Assembly (NCBI RefSeq): GCF_016865445.1
Contig: NZ_AP024412.1
Location: 620,001-684,000 of the forward strand
Source of the DNA: Mariniplasma anaerobium
Lineage (GTDB): Bacteria > Bacillota_I > Bacilli_A > Acholeplasmatales > Acholeplasmataceae
Reading direction: 5' to 3'
Length of the DNA stretch: 64,000 nucleotides
Both the position numbers and the translations under genes were made by a program. Below the pieces are notes generated by a model. The model was not told the origin of the DNA and did no database searches. It saw only the letters and a list, made by a program, of their open reading frames with translations. Numbering within the stretch: the stretch's first letter is position 1; the number at the start of each line of letters is the position of its first letter. This document shows, piece after piece, positions 1 through 64,000 of the stretch.

Positions 1-2
1 TT

Positions 3-83
3 GATATACCATTTTATGATGAAGATTTTAGGGAGGGGTTTCTCGAGGGTCAAGAGATGATCGAGGAATTGGGATTATATTAA
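3..83 (+). CDS. 3' end of an unidentified gene (partial)
   Basis: An open frame enters from the left edge and stops with TAA at 81-83, giving 26 residues that end in EELGLY. The peptide is acidic and soluble-looking. It is too short to assign to a family. The first codon is outside the window. It could also be chance, but nothing interrupts the frame. Confidence 0.45.
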   Translation, partial: DIPFYDEDFREGFLEGQEMIEELGLY

Positions 84-451
84 AAAACCCTGTCTTTAAT
101 CTAAGAAGGTTATAGGTCAGATAGATATGCAACAAGAAAAAAGTTTGAAACTGATTACAAATTCAATAAAACGTTCATTTTATAGTGAACTTAAAGAGTC
201 TTTTTTAGAATGCAATCGATCGATAGGGTCGGTTTTTTTTTAATTTGAAGTACATAAAATTTTTATAAGATCATCTAGATATCCATTACTGCATCTACAT
301 AAGTGAATATTCTCATATTATAAAACGTTATAAAAGATCCAAAACTCAAGGAATCATCATAAATGCTTAATATTGAATAAAATTTGAAATAGATTAGACA
401 TTTATACATGCTATAATAAATATAGATTGTATATCTATTTAGGGGGATTTA
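84..451. other. AT-rich intergenic stretch with no convincing gene
   Basis: About 370 bases without a recognisable gene. A 38-codon frame (ATG at 127) ends in a poly-T run near 240 and resembles nothing I know. A T-tract after gggtcgg (about 225-241) looks like a terminator tail, but I cannot draw a good stem for it. The region leads into the ribosome-binding site AGGGGGA of the macrodomain remnant. Confidence 0.4.
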
Positions 452-570
452 ATGTCTTTTCAAATCATAAGAAGAGATATAACAATAATAAAAGTTGATG
501 CTATTGTAAACTCAGTAAATGATAATATAGCAATTGGAATGGTGTTAATCTTGCAATTCACAAAGCTTAA
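452..570 (+). pseudogene. Frameshifted macrodomain (ADP-ribose-binding) remnant
   Basis: From ATG 452, after the ribosome-binding site AGGGGGA at 441-447, the frame reads like the start of a macrodomain: an F-I-I-R-R-D-I-T strand, then V-D-A-I-V-N, the family signature for the ADP-ribose pocket. The frame then breaks. From 541 a different frame reads GVNLAIHKA followed by a stop, which is the next macrodomain motif (family form GGGGV-x-x-A-I-H-x-A-A-G). A small indel near 527-541 has therefore destroyed the gene, and the rest of the roughly 150-residue domain is missing. The original frame runs on meaninglessly to 610. Macrodomain proteins remove or bind ADP-ribose and are frequent in defence islands. 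The identification is firm for the motifs seen. No function is expected to remain. Confidence 0.75.
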
Positions 571-869
571 ATTAGGTTCTTTTTGTTCTAGTAGACCATT
601 CATGATATAATTGTTTTAATTAACAAGCGTTTTAAGTATATATTTTCTTTTATACAAATGTGGGGAAAAATGGTAACAATCAATATTAAAAAAACCATAA
701 GTTTCTATTCTATTTTGAGACATTTTATGGAGAAAAGCAAGATCAATAAGAGATGTTTTGTATATTTTAAAAAAATTAAGTGAATGTATTCGAGAAAGTA
801 TTAGTTTTTAATAAATAATCATAATAATTATAAAATATTATTTTCAATATAATTTTAAGGAGGAGTCTT
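571..869. other. Degraded spacer before the restriction-modification operon
   Basis: About 300 AT-rich bases with no open frame of note. It probably contains decayed coding sequence downstream of the macrodomain remnant, and the promoter of the methyltransferase operon. No confident -35/-10 pair is visible. It ends with the strong ribosome-binding site AAGGAGG at about 857-863. Confidence 0.4.
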
Positions 870-2048
870 ATGGCATTTACTTTTATCGATTTATTCTCGG
901 GAATAGGTGGATTTCATATAGCATTAAAAAAACTTGGTGGAGAGTGTGTTTTTGCTTCTGAAATCGATCAAAATGCCGTAGAGGTGTATAAGAATAATTT
1001 CCAAATGGAAGTTCATGGGGATATCACAAAAATAGATTTGAATAAAATTCCATACGCTGATCTTCTTGCAGGTGGATTTCCGTGCCAATCTTTTTCAAAG
1101 GCAGGGTTGCAAAATGGATTTAATGACAACACAAAAGGAACCCTATTTTTCAACATCAAAGAAATACTTAGTCATTTTGTTAATAATCATAAACCAATAA
1201 AATATGTTTTGCTGGAAAATGTTAAGAATTTAACAACACATGATAAACAAGATACATGGAACACTATTATTCGAATTTTAAAAGAGTTAGGATACATCAT
1301 TCATGATTACCCAATGATAATGAGTCCTACAGATCTAGAGATACCAATACCTCAATCACGCGATCGAGTCTATATATATGGAATTCATGAAAGTTATAAT
1401 GTTAAATTGCCAAATATTGAGTTCACTAAAAAAAACAAAAATAATTCAAATTTGTTTGATAGTAATATATTAGAGATAGAAGTTGACCAACAATATAATT
1501 TAGATGACAACAAGGTAAAATTAATAGAAATGTGGCAAGAATTTTTAGATAATATTGAGTTCAAGCCATCCTTTCCTGTATGGGGGAATTATTTTCATTA
1601 TCCGTCTAATAACCCAGAACAGGCACCAGAATGGAAATTAAGAATAATTTCAAGAAATCAAGAATTTTATCAAGAATATAAGACATATATTGATAAATGG
1701 GCACAAAAATATGATTTTTGGAACTTAAAACCAACATTTCAAAAGTTAGAATGGCAGTGCCAAGAAGATTGTACACGGCTAAATGAAACGATATTACAAT
1801 TCAGGCCATCGGGTCTTAGAGCAAAAAGACCAACATTTATACCTGCTTTGGTAGCAATCTCTCAAATTCCTATTATATATTATCAAAATAATTATCGTAA
1901 ATTAACACCAAGAGAATGTGCGAGACTTCAAAGTTTTCCAGATTCATTCAAAATTTCCAACATTGATACACAGGCATATAAGCAATTTGGGAATACAGTT
2001 AATGTTGGAGTGGTTGAATACATTGCAAAAAGATTACTGGAGGTATAG
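870..2048 (+). CDS. DNA (cytosine-5-)-methyltransferase
   Basis: Transfers a methyl group from SAM to C5 of cytosine in a specific DNA site, the protective half of a restriction-modification system. Conserved m5C motifs appear in order: FIDLFSGIGGF (SAM binding, residues 5-15), GGFPCQSFS (68-76, with the catalytic Cys at 72), LLENV (114-118) and QSRDRV (162-167). Motifs IX-X lie at the C-terminus (RECARLQSFP and QFGNTV). The stretch between motifs VIII and IX, roughly residues 180-330, should hold the target-recognition region; its specificity cannot be read from sequence. At 392 residues the length is normal. AAGGAGG sits just upstream of ATG 870. Only 2 bases separate it from the next gene, so it heads a four-gene operon with an ATPase, a helicase-like protein and a nuclease. 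Confidence 0.95.
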   Translation: MAFTFIDLFSGIGGFHIALKKLGGECVFASEIDQNAVEVYKNNFQMEVHGDITKIDLNKIPYADLLAGGFPCQSFSKAGLQNGFNDNTKGTLFFNIKEILSHFVNNHKPIKYVLLENVKNLTTHDKQDTWNTIIRILKELGYIIHDYPMIMSPTDLEIPIPQSRDRVYIYGIHESYNVKLPNIEFTKKNKNNSNLFDSNILEIEVDQQYNLDDNKVKLIEMWQEFLDNIEFKPSFPVWGNYFHYPSNNPEQAPEWKLRIISRNQEFYQEYKTYIDKWAQKYDFWNLKPTFQKLEWQCQEDCTRLNETILQFRPSGLRAKRPTFIPALVAISQIPIIYYQNNYRKLTPRECARLQSFPDSFKISNIDTQAYKQFGNTVNVGVVEYIAKRLLEV

Positions 2049-2050
2049 AC

Positions 2051-4111
2051 ATGGTACGCGACATAGAAAAAATATTAAGTATGTTTAATATAATCTATAA
2101 AAAGACAGCTGAATACTTTTATATTGACGGTCATAATTATTACATCACTTTTGCAAGCGAAGTCAACAATGAACCTGATAATTTACGGATACAAGTCGGA
2201 AATAAAGTGATGCAATCATTAATTAGATTATATTTAGGAAATGAAGAGGAAAAACCTATACTTTGGGTATTATACCCTGAACAAACTTCATGTTTAGTTG
2301 CAGAATTTTCAGAATCGCTAGAAGATGAAAACCTACTCAATGGCAACAAAAGTTTAAAATTTAAAAAGAGTGACTTTGGAGAGCCTGGTTCTGTAAATTT
2401 CAGCAGTATGCAATATAAGGCAAGATTATTTCACTTATTTAATAGGGTTGATAAAGTTGATATGGATACTACTATTAATATTCAACCAGAGTCAGATATT
2501 TATAGTTATTTCAAAAATTTTAGTTACAAAGTATGGAATGCCTTAGGTGAATTTGTTGATAATTCTACAGCAAGTTATTTTGAAAAAAATCATCAAGAAA
2601 TTCTAAATGGACTAGAATCGTTTGATACATTACAAATATATATTGATTATGATAAATCTAATCACTTAATAACAATAAAAGATAATGCTTTTGGTATGGA
2701 ATTGGGTGACTTTAAACGTGCTTTCAGATTGAAAGATGCTCCGATCGATAAGAGTGGCAGAAACGAGTTTGGCATGGGATTAAAAACTGCTGCTTTTTGG
2801 TTTGGGAAATGTTTAACTGTTGAATCTACTGAGTATGGTAGTTCAAATAAGTATCGACTGACTTTAGACACTGATGTTTTGGATGCTATTAAACCAAAAG
2901 AGATGAAAATTAAAAAAAGCAAAGTACCGGAATCGATACATGGAACTACAATAATTATTTCTAAAATTTACCAAGATAGAGAAATAACGGGTGGTAGAAC
3001 AATTGGTAGAATAATCAAAGAATTGAGCACCATATACAGACGAGATATTTTGGGAGTCAATTCTAAAGATAAAGATCGTCCAGTAAAAATATATTTTAAT
3101 GGTAAAGAACTAGAAGCAGAGACACAAAAGTATTCAACAATTTTCAAGAAAATGTTCATATATCTTAAAGAATTCAGAAATAAGAACCAAGAATATGAGT
3201 TTTTGATAAATTTAAATAGTAAACACACTTTATACAAAAAAGAAAAGTTCCATGTAGAACATAATGGAGTATTTCATCATATCAGAGTAATTATTGGCTT
3301 TTTGAATAATACTGGAGCTTCTAATGCTGGTTTAGTGTTATACAGACGAGGCAGAGTTATAGAAGGACGAGTTGGAGAATTCTTAAAACCAGATATTATT
3401 TTTGGTGCACCCAACTCATTTGAATCCCAAAGATTATTTGGTGAGGTTGATTTAGATGATATTCCAGTAACGCAATCCAAAGATAGTTTTTCATGGTCAG
3501 AGGATCTTCAAGAAAAAGTTTTTAAAGCTATTAATGAAAGAATTCTAGATTTGAAATACATAATTCAAAAATTCAATAAAAATGATAGATTACCTGAAGG
3601 ATTTGAAGTGAAAAATTCTGATCCAACAGCGGTTATTAAAGAGATTAATAATGAACAGATTGCGAAGACGTCAGAGGAACTTGAAAGCATTGATAAATAT
3701 CATAAAGATAATCAAATTCAAGGGATTATTGAAAAAGAACTTATTTCAAATCATAAATCTATAAATAATGAAGAAGCAGAAAAAATATTAGAGTCCAAAA
3801 CTATAGAAAAAGCATCAGAAGAGATTTTTAAATTTGACGGAATTAAATACAAAGTACTATTCACTAATTCTGGTAATTTCATCTCAGTTTCTAATCCGCA
3901 AGAAGATGAGCAAAAAATTTGTGATAAAGTGGTTAGAATTAATATTGTTCACGATTTGTTTGCGAAATTTTCAAATAATCAAGACTTTAAATATATTATT
4001 ACTAATATAGCGCTTGCAATTGTTACTTCAGAGGTTAATTTAGGAGAAGAGCATATTATTATTCTTAGATTCAGAAGTCTTATAAATAAATTTATTTCGA
4101 ATAGAGGTTGA
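2051..4111 (+). CDS. MORC-like GHKL ATPase of the R-M operon
   Basis: A 686-residue ATPase of the GHKL fold (the MutL/Hsp90/histidine kinase superfamily). The N box reads ALGEFVDNS (about 165-173), close to the ELVDN box of eukaryotic MORC proteins. The G1 box is DNAFGM (about 211-216) and the G2 box GRNEFGMGLKT (about 236-246). A lower-scoring central part (about 280-500) would correspond to the S5-like transducer domain. The C-terminal 180 residues are unassigned. ATP binding probably drives dimer clamping on DNA, as in MutL and MORC proteins. Genes of this type beside Z1 ATPases, cytosine methylases and nucleases have been predicted to form restriction systems (work of Iyer, Abhiman and Aravind on prokaryotic MORC relatives). 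GGAGGT precedes the ATG, with 2 bases between it and the methylase gene. The family call is solid; its mechanism in restriction is inference. Confidence 0.85.
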   Translation: MVRDIEKILSMFNIIYKKTAEYFYIDGHNYYITFASEVNNEPDNLRIQVGNKVMQSLIRLYLGNEEEKPILWVLYPEQTSCLVAEFSESLEDENLLNGNKSLKFKKSDFGEPGSVNFSSMQYKARLFHLFNRVDKVDMDTTINIQPESDIYSYFKNFSYKVWNALGEFVDNSTASYFEKNHQEILNGLESFDTLQIYIDYDKSNHLITIKDNAFGMELGDFKRAFRLKDAPIDKSGRNEFGMGLKTAAFWFGKCLTVESTEYGSSNKYRLTLDTDVLDAIKPKEMKIKKSKVPESIHGTTIIISKIYQDREITGGRTIGRIIKELSTIYRRDILGVNSKDKDRPVKIYFNGKELEAETQKYSTIFKKMFIYLKEFRNKNQEYEFLINLNSKHTLYKKEKFHVEHNGVFHHIRVIIGFLNNTGASNAGLVLYRRGRVIEGRVGEFLKPDIIFGAPNSFESQRLFGEVDLDDIPVTQSKDSFSWSEDLQEKVFKAINERILDLKYIIQKFNKNDRLPEGFEVKNSDPTAVIKEINNEQIAKTSEELESIDKYHKDNQIQGIIEKELISNHKSINNEEAEKILESKTIEKASEEIFKFDGIKYKVLFTNSGNFISVSNPQEDEQKICDKVVRINIVHDLFAKFSNNQDFKYIITNIALAIVTSEVNLGEEHIIILRFRSLINKFISNRG

Positions 4112-4116
4112 TTTAG

Positions 4117-6291
4117 ATGAATGAAATGTTACCCGTAATAGATTCATATTCAGTTGCTCAAGTAACCAAAGGAAAAATACTTGGTAATTTTATAAGAGAT
4201 AACCTTGAAGGGAAGATCTATGAGTATCAAAAAATTGTAGATTCGGCAATGAATACTATATCTCGATTTACTCTGTCGAACGATGAAGAAACTAAATATA
4301 CGAAAAGTGGTTTAGCTTTTGGGAGAGTTCAATCCGGAAAAACAACTTATTTTCTTTGTACCGCAGCTTGCGCAATAGATAATGGTTTTGATTTAGTTAT
4401 ATTTTTATCCGGAGTAACAACAAATTTGCTTATTCAGAATAAAAAAAGATTGCAAAAAGCGTTTAGACTTTCAAGGAGAGATTTATTTTTCTATGACACT
4501 TCGAATATCAAAGATTCGGTATTAAATACAATTGATGATATAAAAAGTGTTTTCATGACGCTTAAAAATGAAAATGTAAATGGTGGAGTAATGATTTCGG
4601 TTTTAAAAGAAGATGACCACTTACTGAAGGTTTTTGAAATAGTTAAAGAATTTACTGATAAACGAATATTGATTATCGATGATGAAGGAGATCAATTCAC
4701 GCCTAATACTAAGGTAAATCAGCATAAAGAGAGCACTATATTTAAACTTGTTAAAGAAATAACCGAGATAAGTAAAAAAATTTCATTGTTGAGCGTTACA
4801 GCAACACCTCAAGCCAACGTTTTTATTAATAAATTTAATCATCTAGCACCTGAATTTGTAGAATTGGTAGAACCAGGGAAAGGTTATTGCGGCTTAGAGA
4901 CTTTCCATTCTAATGATGAATATATATCATTTGTAACCGGAAACAAAAAGCAGTATGAGGAAGAATTAAGAAAAGCGTTAATCTATTATATGTTTACAGT
5001 ATATGAGACCGAGTTTCATAATACTGAAAAATACAAAAACAATAAAAACTGGATGTTAATCCATAACTCACATTTGAAGTCTGTGCACATAAAGGATTAC
5101 AAAGAACTAAGCACTATTTTGGAAACCGATTTAAGAGAAGTAGCTAATTATTATAAATTTGGTACATTGGATGTTATGGTCGAAAAGATTACTAATTATA
5201 TTCGCAGATATTATGTAGAGTTTCAAATAGAGGAAAAGTTTGGTTTTAAATGCGAGGACTTTCTTTTGGGATTTAACGATGTACTAGCATGTTTTTATAA
5301 TAGCGAAATAGATGTAAACAATATTTCAATTATTAATTCAGACGAACAACTAGAATACGAAGATTTTCAAAAAAGCAAATGTGGAATATTAATTGGGGGT
5401 AACATGTTAGGTCGTGGTATTACCATTATAGACTTAACTGTTTCATTCATCACTCGAGATAGAATTGATGGCAGAGGTAACATTGATACAATTTTACAAA
5501 GAGCAAGATGGTTTGGTTATCGTGAGAAAATCTTGAAATTAATAAAAATATTTACAACTGGGGGAATACAAAAAGAATTTAATGGAATATATCATCATGA
5601 TACATCGTTGTATGATGAAATTAAGTACTGTATTGAAAACAATATTGATTTAAGAGAGAGTAAATTACCAGTAAAAATTAGTGATAAATTAGATTTAACT
5701 AGAAGAAATGTAATTTTAAAAGGGTCGCTAAAAAGAAGCAATACTTCAAATTTTATGCAACAGAGAAAATTTGCATATTTGTCTGATTATAAAATACATG
5801 ATAATATAAATAACAAAATTTATAAATTTTTAAAAAAGCAAAAATTTGAAAAAACTATTAAAGATATTCCAGTTTATGATGTAGAATCTTCGGAATTTTA
5901 TAGAATATTGAAAGATTATATTGATAATCCAGAGATCTATATTATTAATGAACGATTATATGAAAGTCTGATTATCCTATTTAATTCTGCAAAAAGGATT
6001 AAATTAATTCTTATGAAAAACCTCTATGATGATAGTAAGGGATATACTCTATCTAGAGATAGTGTTTTTACGGATAGATCAGTTTACTCAGGAAATGTAC
6101 TTAGTGGTGCTTCACAATCTGGAGATTATTTAGGTGATTTATATCATTTTAGTGAGTTTGATCATGTTCAAATACACTTCACAAAAATAAAAGATACAAA
6201 AGGTGTTGAATTGTACGGAGGAAACAAGATACTGTTTTTAGCAATAAACAACACAAAAATAAAGCCGCAAGGATTTATTCAGAGGGTATAA
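4117..6291 (+). CDS. Z1-domain helicase-like ATPase of the R-M operon
   Basis: A 724-residue superfamily-2-like ATPase with the Z1 domain. Walker A is the characteristic GRVQSGKT (69-76). Walker B is LIIDDEGD (about 185-192). Motif III reads SVTATPQAN (about 226-234), and the motif VI arginine-finger region reads QRARWFGYR (about 461-469). All are diagnostic of the Z1 family found in restriction systems. It presumably translocates along or remodels DNA for the nuclease encoded next. The start is ATG 4117 after GAGGTT. Gaps of 5 and 3 bases to its neighbours indicate co-transcription. No nuclease motif is evident within this protein itself. Confidence 0.9.
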   Translation: MNEMLPVIDSYSVAQVTKGKILGNFIRDNLEGKIYEYQKIVDSAMNTISRFTLSNDEETKYTKSGLAFGRVQSGKTTYFLCTAACAIDNGFDLVIFLSGVTTNLLIQNKKRLQKAFRLSRRDLFFYDTSNIKDSVLNTIDDIKSVFMTLKNENVNGGVMISVLKEDDHLLKVFEIVKEFTDKRILIIDDEGDQFTPNTKVNQHKESTIFKLVKEITEISKKISLLSVTATPQANVFINKFNHLAPEFVELVEPGKGYCGLETFHSNDEYISFVTGNKKQYEEELRKALIYYMFTVYETEFHNTEKYKNNKNWMLIHNSHLKSVHIKDYKELSTILETDLREVANYYKFGTLDVMVEKITNYIRRYYVEFQIEEKFGFKCEDFLLGFNDVLACFYNSEIDVNNISIINSDEQLEYEDFQKSKCGILIGGNMLGRGITIIDLTVSFITRDRIDGRGNIDTILQRARWFGYREKILKLIKIFTTGGIQKEFNGIYHHDTSLYDEIKYCIENNIDLRESKLPVKISDKLDLTRRNVILKGSLKRSNTSNFMQQRKFAYLSDYKIHDNINNKIYKFLKKQKFEKTIKDIPVYDVESSEFYRILKDYIDNPEIYIINERLYESLIILFNSAKRIKLILMKNLYDDSKGYTLSRDSVFTDRSVYSGNVLSGASQSGDYLGDLYHFSEFDHVQIHFTKIKDTKGVELYGGNKILFLAINNTKIKPQGFIQRV

Positions 6292-6294
6292 TAC

Positions 6295-7179
6295 ATGGAC
6301 AATAAGAAATTAGTTAATAAATATTTTGAGACAATAGCTGAAGATGATAAAATGATCAAATTACTTCTTGAAACAGAAAATTATTCAATTGGGAAACGAA
6401 AGAGTAATATTTGTTTTATTGTGAAATCTGATGGTGGTCAAAATAGAAGATTTAAAAATGGCGACATGAGTATATCAATTAATTCTAGATATATTGTTTC
6501 CGGTGTTGAAGGATTGTATTCTATTATTTTTTACCATAATGAAGAGGAAAAAAAAATAGAAATTTTTATTGATGCTCTTGTTAGTTTTGCAAGTACAAAT
6601 ACAGTGAAATCTGATGATTTATTAACTCTCTATAATGAGATTTCAGAAGTATTTAAAAAAATTGATTTTGACTATAATAAGTTTATAGGAAATATTGGTG
6701 AATTATTATTTATTAAACATATATACGATTACCATAAAATTAACATGGTGAATTATTACAAAGGTTCAGATCTACATTTGGTGGACTTTGAATATAAGGA
6801 TATTAATTTTGAAATAAAAACTTCAATATCAGATCAGAGAAAACATCACATAAACAATGATCAATTGATAGGGAATGGATATCTTTGTTCCGTATTAGTA
6901 AAAGAACAAAATAATGGCATGTCTATTGAGGAAATTTATAATAATATTAAAAGTTTGTTCATTTGTTTCCCCTCTAAAAAAGCGTATTTTGAGAACTATT
7001 TGTTGAGCGTTCCAATTAATTATTCAAATCTAAAGGTTAATACTTCTGTAGAAAAAATTAGATTCTATTCATTCTTAAGCATTCCTAAGTTTGTTAATTA
7101 CCACGAAGCTATTAGCAACATAAGATTTATTTGCAATTTATCAAATTTGACTTTTGTAACTATTGAAGCATTGTTTTAA
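6295..7179 (+). CDS. PD-(D/E)XK nuclease-like protein, DUF4420 type
   Basis: A 294-residue protein resembling the PD-(D/E)XK motif family DUF4420, which accompanies Z1 and MORC-like proteins. A conserved acidic helix IGNIGELLF (about 132-140) is followed by the acidic patch DLHLVDFEY and the catalytic-type E-x-K in NFEIKTS (about 171-177). The R-x-H-x-I-x-N-x-Q-L stretch after that strand is also typical of this group. It is the likely cutting subunit of the system. Ribosome-binding site GAGGGTA lies before ATG 6295, and it is last in the operon. The assignment rests on motif pattern and context. Confidence 0.75.
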   Translation: MDNKKLVNKYFETIAEDDKMIKLLLETENYSIGKRKSNICFIVKSDGGQNRRFKNGDMSISINSRYIVSGVEGLYSIIFYHNEEEKKIEIFIDALVSFASTNTVKSDDLLTLYNEISEVFKKIDFDYNKFIGNIGELLFIKHIYDYHKINMVNYYKGSDLHLVDFEYKDINFEIKTSISDQRKHHINNDQLIGNGYLCSVLVKEQNNGMSIEEIYNNIKSLFICFPSKKAYFENYLLSVPINYSNLKVNTSVEKIRFYSFLSIPKFVNYHEAISNIRFICNLSNLTFVTIEALF

Positions 7180-7194
7180 TATTATGCACTGCTA

Positions 7195-7455
7195 TGAATA
7201 AGTGGACACGTCCCCCCTACCTGAAGGTATTAAATATAGTATAATAATACAGAGGAGTTTATATTGTGGTTAATCAGTACAGTGTAGACTTTAAGTTAAA
7301 AATAGTAAAATTATTCTTAATGAACACATAAGTAAGCACGAAATAGAAAGAACACATAAAGTGGCCATGAAAACTCAAAGAGATTAGGTTTGGTACATAA
7401 GCGAATTCATGATTTACCACTATTACGTGTTTACATGAATTTAAAAAATTATTAA
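7195..7455 (+). mobile_element. Insertion-sequence remnant (IS3-like orfA fragment)
   Basis: From GTG 7266, preceded by CAGAGGAG, a frame reads N-Q-Y-S-V-D-F-K-L-K-I-V-K-L-F-L. This is the conserved opening of IS3-type OrfA transposases (K-Y-S-x-E-F-K-x-K-I-V). It stops at 7331, while an overlapping frame from 7319 continues (NEHISKHEIERTHKVAMK) to a stop at 7387, so the gene is frameshifted and truncated. The upstream AGTGGACACGTCCCCCC (7201-7217) looks like an IS terminal end, and TATAAT lies near 7240. No second end or DDE domain is present. It marks the right border of the defence island. The family level is tentative. Confidence 0.6.
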
Positions 7456-7504
7456 AAACCAACTAAGATAAATTATATAAATTATTATAGAAAGGAATAA
7501 AAAA

Positions 7505-7747
7505 ATGGCAAGAATAAGTAAATTAAATGTAACTAATGAATATTATGTAGCACGTAATGGTGTCACTCAATGTACAGCTGAACTAAACGTCTATAAGAAT
7601 GAAGGTGAAAGATTGGTGCGTTTACAAACATTTGGAAGCAATTCACGACAAGATAAGGGTAAACAAAGCCAAGTATTACATATTGATAAAGAAATAGCAG
7701 AAGAGTTAATTAAAGCATTACAATCCGCATTTGATATTATAAAATAA
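7505..7747 (+). CDS. Small protein of unknown function (80 aa)
   Basis: A short soluble protein that I cannot assign. The N-terminal half looks like beta strands (ISKLNVTNEYYVARNGV, TAELNVYKNEGERLVRLQTF). A polar loop with NSRQDKGKQSQ follows, and then a C-terminal helix (KEIAEELIKALQSAFDII). The basic loop and helix could suit nucleic-acid binding, but that is a guess. GAAAGGA precedes ATG 7505. It stands alone between the IS remnant and the YcaQ-like gene. Confidence 0.65.
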   Translation: MARISKLNVTNEYYVARNGVTQCTAELNVYKNEGERLVRLQTFGSNSRQDKGKQSQVLHIDKEIAEELIKALQSAFDIIK

Positions 7748-7800
7748 GTAATTAAAACAATACTTTTCATAATAATATTTAAGTACAAATGAGGTATACA

Positions 7801-8961
7801 ATGATCTATTGGACTAAAGAACAAGTTAAAGCATATCTAGTTAACTATCATATGATAAACACAAAACATCATTACACAATTAATGATGTTTTTGATCGTC
7901 TTAAATCCATTCAATATGATCCATTAAATGTTGTTGGAACTAATCCTGAATTAGTTCTACAATCAAGAGTTTATCATTTCAAAAAAGAAATGTTATATGA
8001 TGCCCTATACAAAGATAGAACTTTAATTGATGGATGGGATAAACAAATGTGTATTTATCAAACAAAAGATTTTGATAAATTTAATCTCGTCAGAGAACAT
8101 AGAGCTAAAAGCGAAATAAAATCAGCAAAACACTACCTAGATTTAGAGTTTGAACATATTATTGATGACGTCTATGGCATAATAGATAAAGATGGGCCTA
8201 TTTTATCTTCAAAGATAAAACTAGGAGAAACTAAAGAACATAAATGGGGTCATACAAAAGCCTCATCTGCTGCAATCAGCTATTTATTTCATAAAGGCTC
8301 TATTGGTATTGAAAGTAGAAATAATACACAAAAGAAATATCATGTACTAGAAAAACTTCATCCAGAGATAAAAAATGAAAATCCATTTTTAACAAAAGAA
8401 GCATTTATAGAATTTTATTTATACAGAAGAATACAATCGATGGGTTTAGTCTGGAATAAAAGTAGTGTTGCTTTCAGTGGATTACATATATATTTAAAGA
8501 AATCTAGAGATCAATTTTTAAAAATACTTTTAGATAAAGATTTAATAGAAGAAGTAACAATAAACGACATGAATGAGAAATTCTACATTCCAAAAATTGC
8601 GCTCAGATATCCTATTGATATTAAAGATCAAATATCTATACTAGCACCACTTGATAATATGATTTGGGATAGAGCATTAGTGAGTAAGATTTTTGATTTT
8701 GATTATACTTGGGAGGTATATGTTCCAAAAGATAAAAGAAAGTATGGATATTATGTCCTACCCATGATAAAAGGCTCACATATCATAGGTAGAATTGAAT
8801 TTGATAAACAAAGAGGTAAATTGCCTCTAAGTATCATTAATATCTGGTTAGAACCTAATATCAAGCTAAATAAGGCATTACAAACTAAAATTGATGAAGC
8901 ATTAAAAAGGTTTGCAAATTATTTACAAACTGATGAAATAAACTTCTATAAAAATAAATAA
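7801..8961 (+). CDS. YcaQ/AlkX-like winged-helix DNA-repair protein
   Basis: About 386 residues resembling the winged-helix family that includes the DNA-crosslink glycosylases YcaQ and AlkZ. Supporting signs are the N-terminal helix-turn-helix region (EQVKAYLVNYHMI), the IQYDPLNVV segment that corresponds to the catalytic Q-x-D of the family, the W-D-K-Q-M-C segment, and the C-terminal APLDNMIWDR motif shared by family members. If active it would unhook interstrand crosslinks or excise alkylated bases. The start is set at ATG 7801 because GAGG at 7791-7794 is its ribosome-binding site; the ATG at 7789 overlaps that site and is unlikely. It stands as its own unit. Confidence 0.75.
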   Translation: MIYWTKEQVKAYLVNYHMINTKHHYTINDVFDRLKSIQYDPLNVVGTNPELVLQSRVYHFKKEMLYDALYKDRTLIDGWDKQMCIYQTKDFDKFNLVREHRAKSEIKSAKHYLDLEFEHIIDDVYGIIDKDGPILSSKIKLGETKEHKWGHTKASSAAISYLFHKGSIGIESRNNTQKKYHVLEKLHPEIKNENPFLTKEAFIEFYLYRRIQSMGLVWNKSSVAFSGLHIYLKKSRDQFLKILLDKDLIEEVTINDMNEKFYIPKIALRYPIDIKDQISILAPLDNMIWDRALVSKIFDFDYTWEVYVPKDKRKYGYYVLPMIKGSHIIGRIEFDKQRGKLPLSIINIWLEPNIKLNKALQTKIDEALKRFANYLQTDEINFYKNK

Positions 8962-8978
8962 TATATAATAGAACTACA

Positions 8979-8987
8979 TGATATAAT
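8979..8987 (+). promoter_or_regulatory. Extended -10 promoter of the ACT-domain gene
   Basis: TGATATAAT, an extended -10 (TG-n-TATAAT), lies 37 bases before the ACT gene start. No clear -35 is seen, as is common for extended -10 promoters. The same 9-mer recurs before three other genes in the window. Confidence 0.55.
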
Positions 8988-9023
8988 AACAATAAAAAAT
9001 AAAGATAGATGAAGGTGGTTGCG

Positions 9024-9392
9024 ATGAAACTCAAATTATATAAAGATGAGTATATGGTATTAAAACTAAAAGAACCACTTGCGACTAAAATAGATGGTAT
9101 ATATTTTTATGCTCAAACTGATGATGAGTATTCTTTAGTATGCAAGGTAAAAATTGATATTAATCATATATCTAACTTTGAAAAAGAATATAGATTAATC
9201 AAGATCGAAGGCATATTAGATTTTGGTTTAGTTGGAATTATCTCAAAAATCAGCACAATATTAGCTCAAAACAATATTAGTATATTTGTAATCAGTACAT
9301 ATAATACTGATTACTTTATGGTCAAAGAATCAGCACTTCAAAAGACAATAGGTTTGTTAAAATCAAATGATTATGAAGTTATTAGTGAGTAA
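9024..9392 (+). CDS. ACT-domain protein (ACT_7/CASTOR-like)
   Basis: A 122-residue protein. The C-terminal half (LIKIEGILDFGLVGIISKISTILAQNNISIFVISTY, cut by my numbering at about 60-95) is an ACT small-molecule-binding domain of the type that includes CASTOR proteins: a G-I-L-x-F-x-x-x-G-I strand, then a helix and I-S-I-F-V-I-S-T-Y. Such proteins sense amino acids. The ligand here is unknown. The start is ATG 9024: AAGGTGG at 9013-9019 is spaced correctly for it and not for ATG 9009. Confidence 0.7.
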   Translation: MKLKLYKDEYMVLKLKEPLATKIDGIYFYAQTDDEYSLVCKVKIDINHISNFEKEYRLIKIEGILDFGLVGIISKISTILAQNNISIFVISTYNTDYFMVKESALQKTIGLLKSNDYEVISE

Positions 9393-9431
9393 CTCATAAT
9401 AAAATTCGATTATTCTTTATTAAAAAATGCA

Positions 9432-9440
9432 TGATATAAT
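9432..9440 (+). promoter_or_regulatory. Extended -10 promoter of the serine hydrolase gene
   Basis: TGATATAAT again, 50 bases before ATG 9491, with no strong -35. The leader is about 40 bases and ends in the ribosome-binding site AGGGG. Confidence 0.55.
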
Positions 9441-9490
9441 AAGTTTAATAAAAAAAGTTTTTTAATTTATAAATTACATAAGGGGTAGTT

Positions 9491-10531
9491 ATGAAAGATA
9501 TAGATGTCTTAGATGATATGTTAATAAAACATTTTAAAATAAGCTCTAAATCTAAACTAACTATAGGTATCATAGAAAACCAAAATAAACATCTATATTT
9601 ATTTGATAAACATGGGCAAAAAGAATATAAAGATATTCCTTATGGTCTTGGTTCTATAAGCAAGACATTAATCGCAAACATCTTAGCTAAAATGATCGAA
9701 CAAAATGAAATATCATTAAACGATCCTTTAGATAAATATTTTGAAATGAAACAACATAAACATATACCTACACTATTAAACTTGAGTACACATACATCTG
9801 GTTATAGAAAACACACACCATTTTTTTCTGTGATCTTTTCTCTGGCCTTTTTTGGTTTTTGTAGACGAAATATATACACAAATAAAACCAGTAAATGGCT
9901 TAATAGATACATATATAAGAAAAAAGTAAAACGATTAGATAAATATAACTATTCTGATTTTAATTATGCTGTATTAGGTCATATTATAGAAATTGTTAAA
10001 AAAGATAGTTTAGAAAACATAGCCATACATTTTCTTCAAACAGAAATTAAAATGAATCACACATATTTTATTAATCAAATAGATAAACCAAAAGATTCAT
10101 GGATATGGAATAATGATAATCCATATCGAGCAGCTGGAGGGATCATGTCAACTGCCGATGATATCTTAAAGTTTTTAGCATATCAAATGGACCCAGCTAA
10201 TTCTTATTTATCTGTTATATATCAAAAATACTTTGAAGAGAATAAGCACATATTTACAGGCTTTTCATGGAATTCATTTCTAGATGGTAAATATTACTGG
10301 CATCATGGTGGTATGGGTTATTATAGAGCATCAGTCCTACTTGATCATAAAAGAAAAATTGCAGTTGCTGTTTTTGCAAATATCAAAGGCAAAAGAATTC
10401 AAAGGATGGGCAGATTAACATCTCAACTTTATAGATGCTTAAAAAGAAATAAGAATAGTTTATTTGAGTATTTAGATACTTATGGACAATTAAAAGATAA
10501 AGAACTAGAGGTAAATTTTAATGAAGCATGA
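9491..10531 (+). CDS. Serine hydrolase, beta-lactamase (class C/PBP-like) family
   Basis: A 346-residue protein of the beta-lactamase-related serine hydrolase family. The nucleophile motif S-x-x-K is SISK (S55-K58) in YGLGSISKT. The second motif region is NYSDFNYAVLGHII, where Y-S-D replaces the usual Y-S-N. The third is WHHGGMGYYR, with H-x-G in place of K-T-G. RAAGGIMSTADDILKF is also typical. No signal peptide is visible, so it is predicted to be cytosolic, unlike secreted beta-lactamases. It is more likely an esterase or peptidase of this fold than an antibiotic-resistance enzyme. It overlaps the next gene by 11 bases. Confidence 0.85.
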   Translation: MKDIDVLDDMLIKHFKISSKSKLTIGIIENQNKHLYLFDKHGQKEYKDIPYGLGSISKTLIANILAKMIEQNEISLNDPLDKYFEMKQHKHIPTLLNLSTHTSGYRKHTPFFSVIFSLAFFGFCRRNIYTNKTSKWLNRYIYKKKVKRLDKYNYSDFNYAVLGHIIEIVKKDSLENIAIHFLQTEIKMNHTYFINQIDKPKDSWIWNNDNPYRAAGGIMSTADDILKFLAYQMDPANSYLSVIYQKYFEENKHIFTGFSWNSFLDGKYYWHHGGMGYYRASVLLDHKRKIAVAVFANIKGKRIQRMGRLTSQLYRCLKRNKNSLFEYLDTYGQLKDKELEVNFNEA

Positions 10532-11165
10532 ATGGCGTAAAAAGGAGAAAACCACATACATTCCCAAAAATATTCCAACACTTATAGATGTTCCACCTAT
10601 GAAATATTTTACAATTGAGGGTATAGGTAATCCTAATAGTGCTCTTTTTGCAATTGACATTGCTGCATTATATGCAATGAGTTATGCATTAAGAATGGCA
10701 CCTAAAGCAGGCATACAAGTAAAAGACTACATAGAATATACAGTTTATCCCCTAGAAGGTCTATGGAGTTTAACCAAAGAAGGTATAAAGCTATATAAAC
10801 AAGGGGTTCCAATAACTAAATTAAAAGATTATTTTGCATATAAACTTATGATTAGACAACCTGATTTTGTAACAGAAGATCTTTATCATCAATTTAAAAA
10901 ATCAGCACATCAAAAAACTAAAAATGATAGAATCTTAAATGTCAAACTAGAAACAATTACAGAAGGTCTTTCTTGTCAAATGCTACATATAGGTAGTTAT
11001 GATAATGAACCTTTATCATTTGAAAAAATGGAAAAATATTGTATAGATAATGGATATCATCGATTATCTAAAGATCATAAAGAAATCTATTTATCTGATG
11101 CAAGAAAAGTTGCACCAGATAAACTAAAAACAACACTTCGTTTTCAAATAACAAAAGACATATAA
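10521..11165 (+). CDS. GyrI-like small-molecule-binding protein
   Basis: A 214-residue protein of the GyrI-like (SOUL/GyrI fold) family. The N-terminus has PTLIDVPPMKYFTIEGIGNP, the typical opening of stand-alone GyrI-like proteins. The centre has an aromatic stretch with YPLEGLWSL, and the C-terminus has a second half-repeat (ITEGLSCQMLHIGSYDNEP). The family binds or hydrolyses small toxic molecules. The gene overlaps the upstream hydrolase by 11 bases, so the two are translationally coupled. Together they may detoxify a small molecule, but that link is inference. Confidence 0.8.
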   Translation: MKHEWRKKEKTTYIPKNIPTLIDVPPMKYFTIEGIGNPNSALFAIDIAALYAMSYALRMAPKAGIQVKDYIEYTVYPLEGLWSLTKEGIKLYKQGVPITKLKDYFAYKLMIRQPDFVTEDLYHQFKKSAHQKTKNDRILNVKLETITEGLSCQMLHIGSYDNEPLSFEKMEKYCIDNGYHRLSKDHKEIYLSDARKVAPDKLKTTLRFQITKDI

Positions 11166-11228
11166 TTTAAAATATGTTAAAATTAAAAATAAAGATTATA
11201 AAAATTCTTAAAAACATAAAAAGGGGAA

Positions 11229-12428
11229 ATGAGCATAGTGAAAAAATATCTTTCAGCAATCATCTTGATTGCACTTACATTTAGCTTATTTGGATGCAAT
11301 AATGTCGAAGGGGTTATAGATATTATCGATGAAGAACAACCAGCACTGATCTTTGGAAGTAGTACTCAGGTTAATCAAGAAGATCTATTAGCATACATTA
11401 ATGATTTTGATGCAAAATATACTGAGCTAAATAAACAATGTTTACTTAGTGAATATGACAAATATGAACCTATTACCAGAGATATAGTTAACGAGTCTTA
11501 TTGTAGAATATGTGATTCAAATATCGTGATGATAAATAATGCATTTGTTAATGTCATAGATCTTATTGAAGCTGGATTTGATGATAATGATAATGTTATG
11601 ACTAATGAAAGCATTTATATAGGAAGCATCAATCTTAAGATAGAATTTAAAGAGGATGCTTTAAGAATAACTACATACCATGAAGAAGGAAGTTTTTATT
11701 CGCAACATACGCTTGCTACTATAGACGATAATATTTATTATAATTATATGTATATAAATGATCAAGATCAGTATTCAAAACGTGTGTATTATGAAAATCA
11801 TTATCTTAAATATGAATATTTATCACAAAATAATTATCAGTTCTATCAACAAAATCTTGAAACATCAGAAGTTATACGTATCATCATTGGTTTTCTTACC
11901 GATAGAACAAGTAATTATTTTACAACTTTTGCTATTGGAAATGAAAACTATATAAATATTGTTAACTACATAGACTCAGAGCTAAACTATATAGAAACTC
12001 AACAATTAGATGGGGATAATGTAGAATTTAAATATAGAACAAATAGTGAAAACCATAAAGAAATTCTTTTAAATGCACTAGAACTAGAGAGTTGGAATCT
12101 ATTGAAACAAGATGGTAACAATCAACAGTTATATAAAATGTATCGTGATGAGACATTATTATATGAAGATCTAACAGTAAGAAGTTTTGACGCTCAAGAA
12201 ATGCCAACAATAATTATAGATGTTTCAGAAAATTTATCAAGTATAATAACAATTGGTGAAACCAATTTTGATTTACATGCTATCATCTTAGAACATGATA
12301 TATTTGAAGAGGATCATGTTAAATTAATGACATATTATAATATTAGCCCTGATGAAAACACTTATGAGGACTATGAGGACTCTTTCCAAGATATGATAGA
12401 TTACTTTGATGAATACGTCAATGAATAA
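11229..12428 (+). CDS. Lipoprotein of unknown function
   Basis: About 400 residues with a classical lipoprotein signal: KKYLSAIILIALTFSL, then the lipobox LFGC, so it is anchored outside the membrane. The rest is acidic, rich in N, D and Y, with no recognised domain. The early region contains C-L-L-S-E and Y-C-R-I-C motifs. GTG 11238 is an alternative start that gives a tighter signal peptide: AAGGGG at 11221-11226 is 2 bases from ATG 11229 and 11 bases from the GTG. The 3' end overlaps the NUDIX gene by 8 bases. Confidence 0.75.
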   Translation: MSIVKKYLSAIILIALTFSLFGCNNVEGVIDIIDEEQPALIFGSSTQVNQEDLLAYINDFDAKYTELNKQCLLSEYDKYEPITRDIVNESYCRICDSNIVMINNAFVNVIDLIEAGFDDNDNVMTNESIYIGSINLKIEFKEDALRITTYHEEGSFYSQHTLATIDDNIYYNYMYINDQDQYSKRVYYENHYLKYEYLSQNNYQFYQQNLETSEVIRIIIGFLTDRTSNYFTTFAIGNENYINIVNYIDSELNYIETQQLDGDNVEFKYRTNSENHKEILLNALELESWNLLKQDGNNQQLYKMYRDETLLYEDLTVRSFDAQEMPTIIIDVSENLSSIITIGETNFDLHAIILEHDIFEEDHVKLMTYYNISPDENTYEDYEDSFQDMIDYFDEYVNE

Positions 12429-12807
12429 ATCAATAGAGGTAGTAGCGGCAATCATTAAAAAAGATAACACATACTTTTGTGCTCAAAGAAGTGATCATGG
12501 AGAACTTGCTAAAAAATGGGAGTTTCCTGGAGGAAAGATAGAAAAAGGAGAAACTCATAAAGAAGCTCTAGAAAGAGAAATATTAGAAGAGTTAAACACT
12601 AAAATTGAAGTAAAAACATTTTTATTAACTATTAATCATCAATATAAAGGATTTAACTTAATTTTACATGCTTATCGATGTGAAGTTATAGAAGGCAATT
12701 TAGAGTTATCTGAACATCTTGCTTTTAAATGGGCAACAATAGATGAGATGAAAAAAATGGAATTCTCAGCTGCGGATATACCTGTTTTGGATTATCTATC
12801 AACATAA
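12421..12807 (+). CDS. mutT: NUDIX hydrolase, MutT/8-oxo-dGTPase-like
   Basis: A 128-residue NUDIX hydrolase. The Nudix box G-x5-E-x7-R-E-x-x-E-E-x-G/N is present as GGKIEKGETHKEALEREI followed by LEELN (about 38-60). It is preceded by KKWEFPGGK, typical of MutT enzymes that hydrolyse 8-oxo-dGTP to prevent mutation. The start is set at ATG 12421 (MNKSIEVVAAII); upstream in-frame TTG and ATG codons lie inside the lipoprotein gene and would add non-family residues. It is translationally coupled to that lipoprotein gene. Confidence 0.9.
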   Translation: MNKSIEVVAAIIKKDNTYFCAQRSDHGELAKKWEFPGGKIEKGETHKEALEREILEELNTKIEVKTFLLTINHQYKGFNLILHAYRCEVIEGNLELSEHLAFKWATIDEMKKMEFSAADIPVLDYLST

Positions 12808-12827
12808 TAAATATAAAATATATGTAT

Positions 12828-12867
12828 AAAACAGATTTCTATGTTTAATAGAAACCTGTTTTATTTT
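12828..12867 (+). terminator. Intrinsic terminator after mutT
   Basis: The hairpin AAAACAG-x-TTTCTA / TAGAAA-x-CTGTTTT ends in a T-rich tail and closes the lipoprotein-mutT unit. Confidence 0.8.
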
Positions 12868-12912
12868 ACAAATATGAATTATTAAGTAAAAATTATATAA
12901 TTATATAAAAAG

Positions 12913-12921
12913 TGGTATAGT
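12913..12921 (+). promoter_or_regulatory. Extended -10 promoter (TGGTATAGT)
   Basis: TGG followed by TATAGT, about 30 bases before ATG 12951. No clear -35 is visible. Confidence 0.4.
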
Positions 12922-12950
12922 ATAGATATAGATAAGAAAGAAGGTATATT

Positions 12951-13820
12951 ATGGAAAAAATCGTATTTAAGAATAAATATTTGAACATCGTTATTGGTGT
13001 TATTCTAGTTTTATTAGCTGGGTTAGGTTACTTCTTAGGCTGGGTTGAAGATTTTTTACCATTTTTTATAGGTAGTATATTGATTTTATTATCATTAAAA
13101 AGATTTATATTTACATATAAGAAAATAATAAGTAAAAATGCGACATTAATTTTAGTTATAGAATTGATATTAGATTTTGTATTTGCAGGTCTACTTATTT
13201 ATCTAAAAGACAATGTAGAATTATTTATAGGATTAATCGTCTACATCCGTGGAGTATCATATTTATTGATTAATTATATTGCAACTAGAAAGATTAAATT
13301 ACTACAATATATTATGAATATTGGATATGTTACGATTGGTGCATTTTTAATGTTTTATCCATTAGACAGTGTTACTGCAATTGTAATTACAGTAAGTTTA
13401 TTATTCCTTTTAGTGGGAGCTATATTTCTACAGGCTGGAATTAAACCATTTGTAAAAAGTAAAGATCCATTAAAGAAGGCTAAAGAACGTGAAAAAGTTC
13501 AAGAAAAACTAGTCAAAAAACAAGAAAAAGTTGAAGATAAGCTTGATAAATTGGAAGTTAAAGCAACCAAGGTAGCAGAAGAAAATAAAAAAATTGTTGA
13601 AGAGTCTAAAATCATACAAAAAGAATTAGAAAAGACGAAAGGTTCTGTTAAACCAAAACCAAAAGTTGAAGAAGTGACCCCTAAAATACAAAAAATTAAT
13701 TATGAAGAAAAATCATTAACAGAATTAAAAGCAATCGCAAGAGAGCGTAATTTAGAGGGTGTAAGTCAATTAAACAAGGCACAACTTATTGCAAAACTTA
13801 AAGAAGAAAAAAATAAATAA
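12951..13820 (+). CDS. Membrane protein with coiled coil and C-terminal SAP/Rho-N-like motif
   Basis: A 289-residue protein. Residues 1-170 contain about six hydrophobic segments with repeated F-I-G-x-I-L or L-I-V-Y-I-R-G patterns, resembling DUF308/HdeD-type membrane repeats. Residues 175-230 form a charged Lys/Glu coiled coil. A proline-lysine linker follows. The last 35 residues (SLTELKAIARERNLEGVSQLNKAQLIAKLKEE) fit a helix-extended-helix SAP or Rho-N fold, which often binds nucleic acid. This suggests a membrane anchor that tethers DNA or RNA, but that is inference. It is a single-gene unit with its own terminator. Confidence 0.75.
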   Translation: MEKIVFKNKYLNIVIGVILVLLAGLGYFLGWVEDFLPFFIGSILILLSLKRFIFTYKKIISKNATLILVIELILDFVFAGLLIYLKDNVELFIGLIVYIRGVSYLLINYIATRKIKLLQYIMNIGYVTIGAFLMFYPLDSVTAIVITVSLLFLLVGAIFLQAGIKPFVKSKDPLKKAKEREKVQEKLVKKQEKVEDKLDKLEVKATKVAEENKKIVEESKIIQKELEKTKGSVKPKPKVEEVTPKIQKINYEEKSLTELKAIARERNLEGVSQLNKAQLIAKLKEEKNK

Positions 13821-13829
13821 TGATAAATA

Positions 13830-13868
13830 AAAAAACAGATACATAAATAAATTATCTGTTTTTTTTAT
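13830..13868 (+). terminator. Intrinsic terminator
   Basis: AAAACAGATA ... TATCTGTTTTTTTT forms a stem followed by a U-tract, directly after the membrane-protein gene. Confidence 0.8.
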
Positions 13869-13982
13869 TGAGTGTTTTGACTATTGGCGTATAATACTTA
13901 ATTTATGACGTAAAATTTACTATATGACTTGAAAATTTAGTCTATTTCATCTATTCTATTTATAATAGATGGAGGGATAAAT

Positions 13983-14906
13983 ATGTCAAAACCAAGAAAA
14001 GATATGAAATATTTAAATGTTAATAGATATTTATTGAATAAGCAATCTAATATAAGTGAAAAAACGGAGTTTTTAGAAGAACAAACTAAAACGATATTAA
14101 ATGATCAAATACATGGTATTAGCTTTAGTCCCTATCTTGATGGACAAGATCCAAGTATTAAATCAATCATTACAAATCAACAAATTAGTGACCGCTTAGA
14201 TATTATAAAACCACATACAAAATGGATTAGAACTTTTTCATGCTCTTGTGGTAATGAAAATGTTCCAAGAATTGCACATGAAAAAGGGCTAAAAACATTT
14301 GTAGGTGCTTGGATTGATAGTGATCTAGAAAACAATGAACTTGAAATAAGCAATGCTATTCGCATTGCAAAAGAAGGTCATGTTGATATGTTAGCGATTG
14401 GTAATGAAGTTCTTTTAAGAAAAGATTTAGACATAGATGAGTTAATTCATTATATAAAAAGAGTAAAGCAAGAACTACCTAATGTTTTAGTTGGCTATGT
14501 TGATGCTTATTATATGTTTATTAATTATCCTGAGATTGTAGATGAATGTGATGTATTATTTGCGAACTGTTATCCATTTTGGGAATACTGCGCTTTAGAT
14601 ATTTCTGTAGAATACATGAAAAAAATGTATCAATTGGTTAGTGAAAATTCAAACGGTAAGAAAGTTATTATAAGTGAAACAGGTTGGCCTACAAAAGGTG
14701 AACAATATGGCGCAGCAATGCCGTCATATGAAAATGCTATGCGTTATTTTATTAACACGATGAAATGGGTTAAAGATGAGCATATCGATTTATTTTATTT
14801 CTCATCATTTGATGAAGTATGGAAAACGAATCATGAAGGCGAATATGGAGCATATTGGGGCCTTTGGGATAAAGATGGAAAGTATAAGTTTAATAAATCT
14901 AAATAA
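13983..14906 (+). CDS. Glycoside hydrolase family 17-like glucanase (1)
   Basis: A 307-residue TIM-barrel enzyme of the GH17 type, which hydrolyses beta-1,3-glucans such as laminarin. IHGISFSPY opens the barrel. The acid/base glutamate is in LAIGNEV (E142) and the nucleophile is in IISETGWPT (E at about 233), both diagnostic. No signal peptide is present, so it should act in the cytosol on imported oligosaccharides. GGAGGG precedes ATG 13983. It is followed closely by a second, related GH17 gene, suggesting a pair with complementary specificity (for example exo-acting or branch-tolerant). No sugar transporter or phosphorylase lies nearby. Confidence 0.85.
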   Translation: MSKPRKDMKYLNVNRYLLNKQSNISEKTEFLEEQTKTILNDQIHGISFSPYLDGQDPSIKSIITNQQISDRLDIIKPHTKWIRTFSCSCGNENVPRIAHEKGLKTFVGAWIDSDLENNELEISNAIRIAKEGHVDMLAIGNEVLLRKDLDIDELIHYIKRVKQELPNVLVGYVDAYYMFINYPEIVDECDVLFANCYPFWEYCALDISVEYMKKMYQLVSENSNGKKVIISETGWPTKGEQYGAAMPSYENAMRYFINTMKWVKDEHIDLFYFSSFDEVWKTNHEGEYGAYWGLWDKDGKYKFNKSK

Positions 14907-14918
14907 AAGGTGAATAAA

Positions 14919-15827
14919 ATGAAACATTTAAAATATGGAAAAGCTATATGCTATTCTGGATACAGGCAAGGGCAAACACCTATAAAAAAAATCTATCCGA
15001 CTTACGAAAATGTATTGGATGATTTAAAAATATTAGAAAAAGATTTTGATTACATTAGAATGTATGATGCGAGTGAGCATGCGAAAATGACATTAGAATT
15101 AATTAAAAAACATAATATAAAGCTTAAGGTGTTATTAGGAATAGATTTACTTGGTGAAGCTAGCAATCCCAATTGTAGCTGGGGTGGAGATTACTCAGTA
15201 GAACAAATCGCAGAGCATATTACTTATAATCAAAAACAATTATATAAAGTCATAGAACTAGCTAATGAATATAAAGATATAGTGATTGGGGTTTCTGCAG
15301 GTAACGAATCAGTTCCTGAATGGAATGAAAATCTTGTTTCACCAGCTAGAGTCTTATATTTTGTTAATGAGCTAAAAAAATACACACAAGTTCCAGTAAC
15401 GTATTGTGATAATAATTATTATTGGAAAGATTTATTAAAAGAAGTAGCTGAAGCTGTAGATTTCATTAGTATTCATCTCTATCCAGTTTGGTTAGGGGCT
15501 AATGTAGAAGAAGCAATAACATCTAGCATAAAAGAATATAATGAAATAAAAGCATTATATCCAGATAAACAAGTGATTATTACAGAAACAGGATGGCCAA
15601 CAAAATCTAATGGTGGTCAAATACCAAAAGAAAATGCAAATGAATTAAATCAGCTATTCTTTAACAATGAATTGGATAAGTATACAAGAGAACATGATAT
15701 CATTTGTTTCTTTTTTGAAGCATTTGATGAAATGTGGAAAGGTTCAAATGCTTTAGATGAACCTGAAAAAAATTGGGGATTTTATTATGACGATCGAACT
15801 CCAAAGAGAATAAAATTGAAAAAGTAA
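14919..15827 (+). CDS. Glycoside hydrolase family 17-like glucanase (2)
   Basis: A 302-residue second GH17-type enzyme. It has YGKAICYSGYRQGQ at the start, SAGNESVPEW (acid/base Glu at about 130) and VIITETGWPTKSNGGQ (nucleophile at about 224). It shares the fold but little detailed sequence with its neighbour, so it is an old duplication or an independently acquired relative. It lacks a signal peptide. ATG 14919 is preferred over GTG 14910 because AAAAGGTG lies 6 bases upstream of it. The two genes form an operon that ends at a strong bidirectional terminator. Confidence 0.85.
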   Translation: MKHLKYGKAICYSGYRQGQTPIKKIYPTYENVLDDLKILEKDFDYIRMYDASEHAKMTLELIKKHNIKLKVLLGIDLLGEASNPNCSWGGDYSVEQIAEHITYNQKQLYKVIELANEYKDIVIGVSAGNESVPEWNENLVSPARVLYFVNELKKYTQVPVTYCDNNYYWKDLLKEVAEAVDFISIHLYPVWLGANVEEAITSSIKEYNEIKALYPDKQVIITETGWPTKSNGGQIPKENANELNQLFFNNELDKYTREHDIICFFFEAFDEMWKGSNALDEPEKNWGFYYDDRTPKRIKLKK

Positions 15828-15833
15828 AATAGA

Positions 15834-15900
15834 AAAAAAGAACTAAATTTATGTGAGAATCAAGTTTGATACACAATCACATTATAATAAGTTCTTTTTT
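15834..15900. terminator. Bidirectional terminator between converging genes
   Basis: AAAAAAGAACT (15834-15844) pairs with AGTTCTTTTTT (15890-15900). Inner stems ATGTGA/TCACAT and ATCAA/TTGAT make a long hairpin. A T-tract is present on both strands, serving the GH17 operon and the minus-strand gene. Confidence 0.85.
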
Positions 15901-16789
15901 ATTTAGTATGATTAAAAAATATAGCTTTAACAAAAATACTTGTATTAATATCAAAGGGCCATTCAAACCATTGGCTCTTTTTTATAGTTCGTGATTTTAA
16001 AAAATGCTCAAGACCATAGTCTCCAATACCAATACCATATGTTTTAACATAATTTGAATGAAACTTAGACATTTGGGTTTCGTCATCTATTATTATTTTG
16101 ATTTTTTGATAAAATTCTGAATTAATTTTAGCTTCAAAAATATCAGATACTACACATAGACGACCAGTATCACTTAGTATTGATGATATATTGAAGTTAA
16201 ATGTTTGAATAACTGTAGGCATTATATCTAGAGCTTGAGATTCAATATAGTTTAATAAATTTTTCGGATAATTTAATGATGAAAGTATAGTAATATCTTT
16301 AAGTATTTGTTGAAGAAGAAGTTGTGTATAAATAGGTGTAACGATTACTACATCATATTTAGTATCGAAAACAAATTTATGTTGCTTGATCTCTTTTTTT
16401 AAGATAGAAAAGTAGGCTTTAATTTCTGATTGGTTTGTAAATGATAACATTTTATTTATAAAATCGTTCCAATAATCACTATGTCTTAACCCTGTATATT
16501 CCATCTCTTTTAATTGGATTTTATGAGCTGCAGATTTATATTTATGTTTTGCTTTTTCTAAAGCTTTTATATCAATATCGGAAAGTGTAATCGTATCAAA
16601 AAGATGTGCAAACACATCAAGATCTATATCATCAAGATTTCCAGCACCTAAAATGATAAGGTTTTTATGTTTGTTTTTAATGCATTCATATAAAAAGGTA
16701 GTCAATCTTTTTCGATAAGATGACCAATTATCAAATCTTTTTATATCAGATGCATTTAGTATTTGATTGAATGCTTTGATTGTGCTCAT
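15899..16789 (-). CDS. SAM-methyltransferase-like protein of unknown substrate
   Basis: A 296-residue protein. Its centre resembles a class I Rossmann methyltransferase: NLIILGAGNLDDIDL (about 43-57) fits the SAM-binding glycine loop, and ITLSDIDIKALEKAK (about 68-82) fits the acidic end of strand 2. The later motifs are weak, so the enzyme may be divergent or inactive. GAGGTT lies before its ATG (complement of 16789). It converges with the glucanase genes and shows no functional tie to them. Confidence 0.6.
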   Translation of the reverse strand: MSTIKAFNQILNASDIKRFDNWSSYRKRLTTFLYECIKNKHKNLIILGAGNLDDIDLDVFAHLFDTITLSDIDIKALEKAKHKYKSAAHKIQLKEMEYTGLRHSDYWNDFINKMLSFTNQSEIKAYFSILKKEIKQHKFVFDTKYDVVIVTPIYTQLLLQQILKDITILSSLNYPKNLLNYIESQALDIMPTVIQTFNFNISSILSDTGRLCVVSDIFEAKINSEFYQKIKIIIDDETQMSKFHSNYVKTYGIGIGDYGLEHFLKSRTIKKSQWFEWPFDINTSIFVKAIFFNHTK

Positions 16790-17107
16790 ATAAATAAACC
16801 TCGTATTTTACTATCATATTTACATATTTTACCATTTTTTTATGGCTACATTATATTTATTCTTATCAATATAGAATTTTGAAAATCAAAGTATATTTCT
16901 TTAAAAATCATGATATACTATATATGCTGACGGAGATATTGAATTTTTGATGAATTTTAATAAAATATATACTAAAAATCATATACATATTGTATCAAAA
17001 TTTCGAGTCTAAAGCAATTCTTGAGTTACCCATAAGTTCATTGACAATATTGACAATAAAATGTTGTCGTTATTTACTTATGCTTAATATATAAAACTTT
17101 TAGGAGG
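16790..17107. other. Divergent promoter region before the mbs operon
   Basis: 318 AT-rich bases between the methyltransferase-like gene and the mbs operon. A direct repeat TTGACAATA-TTGACAATA (17041-17058), followed by TTGTC, lies about 50 bases before the first mbs codon. It could supply a -35 or a regulator site. TATACT near 16914 is another -10 candidate. There is no gene. Confidence 0.45.
17041..17058 (+). repeat. Tandem TTGACAATA repeat upstream of the mbs operon
   Basis: Two perfect adjacent copies of TTGACAATA. TTGACA matches the -35 consensus, and a weak -10 (TTTACT) lies 17 bases after the second copy. It could also be a regulator-binding direct repeat. Confidence 0.5.
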
Positions 17108-17113
17108 ATGGAA

Positions 17114-17596
17114 ATGAAGTATTTTACTACTTTTGTCACTTTACTATTGATTTATCTGCTTTTAGCAGGTTTTGTAGTAGAAGAAGTGATCTTGGGAAGT
17201 GCAGTAAGTGCGGTATTGACTTTCATATTGTTTAAGTACATTGATTTTAATGTTGATGTAACTTTGCCAATTAAACTGGTCAAATTTGTATTTATTTATA
17301 TCCCAGTATTCATTTGGAAACTACTTCTTGCAAATCTTGATATGGCACGAAGAGTTCTCAGTCCTAAAATCCCTTTAAATCCGGGAATAGTTAAAGTAAA
17401 AACGGATATAAAAAGTGATTTAGGAAAATTAACATTAGCAAATTCAATTACACTTACCCCGGGTACGTTGTCAATTGATGTAGAAGGTGAATATATTTAT
17501 GTTCATAGTGTTGATGTTAAAAACAAAAACGAGGTAGAAATAAGTAAAAATATTTCTGGGCCTTTTGAAAAAATCCTGGGAGGTATCTTTAAATGA
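17114..17596 (+). CDS. mbsA: MbsA/MrpE-like antiporter subunit
   Basis: A 160-residue membrane protein of the MrpE/MnhE family, an accessory subunit of the Na+/H+ antiporter module. N-terminal hydrophobic segments are followed by VKFVFIYIPVFIWKLL, the basic ANLDMARRVLSPKIPLNPGIV stretch (cut at the family motif P-x-x-N-P-G) and LANSITLTPGTLSIDV, all hallmarks. AGGAGG at 17102-17107 indicates ATG 17114, not ATG 17108. It is the first of 13 co-directional, mostly overlapping genes. Their order is that of archaeal mbxABCDFGHH'MJKLN (now called mbs), so this is position A. Confidence 0.9.
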   Translation: MKYFTTFVTLLLIYLLLAGFVVEEVILGSAVSAVLTFILFKYIDFNVDVTLPIKLVKFVFIYIPVFIWKLLLANLDMARRVLSPKIPLNPGIVKVKTDIKSDLGKLTLANSITLTPGTLSIDVEGEYIYVHSVDVKNKNEVEISKNISGPFEKILGGIFK

Positions 17597-17865
17597 TTGA
17601 AGTTATGGATATTGTGGTTTTTTCTTTAATGGGTTTTGGTATTTTATTTACCTTAGTTAGAATGATTAAAGGTCCAAAATTGAGTGATAGAGTTGTATCA
17701 CTTGATACGTTTAATATGATTGTTATTGGTGTAATCGTCGTATTAGCATCTGTATTTAAGAGCAGTTTATATTTAGATATAGCCATTGTTTATGCTATAT
17801 TGGCTTTTCTTGAAACAGTTGTATTTTCTAGATATTTGGAGGGTAAAAACTATGGAAATAATTAG
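17593..17865 (+). CDS. mbsB: MbsB/MrpF-like antiporter subunit
   Basis: A 90-residue MrpF family protein with three membrane segments. The loop LVRMIKGPKLSDRVVSLDTFN (about 17-37) is the MrpF signature (R-x-x-x-G-P-x-x-x-D-R-V-x-x-x-D). Its ATG overlaps the previous stop (ATGA), giving translational coupling. It is a structural part of the ion-translocating module. Confidence 0.92.
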   Translation: MIEVMDIVVFSLMGFGILFTLVRMIKGPKLSDRVVSLDTFNMIVIGVIVVLASVFKSSLYLDIAIVYAILAFLETVVFSRYLEGKNYGNN

Positions 17866-18181
17866 TTATGTTTTTATGACTATAGGAGGCTTATTCTTCT
17901 TTTTAGGTGGACTTGGTGTACTAAGAATGCCAGACACGTTTAATCGAATTCAAGCGGGCACTAAAGCAACTACTTTAGGAGCTTTTTCGATTTTGATAGG
18001 TGTTGCATTTGCGAATCCTAGTTGGACAGCAAAGATTATATTAATTATTGTCTTTATTGCTATTTCTAATCCAATTGGATCAAGTGTAATTGCTAAAGCG
18101 ACATATAAATCAAATAATATACCAGATAATTTGGTTATAGATGATTTGAAAGATAGAGGTGAAGATCATGACAACGTTTGA
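17852..18181 (+). CDS. mbsC: MbsC/MrpG-like antiporter subunit
   Basis: A 109-residue MrpG family protein. GLFFFLGGLGVLRMPDTFNR precedes QAGTKATTLG, the family signature with L-R-M-P-D. There are three membrane segments. The start is ATG 17852, with GGAGGG at 17838-17843; an upstream in-frame start inside mbsB is rejected. It overlaps mbsB by 14 bases. Confidence 0.92.
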   Translation: MEIISYVFMTIGGLFFFLGGLGVLRMPDTFNRIQAGTKATTLGAFSILIGVAFANPSWTAKIILIIVFIAISNPIGSSVIAKATYKSNNIPDNLVIDDLKDRGEDHDNV

Positions 18182-18419
18182 TATCATTTCTTTAGTTGTA
18201 GGAGTCTTATTATTAGTCATAGCTTTTCTAGCTATTAATTCTAAGAAACCAATTAAAGCAGTCATATTTTTATCAGCTTTAAGTATGCTAGCAGTTGTAT
18301 CTTTTGTTTTAATGAAAGCTCCTGATGTAGCTATTACTGAAGCTGTTATCGGTAGTGGTCTAGTAACTGCTCTATTTGTTTTCACTCTATTATCTGTAGA
18401 AAAGAGGGAAGCAAAATGA
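18168..18419 (+). CDS. mbsD: MbsD, DUF4040/MrpA-C-terminal-like subunit
   Basis: An 83-residue three-helix membrane protein corresponding to part of the C-terminal extension of MrpA (DUF4040). In archaeal Mbh/Mbs complexes this is a separate subunit D. LMKAPDVAITEAVIGSGLVTALFV is the family motif (P-D-V-A-x-T-E-A), with a conserved membrane glutamate. The start is ATG 18168, with GAGGTG at 18156-18161. It overlaps both neighbours. Confidence 0.9.
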   Translation: MTTFDIISLVVGVLLLVIAFLAINSKKPIKAVIFLSALSMLAVVSFVLMKAPDVAITEAVIGSGLVTALFVFTLLSVEKREAK

Positions 18420-19129
18420 AAAATCTATTTGGTTTAGTAATTTCAATTATTCTTGGAGTCATTATTATCTTAGCTTTAAGTAATAGTGCATCGTTTCCTA
18501 AATTTGGAGAAGTAGATTTAGCTGATAGAGTTTCTGATCAATATCTTGACCAAGCTAATATTGATGATGTAGGATCTGCTAATATCGTAACTGCAGTAGT
18601 AGTTGGATATCGTGGATTTGATACATTAGGTGAAGTTACAGTGTTATTAATAAGTGCTTTAGGTGTTGCGTTAATACTTGGTGGATCTGGTAAACAAAAA
18701 CGACTTGATTTAAAATTTAAACCTAATTTTATGTTAAGAGTAGGATCAAAAGTATTATTTGTTATTATTTTAATGACAAGTTTATATATCATTCTTCATG
18801 GTCATTTAACTCCTGGTGGAGGTTTCCCTGGTGGAGCTATCATTGCAAGTGCTATTTTATTGATGTATCTTGCTGATGATCAATTCAGAAGTAATATTAA
18901 AGGATTTAAGATTTTAGAAGGAACTGCAGGTAGTCTATTTGTCATTATCGGATTGCTTGGATTATTGTTTGCCAATTATTTCTTACAAAACTTTATACCT
19001 GTTGGAACAGTCGGTTCACTATTAAGTGCTGGTATCATTCCAATCATTTATGTATTAATAGGGTTAAAAGTTGGTAGTGAAATATCTGGAATCGTAGATA
19101 ACTTCCTTACAGAGGAGGAACTTATATGA
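18416..19129 (+). CDS. mbsF: MbsF, fused MbhE-like and MrpB-like subunit
   Basis: A 237-residue membrane protein that joins two modules. The N-terminal part has VGYRGFDTLGEVTVLLISA (about 61-80), the MbhE/MrpA-C-terminal motif. The C-terminal part has LHGHLTPGGGFPGGAI (about 123-138), the MrpB signature. The same E-F fusion explains why the archaeal mbx/mbs cluster has no separate E gene. It overlaps mbsD at ATGA. The ribosome-binding site GAGGGAAG is inside mbsD. Confidence 0.9.
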   Translation: MKNLFGLVISIILGVIIILALSNSASFPKFGEVDLADRVSDQYLDQANIDDVGSANIVTAVVVGYRGFDTLGEVTVLLISALGVALILGGSGKQKRLDLKFKPNFMLRVGSKVLFVIILMTSLYIILHGHLTPGGGFPGGAIIASAILLMYLADDQFRSNIKGFKILEGTAGSLFVIIGLLGLLFANYFLQNFIPVGTVGSLLSAGIIPIIYVLIGLKVGSEISGIVDNFLTEEELI

Positions 19130-19461
19130 TACAATATGCAGCTATAATCTTATTCGTGTTTGGTTTTTATGGTCTATTGACTAATAAAAATGTTATTAAG
19201 ATGATTATTTCATTAAACATTATGGAAATCGGTTTAAATATATTCATCATCAGTATTGGATTTGTTTATGATGGGATTGCTCCTATTATTTCTTCTACAG
19301 TTGATGCAGGGTTAATTTATGTAGATCCTCTTCCTCAAGCATTGGTTTTAACAGCAATTGTTATTGGTGTAGGAACTACAGCGCTAGCTTTAGCAGTAGC
19401 AAAAAGTATTTATTCAAAACATCATACATTTGATTTAGATGAAGTGGAGGAAGCACTATGA
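19126..19461 (+). CDS. mbsG: MbsG/MrpC (NuoK-like) subunit
   Basis: A 111-residue protein with three membrane helices, family MrpC/NuoK. KMIISLNIMEIGLNIFIISIG carries the conserved membrane glutamate, and DPLPQALVLTAIVIGVGTTA is the family hallmark (D-P-L-x-Q-A-L-x-L-T-A-I-V-I). It overlaps both neighbours at ATGA. It contributes to the ion path. Confidence 0.93.
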   Translation: MIQYAAIILFVFGFYGLLTNKNVIKMIISLNIMEIGLNIFIISIGFVYDGIAPIISSTVDAGLIYVDPLPQALVLTAIVIGVGTTALALAVAKSIYSKHHTFDLDEVEEAL

Positions 19462-20834
19462 GCGCGATACTATTAATTGCAATTCCGCTTTTAGCGGCAT
19501 TCTTATCCATTATGTTAAAGAAGTTTGCACCATATCTTTTATTAGGTGTCGGAGTCTTTAATGTTGTTTTATTATTTTTAATTCCTGAAGGGTTTGTTAT
19601 CCTTGGTGGATTTAATCAACCTTTAGGTATTAATTTATTACTTGATACGTATTCAAAGATAGCTTTAATGCTCGTTAATGCAGTGGTTGTTGTTATTGCG
19701 TTTGTAAATATTAAAGAGTACAGTAAGTTTTCAAGTATATTATTAATTGCAATTGCAGGATTAAATGGGTTAATCTTAACTAATGATTTATTTAACTTGT
19801 ATGTATTTTTAGAAATATCTGCAATTGCAGCTTATTTGATCTCAACATCAAATAAGAAACCTGTTAAGACATTTCATTATATAATTATAGGCGCTGTTGG
19901 AAGTAGTTTATTCTTGTTTGGAGTCGTTATTTTATATGCAATGTTTGGAACTCTAAATATGGTTGATTTAATTCAAAAAATACAATTAACCAATAATTAT
20001 TCACAACTTATTTTGCCTTTCTTATTAATGTTTATAGGTCTTGGAGTAGAAGTGAAATTACTTCCTTTCAACTCTTGGGTTAAAGGCGTTTTAGGTGAAT
20101 CTAATACGTTGTCTGGTCCTATGATAGCTAGTGCTTATGCAGCAGCTTTTGGATTTGTATTAGGTAGATTGATTACTAATTTATTCTTATTTGAAGGATC
20201 ATTATTAACAGTTGTTACGGTTATTCTAGCTGTAGGTATTGTTATGGGTGATTTAATGGCGTTTGCATCTAACAAGGCAAGAGAGATATTACTTTATAGC
20301 TCTGTTGCACAAGCAGCGATTGTTGCGATGCTATTTGTTAATGGTATTGTCATATGGGCTGTATATTTGATAGTTGCTAATGCACTAAGTAAGTTAGTTA
20401 TGTTCTTAGTTGTTAATAAAGCAGTTAAAGATGTTGGTAGTGATGAAGTTAATAAACTACAAGGATTATTTTCTAAAAATGTTATAGTAGGTCTAGCTTT
20501 TACTTTGGTAACTTTAAGTGTTATGGGATTGCCTTTATTAGTTGGCTTTACGTTAAAGTTAAGATATTTAACAGAACTTGCGAGTCTTAATCAAATTTGG
20601 CTTATTGCAGTGATCTTAGTTGCTTCACTTATTGAAGGTATATATTTTGTTAAACTCTTATTGAAACTCTGGTATGAAGGACAAGAGAAAGTAGAAGTTA
20701 AATATAATGTCACTTTTAAAGTTGTGTTTGTTATTATCGCAATTGCTTTATTGACATTTGGTACATACTCAACACCTTTAAACAACTTAGATGATTCTAT
20801 AGATACGATTACGGAGGTGGTTAATAATGGCTAA
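19458..20834 (+). CDS. mbsH: MbsH/MrpD (NuoN-like) antiporter subunit
   Basis: A 458-residue antiporter-like subunit with about 14 membrane helices. LFNLYVFLEISAIAAYLI (about 115-132) carries the conserved helix-5 glutamate. GVEVKLLPFNSWVKGVLGES (about 196-215) carries the helix-7 lysine and the broken helix. LLYSSVAQA (about 277-285) is the conserved segment after the second set. This is one of two antiporter-like subunits here, as in Mbs (H and H') and unlike Mbh, which has one. Confidence 0.93.
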   Translation: MSAILLIAIPLLAAFLSIMLKKFAPYLLLGVGVFNVVLLFLIPEGFVILGGFNQPLGINLLLDTYSKIALMLVNAVVVVIAFVNIKEYSKFSSILLIAIAGLNGLILTNDLFNLYVFLEISAIAAYLISTSNKKPVKTFHYIIIGAVGSSLFLFGVVILYAMFGTLNMVDLIQKIQLTNNYSQLILPFLLMFIGLGVEVKLLPFNSWVKGVLGESNTLSGPMIASAYAAAFGFVLGRLITNLFLFEGSLLTVVTVILAVGIVMGDLMAFASNKAREILLYSSVAQAAIVAMLFVNGIVIWAVYLIVANALSKLVMFLVVNKAVKDVGSDEVNKLQGLFSKNVIVGLAFTLVTLSVMGLPLLVGFTLKLRYLTELASLNQIWLIAVILVASLIEGIYFVKLLLKLWYEGQEKVEVKYNVTFKVVFVIIAIALLTFGTYSTPLNNLDDSIDTITEVVNNG

Positions 20835-22653
20835 TATTGAATTATTGATTTTATTTCTAGCTGGGTCAGCTTTGATTAGTTATGTGTTAACAAGATTTAA
20901 TGCAAATATTGGGTCGTTTTTCACAATATTTGTAACAATGTTTGTATTTGTATCACTTGCTGGTTTTGGATTTGCGATGAATTTAGATACAACCGTTAAT
21001 TATTTACCGGGATTCACTTTTTCACAGTCATATCTTGGGTTTTATTTTGTAATCATTATTACCTTTGTTTATTTAATGGTAAGTTTCTTCCATCCTTATT
21101 TTATAAATAAATTTAAATATAGAAGTTCTTATAATTTCTTATTCTTATTAAGCTTAGCAGGTATTATTGGGGCATTTTATACAAATAACTTCCTACAATT
21201 ATTTTTCTTCTTTGAATTAGTTATTTGGACAACAATGTTCTTGATTCCTCAAGGTAAGAGTAGAGAAGCAGCGGTTTCCTATTTTGGATTTTCACTTGCT
21301 GGATCGGTTGCGTTATTATTGGGTATCTTTATGATATTTAGCCAAACTGGAACATTTGATATCAATGCAGGATTAGCTGGTTTAAGTGGAACAACATCAG
21401 TTATTGTATTTATATTGTTCTTAATTGCAGCATTTGCAAAACTTGGAGCTTTTCCACTTCATATTTGGCTTCCTATTGCACATGGTAATGCACCACATCC
21501 ATTTTCTCCAGTTTTATCTGGAGCATTGGTTAAATTAGGTGCGTTTATTGCAATATTTGCATTAATAAAAATTGCACCAAACACACAAACCATTGGAGTT
21601 CTTGATTTACCTCTTGGACATTATATGGTAGCCCTATTAGGTGGCCTATCTATTATCTTTGGGACTTTAATGGCGATCAAAGAAGATGATGCAAAGAAAT
21701 TGTTAGCTTATTCTTCTATGAGTCATGGCGGTTATATATTAGTTGCATTTAGTTTAATGAACGGTCTAGCATTTGCTGGTGGACTATATCATATCTTAGC
21801 ACATGCACTTGCTAGTGCAGGAGCATTTATGGCAATTGCAGCAGTCGCTAGAGTGACTGGCACAACTAAGATGAAAGAAATGGGTGGTATGATTCATAAA
21901 ATGCCTATTACTTATCTAGCTTATTTGATTGCAATTATCTCTATGGCAGGTATTCCACCAATGGGAGGATTCATTTCTAAATGGATTATCTTCCAGGCAG
22001 TTATTGATAAAGGGTTAATCTTTGTTGGTATAGCAGTATTCTTTGGTAGTATTGGTTCATTCTTATACGTGTTTAGACCTTTAGCAGCATTATTCTTAGG
22101 TCAAGAATTAACAGAATATAAACATGTTAAAGAAGCACCAATCTTAATGTTGATTCCAACATTTATCATTATGGGATTAAATATATATACTGGTGTATTT
22201 CCAGCGAAAATATTAGATTTTATAAACAAAATCATTGTAGAAGTTGGCTACGTTCCAATTAGCGTTTCTACATATGCAATTACTGGAGCAAACGATAGTA
22301 TTCTTAATCCAGGATTGATTAGTTTAGTATTTGGCATTGGTGTATTAATTGCGTTTATCATTTTCATCTTATTGAAAAAATCAAGAAAAGTTGAACTAAT
22401 GGATACATATACTGCAGCTAACTTTGTACATGATGAACATCTATTACATTACACAACTGATTTTTATGCTCCTTTAGAAAGACTTTATGAGAAACAAAGT
22501 AATTGGATGACGTTATTCTATCAAGCTTTAGCTCAAAAAGTAAAAGATTTAGGTAGTTTTTGTAAGTATCTGTTTATGTCAAATCACATAGGTAGGACTT
22601 TACTGTGGATTATGCTTATCATAATTGCACTATTGTGGGGTGAAGCACTATGA
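20827..22653 (+). CDS. mbsH2: MbsH' second antiporter-like subunit (NuoL/M family)
   Basis: A 608-residue NuoL/M-family subunit. LQLFFFFELVIWTTMFLIP carries the conserved glutamate. KLGAFPLHIWLPIAHGNAPHPFSPVLSG is the diagnostic antiporter loop (the stretch at about 211-238). KLLAYSSMSHGGYILV and YHILAHALASAGAF follow. A C-terminal amphipathic extension ends in membrane segments. It overlaps mbsH by 8 bases. Its presence matches subunit H' of the archaeal Mbs complex. Confidence 0.92.
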   Translation: MANIELLILFLAGSALISYVLTRFNANIGSFFTIFVTMFVFVSLAGFGFAMNLDTTVNYLPGFTFSQSYLGFYFVIIITFVYLMVSFFHPYFINKFKYRSSYNFLFLLSLAGIIGAFYTNNFLQLFFFFELVIWTTMFLIPQGKSREAAVSYFGFSLAGSVALLLGIFMIFSQTGTFDINAGLAGLSGTTSVIVFILFLIAAFAKLGAFPLHIWLPIAHGNAPHPFSPVLSGALVKLGAFIAIFALIKIAPNTQTIGVLDLPLGHYMVALLGGLSIIFGTLMAIKEDDAKKLLAYSSMSHGGYILVAFSLMNGLAFAGGLYHILAHALASAGAFMAIAAVARVTGTTKMKEMGGMIHKMPITYLAYLIAIISMAGIPPMGGFISKWIIFQAVIDKGLIFVGIAVFFGSIGSFLYVFRPLAALFLGQELTEYKHVKEAPILMLIPTFIIMGLNIYTGVFPAKILDFINKIIVEVGYVPISVSTYAITGANDSILNPGLISLVFGIGVLIAFIIFILLKKSRKVELMDTYTAANFVHDEHLLHYTTDFYAPLERLYEKQSNWMTLFYQALAQKVKDLGSFCKYLFMSNHIGRTLLWIMLIIIALLWGEAL

Positions 22654-23555
22654 TCTTAAATTTATTATTAGGCGTAGGTATTGCATTATTTGGTTTTGTT
22701 TTACAAACTTCACTTGCGGGTGTTAATCGTAAAATCATCGGAAGATTGCAAAAACGTCATGGACCTAAATGGTACCAAGAATTCATTGATATCTTTAAAT
22801 TATTATCTAAAAGAAGTGTTACACATGGTTGGATCTTTGATTTTGGTGTAATTATGGCTCTTGGTGGTATCATTGGTACTGCTATGTTTATGCCACTGAC
22901 AACATCATTCTTAGCTTTTGAAACTTTTGATAATTTCTTTATCTTTGTATATTTAATAGCAGTTGGTATGTTAGGTATGGCAATGAGTGCAAGTGGATCA
23001 GGTAATCCATGGGCAAGTATTGGAGTTATGAGAGCTTTAACAACAATGTTAGCTTATGAAGTTCCATTTTTGGTAGTCATTTTAACAATTATTAAATTAG
23101 CTGATTCGAGTTCTTTAACTCAAATTGCATTATATCAACAAATGGCTGGTAACAATTGGTTTATCATTGCATTGCCACTTGGTGGTATCGTAGCTGTATT
23201 GGCTTTAATGGGTATGCTTGGTAAGAAACCATTTGAAACATATATCGCTCCTGCAGAAATTGCGTCAGGTCCGATGGTTGAATATGGTGGAAAACAACTA
23301 GGTATGTTATTCATTATGCATGAAATTACAGTTTTTATTGAAGTTAGTTTATTTGTTCACCTTTTCTTAGGTGGTGCATCAAATATATTTATCTTCTTAA
23401 TTAAGTACGCTGTCGTTTATACATTTGTAAATCTTATTTCAAATGTTAATGGACGATTTAAAATTGATCAGGTTGTTTTATTCTTCTACAAATGGCCATT
23501 ATTAATGGCTGTTGTACAAGCAATCATAGCAATCTATTTTGGATGGGTGATATAA
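22650..23555 (+). CDS. mbsM: MbsM (NuoH-like) membrane subunit
   Basis: A 301-residue NuoH/complex I subunit 1 homologue that connects the soluble arm to the membrane arm. RKIIGRLQKRHGPKWYQEFIDIFKLL is the N-terminal NuoH loop (R-x-Q-x-R-x-G-P, D-x-x-K). ALTTMLAYEVPFLV and APAEIASGPMVEYGGKQLGM carry conserved Glu residues near the quinone-site equivalent. It overlaps the previous stop at ATGA. Confidence 0.93.
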   Translation: MILNLLLGVGIALFGFVLQTSLAGVNRKIIGRLQKRHGPKWYQEFIDIFKLLSKRSVTHGWIFDFGVIMALGGIIGTAMFMPLTTSFLAFETFDNFFIFVYLIAVGMLGMAMSASGSGNPWASIGVMRALTTMLAYEVPFLVVILTIIKLADSSSLTQIALYQQMAGNNWFIIALPLGGIVAVLALMGMLGKKPFETYIAPAEIASGPMVEYGGKQLGMLFIMHEITVFIEVSLFVHLFLGGASNIFIFLIKYAVVYTFVNLISNVNGRFKIDQVVLFFYKWPLLMAVVQAIIAIYFGWVI

Positions 23556-23556
23556 T

Positions 23557-24135
23557 ATGAAAAGCACAAAATTTACACCGGCAAGCAAATTGTCGAAGGC
23601 AGAAATAGATCGTAAATGGTGGGAAGTTGGTGATTTCTTCAGAAGAAACTCACTCTGGATGTTAATGTATTGTACAGGATGTTGTGCAATAGAATTACCA
23701 CCTGCAATGACATCAGCTTATGATATGGAACGTTTAGGTATGGGGCCAATGGCTACACCTAGACAAGCTGATATTTTGTTAGTATCAGGTTATTTATCAT
23801 TAAAGACATTAAGAAGACTTATTTATACATACGAACAAATGAGTGAACCAAGATATGTGGTTGCTCTTGGTAGTTGTCCTATCAATGGTGGTATTTATCA
23901 TGACTCTCATGCTGTTATTAATAAATTAGATCAATATATTCCTGTAGATGTATATGTTGCAGGATGTATGCCTAATACAGAATCAGTTATGAATGGATTT
24001 GTAGATTTAATGGATCAAATTAAGAGAAAAACAGCTGTTGGTTGGAAAAAATATCATGAAAATAATGCATGGTATAAAGAAAATCAAAAAACTTCACTTG
24101 GGGAGGTAGTTGTCCATGACGAATTCCATGAATAA
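23557..24135 (+). CDS. mbsJ: MbsJ (NuoB-like) [4Fe-4S] small subunit
   Basis: A 192-residue NuoB/hydrogenase-small-subunit homologue. It holds the proximal [4Fe-4S] cluster, with cysteines in YCTGCCAIELPP (about 39-44), LGSCPINGG (about 108) and VAGCMPN (about 138). All four ligand positions appear present. GMGPMATPRQADILLVSG is also conserved. In the archaeal Mbs complex this cluster lies next to the altered catalytic pocket of subunit L. Confidence 0.94.
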   Translation: MKSTKFTPASKLSKAEIDRKWWEVGDFFRRNSLWMLMYCTGCCAIELPPAMTSAYDMERLGMGPMATPRQADILLVSGYLSLKTLRRLIYTYEQMSEPRYVVALGSCPINGGIYHDSHAVINKLDQYIPVDVYVAGCMPNTESVMNGFVDLMDQIKRKTAVGWKKYHENNAWYKENQKTSLGEVVVHDEFHE

Positions 24136-24706
24136 TATAGAGTTTGTAAATGATTTAGTTAAGGGGACTGTTGAAGTTGTTAAAAGCGAAGTTATTGATA
24201 AATTCCAAGTAAGCTTTGAAATTAAGAAAAATGAAGTTCATTTATTATTAACAAAATTAAAGAGTGCTGGTTGGATTCAATTATCTTATTTAAGTGCAAT
24301 TGATTGGTTAGAAGAAAATAAGTTTGAATTAATTTATATTTTAATGAATTGGGAGAAACCAGTATATATTCAAGTTAGAACAAAAATAGATAGAGAAAAT
24401 CCAGTTATGGATTCTATACTACCAATTTTTGGTGGTGCTAAATATTACGAAAGAGAAGCACATGAATTTTTTGGAATTGCTTTTCCTGGAAATCCTGATT
24501 ATGAAAAACAACTTATTCTTGAAGGCTGGGATGATATTCCACCTTTGAGAAAAGACTTTGATCCAAAAGCTTATAGTGATAAGAAATTCCCTCAAAGAGA
24601 TTATCCTCAAGACTATTCAGTTAAGGATCCAAAGGAAAGTAAACAAGCAAAAAGAGAAGCTAGAAAACAAAGAGCTGAATCTTTAAGAGGAGGTAAAAAA
24701 CAATGA
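24116..24706 (+). CDS. mbsK: MbsK (NuoC-like) subunit
   Basis: A 196-residue NuoC-family soluble subunit. It contains YLSAIDWLEENKFELIYIL and the signature YYEREAHEFFGIAFPGNPD (E-R-E-x-x-x-x-F-G-I), followed by LRKDF. The C-terminal 35 residues are a basic, glutamate-rich tail (KESKQAKREARKQRAES) not usual for NuoC. The start is ATG 24116 after GGGAGG. It overlaps mbsJ by 20 bases. Confidence 0.92.
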   Translation: MTNSMNNIEFVNDLVKGTVEVVKSEVIDKFQVSFEIKKNEVHLLLTKLKSAGWIQLSYLSAIDWLEENKFELIYILMNWEKPVYIQVRTKIDRENPVMDSILPIFGGAKYYEREAHEFFGIAFPGNPDYEKQLILEGWDDIPPLRKDFDPKAYSDKKFPQRDYPQDYSVKDPKESKQAKREARKQRAESLRGGKKQ

Positions 24707-25809
24707 AACAAATGAAATTGTTTTTAGGTCCTCAACATCCTGGTATGCATGGTAATGCATCTGTTCATATGTTTGTCGATGGAGATATTATTAAAAAATC
24801 ATATTTATTACCAGGTATGTTACATCGTGGATTTGAAAAAGCTATGGAAAGAAAACTATGGGTTCAAAACATTAGTTTAATACCTAGAGTTTGTGTTCCT
24901 GAGCCAGATATAAATGAAATGGCATATGCAATTGGTGCTGAAAAATTATTAAAATTAGAAGTTCCTGAACGTGCACATTGGATTAGAATGATTATTCTTG
25001 AATTTGCTAGAATATCATCACATCTCATGTCATATGGTGGCCTTGGTGGCCCAACAGGAAATTATACCTTAATGTATCATGCACATGCAGACAGAAACTT
25101 AATTCTTGATATCTTTGAACAAATCACAGGTGCTAGAGTTTATCACCAATACATCGTTATTGGTGGTGTAAGACAAGACTTACCTAAAGGTATTGAAAAA
25201 GACATGCATGAGTTTCTTGACAGTTTAGAATCAAGACTTGGTGAGTATCGTGACTTAGGTGTTGATAACCCATCTATTATTAAGCGTATAAAGGATACTA
25301 TTATGCTTCCTAAAGAAGTTGTTTGGGATTTAGGTGTTACAGGTATTGGTATGAGATCAGCTGTAGGTAAAGCTTATGATTTACGTAAAGTCATGCCTTA
25401 TGCAAGATATGATCAAGTAGAATTTGAAGTACCTACATCTACATATAGCGATGCTAGATGTAGAGTAGATATAAAAATAAAAGAAATTCAACAATCAATA
25501 AATATTATTAGACAGTGTTTAGCTAAAATGCCTGAGGGTGAAGTTAGAGTTAAACCAGGTAGAGGACAGTCTATGCGTTGGACAGTTCCTAAAGGATATG
25601 TATATAGCCCTATAGAATCTTCTAGGGGTGAATTTGGATATTATATGGTTTCAAACGGTGGGACTAATCCTTATCGTATAGGTGTTCGTGGCGCTAGTTA
25701 TCCGCAAGGATTACTAGGTATTGAAAAATATATGCCAGGAACAAGAATTGATGACGCTGCCCTATGGGTAGACACGATGGGTGTATGTTCCCCAGAGATA
25801 GATCGGTAG
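24703..25809 (+). CDS. mbsL: MbsL (NuoD-like) catalytic subunit lacking NiFe cysteines
   Basis: A 368-residue NuoD/hydrogenase-large-subunit homologue. FLGPQHPGMHGN opens the protein, and ISSHLMSYGGLGGPTGNY is typical of the family. NiFe hydrogenases need two CxxC motifs, R-x-C-G-x-C near the N-terminus and D-P-C-x-x-C at the C-terminus. Here the first reads RVCVPEP and the last GVCSPEIDR. Only the first cysteine of each pair is kept, and the second is glutamate in both (C-x-P-E). It therefore cannot bind a normal NiFe centre and is not a hydrogenase. Loss of half the cysteines is reported for the archaeal sulfane-sulfur reductase subunit MbsL/MbxL, which fits the gene order. The substrate (polysulfide or other) is inferred. 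Confidence 0.9.
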   Translation: MKQMKLFLGPQHPGMHGNASVHMFVDGDIIKKSYLLPGMLHRGFEKAMERKLWVQNISLIPRVCVPEPDINEMAYAIGAEKLLKLEVPERAHWIRMIILEFARISSHLMSYGGLGGPTGNYTLMYHAHADRNLILDIFEQITGARVYHQYIVIGGVRQDLPKGIEKDMHEFLDSLESRLGEYRDLGVDNPSIIKRIKDTIMLPKEVVWDLGVTGIGMRSAVGKAYDLRKVMPYARYDQVEFEVPTSTYSDARCRVDIKIKEIQQSINIIRQCLAKMPEGEVRVKPGRGQSMRWTVPKGYVYSPIESSRGEFGYYMVSNGGTNPYRIGVRGASYPQGLLGIEKYMPGTRIDDAALWVDTMGVCSPEIDR

Positions 25810-25818
25810 GTGGATAAT

Positions 25819-27813
25819 ATGGACGAAAAGAAAAAATACCCTAAATCAAGCATATTTAAACCGCTAAGACATTTTAAATATCTATTCAAAAAACCTGTAA
25901 CTCATCCAATGAATACAATTTTTACTAAGAAAAACGCAAGTTATTTAAATGATAATTTATTAATTAAATTAAAATCAAGATTAGACTCTAATCCACGAAC
26001 TGCACCAGATAATTTAAGAGGTTTTCATGTTAACGATTGGTCAAAATGTATTGGTTGTTCAACTTGTGAATCAATTTGCCCAACTGACGCGATTAAAATG
26101 GTTGAAAGAACTGATTTACCTATGGTTGCAGGAGCTTATCAACAAAGACCAGTGATTGATTATGGTAGATGTTGTTTTTGTGGACTATGTGTAGATACAT
26201 GTACAACTGAATCATTAAAAATGAGTAAAGAATATATCTATTCAGACTCTGATCCTGATAGTTTCTTACTGATGCCTGAAAGTACATGGCAAGGTGAAGA
26301 AGTTGAAATAGGTTATGTTAAAAATGCAACAACTGATTTACTTGATTTAAAGAGAATACCTATGGATCATATAGGTGCAGATGAAAGAGTTAAAAGCTAT
26401 ATTGAAGTCATCAGAGGTTATTCTAAAGAATTTGCTAAACAAGAAGCTGCCAGATGTGTTGAATGTGGTGTTTGTACCACAGCATGTCCTGTACAAATGC
26501 ATATACCACAATACATCAAAGCTATTTGGGAAGATGATATTGAAGGTGGCTTGAGAATTATGTATGAAACAAATCCACTACCAGGCGTTTGTGGAAGAGT
26601 TTGCACACATAACTGTGAAACTGCTTGTGCGATCGCTGTAAGAGGCGAAGGTATCGCGATTCGTTGGTTAAAGAGATACATTATTGATAGTGCACCTGAT
26701 GATATGTATGAAAAGATATTTAGCGAACCAGTATCAGAAATCATTGATGCGAAAATCGCAATTGCTGGATCTGGCCCTGCAAGTCTTAGTGCTGCATATT
26801 ATTTAAGAGGACTAGGTTATAAAGTAGATGTATTTGAAGAAAAATCTAGACCAGGTGGCGTCGCTAGTTATGGTGCTCCTCAATATAGAATTCCTGATTA
26901 TGCAGTAGAAAAAGATATTAACTTCATTAAAAAGATTGGTGTTAATTTTAAAACTAATGTAAGAATTGGTAAAGATATCACTTTAGATGAATTAAGTAAA
27001 GATTATGACGCAACGTTCTTAGGTACAGGTTTCTTTAAAGCAAGAAAACTAAACATTCCTGGATCTGATCATATAGATGTTATTGGCGCTATGGACTTCC
27101 TACCTTTAACTAGAGATTTAGCTAGAGGTGATTTGAAAATAGAAGATATTAACGTTAAAGAATCGGCTGTAGTTGTAGGTGGTGGTGATGTTGCATTTGA
27201 TGTAGCAAGAAACTTAATTAGAATACAACTTATGAAATTTGGAAAAGCTGATGTAAAACTTACATCACTTGAAAGCCTAGATATTCTACCTGCTAGTAAA
27301 GAAGAACTTGAAGAAGGTGGCCAAGAAGGTGTTCAATTCCATTTTGGTAATGGACCTCAAGAAATCGTTGTTAACAAGGGTAAAGTTGAAGGCTTAAAAG
27401 TTTGGAAATGTTTAAGTGTCTTTGATGAAGAAGGTAAATTTAATCCTAAATTCGATCAAGCACAAGAATCAATACTTAAAGCTAAACAAGTGTATTTCTC
27501 AATTGGTCAAGCACCAGACTATGATTACCTACCAGAAGACATTCAATCAAAAATAACTTTTGTTAGAGGCAAAATTAAAGCTGATATGAATGGTCAAGTT
27601 GATGGTGTTAAAGGGTTATTTATTGGTGGAGACATTAATAGAGGACCAGATATTATCACAGCAGTATCAGATGGACATAGAGCAGCAATAGGCATTGATG
27701 ATTATCTTTATAAGAAATCTAAGAAAACAGAAGCATCAGATTACTTTAAAGAAATTAGAGAAGCTATTAAAGTCAACAATCCTGATTTAGCTTTAAAACC
27801 AATTAAAAAATAA
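25819..27813 (+). CDS. mbsN: MbsN (NuoI-like) fused to GltD/NfnB-like flavin NAD(P)H oxidoreductase
   Basis: A 664-residue fusion. Residues 1-170 are the NuoI/MbsN part, with two [4Fe-4S] motifs, CIGCSTCESICP (about 77-88) and CCFCGLCVDTC (about 115-125). From about 200 a complete GltD-like module follows: Fe-S cysteines in CVECGVCTTACP and GVCGRVCTHNCETAC, the FAD dinucleotide loop IAGSGPAS (about 315), RPGGVASYGAPQYRIP, a second nucleotide loop VVVGGGDVAFD (about 450) for NAD(P)H, and the FAD-closing FIGGDINRGPDI. Normally MbsN is a small ferredoxin-like subunit. Here the pyridine-nucleotide dehydrogenase is built in, so electrons can pass between NAD(P)H, flavin, Fe-S clusters and MbsJ. 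ATG 25819 is preferred (AGGTGG 5 bases upstream) over GTG 25810. It is the last gene of the operon. Confidence 0.92.
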   Translation: MDEKKKYPKSSIFKPLRHFKYLFKKPVTHPMNTIFTKKNASYLNDNLLIKLKSRLDSNPRTAPDNLRGFHVNDWSKCIGCSTCESICPTDAIKMVERTDLPMVAGAYQQRPVIDYGRCCFCGLCVDTCTTESLKMSKEYIYSDSDPDSFLLMPESTWQGEEVEIGYVKNATTDLLDLKRIPMDHIGADERVKSYIEVIRGYSKEFAKQEAARCVECGVCTTACPVQMHIPQYIKAIWEDDIEGGLRIMYETNPLPGVCGRVCTHNCETACAIAVRGEGIAIRWLKRYIIDSAPDDMYEKIFSEPVSEIIDAKIAIAGSGPASLSAAYYLRGLGYKVDVFEEKSRPGGVASYGAPQYRIPDYAVEKDINFIKKIGVNFKTNVRIGKDITLDELSKDYDATFLGTGFFKARKLNIPGSDHIDVIGAMDFLPLTRDLARGDLKIEDINVKESAVVVGGGDVAFDVARNLIRIQLMKFGKADVKLTSLESLDILPASKEELEEGGQEGVQFHFGNGPQEIVVNKGKVEGLKVWKCLSVFDEEGKFNPKFDQAQESILKAKQVYFSIGQAPDYDYLPEDIQSKITFVRGKIKADMNGQVDGVKGLFIGGDINRGPDIITAVSDGHRAAIGIDDYLYKKSKKTEASDYFKEIREAIKVNNPDLALKPIKK

Positions 27814-27829
27814 GTATATAGCATAAAAT

Positions 27830-27879
27830 AAACCCTATAAAAGCACTTAAAATAAGTTGCTCTATTTATAGGGTTTTTA
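27830..27879 (+). terminator. Intrinsic terminator of the mbs operon
   Basis: AAACCCTATAAA pairs with TTTATAGGGTTT and is followed by Ts. It is a strong 12-bp stem just after mbsN. Confidence 0.88.
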
Positions 27880-27939
27880 TTTTCTAATTGTGTCATGCAT
27901 GCTTATTAAAAAATCATATAGAAATCAAATATTGACATG

Positions 27940-27948
27940 TGATATAAT
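27940..27948 (+). promoter_or_regulatory. Extended -10 promoter (TGATATAAT)
   Basis: TGATATAAT lies about 73 bases before ATG 28021. A TTGACA at 27932 is too close to act as its -35. Confidence 0.5.
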
Positions 27949-28020
27949 AAGACTAATAGAATTATAAAGATTATAGATAAATTATTAATATGAATGCTAA
28001 AAAAGTTGGGAGGCAAAGTT

Positions 28021-28344
28021 ATGAACTTAATTAAAAGATATGTTTTATTGATCGTTATTTCAACTTTGCTTGCTTTTTCTTATGCTATGATTACAACTAA
28101 GATAGAAATTGAAACGCTAATCAATTGGTCAGCTTATCTTGTGCCTAGTATATTCGTATTTAATATCATGGTCTTCATTGCTATATTTAGTGAAGCAGTG
28201 TCTATATTAAAGAAAATTGCGTCTATAGATTTTAATGGTGTATTTATGCCATTGAATATCAAAAACAAAGATTATATGCCCTTATTTAAGTTATCAATTG
28301 AAATTAAACCAAACCATTTAAGATCAGTAGTGAGTCGTTGCTGA
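28021..28344 (+). CDS. Small membrane protein of unknown function
   Basis: A 107-residue protein with two hydrophobic segments (about 6-24 and 35-58) and a soluble C-terminal tail of about 45 residues ending in VVSRC. GGGAGG at 28008-28013 supports ATG 28021. It lies 45 bases before a larger membrane protein, across a hairpin that covers the latter's ribosome-binding site. I recognise no family. Confidence 0.65.
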   Translation: MNLIKRYVLLIVISTLLAFSYAMITTKIEIETLINWSAYLVPSIFVFNIMVFIAIFSEAVSILKKIASIDFNGVFMPLNIKNKDYMPLFKLSIEIKPNHLRSVVSRC

Positions 28345-28347
28345 TTG

Positions 28348-28381
28348 ATCTCCTTTTTAATTAAAACAAAAAAAAGGAGAT
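28348..28381 (+). promoter_or_regulatory. Hairpin sequestering the ribosome-binding site of the next gene
   Basis: ATCTCCTTTTT (28348-28358) and AAAAAGGAGAT (28371-28381) form a perfect 11-bp stem with a 12-base loop. The right arm contains AAGGAG, the only ribosome-binding site of the gene at 28390. The stem is not followed by a T-tract, so it does not look like a terminator. Melting, for example by ribosomes leaving the upstream gene, would be needed for translation. Confidence 0.6.
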
Positions 28382-28389
28382 TATAACAA

Positions 28390-30144
28390 ATGAATAAAAT
28401 TAAAGCATTTATAGCAAGCTATAAATCTATTTTAATGTTGAAAAAAACATTAAATAAAACATATAATATCAAAAGATATATACTTGTTTATACAATTACA
28501 TTTTTAACGATGGGGTTAATTTTTACTGTATTATTCCCAAGCGATACAATTACTGAGAATCTAGGCTATGTTGTTATGTCTGTCATAACAATCTTTTTAG
28601 GTTCTTTTTTAGTTGCTTTATATGATGCAGAGGAAGTCTTTAAAAAAAGATATAAATTATCGTATTCAATCAAGACAGTTTTATTTTTCGAAGGATTGGA
28701 AAAAGCAACAACAATTTTTATTATCATGAGTCTTTTATTAAGTAAGTATTTTGAGTTGTTAGCACCAACTTATTTAGTGGTTATGTTATTTGTAGCAGCA
28801 ATCATTTTAGGGATCGTTGTACTTATCGTTAATAGGTCTCTTAAAGATAATTATTCAATATCTAAATCTATCATCATAGATTCAGTTTCAATCTATTTGT
28901 TTTTCATGATCATTCCAAAAGTGATATATATAGAACAAATATTTTATGCGTTTGTAGTTTACAGTTTACTTTTACTAGGTTTATTACTAGTTAAATTACT
29001 ACTACTAGAGTATACGAAATTCACATTTATTAAGTTTAAGACAATAAAAGCAATGTTTTTTATCACACTAATCATTATCTTTTTTACAATCTACAATATA
29101 TATGACCATAATGTGATGGGAAAACCAATTATCAAGCGTGAATTTAATTTAGATATGAGTGATCCAGGCGGCATTGCATATAACTCTTTGGTACATGAAG
29201 ATAAAATTTATGTATTAAATCGACGTTTGTTTGTATATGATCTAGATACTGGAGGCTCTGAAATTATGTATGACCAAGTTGTCCCTGGATTAGCAACAAA
29301 TATGGTTGTATATGATGATGCCGTTCATTTTAGATATCAAGTAAGTGGAGAGGAAGATTTAGGATATGGCTATATTAATGAAGCAGGCGAATTAATTGAA
29401 GAAGTCAGCGAGAGTTCATGTCAAGTAGAAGATTATATGCAACTTACTAAATTTGGGTATACAATACCCAAATGTTTAGGATCAGAAGACATATATCTTA
29501 CAGAAGATATCTATTATTCAGTTGATGAAGATAGACAAAGAGCATTATTTTCTACGATTGATACATGGGAAATATATTCTTATCCATTTACAGCTTTAGC
29601 TTATGATAATTATGTTCTTGCTAAATTAAATGTTGGACAATCATTTTTCAATAGTACACTAAAAATTATAGATGTTACAATATCTGGTGAAACTGAAAGA
29701 CAATATTTAAAAATCCCGAAAAATACATCAAATATTAAATTGATGGATATTGATCAAGATTTGATGACATTCATATTTGCCAATAACAATTATATTTCTA
29801 GTTCAGTAGATTCCATGATGACATATGATGCAAATGGGAAGTTGCTAGAATATTTAGATATTTATTATCCATATATTGACTATGATGCTGATGATGAAAA
29901 CATATACCTCATATTCATTGGTGACAATGAAACTTTTGCCTATAAGATATATGTATTGGATAAAGAGCATATTGCAACATTTGTTATGCCAAAATACTCA
30001 AAAAGAAGTGAGGTAGCTTTTTCAAATCCATCCTTTGACAGAGAAGAAAAAGTTAATTTAGTATTTGAGATTATATTTAGTGTGATGGTCATTACAATTA
30101 TAGTTGTTCCAGGTGTAAGGAATAATAATCAAAAGAATCGATAA
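28390..30144 (+). CDS. Large membrane protein with extracellular domain, unknown function
   Basis: A 584-residue protein. About six to seven hydrophobic segments lie in residues 27-240 and one more near the C-terminus (about 556-575). Between them is a region of about 300 residues rich in strands and in Y, D and E, with repeated short motifs (KIYVLNRRLFVYDLDTG, DLMTFIFAN, DDENIYLIFIGD). These suggest a beta-propeller-like sensor outside the cell. No enzyme motif is seen. It is probably co-transcribed with the 107-residue membrane protein upstream. Function unknown. Confidence 0.75.
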   Translation: MNKIKAFIASYKSILMLKKTLNKTYNIKRYILVYTITFLTMGLIFTVLFPSDTITENLGYVVMSVITIFLGSFLVALYDAEEVFKKRYKLSYSIKTVLFFEGLEKATTIFIIMSLLLSKYFELLAPTYLVVMLFVAAIILGIVVLIVNRSLKDNYSISKSIIIDSVSIYLFFMIIPKVIYIEQIFYAFVVYSLLLLGLLLVKLLLLEYTKFTFIKFKTIKAMFFITLIIIFFTIYNIYDHNVMGKPIIKREFNLDMSDPGGIAYNSLVHEDKIYVLNRRLFVYDLDTGGSEIMYDQVVPGLATNMVVYDDAVHFRYQVSGEEDLGYGYINEAGELIEEVSESSCQVEDYMQLTKFGYTIPKCLGSEDIYLTEDIYYSVDEDRQRALFSTIDTWEIYSYPFTALAYDNYVLAKLNVGQSFFNSTLKIIDVTISGETERQYLKIPKNTSNIKLMDIDQDLMTFIFANNNYISSSVDSMMTYDANGKLLEYLDIYYPYIDYDADDENIYLIFIGDNETFAYKIYVLDKEHIATFVMPKYSKRSEVAFSNPSFDREEKVNLVFEIIFSVMVITIIVVPGVRNNNQKNR

Positions 30145-30167
30145 AAGAAAAATTCATATCAAAAAAT

Positions 30168-30198
30168 AACGCTTGAAGTTTATGACTTCAAGCGTTTT
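30168..30198. terminator. Bidirectional terminator
   Basis: AACGCTTGAAGT pairs with ACTTCAAGCGTT across a 5-base loop. A short T-tract follows on the plus strand and an A-rich stretch precedes it. It separates two converging genes. Confidence 0.85.
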
Positions 30199-30201
30199 AT
30201 A

Positions 30202-31161
30202 TTATTCTTTATTTTGATTTCCTTGGTGAATAACAAGTTGAGGAAATGGTATAGTGATGCCATTTTTATCTAATAGAATCTTTAATTCTTTATTTAAAAG
30301 TCGTCTAACTTTTAGGCGATCTTTTTCTTCACAATGTGCAATCACACGTACAATAACAGCTGAATCTCCTAGTTGATCAACACCATCATAAATAGGGCCT
30401 TGCACAATTTGTGGAATTTTTTCCTTAATCAATGGAAGATTTTGTTTAATAATATCTTCAACTTTATCAAGATCTGCACTATATTCAATGGACACTTCAG
30501 AGATTGCAAAAGATAGTTCTTCAGAAAGATTAACGATTTCTCTTATATCAGAATTTGCGATAATCAATATATTACCATAAATATTTTTTATTCTTGTGTT
30601 TCTAGGACCAATTTCTAAAACTTCACCTCTAAAATCACCGACTTCAACAAAATTACCGACAACAAATTGTTTCTCAAAGATGATTGATAACCCTGCAAAA
30701 ACATCTTCTAGTAAACCTTGAGCTCCAAATGATATAGCTAAGCCAGCAATCCCAGCTCCAGCTAATAGTGTTGGTGTTGGAACATTCCAAGCAGACAACA
30801 CAAGAATTAAGGCAATGACCATAAACGCAAATTTTGTCATTGATATGATCAGAATGCCAATGGTTTCTTTTCTAGTATTGTTTTTTGTGAGTAATTTAAT
30901 AAGTACTGAAATCACATAATATAAGATACCTATAAATAATATGACTGCGATACTTTCTAAAATATTGATATAGTTGTTTTTAAAAAGACTCACAACATCA
31001 AAAAATTTTCCAATTGAACTATCGATAATAGTTGCAAAAGCACTATCTGGAAATAAAATATTTGCTAGACTTCCAATCAAGATAAATATAATGATGATAC
31101 CTAAAACTATCCATTTGTGTAAATCTAAATTACTTGTTTTTTCTTTTTCTTGTTTTTTCAT
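30202..31161 (-). CDS. mscS: MscS-family mechanosensitive channel
   Basis: A 319-residue small-conductance mechanosensitive channel, which releases solutes on osmotic downshock. There are three to four N-terminal membrane helices. The pore helix LLAGAGIAGLAISFGAQGLLEDVFAG (about 134-159) has the Gly/Ala packing pattern of TM3. It is followed by the beta domain VVGNFVEVGDFRGEVLEIG and the loop R-x-T-R-I-K/N-x-x-G. The C-terminal alpha/beta domain is complete. Ribosome-binding site AAGGAGA (minus strand) precedes ATG. Confidence 0.93.
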   Translation of the reverse strand: MKKQEKEKTSNLDLHKWIVLGIIIIFILIGSLANILFPDSAFATIIDSSIGKFFDVVSLFKNNYINILESIAVILFIGILYYVISVLIKLLTKNNTRKETIGILIISMTKFAFMVIALILVLSAWNVPTPTLLAGAGIAGLAISFGAQGLLEDVFAGLSIIFEKQFVVGNFVEVGDFRGEVLEIGPRNTRIKNIYGNILIIANSDIREIVNLSEELSFAISEVSIEYSADLDKVEDIIKQNLPLIKEKIPQIVQGPIYDGVDQLGDSAVIVRVIAHCEEKDRLKVRRLLNKELKILLDKNGITIPFPQLVIHQGNQNKE

Positions 31162-31173
31162 TTGTTTGTCTCC

Positions 31174-32466
31174 TTAGTTTAATATAATAATTTCAATGAT
31201 TTGAGTGATTAAAAAATTGTTTTGGCTTTGCATACCTATGATGATTTGATAATCAGAAGAAGTTGGTATAAATATGGTAAATGAGATTGATTTATCATTT
31301 GGATTGACATCAAAGATATATGATTGTCCATCCAAATACATATATTGATCATCTAATGTTTCATAGGTTTCAAAATAGGCATATTGGAAATAATTGTTTG
31401 GATCATTTAGATTGATTGTAACTTCCATGTAATCATCAAATGTCTCTATGCTAAACGTATATGTATAAGAATCAAGTGTTGTTGTTTCTTCTTGATAAAC
31501 AATTTGGGTTTCTTGCCTTAAGGTCTGTGGATTTTGATATGTTGCAAGACATTCAAATGTGTATGTTGTACCTGGTGATAAGTCTTTGATGACAAATTGA
31601 TTTTCTCCATATTCACCTTCTAGTAAAATAACTTGATCAGTTCTGATAAGAAAATCATTTTTATAAATATTCATTTGATAACTAATGGATTCTATAGACA
31701 TATCATTGTATACATAAAAGCCGATTTCTTCACTATTTATAAAATCCATATAAAGTGATGTGTAGAGTTCAAACTTTGGTGTTACCCAAATTTCATCTAG
31801 TATTATAGTGTCATCAACTGTGGTTGCTTCTAGGTATATATGAAAAGGCTCATATGTATAAATATCAGTTAATACAATAGTCTCTCTATTTGAAGTAATA
31901 GCAATAGATTGATATTCAAATTCTGTGCCATGTCCATAACTATAGCCATAATATAAATCTATAGAAGTATAGGCTAAAGTGGGGTCATTAATGGATATAT
32001 CGACATCATAGGTTGTCATAAAATCCATTTGATCAGGTGTGACTGATAATATCGTTCCACCAATTTTTTCTTTGGTTGTGATTTTTAGGGTGTCTAGTCT
32101 TTCTTGTCCAAAGCCTTTATTTCCATAAACACTTAAACGATATTCAGTGTTTTGTTCTAAATCAGTAAAATAACCTGAGTTTTCACCCAAGTTAATCGCA
32201 TGCTCATAATATTCTAATTGATTTTCAAGCACAACAAAAACTGTAGATAAATCTAATGCATTGTCTTGATCAGTAATATTGACTTGATAGACTATTTCAT
32301 CAGTTAAAGCGACAGCTTTTATAATTTCTGCTTTAGGAGAAGCAGGAATTAAAGTAACAGCAGCAACAACTGCAACTGTAGCCATAGCAAAAGTAGACAT
32401 TAAGTCTTTGATGGCTTCAAAACGTCTTTTATTTTCTTCATTTTTTCTGTTACGAGATTTTCGCAT
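31174..32466 (-). CDS. Membrane-anchored beta-rich surface protein
   Basis: A 430-residue protein with a basic N-terminus (RKSRNRKNEENKRR), one membrane helix (about 28-45, FAMATVAVVAAVTLIPA) and an extracellular body. The body is about four immunoglobulin- or fibronectin-III-like sections with repeated Y-x-L/F-x-V-x-G and T-Y-x-F/L-x-x-x-A patterns (NTEYRLSVYGNKG, GTTYTFECLATYQN). The long lysine-rich start followed by a helix suggests a type II membrane anchor rather than a cleaved signal. It lies 12 bases upstream of mscS on the same strand, so the two are likely co-transcribed. Role unknown; adhesion is a guess. Confidence 0.7.
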   Translation of the reverse strand: MRKSRNRKNEENKRRFEAIKDLMSTFAMATVAVVAAVTLIPASPKAEIIKAVALTDEIVYQVNITDQDNALDLSTVFVVLENQLEYYEHAINLGENSGYFTDLEQNTEYRLSVYGNKGFGQERLDTLKITTKEKIGGTILSVTPDQMDFMTTYDVDISINDPTLAYTSIDLYYGYSYGHGTEFEYQSIAITSNRETIVLTDIYTYEPFHIYLEATTVDDTIILDEIWVTPKFELYTSLYMDFINSEEIGFYVYNDMSIESISYQMNIYKNDFLIRTDQVILLEGEYGENQFVIKDLSPGTTYTFECLATYQNPQTLRQETQIVYQEETTTLDSYTYTFSIETFDDYMEVTINLNDPNNYFQYAYFETYETLDDQYMYLDGQSYIFDVNPNDKSISFTIFIPTSSDYQIIIGMQSQNNFLITQIIEIIILN

Positions 32467-32580
32467 TTTATCCCCATATTTTAAAATTTATAAAAACAAA
32501 GGCTAAATCGTGATGTATTATATTTATTATATAACATAAATTATAAAATGGAAATATCAAATTAAGGTTATTGTAATTAA

Positions 32581-32589
32581 TGTTATAAT
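32581..32589 (+). promoter_or_regulatory. Extended -10 promoter (TGTTATAAT)
   Basis: TG-T-TATAAT lies 24 bases before ATG 32613, with ribosome-binding site AGAGGTGA between. The expected start of transcription would leave a very short leader. Confidence 0.5.
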
Positions 32590-32612
32590 AAAATTATAAG
32601 AGGTGATGATTA

Positions 32613-33602
32613 ATGAAGATACTCATTATAGGTGGTAAAAGATTTGTTGGATATCATATTGCAAAGGCTGCCGAGGCTAGAGGACATGAAATAGTTTTTT
32701 TTAATCGCGGCAAAACAAATAGTAAATTATTTCCAAAATCAAAAAATATTATAGGTGATAGAAATACAGATATGTATAAATTAGAAAACATGAAATTTGA
32801 TGCAGTTATTGATACATGTGCATACTTTCCTAAACAAATTGAAAAAAGTTTGAATGTTTTAAAAAACAATTTTAATAGATATTTATTTATATCGTCTTTT
32901 TCAGTTATTAATCCTAAAGAAGAAGGGTTTGATGAGACTGTTGATCTAGTTGACTTAGACTTTAATTCAACAAAAATAACAGGAGAAACTTATGGACCTT
33001 TAAAAGCTGCTTGTGAGAAACAAGTAGTTGATATGATAGGCATTGAAAAATCGATCATCATCAGACCAGGCTATATAGTAGGAGAAAAGGATTATACGGA
33101 TAGATTTACCTATTGGCCAGTTATGATTAACTATATGGATAACATGATCATTCCAAAAAATGATCAATTTAACTTTAAATATGTAGATGCAAAAGACTTA
33201 GGTAGTTTTGTGATTCTTGCTTTAGAAAAAGAATTAAGTGGAATCTATCATTTACAAGGGCCACAAGAAGATTTAAAATTTATTGACTTCATTAAAACAT
33301 GCCAAAGCATTTTAAATCCATCATGTAATTTAATAGAATTAGAATACGCTTGGTTTAAAGAAAATGATATTATAAAACCACTTTCTTTTCCTTTATATAA
33401 TGATGATCCATTTGGCAAGCTAATATATTCTGGAAATCAATTAAAATCTTATCAACATGGATTTGCATCAAGAGATTTAAAAGATACGATCATGGACGCA
33501 TTTAACTGGTTTCAAGAAGTTAAAGGTGATGCAAATGAGATTGCAGTTGGTATGAAACCTTTTGAAATGAAAGAATATTTAAAAAAACTTAACCAAGGTT
33601 AA
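32613..33602 (+). CDS. NAD-dependent epimerase/dehydratase-like protein (extended SDR)
   Basis: A 329-residue extended short-chain dehydrogenase. The N-terminal loop KILIIGGKRFVGYHIAKAA is the dinucleotide-binding G-G-x-R-F-V-G form seen in chloroplast-RNA-binding-type and isoflavone-reductase-like SDRs. GRNTD-like residues follow at strand 2 (FFNRGKTN). The usual Y-x-x-x-K is replaced by a weaker ETYGPLKAACEK (Y about 130, K about 134), which still fits. The substrate is unknown. It stands alone between a surface protein and a lipoprotein. Confidence 0.8.
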   Translation: MKILIIGGKRFVGYHIAKAAEARGHEIVFFNRGKTNSKLFPKSKNIIGDRNTDMYKLENMKFDAVIDTCAYFPKQIEKSLNVLKNNFNRYLFISSFSVINPKEEGFDETVDLVDLDFNSTKITGETYGPLKAACEKQVVDMIGIEKSIIIRPGYIVGEKDYTDRFTYWPVMINYMDNMIIPKNDQFNFKYVDAKDLGSFVILALEKELSGIYHLQGPQEDLKFIDFIKTCQSILNPSCNLIELEYAWFKENDIIKPLSFPLYNDDPFGKLIYSGNQLKSYQHGFASRDLKDTIMDAFNWFQEVKGDANEIAVGMKPFEMKEYLKKLNQG

Positions 33603-33640
33603 TTTAATACTAGAATTTTTTTATTTAGGTAATTACAATA

Positions 33641-33649
33641 TGTTATAAT
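33641..33649 (+). promoter_or_regulatory. Extended -10 promoter (TGTTATAAT)
   Basis: TG-T-TATAAT lies 46 bases before ATG 33695. The ribosome-binding site GGGGAGG follows. Confidence 0.5.
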
Positions 33650-33694
33650 GAATATATTATTTATCAAGTTAAGAATAGATTTAGGGGAGGTTTT

Positions 33695-35785
33695 ATGAAG
33701 ATATTACTTAAAATAGTAGGTGTTTTTGTAATTGCTTTTTTACTAATTAGTTGTGATAAACCAATAGAAGAACCAGAGATTGTAGAGCATACAATTTCTT
33801 TTGTTGTACCTGAAGGAATTGAAGCTTTAGATGATATAGAAGTTGAATCAGGAAAAACAATAGAGCTACCTGAATTAACAGATATAGGCGAGTATCAATG
33901 GTATGAAGATTCTGCTTTAAGCATAGTTTTTGATGAAGAAGCACTGATAACTAAAGATATGACTTTGTATCTTGTGGGACAATCTTATGATACAATCACT
34001 TATTACATTAAAAATTTTGGTTATGTATATGATATCTATGATGAAAAAACTAATATTTATAATCCAAATGGTGTTACACATCCAGCACCAGAAATAGAAG
34101 GATATACATTCATCGGATGGTATTTAAATGAAGATTATTCATCACCAGTAGAAGACTCTCTCTTTATCACTAGTGCAAGTTCTGAAAACTTTTCACTTTA
34201 TGGAAAATATGAGGTAAACACATATCATATGACATTTGTATTGAATGGTCAATCTTATATTGAATATGATATAGTCTATGATGAATTGATTACTTTAGGA
34301 AGACCACAAGTCAAAAATGGACAAACATTTAGTGGGTGGTTTCTTGATGAAGCATTAACCCTAACATTTAATGACCTTCATATGCCAGGTAAAGATTTAG
34401 TTTTATATGGATCACTTTTATTAGATACTGAGTTTAGTTCATATACATCTATTGAGATTATAAAAAATATGGCTTCATATGGTGAAGTTATAGAATTCAC
34501 AGGTATCGTAACAGCCACATTTAGAGGAGAAACATATTTATCCGATGGAATTGAAGCAATAGTATTTGATACTGATGCTGATTTTGAGATTGGAGATAAG
34601 ATTAGAGTTGTAGGAACTTTCCGACCTACGGGTCTTTCTATAGCCATAACAGAAGTTATAGAAACAGAAGTTATACAAACTGGTTTAGAAAATCCTTTTG
34701 ATGTAAGTGAATCTACCATTAAGGATTTAATTGATAATTATTTTGCAGATATAGATCAATTAGGACAAAAATTTATTATAAGCGGTGAGTTTCAATTTAT
34801 TGATGGTAACTATATGGGTATATATGATGAGTTTGGCAATTATCTTGTTATCATAATTGAAAATTTAATTGATTCATTTGAATTAAGAAATTATGCAGAT
34901 AAGACGGTAACATTGGAAGTTATTTTACTTGGTTATCTGTATAGAGGACTTAATATAGGTTATAGTGGATTACTTGACGACATTACAATCATTGAAGATA
35001 AAGATGATCAATTGAGTTTATCTGAAGATATTTTATGGATTAGAGAGTTTATGCCAATGGGTGTTTACTATAAAGTAGACATTCCTTCATATGCATTTAA
35101 CGGATCAAAAGTTTCTAATATTGAATGGTCTCATCCTCAGTATTTTAATGATTATAATTATTTTGTTGAAGAACCTGAAAATGGCTTCAATTTTACATTA
35201 TCACTTACTTTGACTAAGGGAGATTATAGTGAAGATATAGAACTTTCATTTATCTATGTATATCCTTGTTTAATATCAGATATTATAAATTTAGAGACGT
35301 CAAGGGTTATTACAATCAATGGATTTATTTATAGTATTAATGATGATGGTTTTTATTTACATAGTTTGTATGATGGTGTTTACATATTCGTTAACAATAA
35401 AGATGCTTTAGAAGATTATGGTATTGGTGACTCTATTAGTATTACCGGAAACTGGGATGATAATGAGTTAGATGCTTATGAAATTAGAGAGTTTGTTAAC
35501 TATATAACCTATGTACCTTATATGATAAAGGAATTATCAAATGAATTTCGTTTAGAAATTGAACAACACCCATTTTCTTCAGCTATCTATGTAGGATATT
35601 TCAATGTAATCTATGATGATATATCAAATGAGATTGAATTGCAATCATTTGAAACTTTAAGTATATATATAGAAGCAATTTCATTCATTGATATTGATTT
35701 TTTAAAAGAATTTAATAATTCGACTATAGAATTACGGTTTGTTGTTAATTTGGATGATGAAATTATATTTATAGGATTTGAATAA
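33695..35785 (+). CDS. Lipoprotein with InlB-like repeats
   Basis: A 696-residue lipoprotein. The signal is KILLKIVGVFVIAFL, followed by the lipobox LISC at about 20-23. Residues 30-250 hold three Listeria-Bacteroides (InlB B) repeats, recognised by G-Y/Q-x-F-x-G-W-Y/F (GYTFIGWYLNEDYSSP, GQTFSGWFLDEALTLTF) and L-x-L-Y-G/V. Residues about 250-330 resemble an OB-fold (GEVIEFTGIVTATF ... IGDKIRVVGTF), and a similar section follows at 540-620 (ITINGFIYSINDDGFYL ... YGIGDSISITGNW). These OB-like repeats occur in surface nuclease-like proteins of Acholeplasma relatives, but no catalytic site is visible. It probably binds polymers outside the cell. Confidence 0.8.
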   Translation: MKILLKIVGVFVIAFLLISCDKPIEEPEIVEHTISFVVPEGIEALDDIEVESGKTIELPELTDIGEYQWYEDSALSIVFDEEALITKDMTLYLVGQSYDTITYYIKNFGYVYDIYDEKTNIYNPNGVTHPAPEIEGYTFIGWYLNEDYSSPVEDSLFITSASSENFSLYGKYEVNTYHMTFVLNGQSYIEYDIVYDELITLGRPQVKNGQTFSGWFLDEALTLTFNDLHMPGKDLVLYGSLLLDTEFSSYTSIEIIKNMASYGEVIEFTGIVTATFRGETYLSDGIEAIVFDTDADFEIGDKIRVVGTFRPTGLSIAITEVIETEVIQTGLENPFDVSESTIKDLIDNYFADIDQLGQKFIISGEFQFIDGNYMGIYDEFGNYLVIIIENLIDSFELRNYADKTVTLEVILLGYLYRGLNIGYSGLLDDITIIEDKDDQLSLSEDILWIREFMPMGVYYKVDIPSYAFNGSKVSNIEWSHPQYFNDYNYFVEEPENGFNFTLSLTLTKGDYSEDIELSFIYVYPCLISDIINLETSRVITINGFIYSINDDGFYLHSLYDGVYIFVNNKDALEDYGIGDSISITGNWDDNELDAYEIREFVNYITYVPYMIKELSNEFRLEIEQHPFSSAIYVGYFNVIYDDISNEIELQSFETLSIYIEAISFIDIDFLKEFNNSTIELRFVVNLDDEIIFIGFE

Positions 35786-35869
35786 ATAAAGATTTTGACT
35801 ATTTGAGATAAAAAAATAAGAATTAAACATAGGATTAAAAGTTGATGATACAATAATAATAGATTATAC

Positions 35870-36514
35870 ATGGAGGATATTACAATTAATAAAATATATA
35901 TAACGCTAATGATATTAGCGATAACCTTAACTGGATGTAGTGCAACTGTTGATCAAGAAGAAGAGGTGATTGATTTTTCACAATTTCCTTATGAGACTTA
36001 CTTAAAAAATGATAATCCTGTTGTTACGATTACTGTAGAGGATTATGGAGATATGAAATTACAGCTTTTCCCTGATTTAGCAAAAAATACAGTAGATAAT
36101 TTTATAAAATATATTTATCAAGGATCTTATGAGGGTAGTACTTTTCATAGAATTATAGAAGACTTTATGATTCAAGGTGGTATCGTGTCTAATCCAAACT
36201 GTCAAATACAAGGCGAGTTTTCATCAAATGGTATTGCAAATGATTTATCACATCAACGTGGTGTTATATCCATGGCAAGAACATCTATAAAAAATAGTGC
36301 AACTAGTCAATTTTTTATAGTTCACAATGATAGTGTCTTTTTAGATGGTAGTTATGCTGGATTTGGTGGTTTAATAAGCGGGTTTGATATATTAGATCAA
36401 CTTGCTGGTGTTTCTACCAACTCAAGTGATGGCCCCTTAGATGATGTTGTGATTACCAGTATATCTATTGATTTAAAAGGATATGAAGCTGGCCAAGTAA
36501 GTTGTGCAAGTTAA
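35870..36514 (+). CDS. Cyclophilin-type peptidyl-prolyl isomerase lipoprotein
   Basis: A lipoprotein (lipobox LTGC) with a cyclophilin domain that catalyses cis-trans proline isomerisation and helps fold exported proteins. STFHRIIEDFMIQGG is the active-site strand (R and F present). RGVISMARTS, SATSQFFIVHND and LDGSYAGFGGLISGFDILD are the later motifs. The start is uncertain. ATG 35870 has no ribosome-binding site, while GGAGG at 35872-35876 lies 8 bases before ATT 35885, which would begin a clean signal (INKIYITLMILAITLTGC). An ATT start, as in infC, is possible. Confidence 0.88.
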   Translation: MEDITINKIYITLMILAITLTGCSATVDQEEEVIDFSQFPYETYLKNDNPVVTITVEDYGDMKLQLFPDLAKNTVDNFIKYIYQGSYEGSTFHRIIEDFMIQGGIVSNPNCQIQGEFSSNGIANDLSHQRGVISMARTSIKNSATSQFFIVHNDSVFLDGSYAGFGGLISGFDILDQLAGVSTNSSDGPLDDVVITSISIDLKGYEAGQVSCAS

Positions 36515-36523
36515 TCAATAAAC

Positions 36524-36547
36524 AAAAAAAGGGCAATGCCCTTTTTT
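36524..36547. terminator. Bidirectional terminator
   Basis: AAAAAAAGGGCA-AT-GCCCTTTTTT is symmetrical, so it serves both the cyclophilin gene and the converging minus-strand lipoprotein gene. Confidence 0.85.
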
Positions 36548-36568
36548 ATTTGAAAAATATATGGAGTA

Positions 36569-37273
36569 TCAGTCTTCAGTAAAGCCTTCATTGATTAAAT
36601 AGTCTTTTACTAAAGCAATCGTTTCTAAAGAAGTTTTTGGTGGATTGGTTGTTAAGGTCGTGATATTTAATTCTGAAAATGTTTTATTTTTAAAATCTAG
36701 ATCAATAACAACACTATAATTAAGTGATTCAAGCGTGAGTATACCAAACTCTACAACAGTAGTATCTAATACATCTTTAATGAAATTATCTTTTTGTAAT
36801 AAAAGATTTTCCATCGTGTCTTGATTAGTGAAATTAAAGTAGACATCTGTTGCAGTAAAGATATAACTATAACTATGAGTGATAGGATTAAAATAAACTG
36901 TAGATATTTGACTAATTTCAAGGATTTCATCAAAATCTATATAAATTTGTTTACTGATATCAAACATGTCTTCTATATCCAAAGTAGTATCGGAAATATC
37001 TTCAAATTTAAGGATATATATAAAGTACTCATCTCTGAAATTAGAATAGTCGACAAGCACACTTTGATCGAAAAAATCAAGTGATGCAGCAGATTCTATA
37101 ACCATTGTTTCAATTAAATGATTGCGAGTTGCTGTGTCACATGTATTAGACTCATTTTCTTCGATAAGGTTTTTGATGCAAATTTCAAGTTCTTTTTGTG
37201 TATCACTTAATTTTGTACACCCACTAAGTAATAAGGCAAAAAGTAAAATCATAATTGTTAGTGTTTTTTTCAT
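36569..37273 (-). CDS. Lipoprotein of unknown function
   Basis: A 234-residue lipoprotein: KKTLTIMILLFALLL, then lipobox LSGC. Two further cysteines lie in EICIKNLIEENESNTCD near residues 32-45 and could pair. The rest is acidic with alternating strands and no recognised domain. The ribosome-binding site GGAG precedes its ATG (minus strand). It shares a terminator region with the cyclophilin gene. Confidence 0.72.
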   Translation of the reverse strand: MKKTLTIMILLFALLLSGCTKLSDTQKELEICIKNLIEENESNTCDTATRNHLIETMVIESAASLDFFDQSVLVDYSNFRDEYFIYILKFEDISDTTLDIEDMFDISKQIYIDFDEILEISQISTVYFNPITHSYSYIFTATDVYFNFTNQDTMENLLLQKDNFIKDVLDTTVVEFGILTLESLNYSVVIDLDFKNKTFSELNITTLTTNPPKTSLETIALVKDYLINEGFTED

Positions 37274-37387
37274 AGTATATCTCCAAAATCCAGTATGTTT
37301 AACATTAGATTTAGTTTACTATGAATGTATAGAAAATACAATAAAATATTATTTTTTATTTATATACATATAAACTATAAATTCATA

Positions 37388-37416
37388 TTGACTTTTGATA
37401 TGTATGAGCGTAATAT
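37388..37416 (+). promoter_or_regulatory. Promoter of the SulP transporter gene
   Basis: TTGACT (37388-37393), a 17-base spacer and TAATAT (37411-37416), about 45 bases before ATG 37461. Confidence 0.6.
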
Positions 37417-37460
37417 TTAAGATGTTGCTATAAATTAAGAATATATTATTGGGGTTATTT

Positions 37461-39134
37461 ATGTCTAGATTAAAGCCTAAACTGTTTTCTGTGATGAAGA
37501 CATATACAAAGGCACAGTTTTTAAAAGATATCATTGCAGGAAGTATAGTAGCTATCATAGCGCTTCCTTTGTCTATTGCTTTAGCTATCGCTTCAGGCGC
37601 TTCTCCAGAATCAGGATTATATGCGGCAATTATAGGTGGATTTATTATTTCCTTTCTTGGTGGAAGTAGAGTTCAAATTGGTGGTCCAACTGGAGCATTT
37701 ATGGTCATCGTATTTGGAATTATTACCGAGTTTGGTATGGATGGATTGATTATTGCTATGATTATGGCAGGAATTATAATGATTTTTTTAGGGTTGCTTA
37801 AAATGGGAACTATGATCAAATTTATTCCTTACCCTATCATAACTGGATTTACAAGCGGAATAGCTTTTGTCATTTTCTCTTCACAAATTAATGATTTTTT
37901 AGGTCTTGGTATCTCTCAAGTCCCTTCAGATTTTATAGATAGATGGAAATCCTATGCTCTAAATTTTTTAAAAATTGATTTAATGACATTTTTGATTGGT
38001 GCACTTACACTGATTATTATTATATTTTGGCCAAAAGTTAGCAAGAAAATTCCTGGTACTTTAATAGCATTGATCATAGCTTCATTACTAGTTGGATTAT
38101 TTGATTTAAATGTTGCAACAATAGGAACTAAATTTGGAACACTTTCTTCAAGTTTTCCAAAGTTTCAAATGCCAACCATAACTTTTGATTTAATCAAGTT
38201 ACTTATAGCACCAGCATTTGTTATTGCATTTTTAGCCTCAGTTGAGTCGTTGTTATCTGCAGTTGTATCAGATGGTATGATTGGAAGTAAACATCAATCT
38301 AATATGGAATTGATTGCACAAGGTGCAGCAAATATTGGATCTGCATTTTTTGGAGGTATTCCAGTAACAGGTGCACTTGCTAGAACAGTAGCAAACATTA
38401 AAAATGGTGGTAGGACTCCAATTGCTGGCATTACACATTCTATTGTTCTATTAATCATATTAGTATCTTTAATGCCACTGGTACAACATGTACCATTGAC
38501 ATCTCTTGCGGCTATATTATTCATTGTTGCTTATAATATGAGTGAGTGGAGAGAGTTTAAAGGACTTTTAAAGTCACCAAAAAGTGATGTTGCGATTTTA
38601 TTAACAACTTTTGTTTTAACTATAACTGTTGATTTAGTTGTTGCACTAGAGATAGGTTTAGTAATGTCTATGTTCTTATTTATGAAGCGTATGAGTGATG
38701 TATCAGATATTTCAATTAAGAATTTAGATTTTACAGAAACAAATCATGCAGATGGTGAAAAAGCTTATACAAATGAATCCAAAAAGTATCCTTCATTAGA
38801 TGGTGTGAAAATGTATCAAATTAATGGTCCATTTTTCTTTGGAGCAGCATTTAAATATATTGAAGCAATTAATCAGCTTGATACAAAGATTGAATATCTT
38901 ATTATAGGCATGAAGCATGTTCCTGCTATAGATGCAACAGCACTTCATTCATTTCATATATCTTTACAAACATGTAAATCAAAACATATTACTGTTTTGA
39001 TTACTGGACTTAGATCGCAACCATATCAAACATTATTGAAAGCAAACATGATTGAAAAAATCGGAGAAGATCATATCTTTAAAACCATTGAAGAAGCTGT
39101 ACAAATGATAAAAAATAATAGGGAAACTAAATAA
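37461..39134 (+). CDS. SulP-family inorganic anion transporter with STAS domain
   Basis: A 557-residue SulP/SLC26 transporter. Its membrane part has KDIIAGSIVAIIALPLSIALAIASG (TM1-2 region), GGSRVQIGGPTGAFMV (the anion-site half-helix) and GGIPVTGALARTVANIKNGGRTP (the second conserved loop). A cytosolic STAS domain (about 440-550) contains MYQINGPFFFGAA and PAIDATALHSFH, where D-A-T-A replaces the D-S-S/T-G motif. Substrates in this family include sulfate, bicarbonate and other anions; the one here is unknown. Sulfate is attractive given the sulfur genes in the window, but the anaerobic setting equally allows bicarbonate. ATG 37461 is chosen over the upstream TTG. Confidence 0.9.
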   Translation: MSRLKPKLFSVMKTYTKAQFLKDIIAGSIVAIIALPLSIALAIASGASPESGLYAAIIGGFIISFLGGSRVQIGGPTGAFMVIVFGIITEFGMDGLIIAMIMAGIIMIFLGLLKMGTMIKFIPYPIITGFTSGIAFVIFSSQINDFLGLGISQVPSDFIDRWKSYALNFLKIDLMTFLIGALTLIIIIFWPKVSKKIPGTLIALIIASLLVGLFDLNVATIGTKFGTLSSSFPKFQMPTITFDLIKLLIAPAFVIAFLASVESLLSAVVSDGMIGSKHQSNMELIAQGAANIGSAFFGGIPVTGALARTVANIKNGGRTPIAGITHSIVLLIILVSLMPLVQHVPLTSLAAILFIVAYNMSEWREFKGLLKSPKSDVAILLTTFVLTITVDLVVALEIGLVMSMFLFMKRMSDVSDISIKNLDFTETNHADGEKAYTNESKKYPSLDGVKMYQINGPFFFGAAFKYIEAINQLDTKIEYLIIGMKHVPAIDATALHSFHISLQTCKSKHITVLITGLRSQPYQTLLKANMIEKIGEDHIFKTIEEAVQMIKNNRETK

Positions 39135-39142
39135 ATATTTTA

Positions 39143-39151
39143 TGATATAAT
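39143..39151 (+). promoter_or_regulatory. Extended -10 promoter (TGATATAAT)
   Basis: TGATATAAT lies 29 bases before ATG 39180. The ribosome-binding site AAGGGG follows. Confidence 0.5.
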
Positions 39152-39179
39152 GATATTAAATAATTAAAAGGGGATATTT

Positions 39180-39506
39180 ATGACAAGAAAAGTTACTTTA
39201 GAAAGAAAAAAGAGTTTTGTTGCATCAATTATGAAGGTCTATGTTTATGTACAAAGTGGTGAACCATATGATTTAAAATTAGATGGTGTACCATTAAGAT
39301 TAATCGATCCACCACTTAAAAATGGACAAAGCATTACATTTGACGTTCCAACTTATGATGCATATGTCTATGTTGTATTTGATAAACATTTTCCTAAAAA
39401 ATATAATGCTAAGTTTTTATTAAAAGCTGGCCAAGAGAGTGTTAAGCTTTATACAAAACCGCGATTAAATCCTTTTAAAGGAAATCCGTTTTCAATTTTT
39501 CAATAA
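39180..39506 (+). CDS. Conserved-looking small protein of unknown function
   Basis: A 108-residue protein with a basic start (TRKVTLERKKSFVASIMKVYVYV). A strand-rich middle follows: LDGVPLRLIDPPLKNGQSITFDVP, then AYVYVVFDKHFPKKYNAKFLL. The layout resembles small beta-sandwich proteins of the DUF2846 kind (V-T-x-x-R-x-x-S-x-x-G/A). No signal peptide is present. It has its own promoter and terminator. Function unknown. Confidence 0.65.
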   Translation: MTRKVTLERKKSFVASIMKVYVYVQSGEPYDLKLDGVPLRLIDPPLKNGQSITFDVPTYDAYVYVVFDKHFPKKYNAKFLLKAGQESVKLYTKPRLNPFKGNPFSIFQ

Positions 39507-39517
39507 ACCAACATCTA

Positions 39518-39549
39518 AACACCTTCCATTACAATGGAAAGTGTTTTTT
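39518..39549 (+). terminator. Intrinsic terminator
   Basis: AACACCTTCCATT pairs with AATGGAAAGTGTT (one mismatch), followed by TTTTT. Confidence 0.8.
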
Positions 39550-39577
39550 CATAAATTACACAAAAAAAATTTTACAC

Positions 39578-39606
39578 TTGACAATAGTTCGAATATGAAC
39601 TATAAT
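39578..39606 (+). promoter_or_regulatory. Consensus promoter of the MarR regulator
   Basis: TTGACA (39578-39583), exactly 17 bases, then TATAAT (39601-39606). It is the closest to consensus in the window. A palindromic operator lies between the two hexamers. Confidence 0.85.
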
Positions 39607-39622
39607 TAGTTTGAATTCGAAC
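39586..39622 (+). promoter_or_regulatory. Two palindromic operators over the MarR promoter
   Basis: AGTTCGAATATGAACT (39586-39601) fills the spacer, and GTTTGAATTCGAAC (39609-39622) covers the transcription start. Both are built on T-T-C/T-G-A-A. Binding of the MarR dimer would block RNA polymerase, so the gene is probably autorepressed. Confidence 0.7.
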
Positions 39623-39636
39623 CAAAGGAGGAAATT

Positions 39637-40098
39637 ATGGATCGTATAAATTTTAGAGTATTGGAAAAGTTTTCAAAAGATATTGAAAGAGGGTTTAGAC
39701 CAGAGGTTGGGCATAAAATCAATAGAAATGAAGTTGAGTTGTTATTTCTAGTTGATGAAAAACCAGATATGCCGTTTAAAGAATATGGGCACATACTTCA
39801 TCTAGAAAAAAGTTCATTTACGTATTTAGTTGATCTCTTAGAAGCTAAAGACTTAGCAATTAAATTAGATGATGAAATTGATAAGAGAAAAAAATCTATT
39901 GTGCTTACAGAAAAAGGCAAAAAAACTGTTGAAATGTTAGAAGTACAGCATCATGAATTTATGCAAAAAAGATTAAGTTTGTTTTCAAAAGAAGAATTTG
40001 AATCTTTAAAACAAGCAGTAGAGGTTATCGAATCTCTTGAAAAGAAATTACCAAGAGACCCAAAACATCCTAAACATAGAGATCATTACAATGATTAA
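39637..40098 (+). CDS. MarR-family transcriptional regulator
   Basis: A 153-residue winged-helix dimeric repressor. There is an N-terminal dimer helix, then the winged helix at about 45-105. It includes EYGHILHLEKSSFTYLVDLLEAKDLAI (recognition helix region) and the wing KLDDEIDKRKKSIVLTEKGKKTVE, with the conserved D-x-R-x-K/R-x-x-x-L-T-x-x-G. The C-terminal tail is basic and histidine-rich (PRDPKHPKHRDH). Ribosome-binding site AAAGGAGG is optimal. The converging MFS gene may or may not be its target. Confidence 0.9.
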   Translation: MDRINFRVLEKFSKDIERGFRPEVGHKINRNEVELLFLVDEKPDMPFKEYGHILHLEKSSFTYLVDLLEAKDLAIKLDDEIDKRKKSIVLTEKGKKTVEMLEVQHHEFMQKRLSLFSKEEFESLKQAVEVIESLEKKLPRDPKHPKHRDHYND

Positions 40099-40122
40099 GT
40101 GTTAAAAAGTGTGTAAAGATAT

Positions 40123-40159
40123 AAAAAAAGACTCAACTTATAAGTTGTGTCTTTTTTTC
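40123..40159. terminator. Bidirectional terminator
   Basis: AAAAAAAGAC-x-CAACTT-AT-AAGTTG-x-GTCTTTTTTT, between the converging marR-like and MFS genes. Confidence 0.85.
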
Positions 40160-40194
40160 TTATACTTGTATAGAATACAAGTATTCTCATGATT

Positions 40195-41463
40195 TTATTC
40201 AACTAATTGTTTTTTAGGTGTACCCATGAAAAAAGAAAGAATTAAAGTTATACTAGTAAAAATAACCATGCCTAATATCGCAATATTATAATTGCCAGTT
40301 AAATCAAAAGATATTCCAAATGGTAGTGGACCTAGTGCACTTCCAGCTACCATGAATATAGTAGCGGCACCACGAATACTACCTAAATATTTAAGACCAA
40401 AATAGTTTGGCCAAAGTATGTTAAGGGTAATATTTTGAACTGCAATTGCTAATCCGTAAAATAAAATAAACATAATAGCTTGTGAAACATTAGTAATTAG
40501 AAGCATGAGGATTACCATTGATAAAATCATCATGATTAGAGATGTAGATAAGATGCGCTTTACAGGTTGTTTATCAATAATTGGTTTTGCCATAAAAGGA
40601 ATAATAAAAGATGGGACAGCGATTAATCCTATAATCATTGCTGCTGTAGCATTATTGATGCCTCTTAAACCCATTAAATTGAAAAAATGAAATGTCATAC
40701 CTGTTGAAAACATAGCAGGTATCATTGATATAAGACCAGCAATCCAAAATTCTTTTGTTTTGAGGGCTTCTGATAAAGAAAAACTGTTTTTATTCATCTT
40801 TGTTAAGCTGCTTTGTACGCTTTGGCTATCTTCATCTTCCTGATTTTCCATGGGAATATTATGGTCTTCTGGTCTATTTGCTGCAAATATATAAACAGTT
40901 GGAATGAAAATAAAGAATAATATTAAACTCCAGATTCTCCATGCGTTTTCCCAACCTAATTGAGTGATTAACCATAGATTAAATGAAGGAATTAATAATG
41001 CTCCTAATAATCCACCAATAGCTGAAAGACTAATTGCTAGTGTTCTATTTTTTTCAAACCATTTAGGTGTCAATGTGTTAGGTAATAATGTTAGAGATCC
41101 TTGTCCAAAATATCTTAACAAGAAAAAACTTATAAAAATCATAACAATATTGGAAGTAAAACTACTAAAAAAAGCCGATAAAGCTAACATAGCTCCGGCT
41201 ATCATAATCATTTTTCTTGCTCCATACTTATCTGTTGCTCTACCCATAAAAATGATTAAAGCACCACTTAGAATAGTAGCAATACTATAAGTAGATGAGA
41301 TAAGTGTAGAAGAATAAGAAAAAACATTTTCATATTCATTTACAAATACACTAATGGAGTATGTTTGACCAGGTGAACTCATAAAGAAAGTAAGATTACT
41401 GATGAGAACAATCACCCATCCATAATAAAACTTATTATTTATTTTTTTAATGACTTTTTCCAT
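40195..41463 (-). CDS. MFS transporter, monocarboxylate/oxalate-formate-like
   Basis: A 422-residue major facilitator with 12 hydrophobic segments. FYYGWVIVLISNLTFFMSSPG is the opening typical of the oxalate/formate and monocarboxylate-type antiporters. GRATDKYGARKMIMIAG is the loop 2-3 signature (G-x-x-x-D-x-x-G-x-R). A charged central loop (NQEDEDSQSVQSSLTKMNKN) divides the two halves. The substrate is unknown; small organic acids are the usual guess. AGGAGG precedes its ATG. Induction by the neighbouring MarR protein is possible, but no matching operator is seen before this gene. Confidence 0.82.
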   Translation of the reverse strand: MEKVIKKINNKFYYGWVIVLISNLTFFMSSPGQTYSISVFVNEYENVFSYSSTLISSTYSIATILSGALIIFMGRATDKYGARKMIMIAGAMLALSAFFSSFTSNIVMIFISFFLLRYFGQGSLTLLPNTLTPKWFEKNRTLAISLSAIGGLLGALLIPSFNLWLITQLGWENAWRIWSLILFFIFIPTVYIFAANRPEDHNIPMENQEDEDSQSVQSSLTKMNKNSFSLSEALKTKEFWIAGLISMIPAMFSTGMTFHFFNLMGLRGINNATAAMIIGLIAVPSFIIPFMAKPIIDKQPVKRILSTSLIMMILSMVILMLLITNVSQAIMFILFYGLAIAVQNITLNILWPNYFGLKYLGSIRGAATIFMVAGSALGPLPFGISFDLTGNYNIAILGMVIFTSITLILSFFMGTPKKQLVE

Positions 41464-41606
41464 AAAAAGTCCTCCTACAAGTCATTATTATATCATAGAG
41501 TTAGATGAAAATGGCAATCAAATGTTTCATCAAGATAGAAAATGATTTAAAAATGCAGATAAGCCATTTTCTTCATTCATATTTTTGATTTTTCTTGTCA
41601 ATATTG

Positions 41607-41612
41607 TATAAT
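41607..41612 (+). promoter_or_regulatory. -10 promoter element before the C39-like lipoprotein
   Basis: TTGATT (41585-41590), a 16-base spacer and TATAAT (41607-41612), 22 bases before ATG 41634. Confidence 0.45.
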
Positions 41613-41633
41613 TGAATAACAAGGGGTGAGCTT

Positions 41634-42806
41634 ATGAGAAAAGTGCTATTTGTGTTATTGCTTTTTGCTTTCATAGTATCTATAAATGGTTGTCTTGATC
41701 AAGACAGAGCATATATAGATAACCAAGACTCAGAAGAAAATATAGAAGATCCTAAAGATGAAGAAGGTGAAGATATTATGGATAACACTTGTCAAGCTAG
41801 TGAGTTAGTTTCAATAAACCAAACACATACACTTAATGCAGATGAACTTTGGAGTCATAGCATGGTTTGTGATAATTTAAAATTAGAAAATTCAATGATT
41901 AAATTAGATGATAATAACTTCCAAGGCATATTAGAAACTAGTGATTTTCATGTTGAATCTTTTGCTGAACTAGTTCCTACGTGGAATGTAGTTCTTGATG
42001 AGAAATCAACAGTAACAATATTCGTAGCTATTGGCAATCATACTGGTTACTCAGATTATTATGCAATGGCTTTATGGAGAAAGACTTATAAAACATCTTT
42101 AGAAGATCAAGTAGATCAATATGGCAGAAAAACAATTGATACAATAACACCTAAATTAATAGATATAAATCGAATTAAATTTAAAGTTATTTTTGCTAAA
42201 AGTGATACAGATGCTACAGCTTTAAAAAATATAAGTATCACAACTATTCCTAAACAAAGTGAGAATCATTATGATTTTAGTATTTTACAAGAAAAATCTA
42301 TTTTATTAGAACCAAGACAGCAATTAAGTGTTCCAGCTATTGGAAATCTAATCTGCTCACCAACATCGTTGTCTATGGTATTAAATTACTACAATCATAG
42401 TGAGTCACAATCATTGGTTTCCAGTTATGTATTTGATCAAGGTGCACAAATTTATGGGAACTGGAGTTTTAATGCAAGTTATGCAGGTGGATTTGATGAT
42501 TTATATGCACGTGTACAATATGCAAATGATTTATCAACACTAAGCTCATATATAAATAATGACCAGCCACTTGTATTATCCATAAGAACTCAAACTAAAG
42601 AAGAACTAGAAGGTAGTATTATGGCATATCCATCTGGACATTTACTTGTTTTAACGGGCTTCAAACTTATTGATGACACTTGGTATGCTTTAGTAAGTGA
42701 TCCTGCTGAATATGAAGATTCGAAAGTTAATAGAGAGTATAATCTTCAAGATTTATTAGATGCTTGGCGTGGCTATATATATGTAGTGCAAACTACACCA
42801 TTTTAA
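41634..42806 (+). CDS. Lipoprotein with C39-like cysteine peptidase domain
   Basis: A 390-residue lipoprotein: KVLFVLLLFAFIVSI, lipobox NGC, then a Glu/Asp-rich linker. The C-terminal 160 residues look like a peptidase C39-like fold. The cysteine lies in NLICSPTSLSMVLNYY (C about 242), in the position of the family's Q-x-x-x-x-C-G-P-x-S. The histidine is in SGHLLVLTGF (about 331), and VSDPAEYED supplies the downstream D-P. The usual Gly after Cys is Ser. It is anchored outside and may process a peptide or a cell-surface protein. The beta-rich part at about 50-220 is unassigned. Confidence 0.78.
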   Translation: MRKVLFVLLLFAFIVSINGCLDQDRAYIDNQDSEENIEDPKDEEGEDIMDNTCQASELVSINQTHTLNADELWSHSMVCDNLKLENSMIKLDDNNFQGILETSDFHVESFAELVPTWNVVLDEKSTVTIFVAIGNHTGYSDYYAMALWRKTYKTSLEDQVDQYGRKTIDTITPKLIDINRIKFKVIFAKSDTDATALKNISITTIPKQSENHYDFSILQEKSILLEPRQQLSVPAIGNLICSPTSLSMVLNYYNHSESQSLVSSYVFDQGAQIYGNWSFNASYAGGFDDLYARVQYANDLSTLSSYINNDQPLVLSIRTQTKEELEGSIMAYPSGHLLVLTGFKLIDDTWYALVSDPAEYEDSKVNREYNLQDLLDAWRGYIYVVQTTPF

Positions 42807-42862
42807 ATCATCTTGTGATAAAATAATAAATAGAAGGTTTATAAACAAAAGGAGTTTATCAT

Positions 42863-44266
42863 ATGATTTTATTAGAAGTATTTATTTATGTCTCATCTTT
42901 ATCATTGATTATAAGTTTGATGATTAAAAAACCAATAAAACCTATATATGTCATATTTTTATGGGGGACTTCAGTATTAGCTATTGTCTTGCATTTAATT
43001 TTACAAGGATCAAGATGGCAATTTTACTTGCTTTATCTTGCATTACTTCTAATAGGTGTTTTAATATATTTCAGTCTAATCATGAATACGACTTTAAAGA
43101 CTTTCATAAGAAGAACACTAATGATTATTTCAAGTGTATTTATTGTTATTTCAGCTATTTCTATTTTAGTTTTCCCTATGTATGATTTACCTATACCTAG
43201 TGGTAATTATTTAATAGGAACTGAATCTTTTGTAATCGATGATCAAGCAAGATTAGAACTTTATAGTCAAGATCCAAATGATTTTAGAAGAACAAAAATT
43301 CAAATATGGTATCCAGCAGATACTATCGATGGATACGAACAAGCACCTTGGCTAGAAGATGGATTGGTTGTTGCTAGAGCACTTAGTAAGGATACAGGAT
43401 TGCCTGACTTTGTACTAGATCACACTGTAAATATTTTGTCAAATTCATACTTTAATGCACCGATAAGTACTGATTTAGAGAATTATCCTATTGTTATCTT
43501 GTCACATGGATGGAGAGGCTTTAGAAATCTTCATACTGATTATGCAGAAGAGTTAGCAAGTCAAGGATATATTGTTGTCGGTATAGATCACTCTTATGGA
43601 TCAGTTGCAACCTTATTTGATGACGATGATGTAGCCTATCTTAATTTAGATGCATTACCCGACAGACAAACAACAAATGATTTCATAGAGTATGCAAATC
43701 AATTAGTATATACATATGCTTCAGATATAACTGCCACTTTAGATTATTTAGAAGATATTAATGATATTGATAGTCAATCAAGATTTAGTGGAAAATTAGA
43801 TTTAGATAAAATAGGTTTACTTGGTCATTCAACTGGTGGTGGAGCTGATGTTGCTGTTGCACTAGATGATGATAGAATTGCTGCTGTTATCGGACTTGAT
43901 GCTTGGGTTGAATCTATTAATGAAAATAGAATTAATGTAGGTTTAGACATACCATCTATGTTTTTAAGAAGTGGTAGTTGGGAAACTGGAGAAAACAATG
44001 CAAATCTTTTATCCTTAATTGAGCAAAGCACTTATCCATCTATACTTTATCAAATAGATGGCACAACACATTATGATTTTGCGATGGTTTATATGTATTC
44101 ACCACTTGTTAAAACAATTGGATTTTCTGGAAGTGTAGAAAGTAGATATCTTGTTACTATTTTAAAATCAATGATTACAGATTTTTTTGATGAGGCATTA
44201 AAAGATGATGCGAATAGTCAAATAGATCCTAATCAATGGGAAGAAGTAAGAATCATTAATAGCTAA
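42863..44266 (+). CDS. Membrane-anchored alpha/beta hydrolase (PAF-acetylhydrolase-like)
   Basis: A 467-residue protein with four N-terminal membrane helices (about 1-105) and an extracellular alpha/beta hydrolase domain resembling platelet-activating-factor acetylhydrolases. VILSHGWRGFRNLHTDYAEE forms the oxyanion side. LLGHSTGGG holds the nucleophile (S about 322). An acid follows in VIGLDAW, and the histidine is in DGTTHYDF (about 396). It should cleave short ester chains, perhaps on lipids. AAAGGAG precedes ATG. Confidence 0.85.
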   Translation: MILLEVFIYVSSLSLIISLMIKKPIKPIYVIFLWGTSVLAIVLHLILQGSRWQFYLLYLALLLIGVLIYFSLIMNTTLKTFIRRTLMIISSVFIVISAISILVFPMYDLPIPSGNYLIGTESFVIDDQARLELYSQDPNDFRRTKIQIWYPADTIDGYEQAPWLEDGLVVARALSKDTGLPDFVLDHTVNILSNSYFNAPISTDLENYPIVILSHGWRGFRNLHTDYAEELASQGYIVVGIDHSYGSVATLFDDDDVAYLNLDALPDRQTTNDFIEYANQLVYTYASDITATLDYLEDINDIDSQSRFSGKLDLDKIGLLGHSTGGGADVAVALDDDRIAAVIGLDAWVESINENRINVGLDIPSMFLRSGSWETGENNANLLSLIEQSTYPSILYQIDGTTHYDFAMVYMYSPLVKTIGFSGSVESRYLVTILKSMITDFFDEALKDDANSQIDPNQWEEVRIINS

Positions 44267-44283
44267 TATGATCTATACATAAT

Positions 44284-44315
44284 AAAAAGACCTACAATTT
44301 GTAGGTCTTTTTTTT
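44284..44315. terminator. Bidirectional terminator
   Basis: AAAAAGACCTAC-AATTT-GTAGGTCTTTTTTTT lies between two converging genes. Confidence 0.85.
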
Positions 44316-44342
44316 AGATTTTGATTTAGAGATTAATTTATT

Positions 44343-44924
44343 CTATGATTTAGCTGCATTTTTTTCAAATGCATCAAGATGATTCATAGATGCATCTCTT
44401 AATTTAACAAAAACTTCTTTAACATCATCTGGAAGATCATCTTGTTCTAAAAATAAATTATACATAGCGATATTAAGAATTTCAGCTTGAACTCCGATAT
44501 CAAATGCCTCTTCTACACTACCAATTGAAATCAAATGACTATCTGATGTATCTTCTAATTCTGATAAGTTATAAGTATCAAAAAGTGGAAGTAATAAAGA
44601 TATATGTGTTTCTTCACTTTTAATAATATTGCTAAATGGTCTAGTAATATCAAATGTTGATAATACGTAATCATATTCTGCACGAGCAGCATATTCATCT
44701 TGAAGTGCATAAATAAGCATTTCTTCAATTGTAAATGTTGTTTGATCAAGTGCGCTAACACTTCCATATGAATCATCATCTAGTTCTATAAATTCATCTG
44801 ATAAATCGATAGTTTCTTGCATAGGAGATAGTGTATTAACTACAGAATCCTCTGATATAGTTTCACAGCCACTTAATAGAAGTAAGCTGAATAATAAGAT
44901 TGTGCCAATAATAAATTGTTTCAT
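44343..44924 (-). CDS. Ferritin-like DUF2202 lipoprotein
   Basis: A 193-residue lipoprotein (lipobox LSGC) with a ferritin-like four-helix bundle of the DUF2202 type. Helix motifs carry the metal-ligand pattern: ALQDEYAARAEYDYVL (E-x-x-A-R-x-x-Y), SEETHISLL (E-x-x-H), DIGVQAEILNIAMYN (E-x-x-x-x-x-x-Y) and ASMNHLDAFEKN (H-x-x-x-F). Two E-x-x-H/E sites suggest a di-iron centre outside the membrane. It might handle oxygen or iron, which would suit an anaerobe. Function in this family is not established. Confidence 0.85.
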   Translation of the reverse strand: MKQFIIGTILLFSLLLLSGCETISEDSVVNTLSPMQETIDLSDEFIELDDDSYGSVSALDQTTFTIEEMLIYALQDEYAARAEYDYVLSTFDITRPFSNIIKSEETHISLLLPLFDTYNLSELEDTSDSHLISIGSVEEAFDIGVQAEILNIAMYNLFLEQDDLPDDVKEVFVKLRDASMNHLDAFEKNAAKS

Positions 44925-44999
44925 AGTAAACCTGCTTTCATTTTTTAGTTACACTATATATACAATCAAACAAGCAAATTTATTGGCAAAATTTGAAAT

Positions 45000-45653
45000 T
45001 TAGTTAAAAGAAATAACAAACTGACAAACATCATCTCCATCAAATAATGATTTAGATGTTTTAATGGATACATCCTTACCTGTGATATATGTCCATATAT
45101 CAACATAAAAGCCGCCACCACAATTACAATATATAGAATCTAGGTCTGCACCATTTAACAAGTTTTCTCTAACTCGAGGGCAATGACAATAAAAATATTT
45201 TTTCTTTAATGGATCAGTTTCATTCATATATTGGTGAAACTTTGAAGGAATCTTAGTTGCGATGATTGTATCATCTTGTTGGATACCAGCAAGGCCCCAA
45301 CCGTTTTCGATAATCATTTTAGCTTGTTTTTTTGAAAGGTTTTTATCAATGATGATATCTTTTAAAAAACTTAACTCAAGAGCTTCTCTAGTTTTTGATA
45401 ATGACTGAGTATCACTATAGACTTTTTTGGCTTCATCAAGTTTATGATGCGGTATATGACAGGCATTATCGATAAATAGTTTTTGAATTTGTTCATCAAC
45501 AGTTTCTTTCTTAAGCGTAGAAATCAGTGTTTTTGAGTATTCTATGGGGGAGTCGATTTCTATTTGACTTACTTTTTGACCAGTTTTTTTATTAACATAT
45601 TGATCAATATGCTTTAATATTTTTTCTCTCCACATTTTTTCAAAATCATCCAT
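45000..45653 (-). CDS. DUF6144/ATC-hydrolase-like cysteine-rich protein
   Basis: A 217-residue cytosolic protein. The C-terminal part has FYCHCPRVRENLL and IYCNCGGGFYVDIW, then GDDVCQFVISF at the end. This C-x-C ... C-x-C-G-x-x-Y ... G-D-x-C-x-F-x-I pattern resembles small-molecule-binding proteins related to L-2-aminothiazoline-4-carboxylate hydrolases and DUF6144. The cysteines could bind metal. The N-terminal half is helical. AAAGGAG precedes its ATG. The pseudopilin gene is upstream on the same strand. The family call is tentative. Confidence 0.6.
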   Translation of the reverse strand: MDDFEKMWREKILKHIDQYVNKKTGQKVSQIEIDSPIEYSKTLISTLKKETVDEQIQKLFIDNACHIPHHKLDEAKKVYSDTQSLSKTREALELSFLKDIIIDKNLSKKQAKMIIENGWGLAGIQQDDTIIATKIPSKFHQYMNETDPLKKKYFYCHCPRVRENLLNGADLDSIYCNCGGGFYVDIWTYITGKDVSIKTSKSLFDGDDVCQFVISFN

Positions 45654-45698
45654 GGTAATCTCCTTTAAATTCAGATTAGCTCATACAAAGATTAAAAA

Positions 45699-46424
45699 CT
45701 ATGTTAATTCAACGATAAGTGTATCAATATCTATTTCTTTATCAGGATCAATGCTATGGTAATACCATTTCTCATCTAAATCATTATAAATGATACTCCA
45801 ATTAAAAGTAGATCTAATAACGACAGTAGACCCACTAATTGTTTCAAAAACAAATTGATATCCAGGCTCAATATCTAATCTTAATGCACTGCCAGAAGGT
45901 TTGTATAAGATATGCAAAACAAATGTATCCCAATCTTCCGGATCCAAACCAATATCAGTATACCGATAATCTCCCCATGTTCGTCCATAGCTACCTGTAG
46001 TAAGAAAATTTTCTTTAATATCATCTATAATCTCAGGTGCTATTTCTTCAAATGTATCACCATATGGAGATAAAGGTAGCGCGACATCGTTGATAAATAT
46101 CTTAAATACTTTTAAGTCTGTATCCCAAATAAATTCACTGTTTTTGCTTTGTAAAATAGGTTGTTGTGACAGATATTGTTCATCTACTAGAAATGAAAGC
46201 ATTTCATCAACAGATAAATCACTTTCTGATAAAGGATCATCAGGATGATCAACATCGTAATTACGTATAGCATAATTCACACTTTCAATAGTTCTTTGAT
46301 CAGCTTTCAATCGTGTGTTTTCAAGTAGGTTACCTATCAAGACAATAGATACTAAGGCTATAATCCCTAATATGACAGTGACTGCTAATAATTCAATTAA
46401 TGTAACTGCTTTTTTACTACGCAT
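45699..46424 (-). CDS. Type IV pilin-like (pseudopilin) protein
   Basis: A 241-residue protein with a class III signal: RSKKAVTLIELLAVTVILGI, where prepilin peptidase would cut before the methylated residue. The conserved glutamate at +5 (T-L-I-E) and the long hydrophobic helix are present. The C-terminal 200 residues are globular and of unknown fold. The start at the complement of 46424 is chosen because GAGGTT lies 6 bases upstream and the leader then has the right length; an upstream in-frame ATG near 46478 adds 18 residues that spoil the leader. No pilus assembly genes are nearby. Confidence 0.82.
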   Translation of the reverse strand: MRSKKAVTLIELLAVTVILGIIALVSIVLIGNLLENTRLKADQRTIESVNYAIRNYDVDHPDDPLSESDLSVDEMLSFLVDEQYLSQQPILQSKNSEFIWDTDLKVFKIFINDVALPLSPYGDTFEEIAPEIIDDIKENFLTTGSYGRTWGDYRYTDIGLDPEDWDTFVLHILYKPSGSALRLDIEPGYQFVFETISGSTVVIRSTFNWSIIYNDLDEKWYYHSIDPDKEIDIDTLIVELT

Positions 46425-46499
46425 ATTTATAACCTCGTAATTTTTATGATTTAATATTATCATAAATGCATGTTTCAAGCAATAAGAGTATGAATAATA

Positions 46500-46566
46500 A
46501 AGAACTCTTTTTCAAGTATCTTAGGGTAGCAACTAAGTTTTAACATGTAACTAGGGGTTCTTTTTT
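46500..46566 (+). ncRNA. Candidate structured RNA or attenuator ending in a terminator
   Basis: The outer stem AAGAACTC (46500-46507) / GGGTTCTT (46555-46562) is followed by TTTT. It encloses the hairpin CTTAG-GGTAGCAA-CTAAG (46520-46537) and a short palindromic ACATGT arm. The AGGGTAGCAAC stretch faintly recalls the T-box consensus AGGGTGGNACC, but there is no room upstream for a T-box stem I. There is no plus-strand gene before it, so it is not an ordinary gene-end terminator. It is either a small RNA or a distant attenuator for cdr. Confidence 0.35.
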
Positions 46567-46844
46567 AAAATATTAATACCAAAAACATTTTTAAAGAACT
46601 ATAACATTTGACAGATATTACAAAACATCTGTTTTTTAATTAGATTTAAAGAACATATTTGCACATGTAAAAATGATTAAAAATAAGATAATTATAAATA
46701 ATATAATATGATTATAATATTGAAAAAAACAATTAAATGCTGGATAAATACTTTAGCATGCTGAAGTGTTTGGGCAAGGTACTTAAATTTTTAAAATTAT
46801 TGAATAATTAAATGTAAAAAATATAAATTAATCACAAAATAACC

Positions 46845-46873
46845 TTGTATACTTAAATGAAATTAGTTATAAT
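46845..46873 (+). promoter_or_regulatory. Promoter of cdr
   Basis: TTGTAT (46845-46850), a 17-base spacer and TATAAT (46868-46873), 58 bases before ATG 46931. Confidence 0.65.
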
Positions 46874-46930
46874 TAGATAGGTGCAATCGAAGAATTAATA
46901 AAAATTTTAATAAACAAGAAGGAGTGTCAT

Positions 46931-48628
46931 ATGTCAAAAAGAGTTTTGATTATTGGCGGCGTTGCTGGTGGAGCATCAGTAGCTGCTAGAGTTAGACGAC
47001 TTGATGAACAAGCCGAAGTTACAATGTTTGAAAGAGGGCCATACGTTTCTTTTTCAAATTGTGCATTACCATTTTTCTTAAGTAGAATGGTGCCGCAAAG
47101 TGACGATTTAGTTTTAATGTGTCCAGAACAATTTGCTAAACAATATAATATTAATGCAAAAGTTCATAGTGAAGTCATTGATGTAAAACCTAATGAGCAC
47201 AAAGTAGTTGTTAAGAATGTTTTAACTGGAGAAACCTATGAAGAAGAATACGATAAATTATTCTTTTCACCAGGAGCAAATCCAATTATGCCTAAATCAA
47301 TTAAAGGCATAGATTCTAAACATGTATTTCCTGTAAGAAATGTTCCTGACATTGTTAAAATTGATAATTATATCCATGATAACAAAGTTACGGATGTTGC
47401 AGTTGTAGGTGGAGGATTTATCGGAATTGAAGTCATGGAAAATTTAACTCATGCTGGTATTAAGGTTTCCTTAATTGAAGCAGCTGATCAAATCATGACA
47501 CCATATGATAAAGATATGGCTCAAATCCTACATAAAGAAATTATTGACAACAATGTAGATCTTATTGTAAGTGATGCATTAGCTGAAATCAAAGAAGATT
47601 GTGTTATAACAGCAAATGGTAAAAAAGTTAAAGCACAATTGGTTATTGTTGCAATTGGTGTAGTTCCAGAAGTAAGCTTAGCTAAAAAAATTGGTATTGA
47701 ATTAGGTCAAACTGGTGGTATCAAAGTAGATCATAATTTTAGAACAAATATTAAAGATATTTATGCTGTTGGAGATGCGATTGAATATTATTGCTCATTA
47801 ACACGTAGACCATCAAGACTTACATTAGCTGGACCTGCTCAAAGACAAGCAAGAAGTGCAGCAGATAATATGTATGGTAGAACTATACAAAATAAAGGTG
47901 GCATTGGCTCAAGTTGTGTAAAAATATTTGAACTTAATGCAGCAAATACTGGTCTTAATGAAAAACAATGTTTAGCAGCTGGTATTAAATATGATTATGT
48001 ATATCTTATTCCAGGAGATAGTGTTGGTATTATACCTTCATCAAATCCACTACATGTAAAATTAGTATTTGAAGTTCCAACAGGAAAAATCTTAGGTTGC
48101 CAAGCTATTGGTAAAGGTAACGCTGACAAACGTGCAGATGTTATTGCAGCAATGATTACAATGGGTGGAACGCTTGATGATTTAAAAGAACTAGAATTAT
48201 GTTATTCACCAATCTTCTCAACTGCAAAAGATCCACTAAATCATGCAGCTTTAGTTGCTTTAAATGTTATGAATGGAGAATTCAAACAAGTTAAAGTCTC
48301 TGAAGTCAGAGATATTTATGAAAATGGCGGATATATCATTGATGTTAGAGAACCTAACGAATATGCACAAGGTCATATTAAAAATGCAGTTAATATTCCA
48401 ATGAGCCAATTTAGACAAAGATTAGATGAAATACCTAAGGATAAGGCAGTTTATGTACATTGCCGTTCAGCTCAAAGAAGTTATAATGTAGCTAGAGCAC
48501 TTGGACAATTAGGATTTGATAATATTTATAATATTTCAGGATCTTATATGGGTATTTGTTATAATCAATATTTTGAAGATGTAACATTAAAGAGAACTAA
48601 AATTGTAACAGAATACAATTTTAAATAA
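46931..48628 (+). CDS. cdr: CoA-disulfide/persulfide reductase with rhodanese domain
   Basis: A 565-residue FAD and NAD(P)H disulfide oxidoreductase of the CoADR-rhodanese type (NAD(P)H-dependent persulfide or polysulfide reductase). FAD loop VLIIGGVAGGASVAARVRR. The single redox cysteine lies in SFSNCALP (C44), the family's S-F-x-N-C-x-L-P. The NAD(P)H loop is VAVVGGGFIGIEVMENL, and IYAVGDAIE closes the FAD site. Residues about 460-560 are a rhodanese domain whose loop reads VHCRSAQRS (C about 511), for sulfane-sulfur transfer. The enzyme uses NAD(P)H and CoA to reduce persulfides or elemental sulfur. A related CoA-dependent NAD(P)H sulfur reductase works beside Mbx in Pyrococcus. It is followed 21 bases later by a sulfur transporter. 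Confidence 0.93.
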   Translation: MSKRVLIIGGVAGGASVAARVRRLDEQAEVTMFERGPYVSFSNCALPFFLSRMVPQSDDLVLMCPEQFAKQYNINAKVHSEVIDVKPNEHKVVVKNVLTGETYEEEYDKLFFSPGANPIMPKSIKGIDSKHVFPVRNVPDIVKIDNYIHDNKVTDVAVVGGGFIGIEVMENLTHAGIKVSLIEAADQIMTPYDKDMAQILHKEIIDNNVDLIVSDALAEIKEDCVITANGKKVKAQLVIVAIGVVPEVSLAKKIGIELGQTGGIKVDHNFRTNIKDIYAVGDAIEYYCSLTRRPSRLTLAGPAQRQARSAADNMYGRTIQNKGGIGSSCVKIFELNAANTGLNEKQCLAAGIKYDYVYLIPGDSVGIIPSSNPLHVKLVFEVPTGKILGCQAIGKGNADKRADVIAAMITMGGTLDDLKELELCYSPIFSTAKDPLNHAALVALNVMNGEFKQVKVSEVRDIYENGGYIIDVREPNEYAQGHIKNAVNIPMSQFRQRLDEIPKDKAVYVHCRSAQRSYNVARALGQLGFDNIYNISGSYMGICYNQYFEDVTLKRTKIVTEYNFK

Positions 48629-48649
48629 AAAAAATAACACGGAGGAAGT

Positions 48650-49885
48650 ATGAAAAGTTTAAGTAAAAAACAATTGATTGAAGCAGTTGTTGGATTTGCA
48701 TTAATTTTACTAGTATTAGTGTTAGGCTTCACAGAAGTAGTTGCTGGTGGAGTATTTGTTAAATTATTAATTGGTTTAGGACTTGGTTATGCTTTAACAA
48801 GAGGCGATTATGGGTTCGCTGGTTTGTCAAACAGAGCATGTAGAACAGGTTCTACAAAACTATTAAGATCATTATTAGTAATGTTCGTTGTATCTGCAAT
48901 GATCGTTGCTGCATTCTTATTAGGTGGAGCTTCACTAAGTTTATGGGTTAATCCAATTTCTTGGGGATTATTATTTGGTGGTATTTTATTTGGTGTTGGT
49001 ATGGCATTTTCTAGTTGCTGTGCAACTGGTGTATTACAAGATGTACCTGTTGGATTTTCAAGAGCATTAATCACATTATTCTTCTTTGGAGTCGGCGTAT
49101 TTTTAGGATTCCCTTTAATGACTACTGGTTTTGTTCAAACTTCAATATTTACAACTGCTAGTTACAATGGTGTTTGGTTTGTTGACTTATTCAGTAATGG
49201 TGGAGCTAATATGGGTGCTGGTATTATCGGCGCATTAATATTAACTGTTGTACTTGCTGTTGGTGTTGGCTTCTTAGCTAAATGGTATCAAAAGAAAGTT
49301 GCTAAAAACTTCCCAGCTCCAGTTGCTGAAGTTGTAGAAGAAGAAGGCACTGTATGGCACAGATATTTTGTTAAAAAATGGTCATTAACTCAAACTGCTT
49401 TAGTTATCGCAATTTTATTTGGATTATTATATGCAGTATCAAGTACTGGTTGGGGCGCTTCAACAGTTTATGGTAACTGGTTTGGAACAATCTTAGCTAA
49501 ACTTGGTGTTAGTGTTAATGCTTTAGTTGAATTTACTGGAAGACCTGCAGGATCATTTACTACTAAATTATTTGAATCTTCATCTTATATGCAAAACATT
49601 GGTATTATCTTAGGAGCTTTTGTAGGACTATTATTATCAGGTAGATTTACAGAAATTTTCAAAGAAGGCTTAAAGATTAAACCAATGGAAATCTTATTAT
49701 TTGCAGCTGGTGGTTTATTACTAGGTTTTGGTACTAGATTATCTCTAGGTTGTAATGTTGGTGCTTTATATACTCCAATTGCTAACTTCTCATTAGCTGG
49801 TTGGTTCTATTTATTCTTCTTATTCGGTGGCGGATACTTAGGAAATATGATAAGAAAAGCATTCTACAAAAAATTTGATAAATAA
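48650..49885 (+). CDS. yedE: YeeE/YedE-family sulfur-compound transporter
   Basis: A 411-residue membrane protein with about ten helices, a two-repeat YeeE/YedE transporter. The conserved cysteines that pass thiosulfate or persulfide through the channel are present in LSNRACRTGST, SSCCATGVLQD and LSLGCNVGALYTPIAN. ACGGAGG precedes ATG. Downstream of cdr and in the same operon, it most likely imports a sulfane-sulfur compound for the persulfide reductase. The exact substrate is unknown. It ends at a strong terminator. Confidence 0.92.
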   Translation: MKSLSKKQLIEAVVGFALILLVLVLGFTEVVAGGVFVKLLIGLGLGYALTRGDYGFAGLSNRACRTGSTKLLRSLLVMFVVSAMIVAAFLLGGASLSLWVNPISWGLLFGGILFGVGMAFSSCCATGVLQDVPVGFSRALITLFFFGVGVFLGFPLMTTGFVQTSIFTTASYNGVWFVDLFSNGGANMGAGIIGALILTVVLAVGVGFLAKWYQKKVAKNFPAPVAEVVEEEGTVWHRYFVKKWSLTQTALVIAILFGLLYAVSSTGWGASTVYGNWFGTILAKLGVSVNALVEFTGRPAGSFTTKLFESSSYMQNIGIILGAFVGLLLSGRFTEIFKEGLKIKPMEILLFAAGGLLLGFGTRLSLGCNVGALYTPIANFSLAGWFYLFFLFGGGYLGNMIRKAFYKKFDK

Positions 49886-49912
49886 AAATTTCTAAGCATT
49901 ATATAAATATTT

Positions 49913-49946
49913 AAAACCTTTTATCCTTGGATAAGAGGTTTTTTAT
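49913..49946 (+). terminator. Intrinsic terminator of cdr-yedE
   Basis: AAAACCTTTTATCC pairs with GGATAAGAGGTTTT, with T-tract TTTTT. It is a 14-bp stem with one weak pair. Confidence 0.85.
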
Positions 49947-50176
49947 AATATATTAGAAAACATATGGTAATTTTATCCTAAATCATATATAATAAATAAG
50001 AGTAATACATACAGTTAAGAAAATTTAAATTAAAAAAAATAAACCAAAATATAAGCGTATGAAGAGGTTTTTTTATAATTTAATTTATATATATATCAAA
50101 TTGAGTTTGTGATAAGACTAAATTGAAAGGGAATTATACTTAAAAAAGTTAAATATTTTTTTTGTATATAAAAACT

Positions 50177-50938
50177 ATGAAGTTTAAAAAAACTATTGTT
50201 TGGTTAACCATCATTTTAATATGGTTTATCATTACTATTCCACAACTTGGTATAGTAAGTCCTGTGGTTGTACCACCTCCACATAAAGTGTTTTTAGCAT
50301 TCCTTGATTTCGTAGCAAACGGATATGGTAGTAAATCGTTTTGGAGTCATATAGCTGCGAGCTATGGACGATTATTTATAGCTATTATCTTTGCTGTTAT
50401 TGTTGCAGTGCCTTTGGGTTTATTATGTGGATATATAAAGAAAATTGAAATTGTAGTGTCTACTATTGTTGATTTTGTAAGACCGCTACCTCCTTTAGCT
50501 TATTATATGGTTTTAATATTATGGTTAGGTATCGGAAACACATCGAAAATTGTCTTGTTATTTATCGCGGCATTTGCACCTGTATATATTGCATGTGTGC
50601 AAGCAGTCAAACTAGTTAAAACTGATTATATATTATCAGCACAAACATTAGGGGCAAATAAGATGCAATTATTTACAAATGTTGTATTTCCAGGAGCTCT
50701 ACCTAATATATTCACAGGGATCAGAACTGCTACAGGAGTCGCATTTACGACATTAGTAAGTGCAGAAATGGTAGCTGCAATTTCTGGAGTTGGATGGGTT
50801 ATCTTAGATGCGTCTAATAAACTTAATTCTAGAATTGTATTTGTTGGTATTATCATTATCGGTATTTCTGCAATTTTTATTGATAAATTTTTAAAATTAA
50901 TAGAAGATAAAGTTGTATTTTGGAAAGGACAAAACTAA
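50177..50938 (+). CDS. ABC transporter permease, TauC/SsuC family
   Basis: A 253-residue permease with about six helices, resembling those for taurine, alkanesulfonate, nitrate or bicarbonate-type import. VPLGLLCGYIKKIEIVVSTIVDFVRPLPPLAYY is typical, as is the EAA-type loop with AQTLGANKMQLFTNVVFPGALPNIFTG. ATG 50177 is taken as start because the upstream in-frame TTG adds non-family residues. No good ribosome-binding site is seen for either. It is first of a three-gene operon downstream of yedE. Confidence 0.88.
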   Translation: MKFKKTIVWLTIILIWFIITIPQLGIVSPVVVPPPHKVFLAFLDFVANGYGSKSFWSHIAASYGRLFIAIIFAVIVAVPLGLLCGYIKKIEIVVSTIVDFVRPLPPLAYYMVLILWLGIGNTSKIVLLFIAAFAPVYIACVQAVKLVKTDYILSAQTLGANKMQLFTNVVFPGALPNIFTGIRTATGVAFTTLVSAEMVAAISGVGWVILDASNKLNSRIVFVGIIIIGISAIFIDKFLKLIEDKVVFWKGQN

Positions 50939-51939
50939 TGAAAAAAATGTTTATGATCGGTTTATTATTTTTACTTGTAATATTAACAAGTTGTGGGGGA
51001 AGTAAAACAGAGGTTAATATTGGATTATTAAAAGTTCCTAATGACGCAATATTGGCTAAACAAATGGGATTATTTGAAGAAAAATATAATGCGCTTGGTT
51101 ATGATGTAAATTATTACACTTTTGATTCAGGTGTTGATGCGAATAAAGCAATCGTATCAGGAGATATAGATTTTGCAACCATGGGAAACATCAATTCTCT
51201 AGTAGCTTTAGGTAGTAACTTAGATGCTGAGCTTATATGGATCCATGAAACCTTAGGAGATGTTGAAGCATTAGTTGTTAAGAATGATTCTGGTATTACT
51301 GAAGTTGAAGATTTAGTTGGTAAAAATGTTGCAACTACATTTGTTTCAACTGCTCATTATGTATTACTTAATGTTTTAAAAGAAGCTGGTATAGAAGATG
51401 AAGTTCAACTTCTTAATATGAAAACTAGTGAATTAGCTGCTGCATGGTTACGTGGTGACATTGACGCTGCATATACATGGCAACCTACTTTAGGAACTTT
51501 AATTGATAATGATGGATTTGTATTAGTTTCATCAGAAGATATGATTGAAAAAGGATATATGACTGCTAATGTTGAATTAGTTAGAAAATCGTTTGCTGAA
51601 GCCAATCCCGAGTTAGTAGAAGCGTATATACAATGTATGGATGAAGCTTATAAATATTTTCTGTCAAATCGTGCTGATGCACTTAGTATGCTAGCAAGTG
51701 AGTTAGATTTAACAGTAGATGAAATTGATGTTCAAGTTAGTGGATCAATATGGACAAGTTTAGCTGAAATGAACGACAATGAGTTTATAACTGGATATGT
51801 TGATACAATGTTTTCTCAATCAGAATTTTTACTTGATCAAGATTTTGTTAATCGAGTAATCACTAGAGCAGAAGTAGAAGCTTTTATAAATAACTCATAT
51901 GCAATAGGAGTGAATAATGGAAACTTTATTAAAAATTAA
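50938..51939 (+). CDS. ABC substrate-binding lipoprotein, TauA/SsuA-like
   Basis: A 333-residue solute-binding lipoprotein: FMIGLLFLLVILTSC lipobox, then GGSKTEVNIGLLKVPNDAIL. It belongs to the NMT1/SsuA-type periplasmic-binding fold. VSGDIDFATMGNINSLVALG, LVGKNVATTFVSTAHYVLLNVL and WLRGDIDAAYTWQPTLGTL are the usual ligand-pocket segments. The W-Q-P and TMGN positions resemble taurine- and sulfonate-binding homologues, but the ligand is not proved. Its ATG overlaps the permease stop by one base (TAATG), with GAAAGGA just upstream. Confidence 0.88.
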   Translation: MKKMFMIGLLFLLVILTSCGGSKTEVNIGLLKVPNDAILAKQMGLFEEKYNALGYDVNYYTFDSGVDANKAIVSGDIDFATMGNINSLVALGSNLDAELIWIHETLGDVEALVVKNDSGITEVEDLVGKNVATTFVSTAHYVLLNVLKEAGIEDEVQLLNMKTSELAAAWLRGDIDAAYTWQPTLGTLIDNDGFVLVSSEDMIEKGYMTANVELVRKSFAEANPELVEAYIQCMDEAYKYFLSNRADALSMLASELDLTVDEIDVQVSGSIWTSLAEMNDNEFITGYVDTMFSQSEFLLDQDFVNRVITRAEVEAFINNSYAIGVNNGNFIKN

Positions 51940-52684
51940 AAATGTCGGTGTTGATTATGACTTAGATGATGACATTATTGGAGCAATCAATAATGTATCT
52001 TTAGATATACATGAAAATGAATTTGTTTGTATCTTAGGTCCATCTGGTTGCGGGAAATCTACTTTATTAAAAGCCATTGCTGGTTTTCTTATACCCAATG
52101 AAGGAGAAATCTTAATGAATGGCAAGAAGATTGAAGGTCCTGATCAATCTAGAGGTGTCGTCTTTCAAGAAACAAATTTGTTTCCTTGGTTTGACGTTAA
52201 AAAAAATGTCACCATGGGACCAAGACTTGCACATAAATCAGAAGAAGAAATTAACTTGATTTGCGATAAGTTTTTAGAACAAGTAGAACTAGAAGAGTAT
52301 AAAGATTCAAAAGTTTTTGAATTATCTGGAGGTCAAAAACAGAGAGTTGCGATTGCTCGAACACTCGCAAATAATCCTCAAGTTATTCTTATGGATGAAC
52401 CTTTTGGAGCTCTTGATAGTTTCACAAGAAAAAAAATGCAAACTATGATTAGAACTTTATGGGAAAAGAATAACTCAACTATATTTTTTGTAACGCATGA
52501 TATTGATGAAGCATTACTATTAGGAACAAAAATATATGTCATGAGAAGAGGAGAACAAAGCATCGTTAAAGATTATGATATTGATTATACAAATCGATTG
52601 TTATTAAATCCTAAGGAACATGTCGTTGATGAAAAAATTTTTATAAAACTAAAAGAAGAGATATTATCTTTATTAGAAGAATAA
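51917..52684 (+). CDS. ABC transporter ATP-binding protein, TauB/SsuB-like
   Basis: A 255-residue ATPase. Walker A is GPSGCGKST, the Q loop is VVFQETNLFPW, the signature is LSGGQKQR, Walker B is VILMDEP, and the H loop is VTHDIDEA. This Q-E-T-x-L-F-P-W form is typical of the nitrate/sulfonate/taurine subclass. It overlaps the binding-protein gene by 23 bases and completes the importer. It is followed by a terminator. The cluster probably supplies an organic or inorganic sulfur compound, judged from context. Confidence 0.93.
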   Translation: METLLKIKNVGVDYDLDDDIIGAINNVSLDIHENEFVCILGPSGCGKSTLLKAIAGFLIPNEGEILMNGKKIEGPDQSRGVVFQETNLFPWFDVKKNVTMGPRLAHKSEEEINLICDKFLEQVELEEYKDSKVFELSGGQKQRVAIARTLANNPQVILMDEPFGALDSFTRKKMQTMIRTLWEKNNSTIFFVTHDIDEALLLGTKIYVMRRGEQSIVKDYDIDYTNRLLLNPKEHVVDEKIFIKLKEEILSLLEE

Positions 52685-52708
52685 AAAAAAGGGAATTTCC
52701 CTTTTTTT
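52683..52708. terminator. Bidirectional terminator
   Basis: AAAAAAAAGGGAA-TT-CCCTTTTTTT is symmetrical, between the ABC operon and the converging SDR gene. Confidence 0.85.
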
Positions 52709-52722
52709 ATTTATATATAAAG

Positions 52723-53646
52723 TTATACTTCAAACTTAACATGTGTTAATGTTTCTGAAAGATTCCATAATGTTTTTGCATCATTGATATTGTGAGATCT
52801 TTTACTTGATTTGACTATTACTGGACGGCCCTTCATTCCAGTGAGTCCACTAGGTCCATAATATTGACCACTTTGAGCATTTTCATCTAATGCAGCTCTA
52901 ACTTCTGGTAAGCAGCCTAAGTGTGGCGGTTGCCCAAATCTAAGTGCGAATTTTAAAAATGGATTACTGCTATTTTTACCTTGAATATGGCGCCCTAGAT
53001 TTGTAGATGATACACCAGGATGAGCTGCTAATACCTTGATATCATACCCTTTTTCTTTTATTTTTCTATCTAGTTCATAAGTAAACAATAAATTTGATAA
53101 TTTAGATTTAGCATATGATTTCATTTTTTTATATCCACCTTTTTCAAAAAGGTAATTATCAAAATCCATCTTACCTTGTCTATGTGCAAGACTTGAAACG
53201 TTGACGATTCTAGAAGCTTTCGTTTGTTTAATCACATCAAATAACTGAGCAGTTAATGCAAAATGGCCTAAATGATTAACACCATTTTGTATTTCAAATC
53301 CGTCAGTCGTTTTTCCATAAGGTATGGTCATAACTCCTGCATTATTCAATAAGATGTCTAATTGATCATATTTATTTTTGAAATCTTTAGCAAAAGCTTT
53401 TATGCTTTTTAAACTACCCAAATCAAGATCCATAGGCACTAGCTTTGCGTTTTTATTTTCCTTGAGTATTAAATCTCTAGCCTCATTAGCTCTTTCAATT
53501 GAACGACAAGCCATAATGATAGTAGCACCTTTAGATGCAAAAATCTTAGTTGCCTCTAGTCCTAAACCACTATTAGCACCTGTTACGATAATGATTTTTT
53601 TATTTAAATCTTTAATTTCAGTTATATTAAAATCAATGTTTTTCAT
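52723..53646 (-). CDS. Short-chain dehydrogenase (retinol-dehydrogenase-like)
   Basis: A 307-residue classical SDR. Cofactor loop VTGANSGLGLEATKIFA (T-G-x-x-x-G-x-G). NNAGVM follows strand 4. Catalytic Ser lies in VNVSSLAH, and Y-x-x-x-K in YAKSKLSN (Y about 178). A region like those of retinol dehydrogenase-type enzymes comes after it (HPGVSSTNL). The arginine after strand 2 (ACRSIERA) favours NADP(H). The substrate is unknown. The ribosome-binding site AAGGAGA precedes its ATG on the minus strand. Confidence 0.88.
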   Translation of the reverse strand: MKNIDFNITEIKDLNKKIIIVTGANSGLGLEATKIFASKGATIIMACRSIERANEARDLILKENKNAKLVPMDLDLGSLKSIKAFAKDFKNKYDQLDILLNNAGVMTIPYGKTTDGFEIQNGVNHLGHFALTAQLFDVIKQTKASRIVNVSSLAHRQGKMDFDNYLFEKGGYKKMKSYAKSKLSNLLFTYELDRKIKEKGYDIKVLAAHPGVSSTNLGRHIQGKNSSNPFLKFALRFGQPPHLGCLPEVRAALDENAQSGQYYGPSGLTGMKGRPVIVKSSKRSHNINDAKTLWNLSETLTHVKFEV

Positions 53647-53991
53647 AATTTCTCCTTAAATAAATATACTAAAGTAATTGTATGCTTTCCTTAATAGAAT
53701 ATCAAGGGTCATGCAAAAAAAAATATATTAACTTACTTATAATCGATCATAAGTCTAGTGATAAGTAATTTTGATTATGTTATATACAAAAATTAAATAG
53801 AATTGAAATACTTTATTTTTTAAATAAACAAGATTAAAACAACTGTTATTATGGTAAAATAAATATACAACTAGTATATAAATACAATTAAATAAACAAT
53901 TCAGGTACTTTATTTTTTTAATAAGTTAGGTTATTTAAGCATTTGATAAAGACTACATAAAAATGCATTTTTAATTAAAAGGAGATAGATT
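53647..53991. other. Intergenic region before the c-di-GMP hub, with a long direct repeat
   Basis: About 345 AT-rich bases between divergent genes. It holds the direct repeat listed separately and TGGTAAAAT-like -10 candidates (near 53853). No gene is seen. AAAGGAGA lies before ATG 53992. Confidence 0.5.
53809..53924 (+). repeat. Two near-identical 19-bp repeats
   Basis: TACTTTATTTTTTAAATAA (53809-53827) and TACTTTATTTTTTTAATAA (53906-53924) differ at one base and start 97 bases apart. Both lie upstream of the c-di-GMP gene and may be regulator sites. AT-richness makes chance possible. Confidence 0.45.
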
Positions 53992-56900
53992 ATGAACAAA
54001 AGTTTTTATAAAGATATCCTTTACCAATCACCAATTGGCTATGCTTACCATGAAATTATTTTAGATGACACTGGAAACCCTTGTGATTATAGGTTTATTG
54101 AAGTTAATTCAGCTTTTGAGTCTTTCACAGGTCTTTTAAGTAAGAACATTATTGGAAAAACTGTATTAGAAGTTATTCCTAACATTACTAAAGATAAATT
54201 TGAATGGATTTCATTTTATGGAGATATAGCTTTAAATAATAAATTAGAAACATTTGAGTCTTATTCTGAACCATTAAAAAAGTGGTATAAAATAGAAGCT
54301 TTTTCTCCAAAAAAAGGCTTTTTTATAACTGTTTTCACAGATATTACTAGTAAAGTAAAACAAGAGAAAGACTTCTCAAAATTAGAGAATGTTTTTGCTA
54401 ATGTTATTCAAAACGCTCCTATACCAATTATGATACATCGCAGTGATGGAGCTGTTTTAAATATAAGTGATGCATGGGAAAACTTATCAGGTTATAAATA
54501 TAATGATATTTCAACAGTAGATAAATGGACCAAAGCAGCTTATGGGACAAAGCATAATGATGTAAAAAATTTTATCAATAAATTATATAACTTAAATGAA
54601 TCTCAGCATGATGGAGAGTTTTTAATTAACACCAAAGATCATAAGCAATTATTGTGGGATTTTTATTCAGCATATATAGGTGAAACTGCTGATAATCGTA
54701 AACTGGCAATGAGTGTTGCTATTGATGTTACTGAAGAGAAAAATGCTATTCAAGCGTTAGTTAAAGAAAGATTACTACTTGAAGCAACATTACTTTCTGT
54801 AGGTGATGGTGTCATTTGTACAAATCAAATTGGAGAAATCACTTTAATTAATAAAATTGCTGAAAATTTAACTGGTTGGACAAAAAAAGATGCTTTAGGT
54901 AGAAAAATTGAAGACGTATTTACTATATTTAACGAACTAACCGGTGTAGCAAGTGAAAATATTGTTAGAAAAGTAATCGAAAAAGGAACTATTCATCAAT
55001 TAGCAAATCATACAGTTTTAAGATCAAAAGATGGAAAAGAACGTCCTATTGCTGATAGTGCTGCACCTATTATATTAAGTAGTGGAGAAGTAATTGGAGC
55101 AGTTTTAGTTTTTAGAGATTATACTGAAAAATATAGATCGCAAAATGAAATAGAAAACTTAGTGGAAGAACTTAAACATACACATATCTTATTAGATGCA
55201 AGTCTTAATAGTCCAGTAGATATGATTATATTATCTCTTGATAAAGATTATAATTATTTATTCTTTAATGAGGCTCATAGACAATCAATGATATATTCTT
55301 ATAATGCGCATATTAAAATAGGAGACTGCCTATTTGACTTTATGACTTCAGAAGAGGATATCAAAAAAGCTAAATTAAATTATGATAAAGCCTTGTTTGG
55401 TACATCTCATATGACGGTTGAAAAATTTGGTGATGTAGAAATTAATACTTTTGAAACGATCTATAGTCCAATTAAAGATGAAAAAGGTACTATAATAGGC
55501 GTTACAGCATATGCGAAAAACATTACAGAGAGAGTCAATAGAATAAGACAAATACAAGATAGCAATGATAATTATAAATTAATTCTAAATTCTACAACTG
55601 ATGGGATGTATGGTGTAGATTTAAACAATAAATGTACATTTGTCAACAAAAGTTTTTTAAGATTATTAGGTTATGAAAAAGAAGATTTCTTTTTAGGAAA
55701 AAACATACATAATACAATCCACCATCATTATTCTAATGGAACAAAATATCCAGAGGATGAATGTGATGTTGAACACGCAGTTTTAATAGGAGAAAAAGGA
55801 AATATAGGCGAAAGTGTATTATGGAAAAAAGATGGCTCTAAATTACATGTTGAATTTACAGCAAACCCACAATTTAAAGATGGAAAACTCATAGGTGCTG
55901 TGGTAAATTTTAGAGATATATCAGAAAGACTAAGAGATGAAAAAGCATTAAAAAATGAAAAAGAATTGGCTCAAGAGTATTTAAATATTGCCGGAGTTAT
56001 GATTTTAGTTTTAGATCAAAATGGAAGAGTTACACTTATTAATAAAAAAGGGTGTGAACTATTAGGAGCAAATGAAAAAGACATACTTGGGAAAAATTGG
56101 TTTGACAATTTTATACCTAAAAATCAAATAAAAGATGTAAAAAAAATATTTAAAAGCATATTTATTGAATCAAGCAATTTTGTTAGTAGATATGAAAATT
56201 CAATTATAAATGTTAAAGGCGAACAAAGAGATATTTTATGGAATAATTCAATGTTATTTAACTCAGAAGGTAAAATCATTGGTGTTTTAAGTTCTGGAGA
56301 AGATATTACAGAAATGAACATCACGCTTGATGAACTAAAAGATAGCGAGAAAAGATTTAGAAATTTATTTGAAAAAGCCCCATTCGGATATCAATCTTTA
56401 GATGCTAACGGATGTTTTTTAGAGGTTAATCAAAAATGGGTAGAAATTTTTGGGTATAAAAAAGCAGAAGTCATTGGTAAATCTTTTGGTGATCTATTAG
56501 TCCCTAATTATAAAAGAATGTTTGGAAAGAAATTTAATACATTTAAAAAGAATGGTACAATTCATTCTGAATTTATGATGTTGACAAAAGAAGGTAAACA
56601 AATTGAAGTTGGATTTGATGGTAATATCGCATATAATAAAAATAATAAATTTCAACAAACCCATTGCACAGTAAGTGATATTACAGAAATAAATATCGCA
56701 AATAGTAAATTAAGAGAAAGCGAAATGAGATATCGTCAGCTTGTAAATAACTTAGATGCTGGTATTGTCATCCATGCACCTGATTCAACTATTATTTCTT
56801 TCAATAAGCGAGCTGAAGAATTGTTAGTTTTAGGACATGATGAGTTAAACGGAAAGAAAGCAACATCAAATAAATTTCATTTCACAGATTCGAAGTCTAA

Positions 56901-58155
56901 TAAATTAAATAAAGAATTATATCCGATTAATATTATTTTAGAAACTAAACAGCCTCTTAAAGATTATATTATAGGAATTAAACATATTCTTAATAATACG
57001 CTGACGTGGGTTTCAGTTAATGGAGTGCCTATTTTTAATGATAATCATAGTCTTATCGAGGTAGTTATTAGTTTTACAGACATTTCACTTGAAAAGATTA
57101 AACAAGATGAAATCACTTATTTAAGTAATCATGATTATTTAACAGGGTTATATAATCGTCGTTATTTTTCTGAGTCGTATCATGCTTTAAATCATGAGCA
57201 ATATTATCCTTTAGGTATTATGATGATAGATGTTAATGGATTAAAAATTATAAATGATGCTTATGGACATAATATTGGAGATATTGTATTAAAGAAAGTT
57301 TCAGAAATTTTATTTAAATCGAGTAGAAAAGAAGATATCATCTGTCGAATAGGTGGAGATGAATTTGCAATTGTTTTTCCAAATATAAAACAAGATAAAT
57401 TAGAAGATATTAAACAAACCATAAAAGAAAATGCTAAAAATATAAAAGTTCGAAATGTAGCTTTATCTCTTGCTATAGGCTCGGAATTAAAAAGTGATTC
57501 AAATCAAAATGATCTTGATAAAATTTTAAAATTAGCCGAAAACAATATGTATAGACATAAAATTACTGAAGGCGCGAGTATGAGAAATAAGGCAATTAAA
57601 GCTATTTTAAGAACTTTAACTGATAAGTATACTGAAGAGAGAATTCATTCTAAAAAAGTTAGTCGGTTATGTAAAAAAATGGGAGAGGTTTTAAAACTCA
57701 AAGAAGAAGATATTAAAGAGTTAGAACAAGCTGGTATGTATCATGATATAGGAAAGATTTCAATACCTGATGCTATTTTAAATAAGCCTGGCAGATTAAC
57801 TAAAGAAGAATTTGAAGTTATTAAAACACATCCTGAAATATCTTACCAAATTTTAAGAGCTGCTGATGAGTATTCTGATCTTGCAATTCATGCACTTCAT
57901 CATCATGAGAGATGGGATGGAAAAGGATATCCTAGCGGTAAAAAAGGTCTTGACATTCCGATGTTTTCTAGAATTATATGTATCATAGATGCATATGAAG
58001 CAATGACAGCTGTAAGAGTTTATAAAGATAAAATGTCACAGAGAGAAACAGTTGAAGAAATCATAAGATGTTCAGGATCTCAATTTGATGAAAGTTTAGC
58101 AAAAACATTCGTAGAAAAGGTTTTAAAAGAAGAATGGAAAATATTAAACGTGTAA
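53992..58155 (+). CDS. Eight-PAS GGDEF/HD-GYP c-di-GMP signalling protein
   Basis: A 1387-residue cytosolic protein without membrane segments. About eight PAS domains fill residues 1-1035, each recognised by an N-x-x-x-x-x-x-G-Y/W-x-x-x-x-x-x-G-K pattern (for example NSAFESFTGLLSKNIIGK, NKIAENLTGWTKKDALGRK, NQKWVEIFGYKKAEVIGKS). A GGDEF domain (about 1045-1200) with intact RIGGDEF can make c-di-GMP. A C-terminal HD-GYP domain (about 1205-1380) with YHDIGKISIPD and HHERWDGKGYP can degrade it. Both active sites look intact, so activity is likely switched by the PAS sensors. Intracellular ligands such as redox or heme are possible. It is followed 33 bases later by a second GGDEF gene. Confidence 0.9.
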   Translation: MNKSFYKDILYQSPIGYAYHEIILDDTGNPCDYRFIEVNSAFESFTGLLSKNIIGKTVLEVIPNITKDKFEWISFYGDIALNNKLETFESYSEPLKKWYKIEAFSPKKGFFITVFTDITSKVKQEKDFSKLENVFANVIQNAPIPIMIHRSDGAVLNISDAWENLSGYKYNDISTVDKWTKAAYGTKHNDVKNFINKLYNLNESQHDGEFLINTKDHKQLLWDFYSAYIGETADNRKLAMSVAIDVTEEKNAIQALVKERLLLEATLLSVGDGVICTNQIGEITLINKIAENLTGWTKKDALGRKIEDVFTIFNELTGVASENIVRKVIEKGTIHQLANHTVLRSKDGKERPIADSAAPIILSSGEVIGAVLVFRDYTEKYRSQNEIENLVEELKHTHILLDASLNSPVDMIILSLDKDYNYLFFNEAHRQSMIYSYNAHIKIGDCLFDFMTSEEDIKKAKLNYDKALFGTSHMTVEKFGDVEINTFETIYSPIKDEKGTIIGVTAYAKNITERVNRIRQIQDSNDNYKLILNSTTDGMYGVDLNNKCTFVNKSFLRLLGYEKEDFFLGKNIHNTIHHHYSNGTKYPEDECDVEHAVLIGEKGNIGESVLWKKDGSKLHVEFTANPQFKDGKLIGAVVNFRDISERLRDEKALKNEKELAQEYLNIAGVMILVLDQNGRVTLINKKGCELLGANEKDILGKNWFDNFIPKNQIKDVKKIFKSIFIESSNFVSRYENSIINVKGEQRDILWNNSMLFNSEGKIIGVLSSGEDITEMNITLDELKDSEKRFRNLFEKAPFGYQSLDANGCFLEVNQKWVEIFGYKKAEVIGKSFGDLLVPNYKRMFGKKFNTFKKNGTIHSEFMMLTKEGKQIEVGFDGNIAYNKNNKFQQTHCTVSDITEINIANSKLRESEMRYRQLVNNLDAGIVIHAPDSTIISFNKRAEELLVLGHDELNGKKATSNKFHFTDSKSNKLNKELYPINIILETKQPLKDYIIGIKHILNNTLTWVSVNGVPIFNDNHSLIEVVISFTDISLEKIKQDEITYLSNHDYLTGLYNRRYFSESYHALNHEQYYPLGIMMIDVNGLKIINDAYGHNIGDIVLKKVSEILFKSSRKEDIICRIGGDEFAIVFPNIKQDKLEDIKQTIKENAKNIKVRNVALSLAIGSELKSDSNQNDLDKILKLAENNMYRHKITEGASMRNKAIKAILRTLTDKYTEERIHSKKVSRLCKKMGEVLKLKEEDIKELEQAGMYHDIGKISIPDAILNKPGRLTKEEFEVIKTHPEISYQILRAADEYSDLAIHALHHHERWDGKGYPSGKKGLDIPMFSRIICIIDAYEAMTAVRVYKDKMSQRETVEEIIRCSGSQFDESLAKTFVEKVLKEEWKILNV

Positions 58156-58188
58156 TTAACAACATTATTTAGAGGCAGGAGGGTAGGT

Positions 58189-59529
58189 ATGAGAATAACA
58201 AAAAGAGTTTTTACTGATTTAGCAATCTATATGATGGGATTTGGAGTAATAATTGGAGTCATATTTCTTATATTTATAGAACTAATTGGTATCCCTTCAG
58301 AATATATTGACACTGTATTTATCATGTCTTGCTTGTCTGCAGGTCTATTTGTTGGATTAATTAACATATTTATTGTGCGAGGTGTTGTCGGGAAAAGATT
58401 AAAAATTCTATCTGATAGCATGACCTATGTAAATAAAAATCTACATAATGCTAGTGAATTAAGTGATAGTGAATGCATGGGTAAATGTATGATTACAGTT
58501 GATAGCCAGGATGTTATTGGTGAAGCTAGTGAATCCTTTAATGAATTAGTTAAATCGTTTTTGACTATCTTAAAAAGCGAATCATCAATTAGAAATTTCA
58601 CTGAAATATTCACTAATGAATTAGACTTAGAAAAATTATCTGAAAAAGCATTAGAACATTTGATTGGCTATTCCGAATCTTCTGCTGGAGTTGTACTTAT
58701 TGACAAAGGTGGAGAAATCGAAGTCTCTAGTTCACATTTAATAAAAAATCCTGAAGACTTAACTAATCTTGAAGTTATTCATAAATGTTTTTCTTCTAGG
58801 AAGCGTATATTGTTTGATTTATCAGAAGATGTTATCATTGAAGCAGGTCTTGTAGATTTTAAACCAAAAGCTATTTTAGTTGAACCAGTCATCTATAAAA
58901 ATAATGTATTAGGGGTTATTTTACTTGCTTCATTAAAAGCATATGATAAGCAAGTACTAGATGAACTCAGTGTATATACACATGGATTATCATTAGGTAT
59001 GCATAATGCAATTATTCATGATAAATTAGAAAAATTAGCTATCCTAGATCCTTTAACAAAGACATATAACCGTAGATTTGGTATGGATAGATTAAAAGAA
59101 GAGTTTGCTAGATCTGTTCGCACAGTTAATCCATTAGGTATTTTAATGTTAGATATCGATTTCTTTAAAAAAGTTAATGATACCTATGGTCATATTGTTG
59201 GAGATCAAGTGTTAATTAATATTTCTAGTATTATCAAAGATAATATCCGTAAAGGAGATATTTTAGTTAGATATGGTGGAGAAGAATTTCTTGCTATTCT
59301 ACCAGGAGCATCAATCGAAGGTTTGAAAAGGGTCTCTGAGAAGATTAGAAGATATGTTGAAGAGCATACTGTACAATATAATAATCAAAATATTAATGTA
59401 ACAATATCAATTGGCGGTACTAGTTATCCTGAATTTGATATTGATGACATTGAAAAATTAGTAGAACAAGCTGATACTAATTTATATTTTTCAAAAGAAA
59501 ACGGAAGAAATAAAGCGACTATAAAATAG
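58189..59529 (+). CDS. Membrane GAF-GGDEF diguanylate cyclase
   Basis: A 446-residue protein with two N-terminal membrane helices (about 8-65), a HAMP-like stretch, a GAF-like domain (about 140-280) and a GGDEF domain (about 285-446). The active site reads RYGGEEF (GGEEF variant), with DIDFFKKVNDTYGH upstream; both are compatible with cyclase activity. GGCAGGAGGG precedes ATG 58189. It is probably co-transcribed with the eight-PAS gene, giving a membrane and a cytosolic c-di-GMP source side by side. A terminator follows. Confidence 0.9.
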   Translation: MRITKRVFTDLAIYMMGFGVIIGVIFLIFIELIGIPSEYIDTVFIMSCLSAGLFVGLINIFIVRGVVGKRLKILSDSMTYVNKNLHNASELSDSECMGKCMITVDSQDVIGEASESFNELVKSFLTILKSESSIRNFTEIFTNELDLEKLSEKALEHLIGYSESSAGVVLIDKGGEIEVSSSHLIKNPEDLTNLEVIHKCFSSRKRILFDLSEDVIIEAGLVDFKPKAILVEPVIYKNNVLGVILLASLKAYDKQVLDELSVYTHGLSLGMHNAIIHDKLEKLAILDPLTKTYNRRFGMDRLKEEFARSVRTVNPLGILMLDIDFFKKVNDTYGHIVGDQVLINISSIIKDNIRKGDILVRYGGEEFLAILPGASIEGLKRVSEKIRRYVEEHTVQYNNQNINVTISIGGTSYPEFDIDDIEKLVEQADTNLYFSKENGRNKATIK

Positions 59530-59552
59530 ACATTAATTTGTCTATTTTTTTT
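59523..59552 (+). terminator. Terminator of the c-di-GMP operon
   Basis: AAAATAGACA-TTAATT-TGTCTATTTTTTTT. Confidence 0.8.
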
Positions 59553-59564
59553 GACAAAGAGTAC

Positions 59565-59602
59565 AAAAAAAGTAGACACTTTTATAATAAATGTCTACTT
59601 TC
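59565..59602 (-). terminator. Terminator of the cytochrome-b5-like gene
   Basis: Read on the minus strand, GAAAGTAGACA pairs with TGTCTACTTT and is followed by TTTTT. It is a separate hairpin next to the one above. Confidence 0.75.
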
Positions 59603-59633
59603 TTATATTTAAATAAAATGACTACAAATTATA

Positions 59634-60458
59634 TTAATCATCAATTTCATCATCATCATCATAATCATCATCATAATCATCATCATAGTCATCGGCATCA
59701 TAATCATCGTCATCATAATCATCGTCATCATAATCATCGTCATCATAATCATCGTCGTTATCGTAATTGTTATTTGTAGGATCGGTCACACTTACACTAT
59801 CTGTATAAATAAGTGCAGAACCTTCAAGTGAACCAACAACTTGGAGTGTTGCTAACAATGAAGCACTATGAGGACTTGAAGCAAATACAGCAGTAGCATC
59901 AGTTCCACCAATTTGAAGGCCTTGATGTGTCCCATTTGAAAACTCATTAGTAACATCATAGACTACACCATTTACTGAAATATAAGCAGTTGAACCATTT
60001 GCTCCAGTGTATTGAGCTAATTCAGTTAATGAAAATACTGGAAGAGCTTCACTGGTAGTTGTAGTATTTGTATTAGAAGTCGAAGGTACTGTATTATTAG
60101 GTTCAGTATTTACAGAAATTGAAGCATCACCAATAGTTCCAACGATTGGAAGTGTAGCTAATAAAGAAGCACTATGAGGACTTGCTGCAAATATTGCAGT
60201 AGCATCAGTTCCACCAATTTGAAAACCTTGATGTGTCCCGTTAACAAACTCATTAGTTACATCATAAACAATACCATCTACTGCTATATAAGCAGTTGAA
60301 CCATTTGCACCTGAATATTGTGATAACTCATCTAATGTATATACTTGAAGTGATTCAATGTTAACAGAATTTTGATCTAACAAAGCTGTTGCGGTATCAC
60401 AACTTACTAATAATAAACTGGTCATAATCATAAAACTTAGAAATATAATTTTTTTCAT
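59634..60458 (-). CDS. Tandem cytochrome-b5-like lipoprotein with Asp/Tyr tail
   Basis: A 274-residue lipoprotein (KKIIFLSFMIMTSLLLV, lipobox VSC). It carries two copies of a cytochrome-b5-like heme/steroid-binding domain of about 75 residues. Both copies read L-x-x-Y-x-G-A-N-G-S-T-A-Y-I, then V-x-G-x-V-Y-D-V-T-N-E-F, H-Q-G and ASPHSASLLATL. A Ser/Thr/Asn linker separates them. The last 45 residues are almost only Asp and Tyr in D-D-Y-D-D-D units and may bind Ca2+ or act as a flexible surface tail. Heme ligation needs two histidines; H-Q-G and S-P-H supply one each per copy. The start at the complement of 60458 follows AAAGGAG. It is divergent from a two-component operon. Confidence 0.85.
   Translation of the reverse strand: MKKIIFLSFMIMTSLLLVSCDTATALLDQNSVNIESLQVYTLDELSQYSGANGSTAYIAVDGIVYDVTNEFVNGTHQGFQIGGTDATAIFAASPHSASLLATLPIVGTIGDASISVNTEPNNTVPSTSNTNTTTTSEALPVFSLTELAQYTGANGSTAYISVNGVVYDVTNEFSNGTHQGLQIGGTDATAVFASSPHSASLLATLQVVGSLEGSALIYTDSVSVTDPTNNNYDNDDDYDDDDYDDDDYDDDDYDADDYDDDYDDDYDDDDEIDD
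59696..59755. repeat. 15-bp tandem repeat encoding the Asp-rich tail
   Basis: Four exact copies of catcataatcatcgt (59696-59755), flanked by shorter 12-bp catcat-type units from about 59648. It encodes the D-D-Y-D-D unit on the minus strand. Such repeats change length by slippage, and any unit that is a multiple of 3 keeps the frame. Confidence 0.85.
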
Positions 60459-60489
60459 AATAGATCTCCTTTTTAATTTTGATACTCTC

Positions 60490-60523
60490 ATTCTACATAT
60501 TCAACATTAAAACAAGATTAAAA
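60490..60523 (-). promoter_or_regulatory. OmpR-type boxes and -10 of the cytochrome-b5-like gene
   Basis: On the minus strand, TTTTAATCT and TTTTAATGT lie at 60515-60523 and 60504-60512, with starts 11 bases apart. TAGAAT (60490-60495) follows 8 bases later as -10. The layout mirrors that of the divergent regulator operon. Confidence 0.65.
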
Positions 60524-60540
60524 AACTATTAAAGAAGTCA

Positions 60541-60573
60541 TTTTAATCTAATTTTAATCTTAAATGTTATAAT
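60541..60573 (+). promoter_or_regulatory. OmpR-type boxes and extended -10 of the two-component operon
   Basis: Two exact TTTTAATCT copies (60541-60549 and 60552-60560, 11-base period) end 7 bases before TATAAT (60568-60573), which has TG at 60565. Boxes at the -35 position with an 11-base period are typical of OmpR/PhoB activators, suggesting autoactivation. Confidence 0.7.
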
Positions 60574-60611
60574 TAAGTATATAGACGTGAGATAAAGAGG
60601 TGAAAAACTTC

Positions 60612-61286
60612 ATGAAAATTTTAATTGTAGAAGATCAATCAGATTTACGCAATATTTTAAAGAAAAGACTAAATGAAGCTGGTTATGTAATTGATGATGC
60701 TAAAGATGGATTAGAAGCTCTTGACTTTATTACATATAATAACTATGATCTCATTGTTCTTGATATCATGATACCAAAACTTAATGGTTTAGATTTATTA
60801 AAGCAAATCAGAAATGAAAAAAATGCAACTAAAGTTATGTTGTTAACTGCAAAAGATTCAGTTGATGATCGTGTGAAAGGTCTAGATTATGGTGCAGATG
60901 ATTACTTAGTAAAGCCTTTTGCTTTTGAAGAACTAGAAGCGAGAATACGTTCACTATTAAGAAGAACTGATATTGAAATCCAAAATATTTTAACACTTGG
61001 AGATCTAACTGTAAATCGAACTTTAAAGTTAGTAAAGCGTGGAGATAAGGAAACCAAGTTAACCAAAAAAGAATATTTACTATTAGAATATTTAATGATT
61101 CATAAGGATGTTGTTTTATCAAGAGAACGACTTGAAAGTGCGACATCTAATTATGATTATGATGGATATTCAAATGTTATTGATGTATATATAAGATTTT
61201 TAAGAAAGAAAATTGATAATGATCAAAAGACCAAATTAATTCATACAATCAGAGGATTTGGATATGTCATGAGGATTGAAAAATGA
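60612..61286 (+). CDS. OmpR-family response regulator
   Basis: A 224-residue response regulator. Receiver: acidic pair E7-D8 in LIVEDQSD, phosphorylated Asp D51 in VLDIMIP, Thr in LLTAKDS and Lys in YLVKPF. C-terminal OmpR winged helix with LTKKEYLLLEYLMIH and DVYIRFLRKKID ... TIRGFGYVM. ATG 60612 is chosen because GAGGTG at 60597-60602 is spaced for it, not for GTG 60600. It overlaps the kinase gene at ATGA. The mirrored boxes suggest it controls itself and the divergent cytochrome-b5-like lipoprotein. Confidence 0.93.
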   Translation: MKILIVEDQSDLRNILKKRLNEAGYVIDDAKDGLEALDFITYNNYDLIVLDIMIPKLNGLDLLKQIRNEKNATKVMLLTAKDSVDDRVKGLDYGADDYLVKPFAFEELEARIRSLLRRTDIEIQNILTLGDLTVNRTLKLVKRGDKETKLTKKEYLLLEYLMIHKDVVLSRERLESATSNYDYDGYSNVIDVYIRFLRKKIDNDQKTKLIHTIRGFGYVMRIEK

Positions 61287-62647
61287 AAAATTGGTCAATA
61301 AAAATGAAAATCATCTTCTGGTATACTTTATTTTTTGCAGTTCTTATTATTTTTGATTTTTATTTTCTTAGAACATCTGCATCTCAAATTTTAACTGATC
61401 AAGCAAGTGTTGATGTTAAAAATGCGACTGTGGAAATAGCAGATAGTATTAAAATCGAAGATGATGGTATTTATATAGAAGAAGATGAAGATGACGAACA
61501 ATTTAGTTTTTATCATGACGGTGTAGCATTTTTAGTATACGAAAATAACAATATTGCATTTGGTGATTCGCCTGATACCTTTGATGGAGCGACACCCATT
61601 CAAATTAATGAATTTCAATCTATTGAATCTAATTCAATGAATTGGTTAGTCTATGATATGGCAATAGAAGATGGATATGTATTAAGAGGCATTTATGATA
61701 TGAATCCGATGATGAATTCTATTTCTCAAGTTATTATGATTGCTGGGATTTTATCTCCTATTATTATTCTATTTGCGACCATAGGTGGATATATTATTAT
61801 TAAGCGTTCATTTGCACCTATTAAAAACATATATAAAACCGCATCTATTATTAAAGAACAAGAAGACTATTCAAAACGTATTGAAACATCTTCTGCAAAA
61901 GATGAAGTCTATGAATTAGCTGATATGGTTAATCAAATGCTTGATCGAGTTGAACAATCTATGAATCGAGAAAAACAATTCTCTTCAAATGTTTCACATG
62001 AACTTAGAACTCCTTTAACTGTGATGCAAGCTCAAGCAGAATATATGCTTAAAAAAGCAGAAAATTCTAGTCAAAAAGCAGATATAAAAACAATTATACA
62101 ACAAATATCTTTTATGGAAAACGTTGTTACTCAACTACTAGAAATAACACGCACAAGACAATTATCAAAAGATGATATGGAATCCATAAGTCTATATGAA
62201 ATGATTGCATTTACTTCAGACTCATTTTCTAAAAGTTTAAAAGAAAAAAATATTAAACTTAATATAGATAAACCTTCATTTGAAACCTTTGTTTTATGTA
62301 ATCAAACGATGATGATTCGAGTATTTTCTAATTTGATAACAAACGCAATTAAATATAATCAAGATCATGGAGAAATACATATTAAGTTTGAAATTGAATC
62401 ACATAAATTAGTCACATACATCACAGATAGTGGAATCGGGATTTCTAAAGAAAATCTACCTAAAATATTTGATGCTTTTTATCAAACAGAAGAATCAAGA
62501 ACACAAAATGAATTTAGTTTTGGTCTAGGATTGGCTTTAGTTAAAGAAGTTATTAAAATACATGGTGGAGATATACAAGTAAATAGCATTGAAAGCCAAG
62601 GAACTACATTTAAAATTTATTTACCTTTAGATAAAGAAAAAGCATAA
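61283..62647 (+). CDS. Membrane sensor histidine kinase
   Basis: A 454-residue histidine kinase. Two membrane helices (about 9-28 and 150-172) enclose an acidic extracellular sensor domain of about 120 residues, with an IEEDEDDEQF stretch. A HAMP region follows. Dimerisation/phosphoacceptor helix: SSNVSHELRTPLTVM, H at about 238. ATP-binding N box (NLITNAIKYNQDHG), G1 (DSGIGIS), F and G2 (FGLGLALVKEV) are all intact. It is coupled to the response-regulator gene by overlap. The signal is unknown; the acidic loop might sense cations. Confidence 0.93.
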   Translation: MKNWSIKMKIIFWYTLFFAVLIIFDFYFLRTSASQILTDQASVDVKNATVEIADSIKIEDDGIYIEEDEDDEQFSFYHDGVAFLVYENNNIAFGDSPDTFDGATPIQINEFQSIESNSMNWLVYDMAIEDGYVLRGIYDMNPMMNSISQVIMIAGILSPIIILFATIGGYIIIKRSFAPIKNIYKTASIIKEQEDYSKRIETSSAKDEVYELADMVNQMLDRVEQSMNREKQFSSNVSHELRTPLTVMQAQAEYMLKKAENSSQKADIKTIIQQISFMENVVTQLLEITRTRQLSKDDMESISLYEMIAFTSDSFSKSLKEKNIKLNIDKPSFETFVLCNQTMMIRVFSNLITNAIKYNQDHGEIHIKFEIESHKLVTYITDSGIGISKENLPKIFDAFYQTEESRTQNEFSFGLGLALVKEVIKIHGGDIQVNSIESQGTTFKIYLPLDKEKA

Positions 62648-62676
62648 AAAAAAGTCTTTTTAAAAAGACTTTTTTC
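62645..62676. terminator. Bidirectional terminator
   Basis: AAAAAAAAGTCTTTTT-AAAAAGACTTTTTT lies between the kinase gene and the converging flavoprotein gene. Confidence 0.82.
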
Positions 62677-62688
62677 TTTTATATCTAT

Positions 62689-64000
62689 TTAATGCTTAGG
62701 TTTTAATATGCGAATATATTTTTTTAGGAGTTTTAAAACATCATCTACCAAAGTCCCAGTAAAGCTAAATGCTTCATAAACTATAGAAACATTTGGATGT
62801 TGTTTAGATACTTGTTTTTTTAGTGATTGAACCATTGGTCTAGGACCACACATATAAAGTGTTGTATCATCTGTAAGACCTAAATGAGTAGAAGAAATGA
62901 ATCCTTGTTTAGATGAATCAAATAGTGTAAATTTAAAGTTTTTATTTTGTTTTGAAATTTCATTAAAGGTTTCAAGATGCACAGCTTCAGCTTCATTTCT
63001 AACTGAATAGATGAGATGAATAGGTGTATTAATTTTATTTTCACTTCTTAAATAACCTAAAAATGGTGTAACACCAATACCACCAGCTACCCAAAGTTGA
63101 GCATTGGTTTTTGGTTTAAATGTCATTGAACCATAAGGTTTAGTGATATTAATTCTTGTTGGTATAGTCAAAGATGATACTAAGGAATCTGTGAAATCAC
63201 CTAAGGTTTTAATCGTGAAATAAATATATTTTCCATCTTGTCCAGAAATAGAAAATGGATGTGAAGCTTGACTGATTTTATGATCTCTTACTTTAATAAA
63301 AGCAAATTGACCAGATTTAAATTGATATTCTTTTTCCATTAATACTTTTAGTTCTATCATGCTTTCATTAAGGAGTTTTTTATCAACGATAATACCTTTA
63401 TTGCTAAATGCCGATGTTTGATAAATCAATAACATATATAAAGAAGATCCTAGTCCAATAACAGATGTTGTGATCATCCAAATAGATAATAGATCAAATG
63501 AAAATAAATTTACCCAAGATGTGAAAAAGCCATGATAAAGACCGATTAAATAGGGAATCACTAAGAAGCGATGAATAAATCTAAAATGTTCGTATTTTAA
63601 AAATTTAGCTAAAAGAGCTGCAGCGATTAAAAATAAAAATAGATTTCTTGATAATTCACCAGCACCACTAGCACTTCCTATGATAGGTATATTAACATTG
63701 TTAAATATACCGATATCTTCTGAGATAAGGCCATGTACAAAAATAGCTGCTGTTGTTGAAATAGCTATAAGTCTATGCCAAAAATAAACGTTTTCTAAAC
63801 CGCCAAAGACATTAACTAGCCATTTCATTCTTGTAGAGAGAAGAAATACGATTAAAAAACCCATAAGAAGCGTAGATCCTGATATAGAGACTAAAATTGC
63901 ACTATTATTATAGAAATCTGCTTTCATAGAGAAAAACCATAGTAAAACATTTGTGATTAAAATAGCGGATATAAAAATGATTGCTCCGTAATTTTTTCTG
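62689..64000 (-). CDS. Ferric-reductase-like transmembrane flavoprotein (5' end beyond window)
   Basis: At least 437 residues. The N-terminal half has six to seven membrane helices of the ferric-reductase/NADPH-oxidase-like type, with histidines in the helices (FWHRLIAI, IFVHGLI, RFIHRFLVI, GLYHGFF) that would bind two hemes. The C-terminal half is a ferredoxin-NADP reductase-like module: FAD motif HPFSISG, NAD(P) loop VAGGIGVTPFLGYL and the end YMCGPRPMVQSLKK. It would carry electrons from NAD(P)H across the membrane. The frame has no stop beyond the ATG at the complement of 63927 and continues as a hydrophobic helix (about IIFISAILITNVLLWFFS) to 64000, so the real start lies outside the window. 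Confidence 0.88.
   Translation of the reverse strand, partial: RKNYGAIIFISAILITNVLLWFFSMKADFYNNSAILVSISGSTLLMGFLIVFLLSTRMKWLVNVFGGLENVYFWHRLIAISTTAAIFVHGLISEDIGIFNNVNIPIIGSASGAGELSRNLFLFLIAAALLAKFLKYEHFRFIHRFLVIPYLIGLYHGFFTSWVNLFSFDLLSIWMITTSVIGLGSSLYMLLIYQTSAFSNKGIIVDKKLLNESMIELKVLMEKEYQFKSGQFAFIKVRDHKISQASHPFSISGQDGKYIYFTIKTLGDFTDSLVSSLTIPTRINITKPYGSMTFKPKTNAQLWVAGGIGVTPFLGYLRSENKINTPIHLIYSVRNEAEAVHLETFNEISKQNKNFKFTLFDSSKQGFISSTHLGLTDDTTLYMCGPRPMVQSLKKQVSKQHPNVSIVYEAFSFTGTLVDDVLKLLKKYIRILKPKH

What the first reader, a model, noticed from the sequence alone, without database searches (positions are those of the whole stretch)
17114..27813. A 13-gene Mbs/Mbx-type ion-pumping complex in a low-GC bacterium
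Subunits in order are MrpE, MrpF, MrpG, DUF4040, MbhE+MrpB fusion, MrpC, MrpD, a second NuoL/M, NuoH, NuoB, NuoC, NuoD and NuoI. This is the A-B-C-D-F-G-H-H'-M-J-K-L-N order of the archaeal mbx (now mbs) cluster, including the E-F fusion and the second antiporter subunit that separate it from hydrogenase (mbh) clusters. It implies a respiratory, ion-pumping sulfur or redox complex in an organism that otherwise looks fermentative, and probably ancient transfer.
Basis: partly seen in the sequence, partly recalled or inferred. Interest (0 to 1): 0.8.

Follow-up and report, generated by a model that had tools for sequence, protein, structure and literature searches.

The report
Ion-pumping Mbx complex in wall-less bacteria
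A fermenting, mycoplasma-related bacterium carries a 13-gene membrane machine related to complex I that probably links ferredoxin and NAD(P)H to sodium pumping; the type is known from Thermotoga, but this lineage carries altered key residues that argue against the sulfur-reducing job assumed for its archaeal cousin.

Summary
The 13 genes are there (17108-27813, one strand, mostly overlapping), in the archaeal mbx/mbs order, with the E-F fusion and a second antiporter subunit. Subunit L falls with Mbs/Mbx, apart from complex I and [NiFe] hydrogenases. The same order recurs in Thermotogota, Clostridia, Bacteroidota, Acidobacteria, Aminicenantes and many mollicute-related genomes; the nearest kin are bacterial, not archaeal, and such clusters are already published for Thermotoga and Thermoanaerobacter. 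What looks new is lineage-specific. (i) J has CTGCC, i.e. complex I's tandem Cys, where Mbs and Thermotoga-type Mbx have CTGCG, so the open-iron cluster of Mbs catalysis is probably closed. (ii) The nucleotide motif YRR is replaced by SLE. (iii) Pump H lacks its central Lys, while H' is intact. No menaquinone prenyltransferase was found in 13 genomes. Favoured mechanism: a Na+-pumping ferredoxin:NAD(P)+ oxidoreductase; rival: a sulfane/disulfide reductase. The operon has moved between mollicute lineages. A cultured relative (X. coldseepsis zrk13), published as having 'complex I', carries this complex and makes the question testable.

The parts
17108..17596 (+). mbxA (MrpE-like)
   Evidence: PF01899 E 8e-38
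17593..17865 (+). mbxB (MrpF-like)
   Evidence: PF04066 E 5e-18
17849..18181 (+). mbxC (MrpG-like)
   Evidence: PF03334 E 5e-25
18159..18419 (+). mbxD (MbhD/DUF4040)
   Evidence: PF13244 E 3.5e-18
18416..19129 (+). mbxF (MbhE+MrpB fusion, the E-F fusion of Mbs/Mbx)
   Evidence: PF20501 at 34-86 and PF04039 at 106-223 of one protein
19126..19461 (+). mbxG (MrpC/NuoK-like)
   Evidence: PF00420 E 1e-24
19458..20834 (+). mbxH, antiporter-like subunit; lacks the central TM8 Lys (MbsH K250) and MbsH H330
   Evidence: PF00361; best PDB hit 6u8y_H; residue counts
20827..22653 (+). mbxH', second antiporter-like subunit with horizontal helix; pump residues intact
   Evidence: PF00361; best PDB hit 6u8y_X; E130, K205, K236, H322, K385 conserved in 37/37 clade I rows
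22650..23555 (+). mbxM (NuoH-like membrane anchor)
   Evidence: PF00146 E 4e-54
23557..24135 (+). mbxJ (NuoB-like), proximal-cluster subunit with CTGCC motif (C39, C42, C43, C107, C137)
   Evidence: PF01058; best sequence and fold hit MbsJ 6u8y_J; motif comparison
24110..24706 (+). mbxK (NuoC-like)
   Evidence: PF00329 E 1.5e-28
24703..25809 (+). mbxL (NuoD-like), no [NiFe] site: H16, C64 (CVPE) and C362 (CSPE)
   Evidence: PF00346; best PDB hit MbsL 6u8y_L E 1.4e-78; motifs; tree
25810..27813 (+). mbxN-NfnB fusion: MbxN dicluster ferredoxin (8 Cys) + NfnB-type module (8 more Cys, FAD, NAD(P) domain with 'TSLES' in place of YRR)
15899..16789 (-). conserved neighbour: ~300-aa methyltransferase-like protein of no named family, next to mbx in 12 of 24 loci examined
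   Evidence: neighbourhood clustering, alignment, weak methyltransferase hits

Best explanation
A bacterial Mbx complex of the complex I superfamily, in a Mollicutes-related Bacilli genome. Shown by sequence: a membrane arm with an Mrp-type Na+/H+ antiporter module and two antiporter-like pumps (H' intact, H altered); a cytoplasmic arm of J, K, L and an N subunit fused to an NfnB-type flavoprotein; no [NiFe] site; the canonical quinone Tyr absent. Inferred: FAD and four [4Fe-4S] sites in the fusion plus the J cluster form one redox chain, and electrons run downhill from reduced ferredoxin (pyruvate oxidation) to NAD(P)+ at the NfnB flavin. The energy is passed through the J/L/M/H' loops to pump ions, finally Na+, which the Na+-type F-ATP synthase uses. 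The NAD(P)H made could feed soluble sulfane reductases (a CoADR-rhodanese gene and a YeeE-type sulfur transporter lie 19 kb downstream), so sulfur use would be indirect. How the J cluster is drawn into a ferredoxin-to-NAD(P) path is the unproven step.
For: NfnB module present in every complete or near-complete Mbx N examined, in all phyla, whereas the cavity residues vary. Best structural matches of the fused module are NfnL subunits. In this lineage the proximal cluster gains a fourth Cys, one change on the tree, so MBS-type catalysis at an open Fe is unlikely (PMC7684303). No UbiA/MenA in 13 genomes and no CydA in the own genome, so a quinone acceptor is unlikely. Own genome has [FeFe] hydrogenases with NuoF-like partners, Rnf genes, NfnAB, and an F-ATPase c subunit with GQG...AET..Y, which matches the known Na+ motif; relatives are predicted to have Na+ F-ATPases (PMC10308030). 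The 13-gene mbx of Thermoanaerobacter was discussed as a Fd:NAD(P)+ oxidoreductase (PMC3608648).
Against: In complex I relatives coupling depends on chemistry at the J/L cavity; electrons going from N to NfnB need not visit J. T. maritima mbxA is induced by sulfur (PMC9431562). CoA-disulfide reductase genes lie beside mbx in five Izemoplasmataceae loci. The genome already has Rnf and NfnAB, which could do the same redox work. No biochemistry exists for any bacterial Mbx in the papers found.
Confidence: 0.45

Rival explanations
1. Sulfane/disulfide reductase: electrons from ferredoxin and/or NAD(P)H (via the NfnB module) go to polysulfide or an organic disulfide in the J/L cavity, as in archaeal MBS, with ion pumping.
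For: Same subunit plan and best hits to MBS; MbsL C85/C385 equivalents kept as C64/C362; T. maritima mbxA up with S0 (PMC9431562); CoADR-rhodanese plus YeeE in the same window and CoADR beside mbx in f16 loci; thiosulfate promotes growth of zrk13 (PMC8397711).
Against: The fourth Cys C43 removes the three-Cys, open-iron coordination that makes the MBS cluster catalytic (PMC7684303). A family member without a reported complex of this kind, Peloplasma, is also stimulated by sulfur with only trace sulfide (PMC11122141), so the phenotype does not need Mbx.
Confidence: 0.3
2. The same enzyme run in reverse: the Na+ gradient drives NAD(P)H to ferredoxin electron transfer to supply low-potential electrons.
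For: Complexes of this superfamily are often reversible (general knowledge); the genome has other Na+-linked and ferredoxin-linked machines.
Against: A sugar fermenter makes surplus reduced ferredoxin; in zrk13 genes annotated as NADH-ubiquinone oxidoreductase are up-regulated together with ATP synthase in rich medium (PMC8397711).
Confidence: 0.12
3. NAD(P)H:quinone oxidoreductase, a complex I analogue, as annotated for X. coldseepsis zrk13.
For: Tandem Cys in J and the Nqo4 His38 equivalent (H16) in L are complex I-like; HR1-size, zrk13-size and one Acholeplasmataceae genome carry CydA.
Against: Nqo4 Tyr87 is Val in the window, no UbiA-family prenyltransferase in 13 genomes, and no CydA in the own genome.
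Confidence: 0.06
4. Membrane-bound [NiFe] hydrogenase (Mbh).
For: Shared Mrp/MbhD/MbhE modules.
Against: Both CxxC pairs are broken, and L is a separate clade.
Confidence: 0.01

Closest known systems
Bacterial 13-gene MBX of Thermotoga maritima and Thermoanaerobacter (PMC9431562, PMC3608648)
   Same: 13-gene cluster; in Thermotogota loci fetched here the same gene order, N-NfnB fusion, H16, C64/C362 and SLE-type nucleotide motif
   Different: Thermotogota J has CTGCG (three-Cys type), this lineage CTGCC; this lineage is mesophilic and mollicute-related, and often carries a methyltransferase-like neighbour
Archaeal MBS (P. furiosus, PDB 6u8y)
   Same: Order A-B-C-D-F-G-H-H'-M-J-K-L-N, E-F fusion, two antiporter subunits, L retains two of four NiFe Cys
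   Different: MbsN is 208 aa with no flavoprotein; MbsJ has a three-Cys proximal cluster; MbsL lacks the His38 equivalent; MbsH has the central Lys
Respiratory complex I (Nuo/Nqo)
   Same: Homologous core, tandem Cys in J as in NuoB, His38 equivalent in L, a nicotinamide-dehydrogenase module attached
   Different: Module is NfnB-type on N, not NuoEFG; Mrp Na+ module; no Tyr87; separate L clade; no quinone pathway found
NfnAB / Nfn-ABC transhydrogenases
   Same: The fused C-terminal module is NfnB-like (TM 0.87-0.90 to NfnL)
   Different: No NfnA partner in the operon; YRR motif replaced by SLE with a short insert; a separate NfnAB exists in the genome

Membership tests
Bacterial Mbx | 13-gene order with E-F fusion and H, H' | tested here: met
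Bacterial Mbx | N fused to NfnB/GltD-type module, as in Thermotogota/Clostridia loci | tested here: met
   NF010590
Bacterial Mbx | L nested with Thermotogota/Clostridia Mbx | tested here: met
   trees
Bacterial Mbx | Enzymatic activity | not testable with these tools
   no assay data found for any bacterial Mbx
MBS (sulfane reductase) | Gene order and subunit homology | tested here: met
MBS (sulfane reductase) | L keeps C85 and C385, lacks the other two NiFe Cys | tested here: met
   C64, C362
MBS (sulfane reductase) | Proximal cluster with three Cys ligands (CTGCG) | tested here: not met
   CTGCC, C43 extra; ligation itself inferred, not measured
MBS (sulfane reductase) | N a free dicluster subunit | tested here: not met
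   667-aa fusion versus 208 aa
Complex I | NuoEFG module and quinone Tyr87 | tested here: not met
   operon ends with the N-NfnB fusion; Y87 -> V
Complex I | Tandem Cys in NuoB | tested here: met
   C42-C43
Mbh / group 4 [NiFe] hydrogenase | Two CxxC pairs in L | tested here: not met
   CVPE and CSPE
Electron-bifurcating Nfn | NfnA partner subunit in the complex | tested here: not met
   none in the operon; NfnA sits with a separate NfnB at G000:C1:1249-1251 kb

The most novel reading that the evidence does not exclude
A distinct, quinone-free branch of the complex I superfamily, spread by transfer among wall-less bacteria and relatives, that independently acquired complex I's tandem-cysteine proximal cluster and a nicotinamide module and works as a Na+-pumping ferredoxin:NAD(H) oxidoreductase. 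The old 'Mbx = Fd:NAD(P)' model, dropped for archaea, would then hold in bacteria.
Probability: 0.3. Interest if true: 0.7.

Novelty: new variant of a known kind. Interest (0 to 1): 0.5.

Why it matters
Mbs/Mbx complexes are used as the link between hydrogenases and complex I. A bacterial branch with an NfnB module in the place where complex I has its NADH module, and in one lineage the tandem cysteines thought special to complex I, is a natural experiment on how the coupling site works without quinone. It also implies that the 'complex I' reported in cultured Izemoplasma zrk13 is a different enzyme, which changes that organism's energy budget and can be tested in culture.

Tried and rejected
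Hydrogenase: ligand cysteines absent. Quinone reductase: no UbiA hit, Tyr87 absent. Direct archaeal acquisition: nearest kin are bacterial, and only one archaeal L sequence was available (P. furiosus from the PDB; long branch, placement unsure). Simple vertical inheritance: window plus its congener MO-XQ as one clade is rejected (p-AU 5e-7). Promoter and terminator scans were not above shuffles and are uninformative. The papers searched do not mention the N-NfnB fusion; the subscription literature of the Adams group (e.g. Wu 2018) is not held, so the fusion may already have been noted there. AlphaFold coordinates could not be read, so Cys geometry was not measured. The methyltransferase-like neighbour could not be assigned to a family.

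Full report
Observation. The E-F fusion is real: MbhE at residues 34-86 and MnhB at 106-223 of one 237-aa protein. The correction is the last gene: 667 aa, GTG start, with an MbxN/NuoI dicluster ferredoxin (C80, C83, C86, C90; C121, C124, C127, C131) followed by an NfnB/GltD-type module (C216, C219, C222, C226; C261, C265, C269, C273; FAD and NAD(P) domains). All 16 Cys are invariant in 38 homologues. The NCBIfam family is NF010590. The predicted structure (pLDDT 82) matches P. furiosus and T. maritima NfnL best (TM 0.87-0.90 normalised to the target).

Which family. Best PDB sequence hits for L, J, H, H' and the N-terminal part of N are P. furiosus MBS chains. In a tree of 75 L proteins the Mbs/Mbx rows form one clade (SH-aLRT 100), apart from complex I and group 4 hydrogenases. 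Both CxxC pairs of [NiFe] hydrogenases are broken (CVPE, CSPE), leaving the same two cysteines as MbsL C85/C385.

Relatives. A scan of 85,000 species genomes gave 77 loci with relatives of L. About fifty show the Mbx layout as far as the contigs reach, with the N-NfnB fusion wherever N is complete: mollicute-related bacteria, Vallitaleaceae, Peptococcaceae and other Clostridia, Thermotogota, WOR-3, Bacteroidota, Aminicenantes, Acidobacteria. The tree nests the mollicute-related rows inside Clostridia and these inside Thermotogota. The single archaeal sequence is a long branch, so archaeal origin is neither shown nor excluded. In the window's order 7 of 150 genomes have L; in its class 20 of 395 match, 18 of them closely (72% or more, window included) and mostly in two other families. 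Three of the four other genomes of the genus lacked a match in the L searches; the fourth, with the length of MO-XQ, carries the operon (L004). The concatenated tree (3579 columns) puts the window with another family, and window + MO-XQ as one clade is rejected (p-AU 5e-7). The operon moves between lineages. GC of the operon is 0.30-0.33, slightly above the flanks.

Lineage-specific residues. (i) J: the window has CTGCC. PfMbsJ, Thermotogota and most Clostridia Mbx have CTGCG, Bacteroidota/Aminicenantes/Acidobacteria GTGCG, and complex I a tandem CC (GLACC and similar). In MBS the proximal cluster has three Cys ligands, and its open iron is the proposed catalyst (PMC7684303). C43 aligns with Nqo6 C46, so four-Cys ligation is likely here (inference). 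On the L tree the state changes once, at the branch to Vallitaleaceae, Peptococcaceae and the mollicute-related rows. (ii) L: H16 aligns with Nqo4 His38, which is absent in MbsL; Tyr87 is Val. (iii) NfnB module: YRR, kept in Bacteroidota-type Mbx and in NfnB, is replaced by SLE-type residues with a short insert in Thermotogota, Clostridia and mollicutes. I read this as a change away from the usual NADP(H) site, perhaps to NAD(H); this is inference, since some YRR proteins were solved with NAD. (iv) H: the central Lys (MbsH K250) is absent in 35 of 35 clade I rows and present in or next to the column in 9 of 11 of the other clade, whereas H' keeps all pump residues in 37 of 37.

Genome context. 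Targeted searches found Rnf genes at two loci, an F-type c subunit with GQG...AET..Y (matches the Na+ motif as known from Ilyobacter, own knowledge) and a V-type one, two [FeFe] hydrogenases with NuoF-like partners, and a separate NfnAB. There is no UbiA in 13 genomes including HR1-size and zrk13-size ones, and no CydA in the own genome although HR1-size, zrk13-size and one other have it. The contig length of G193 equals the published zrk13 genome (1,958,905 bp). That paper calls its genes complex I and reports NADH-ubiquinone oxidoreductase genes up to 20-fold up in rich medium. Within the window, 46931-49885 encodes a CoA-disulfide reductase-rhodanese protein and a YeeE/YedE transporter. In T. 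maritima nsr, mbxA, yeeE and rnfC respond together to sulfur or thiosulfate (PMC9431562).

Mechanism. The invariant NfnB module and the variable cavity residues favour nicotinamide/ferredoxin chemistry as the core reaction, with ion pumping through H', the altered H and the Mrp module. The weak point is coupling: in known relatives the J/L cavity is where chemistry drives pumping, and a ferredoxin to NAD(P) path need not reach it. A sulfane or disulfide acceptor in the cavity therefore remains a serious rival, and CoADR neighbours in five relatives keep it alive. I put 0.45 on Fd:NAD(P)+, 0.3 on sulfane/disulfide, 0.12 on the reverse reaction, 0.06 on quinone.

Neighbour. A ~300-aa methyltransferase-like family without a name abuts or flanks mbx in 12 of 24 loci. 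In several Izemoplasmataceae loci it immediately precedes mbxA on the same strand; in the window it is divergent, 319 bp away. Its role is unknown.

Verdict. A sound observation; partly right interpretation; a known kind of complex with a distinct, little-noticed variant in mollicute-related bacteria.

Noticed in passing
window 15899-16789 (-): Unnamed ~300-aa methyltransferase-like family (invariant PIYTQL, YGxGxG) next to mbx in 12 of 24 loci, often immediately upstream of mbxA; no Pfam/NCBIfam family over cut-off.
   Followed up: partly
window 46931-49885 (+): CoA-disulfide reductase with C-terminal rhodanese domain, followed by a YeeE/YedE-type sulfur transporter, then a taurine-like ABC transporter (50162-52684): a sulfur locus in the same window.
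   Followed up: partly
G000:C1:1244000-1255000 (L123): Separate NfnAB pair beside an amino-acid-oxidase-like HcnABC-type cluster and an aldehyde dehydrogenase.
   Followed up: no
L118, L121, L016, L116, L117 downstream of mbx: CoA-disulfide reductase-like genes close to mbx in Izemoplasmataceae (NF007123 over cut-off for the L118 gene).
   Followed up: partly
L020 and L023 upstream of mbx: ArsR-family regulator directly upstream of Thermotogota and Clostridia mbx, a possible counterpart of archaeal SurR control.
   Followed up: no
window 13983-15827 (+): Two tandem GH17-like glycoside hydrolases upstream of the complex.
   Followed up: no
window 53992-58155 (+): 1387-aa multi-PAS GGDEF-HD signalling protein, large for a mollicute relative.
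   Followed up: no
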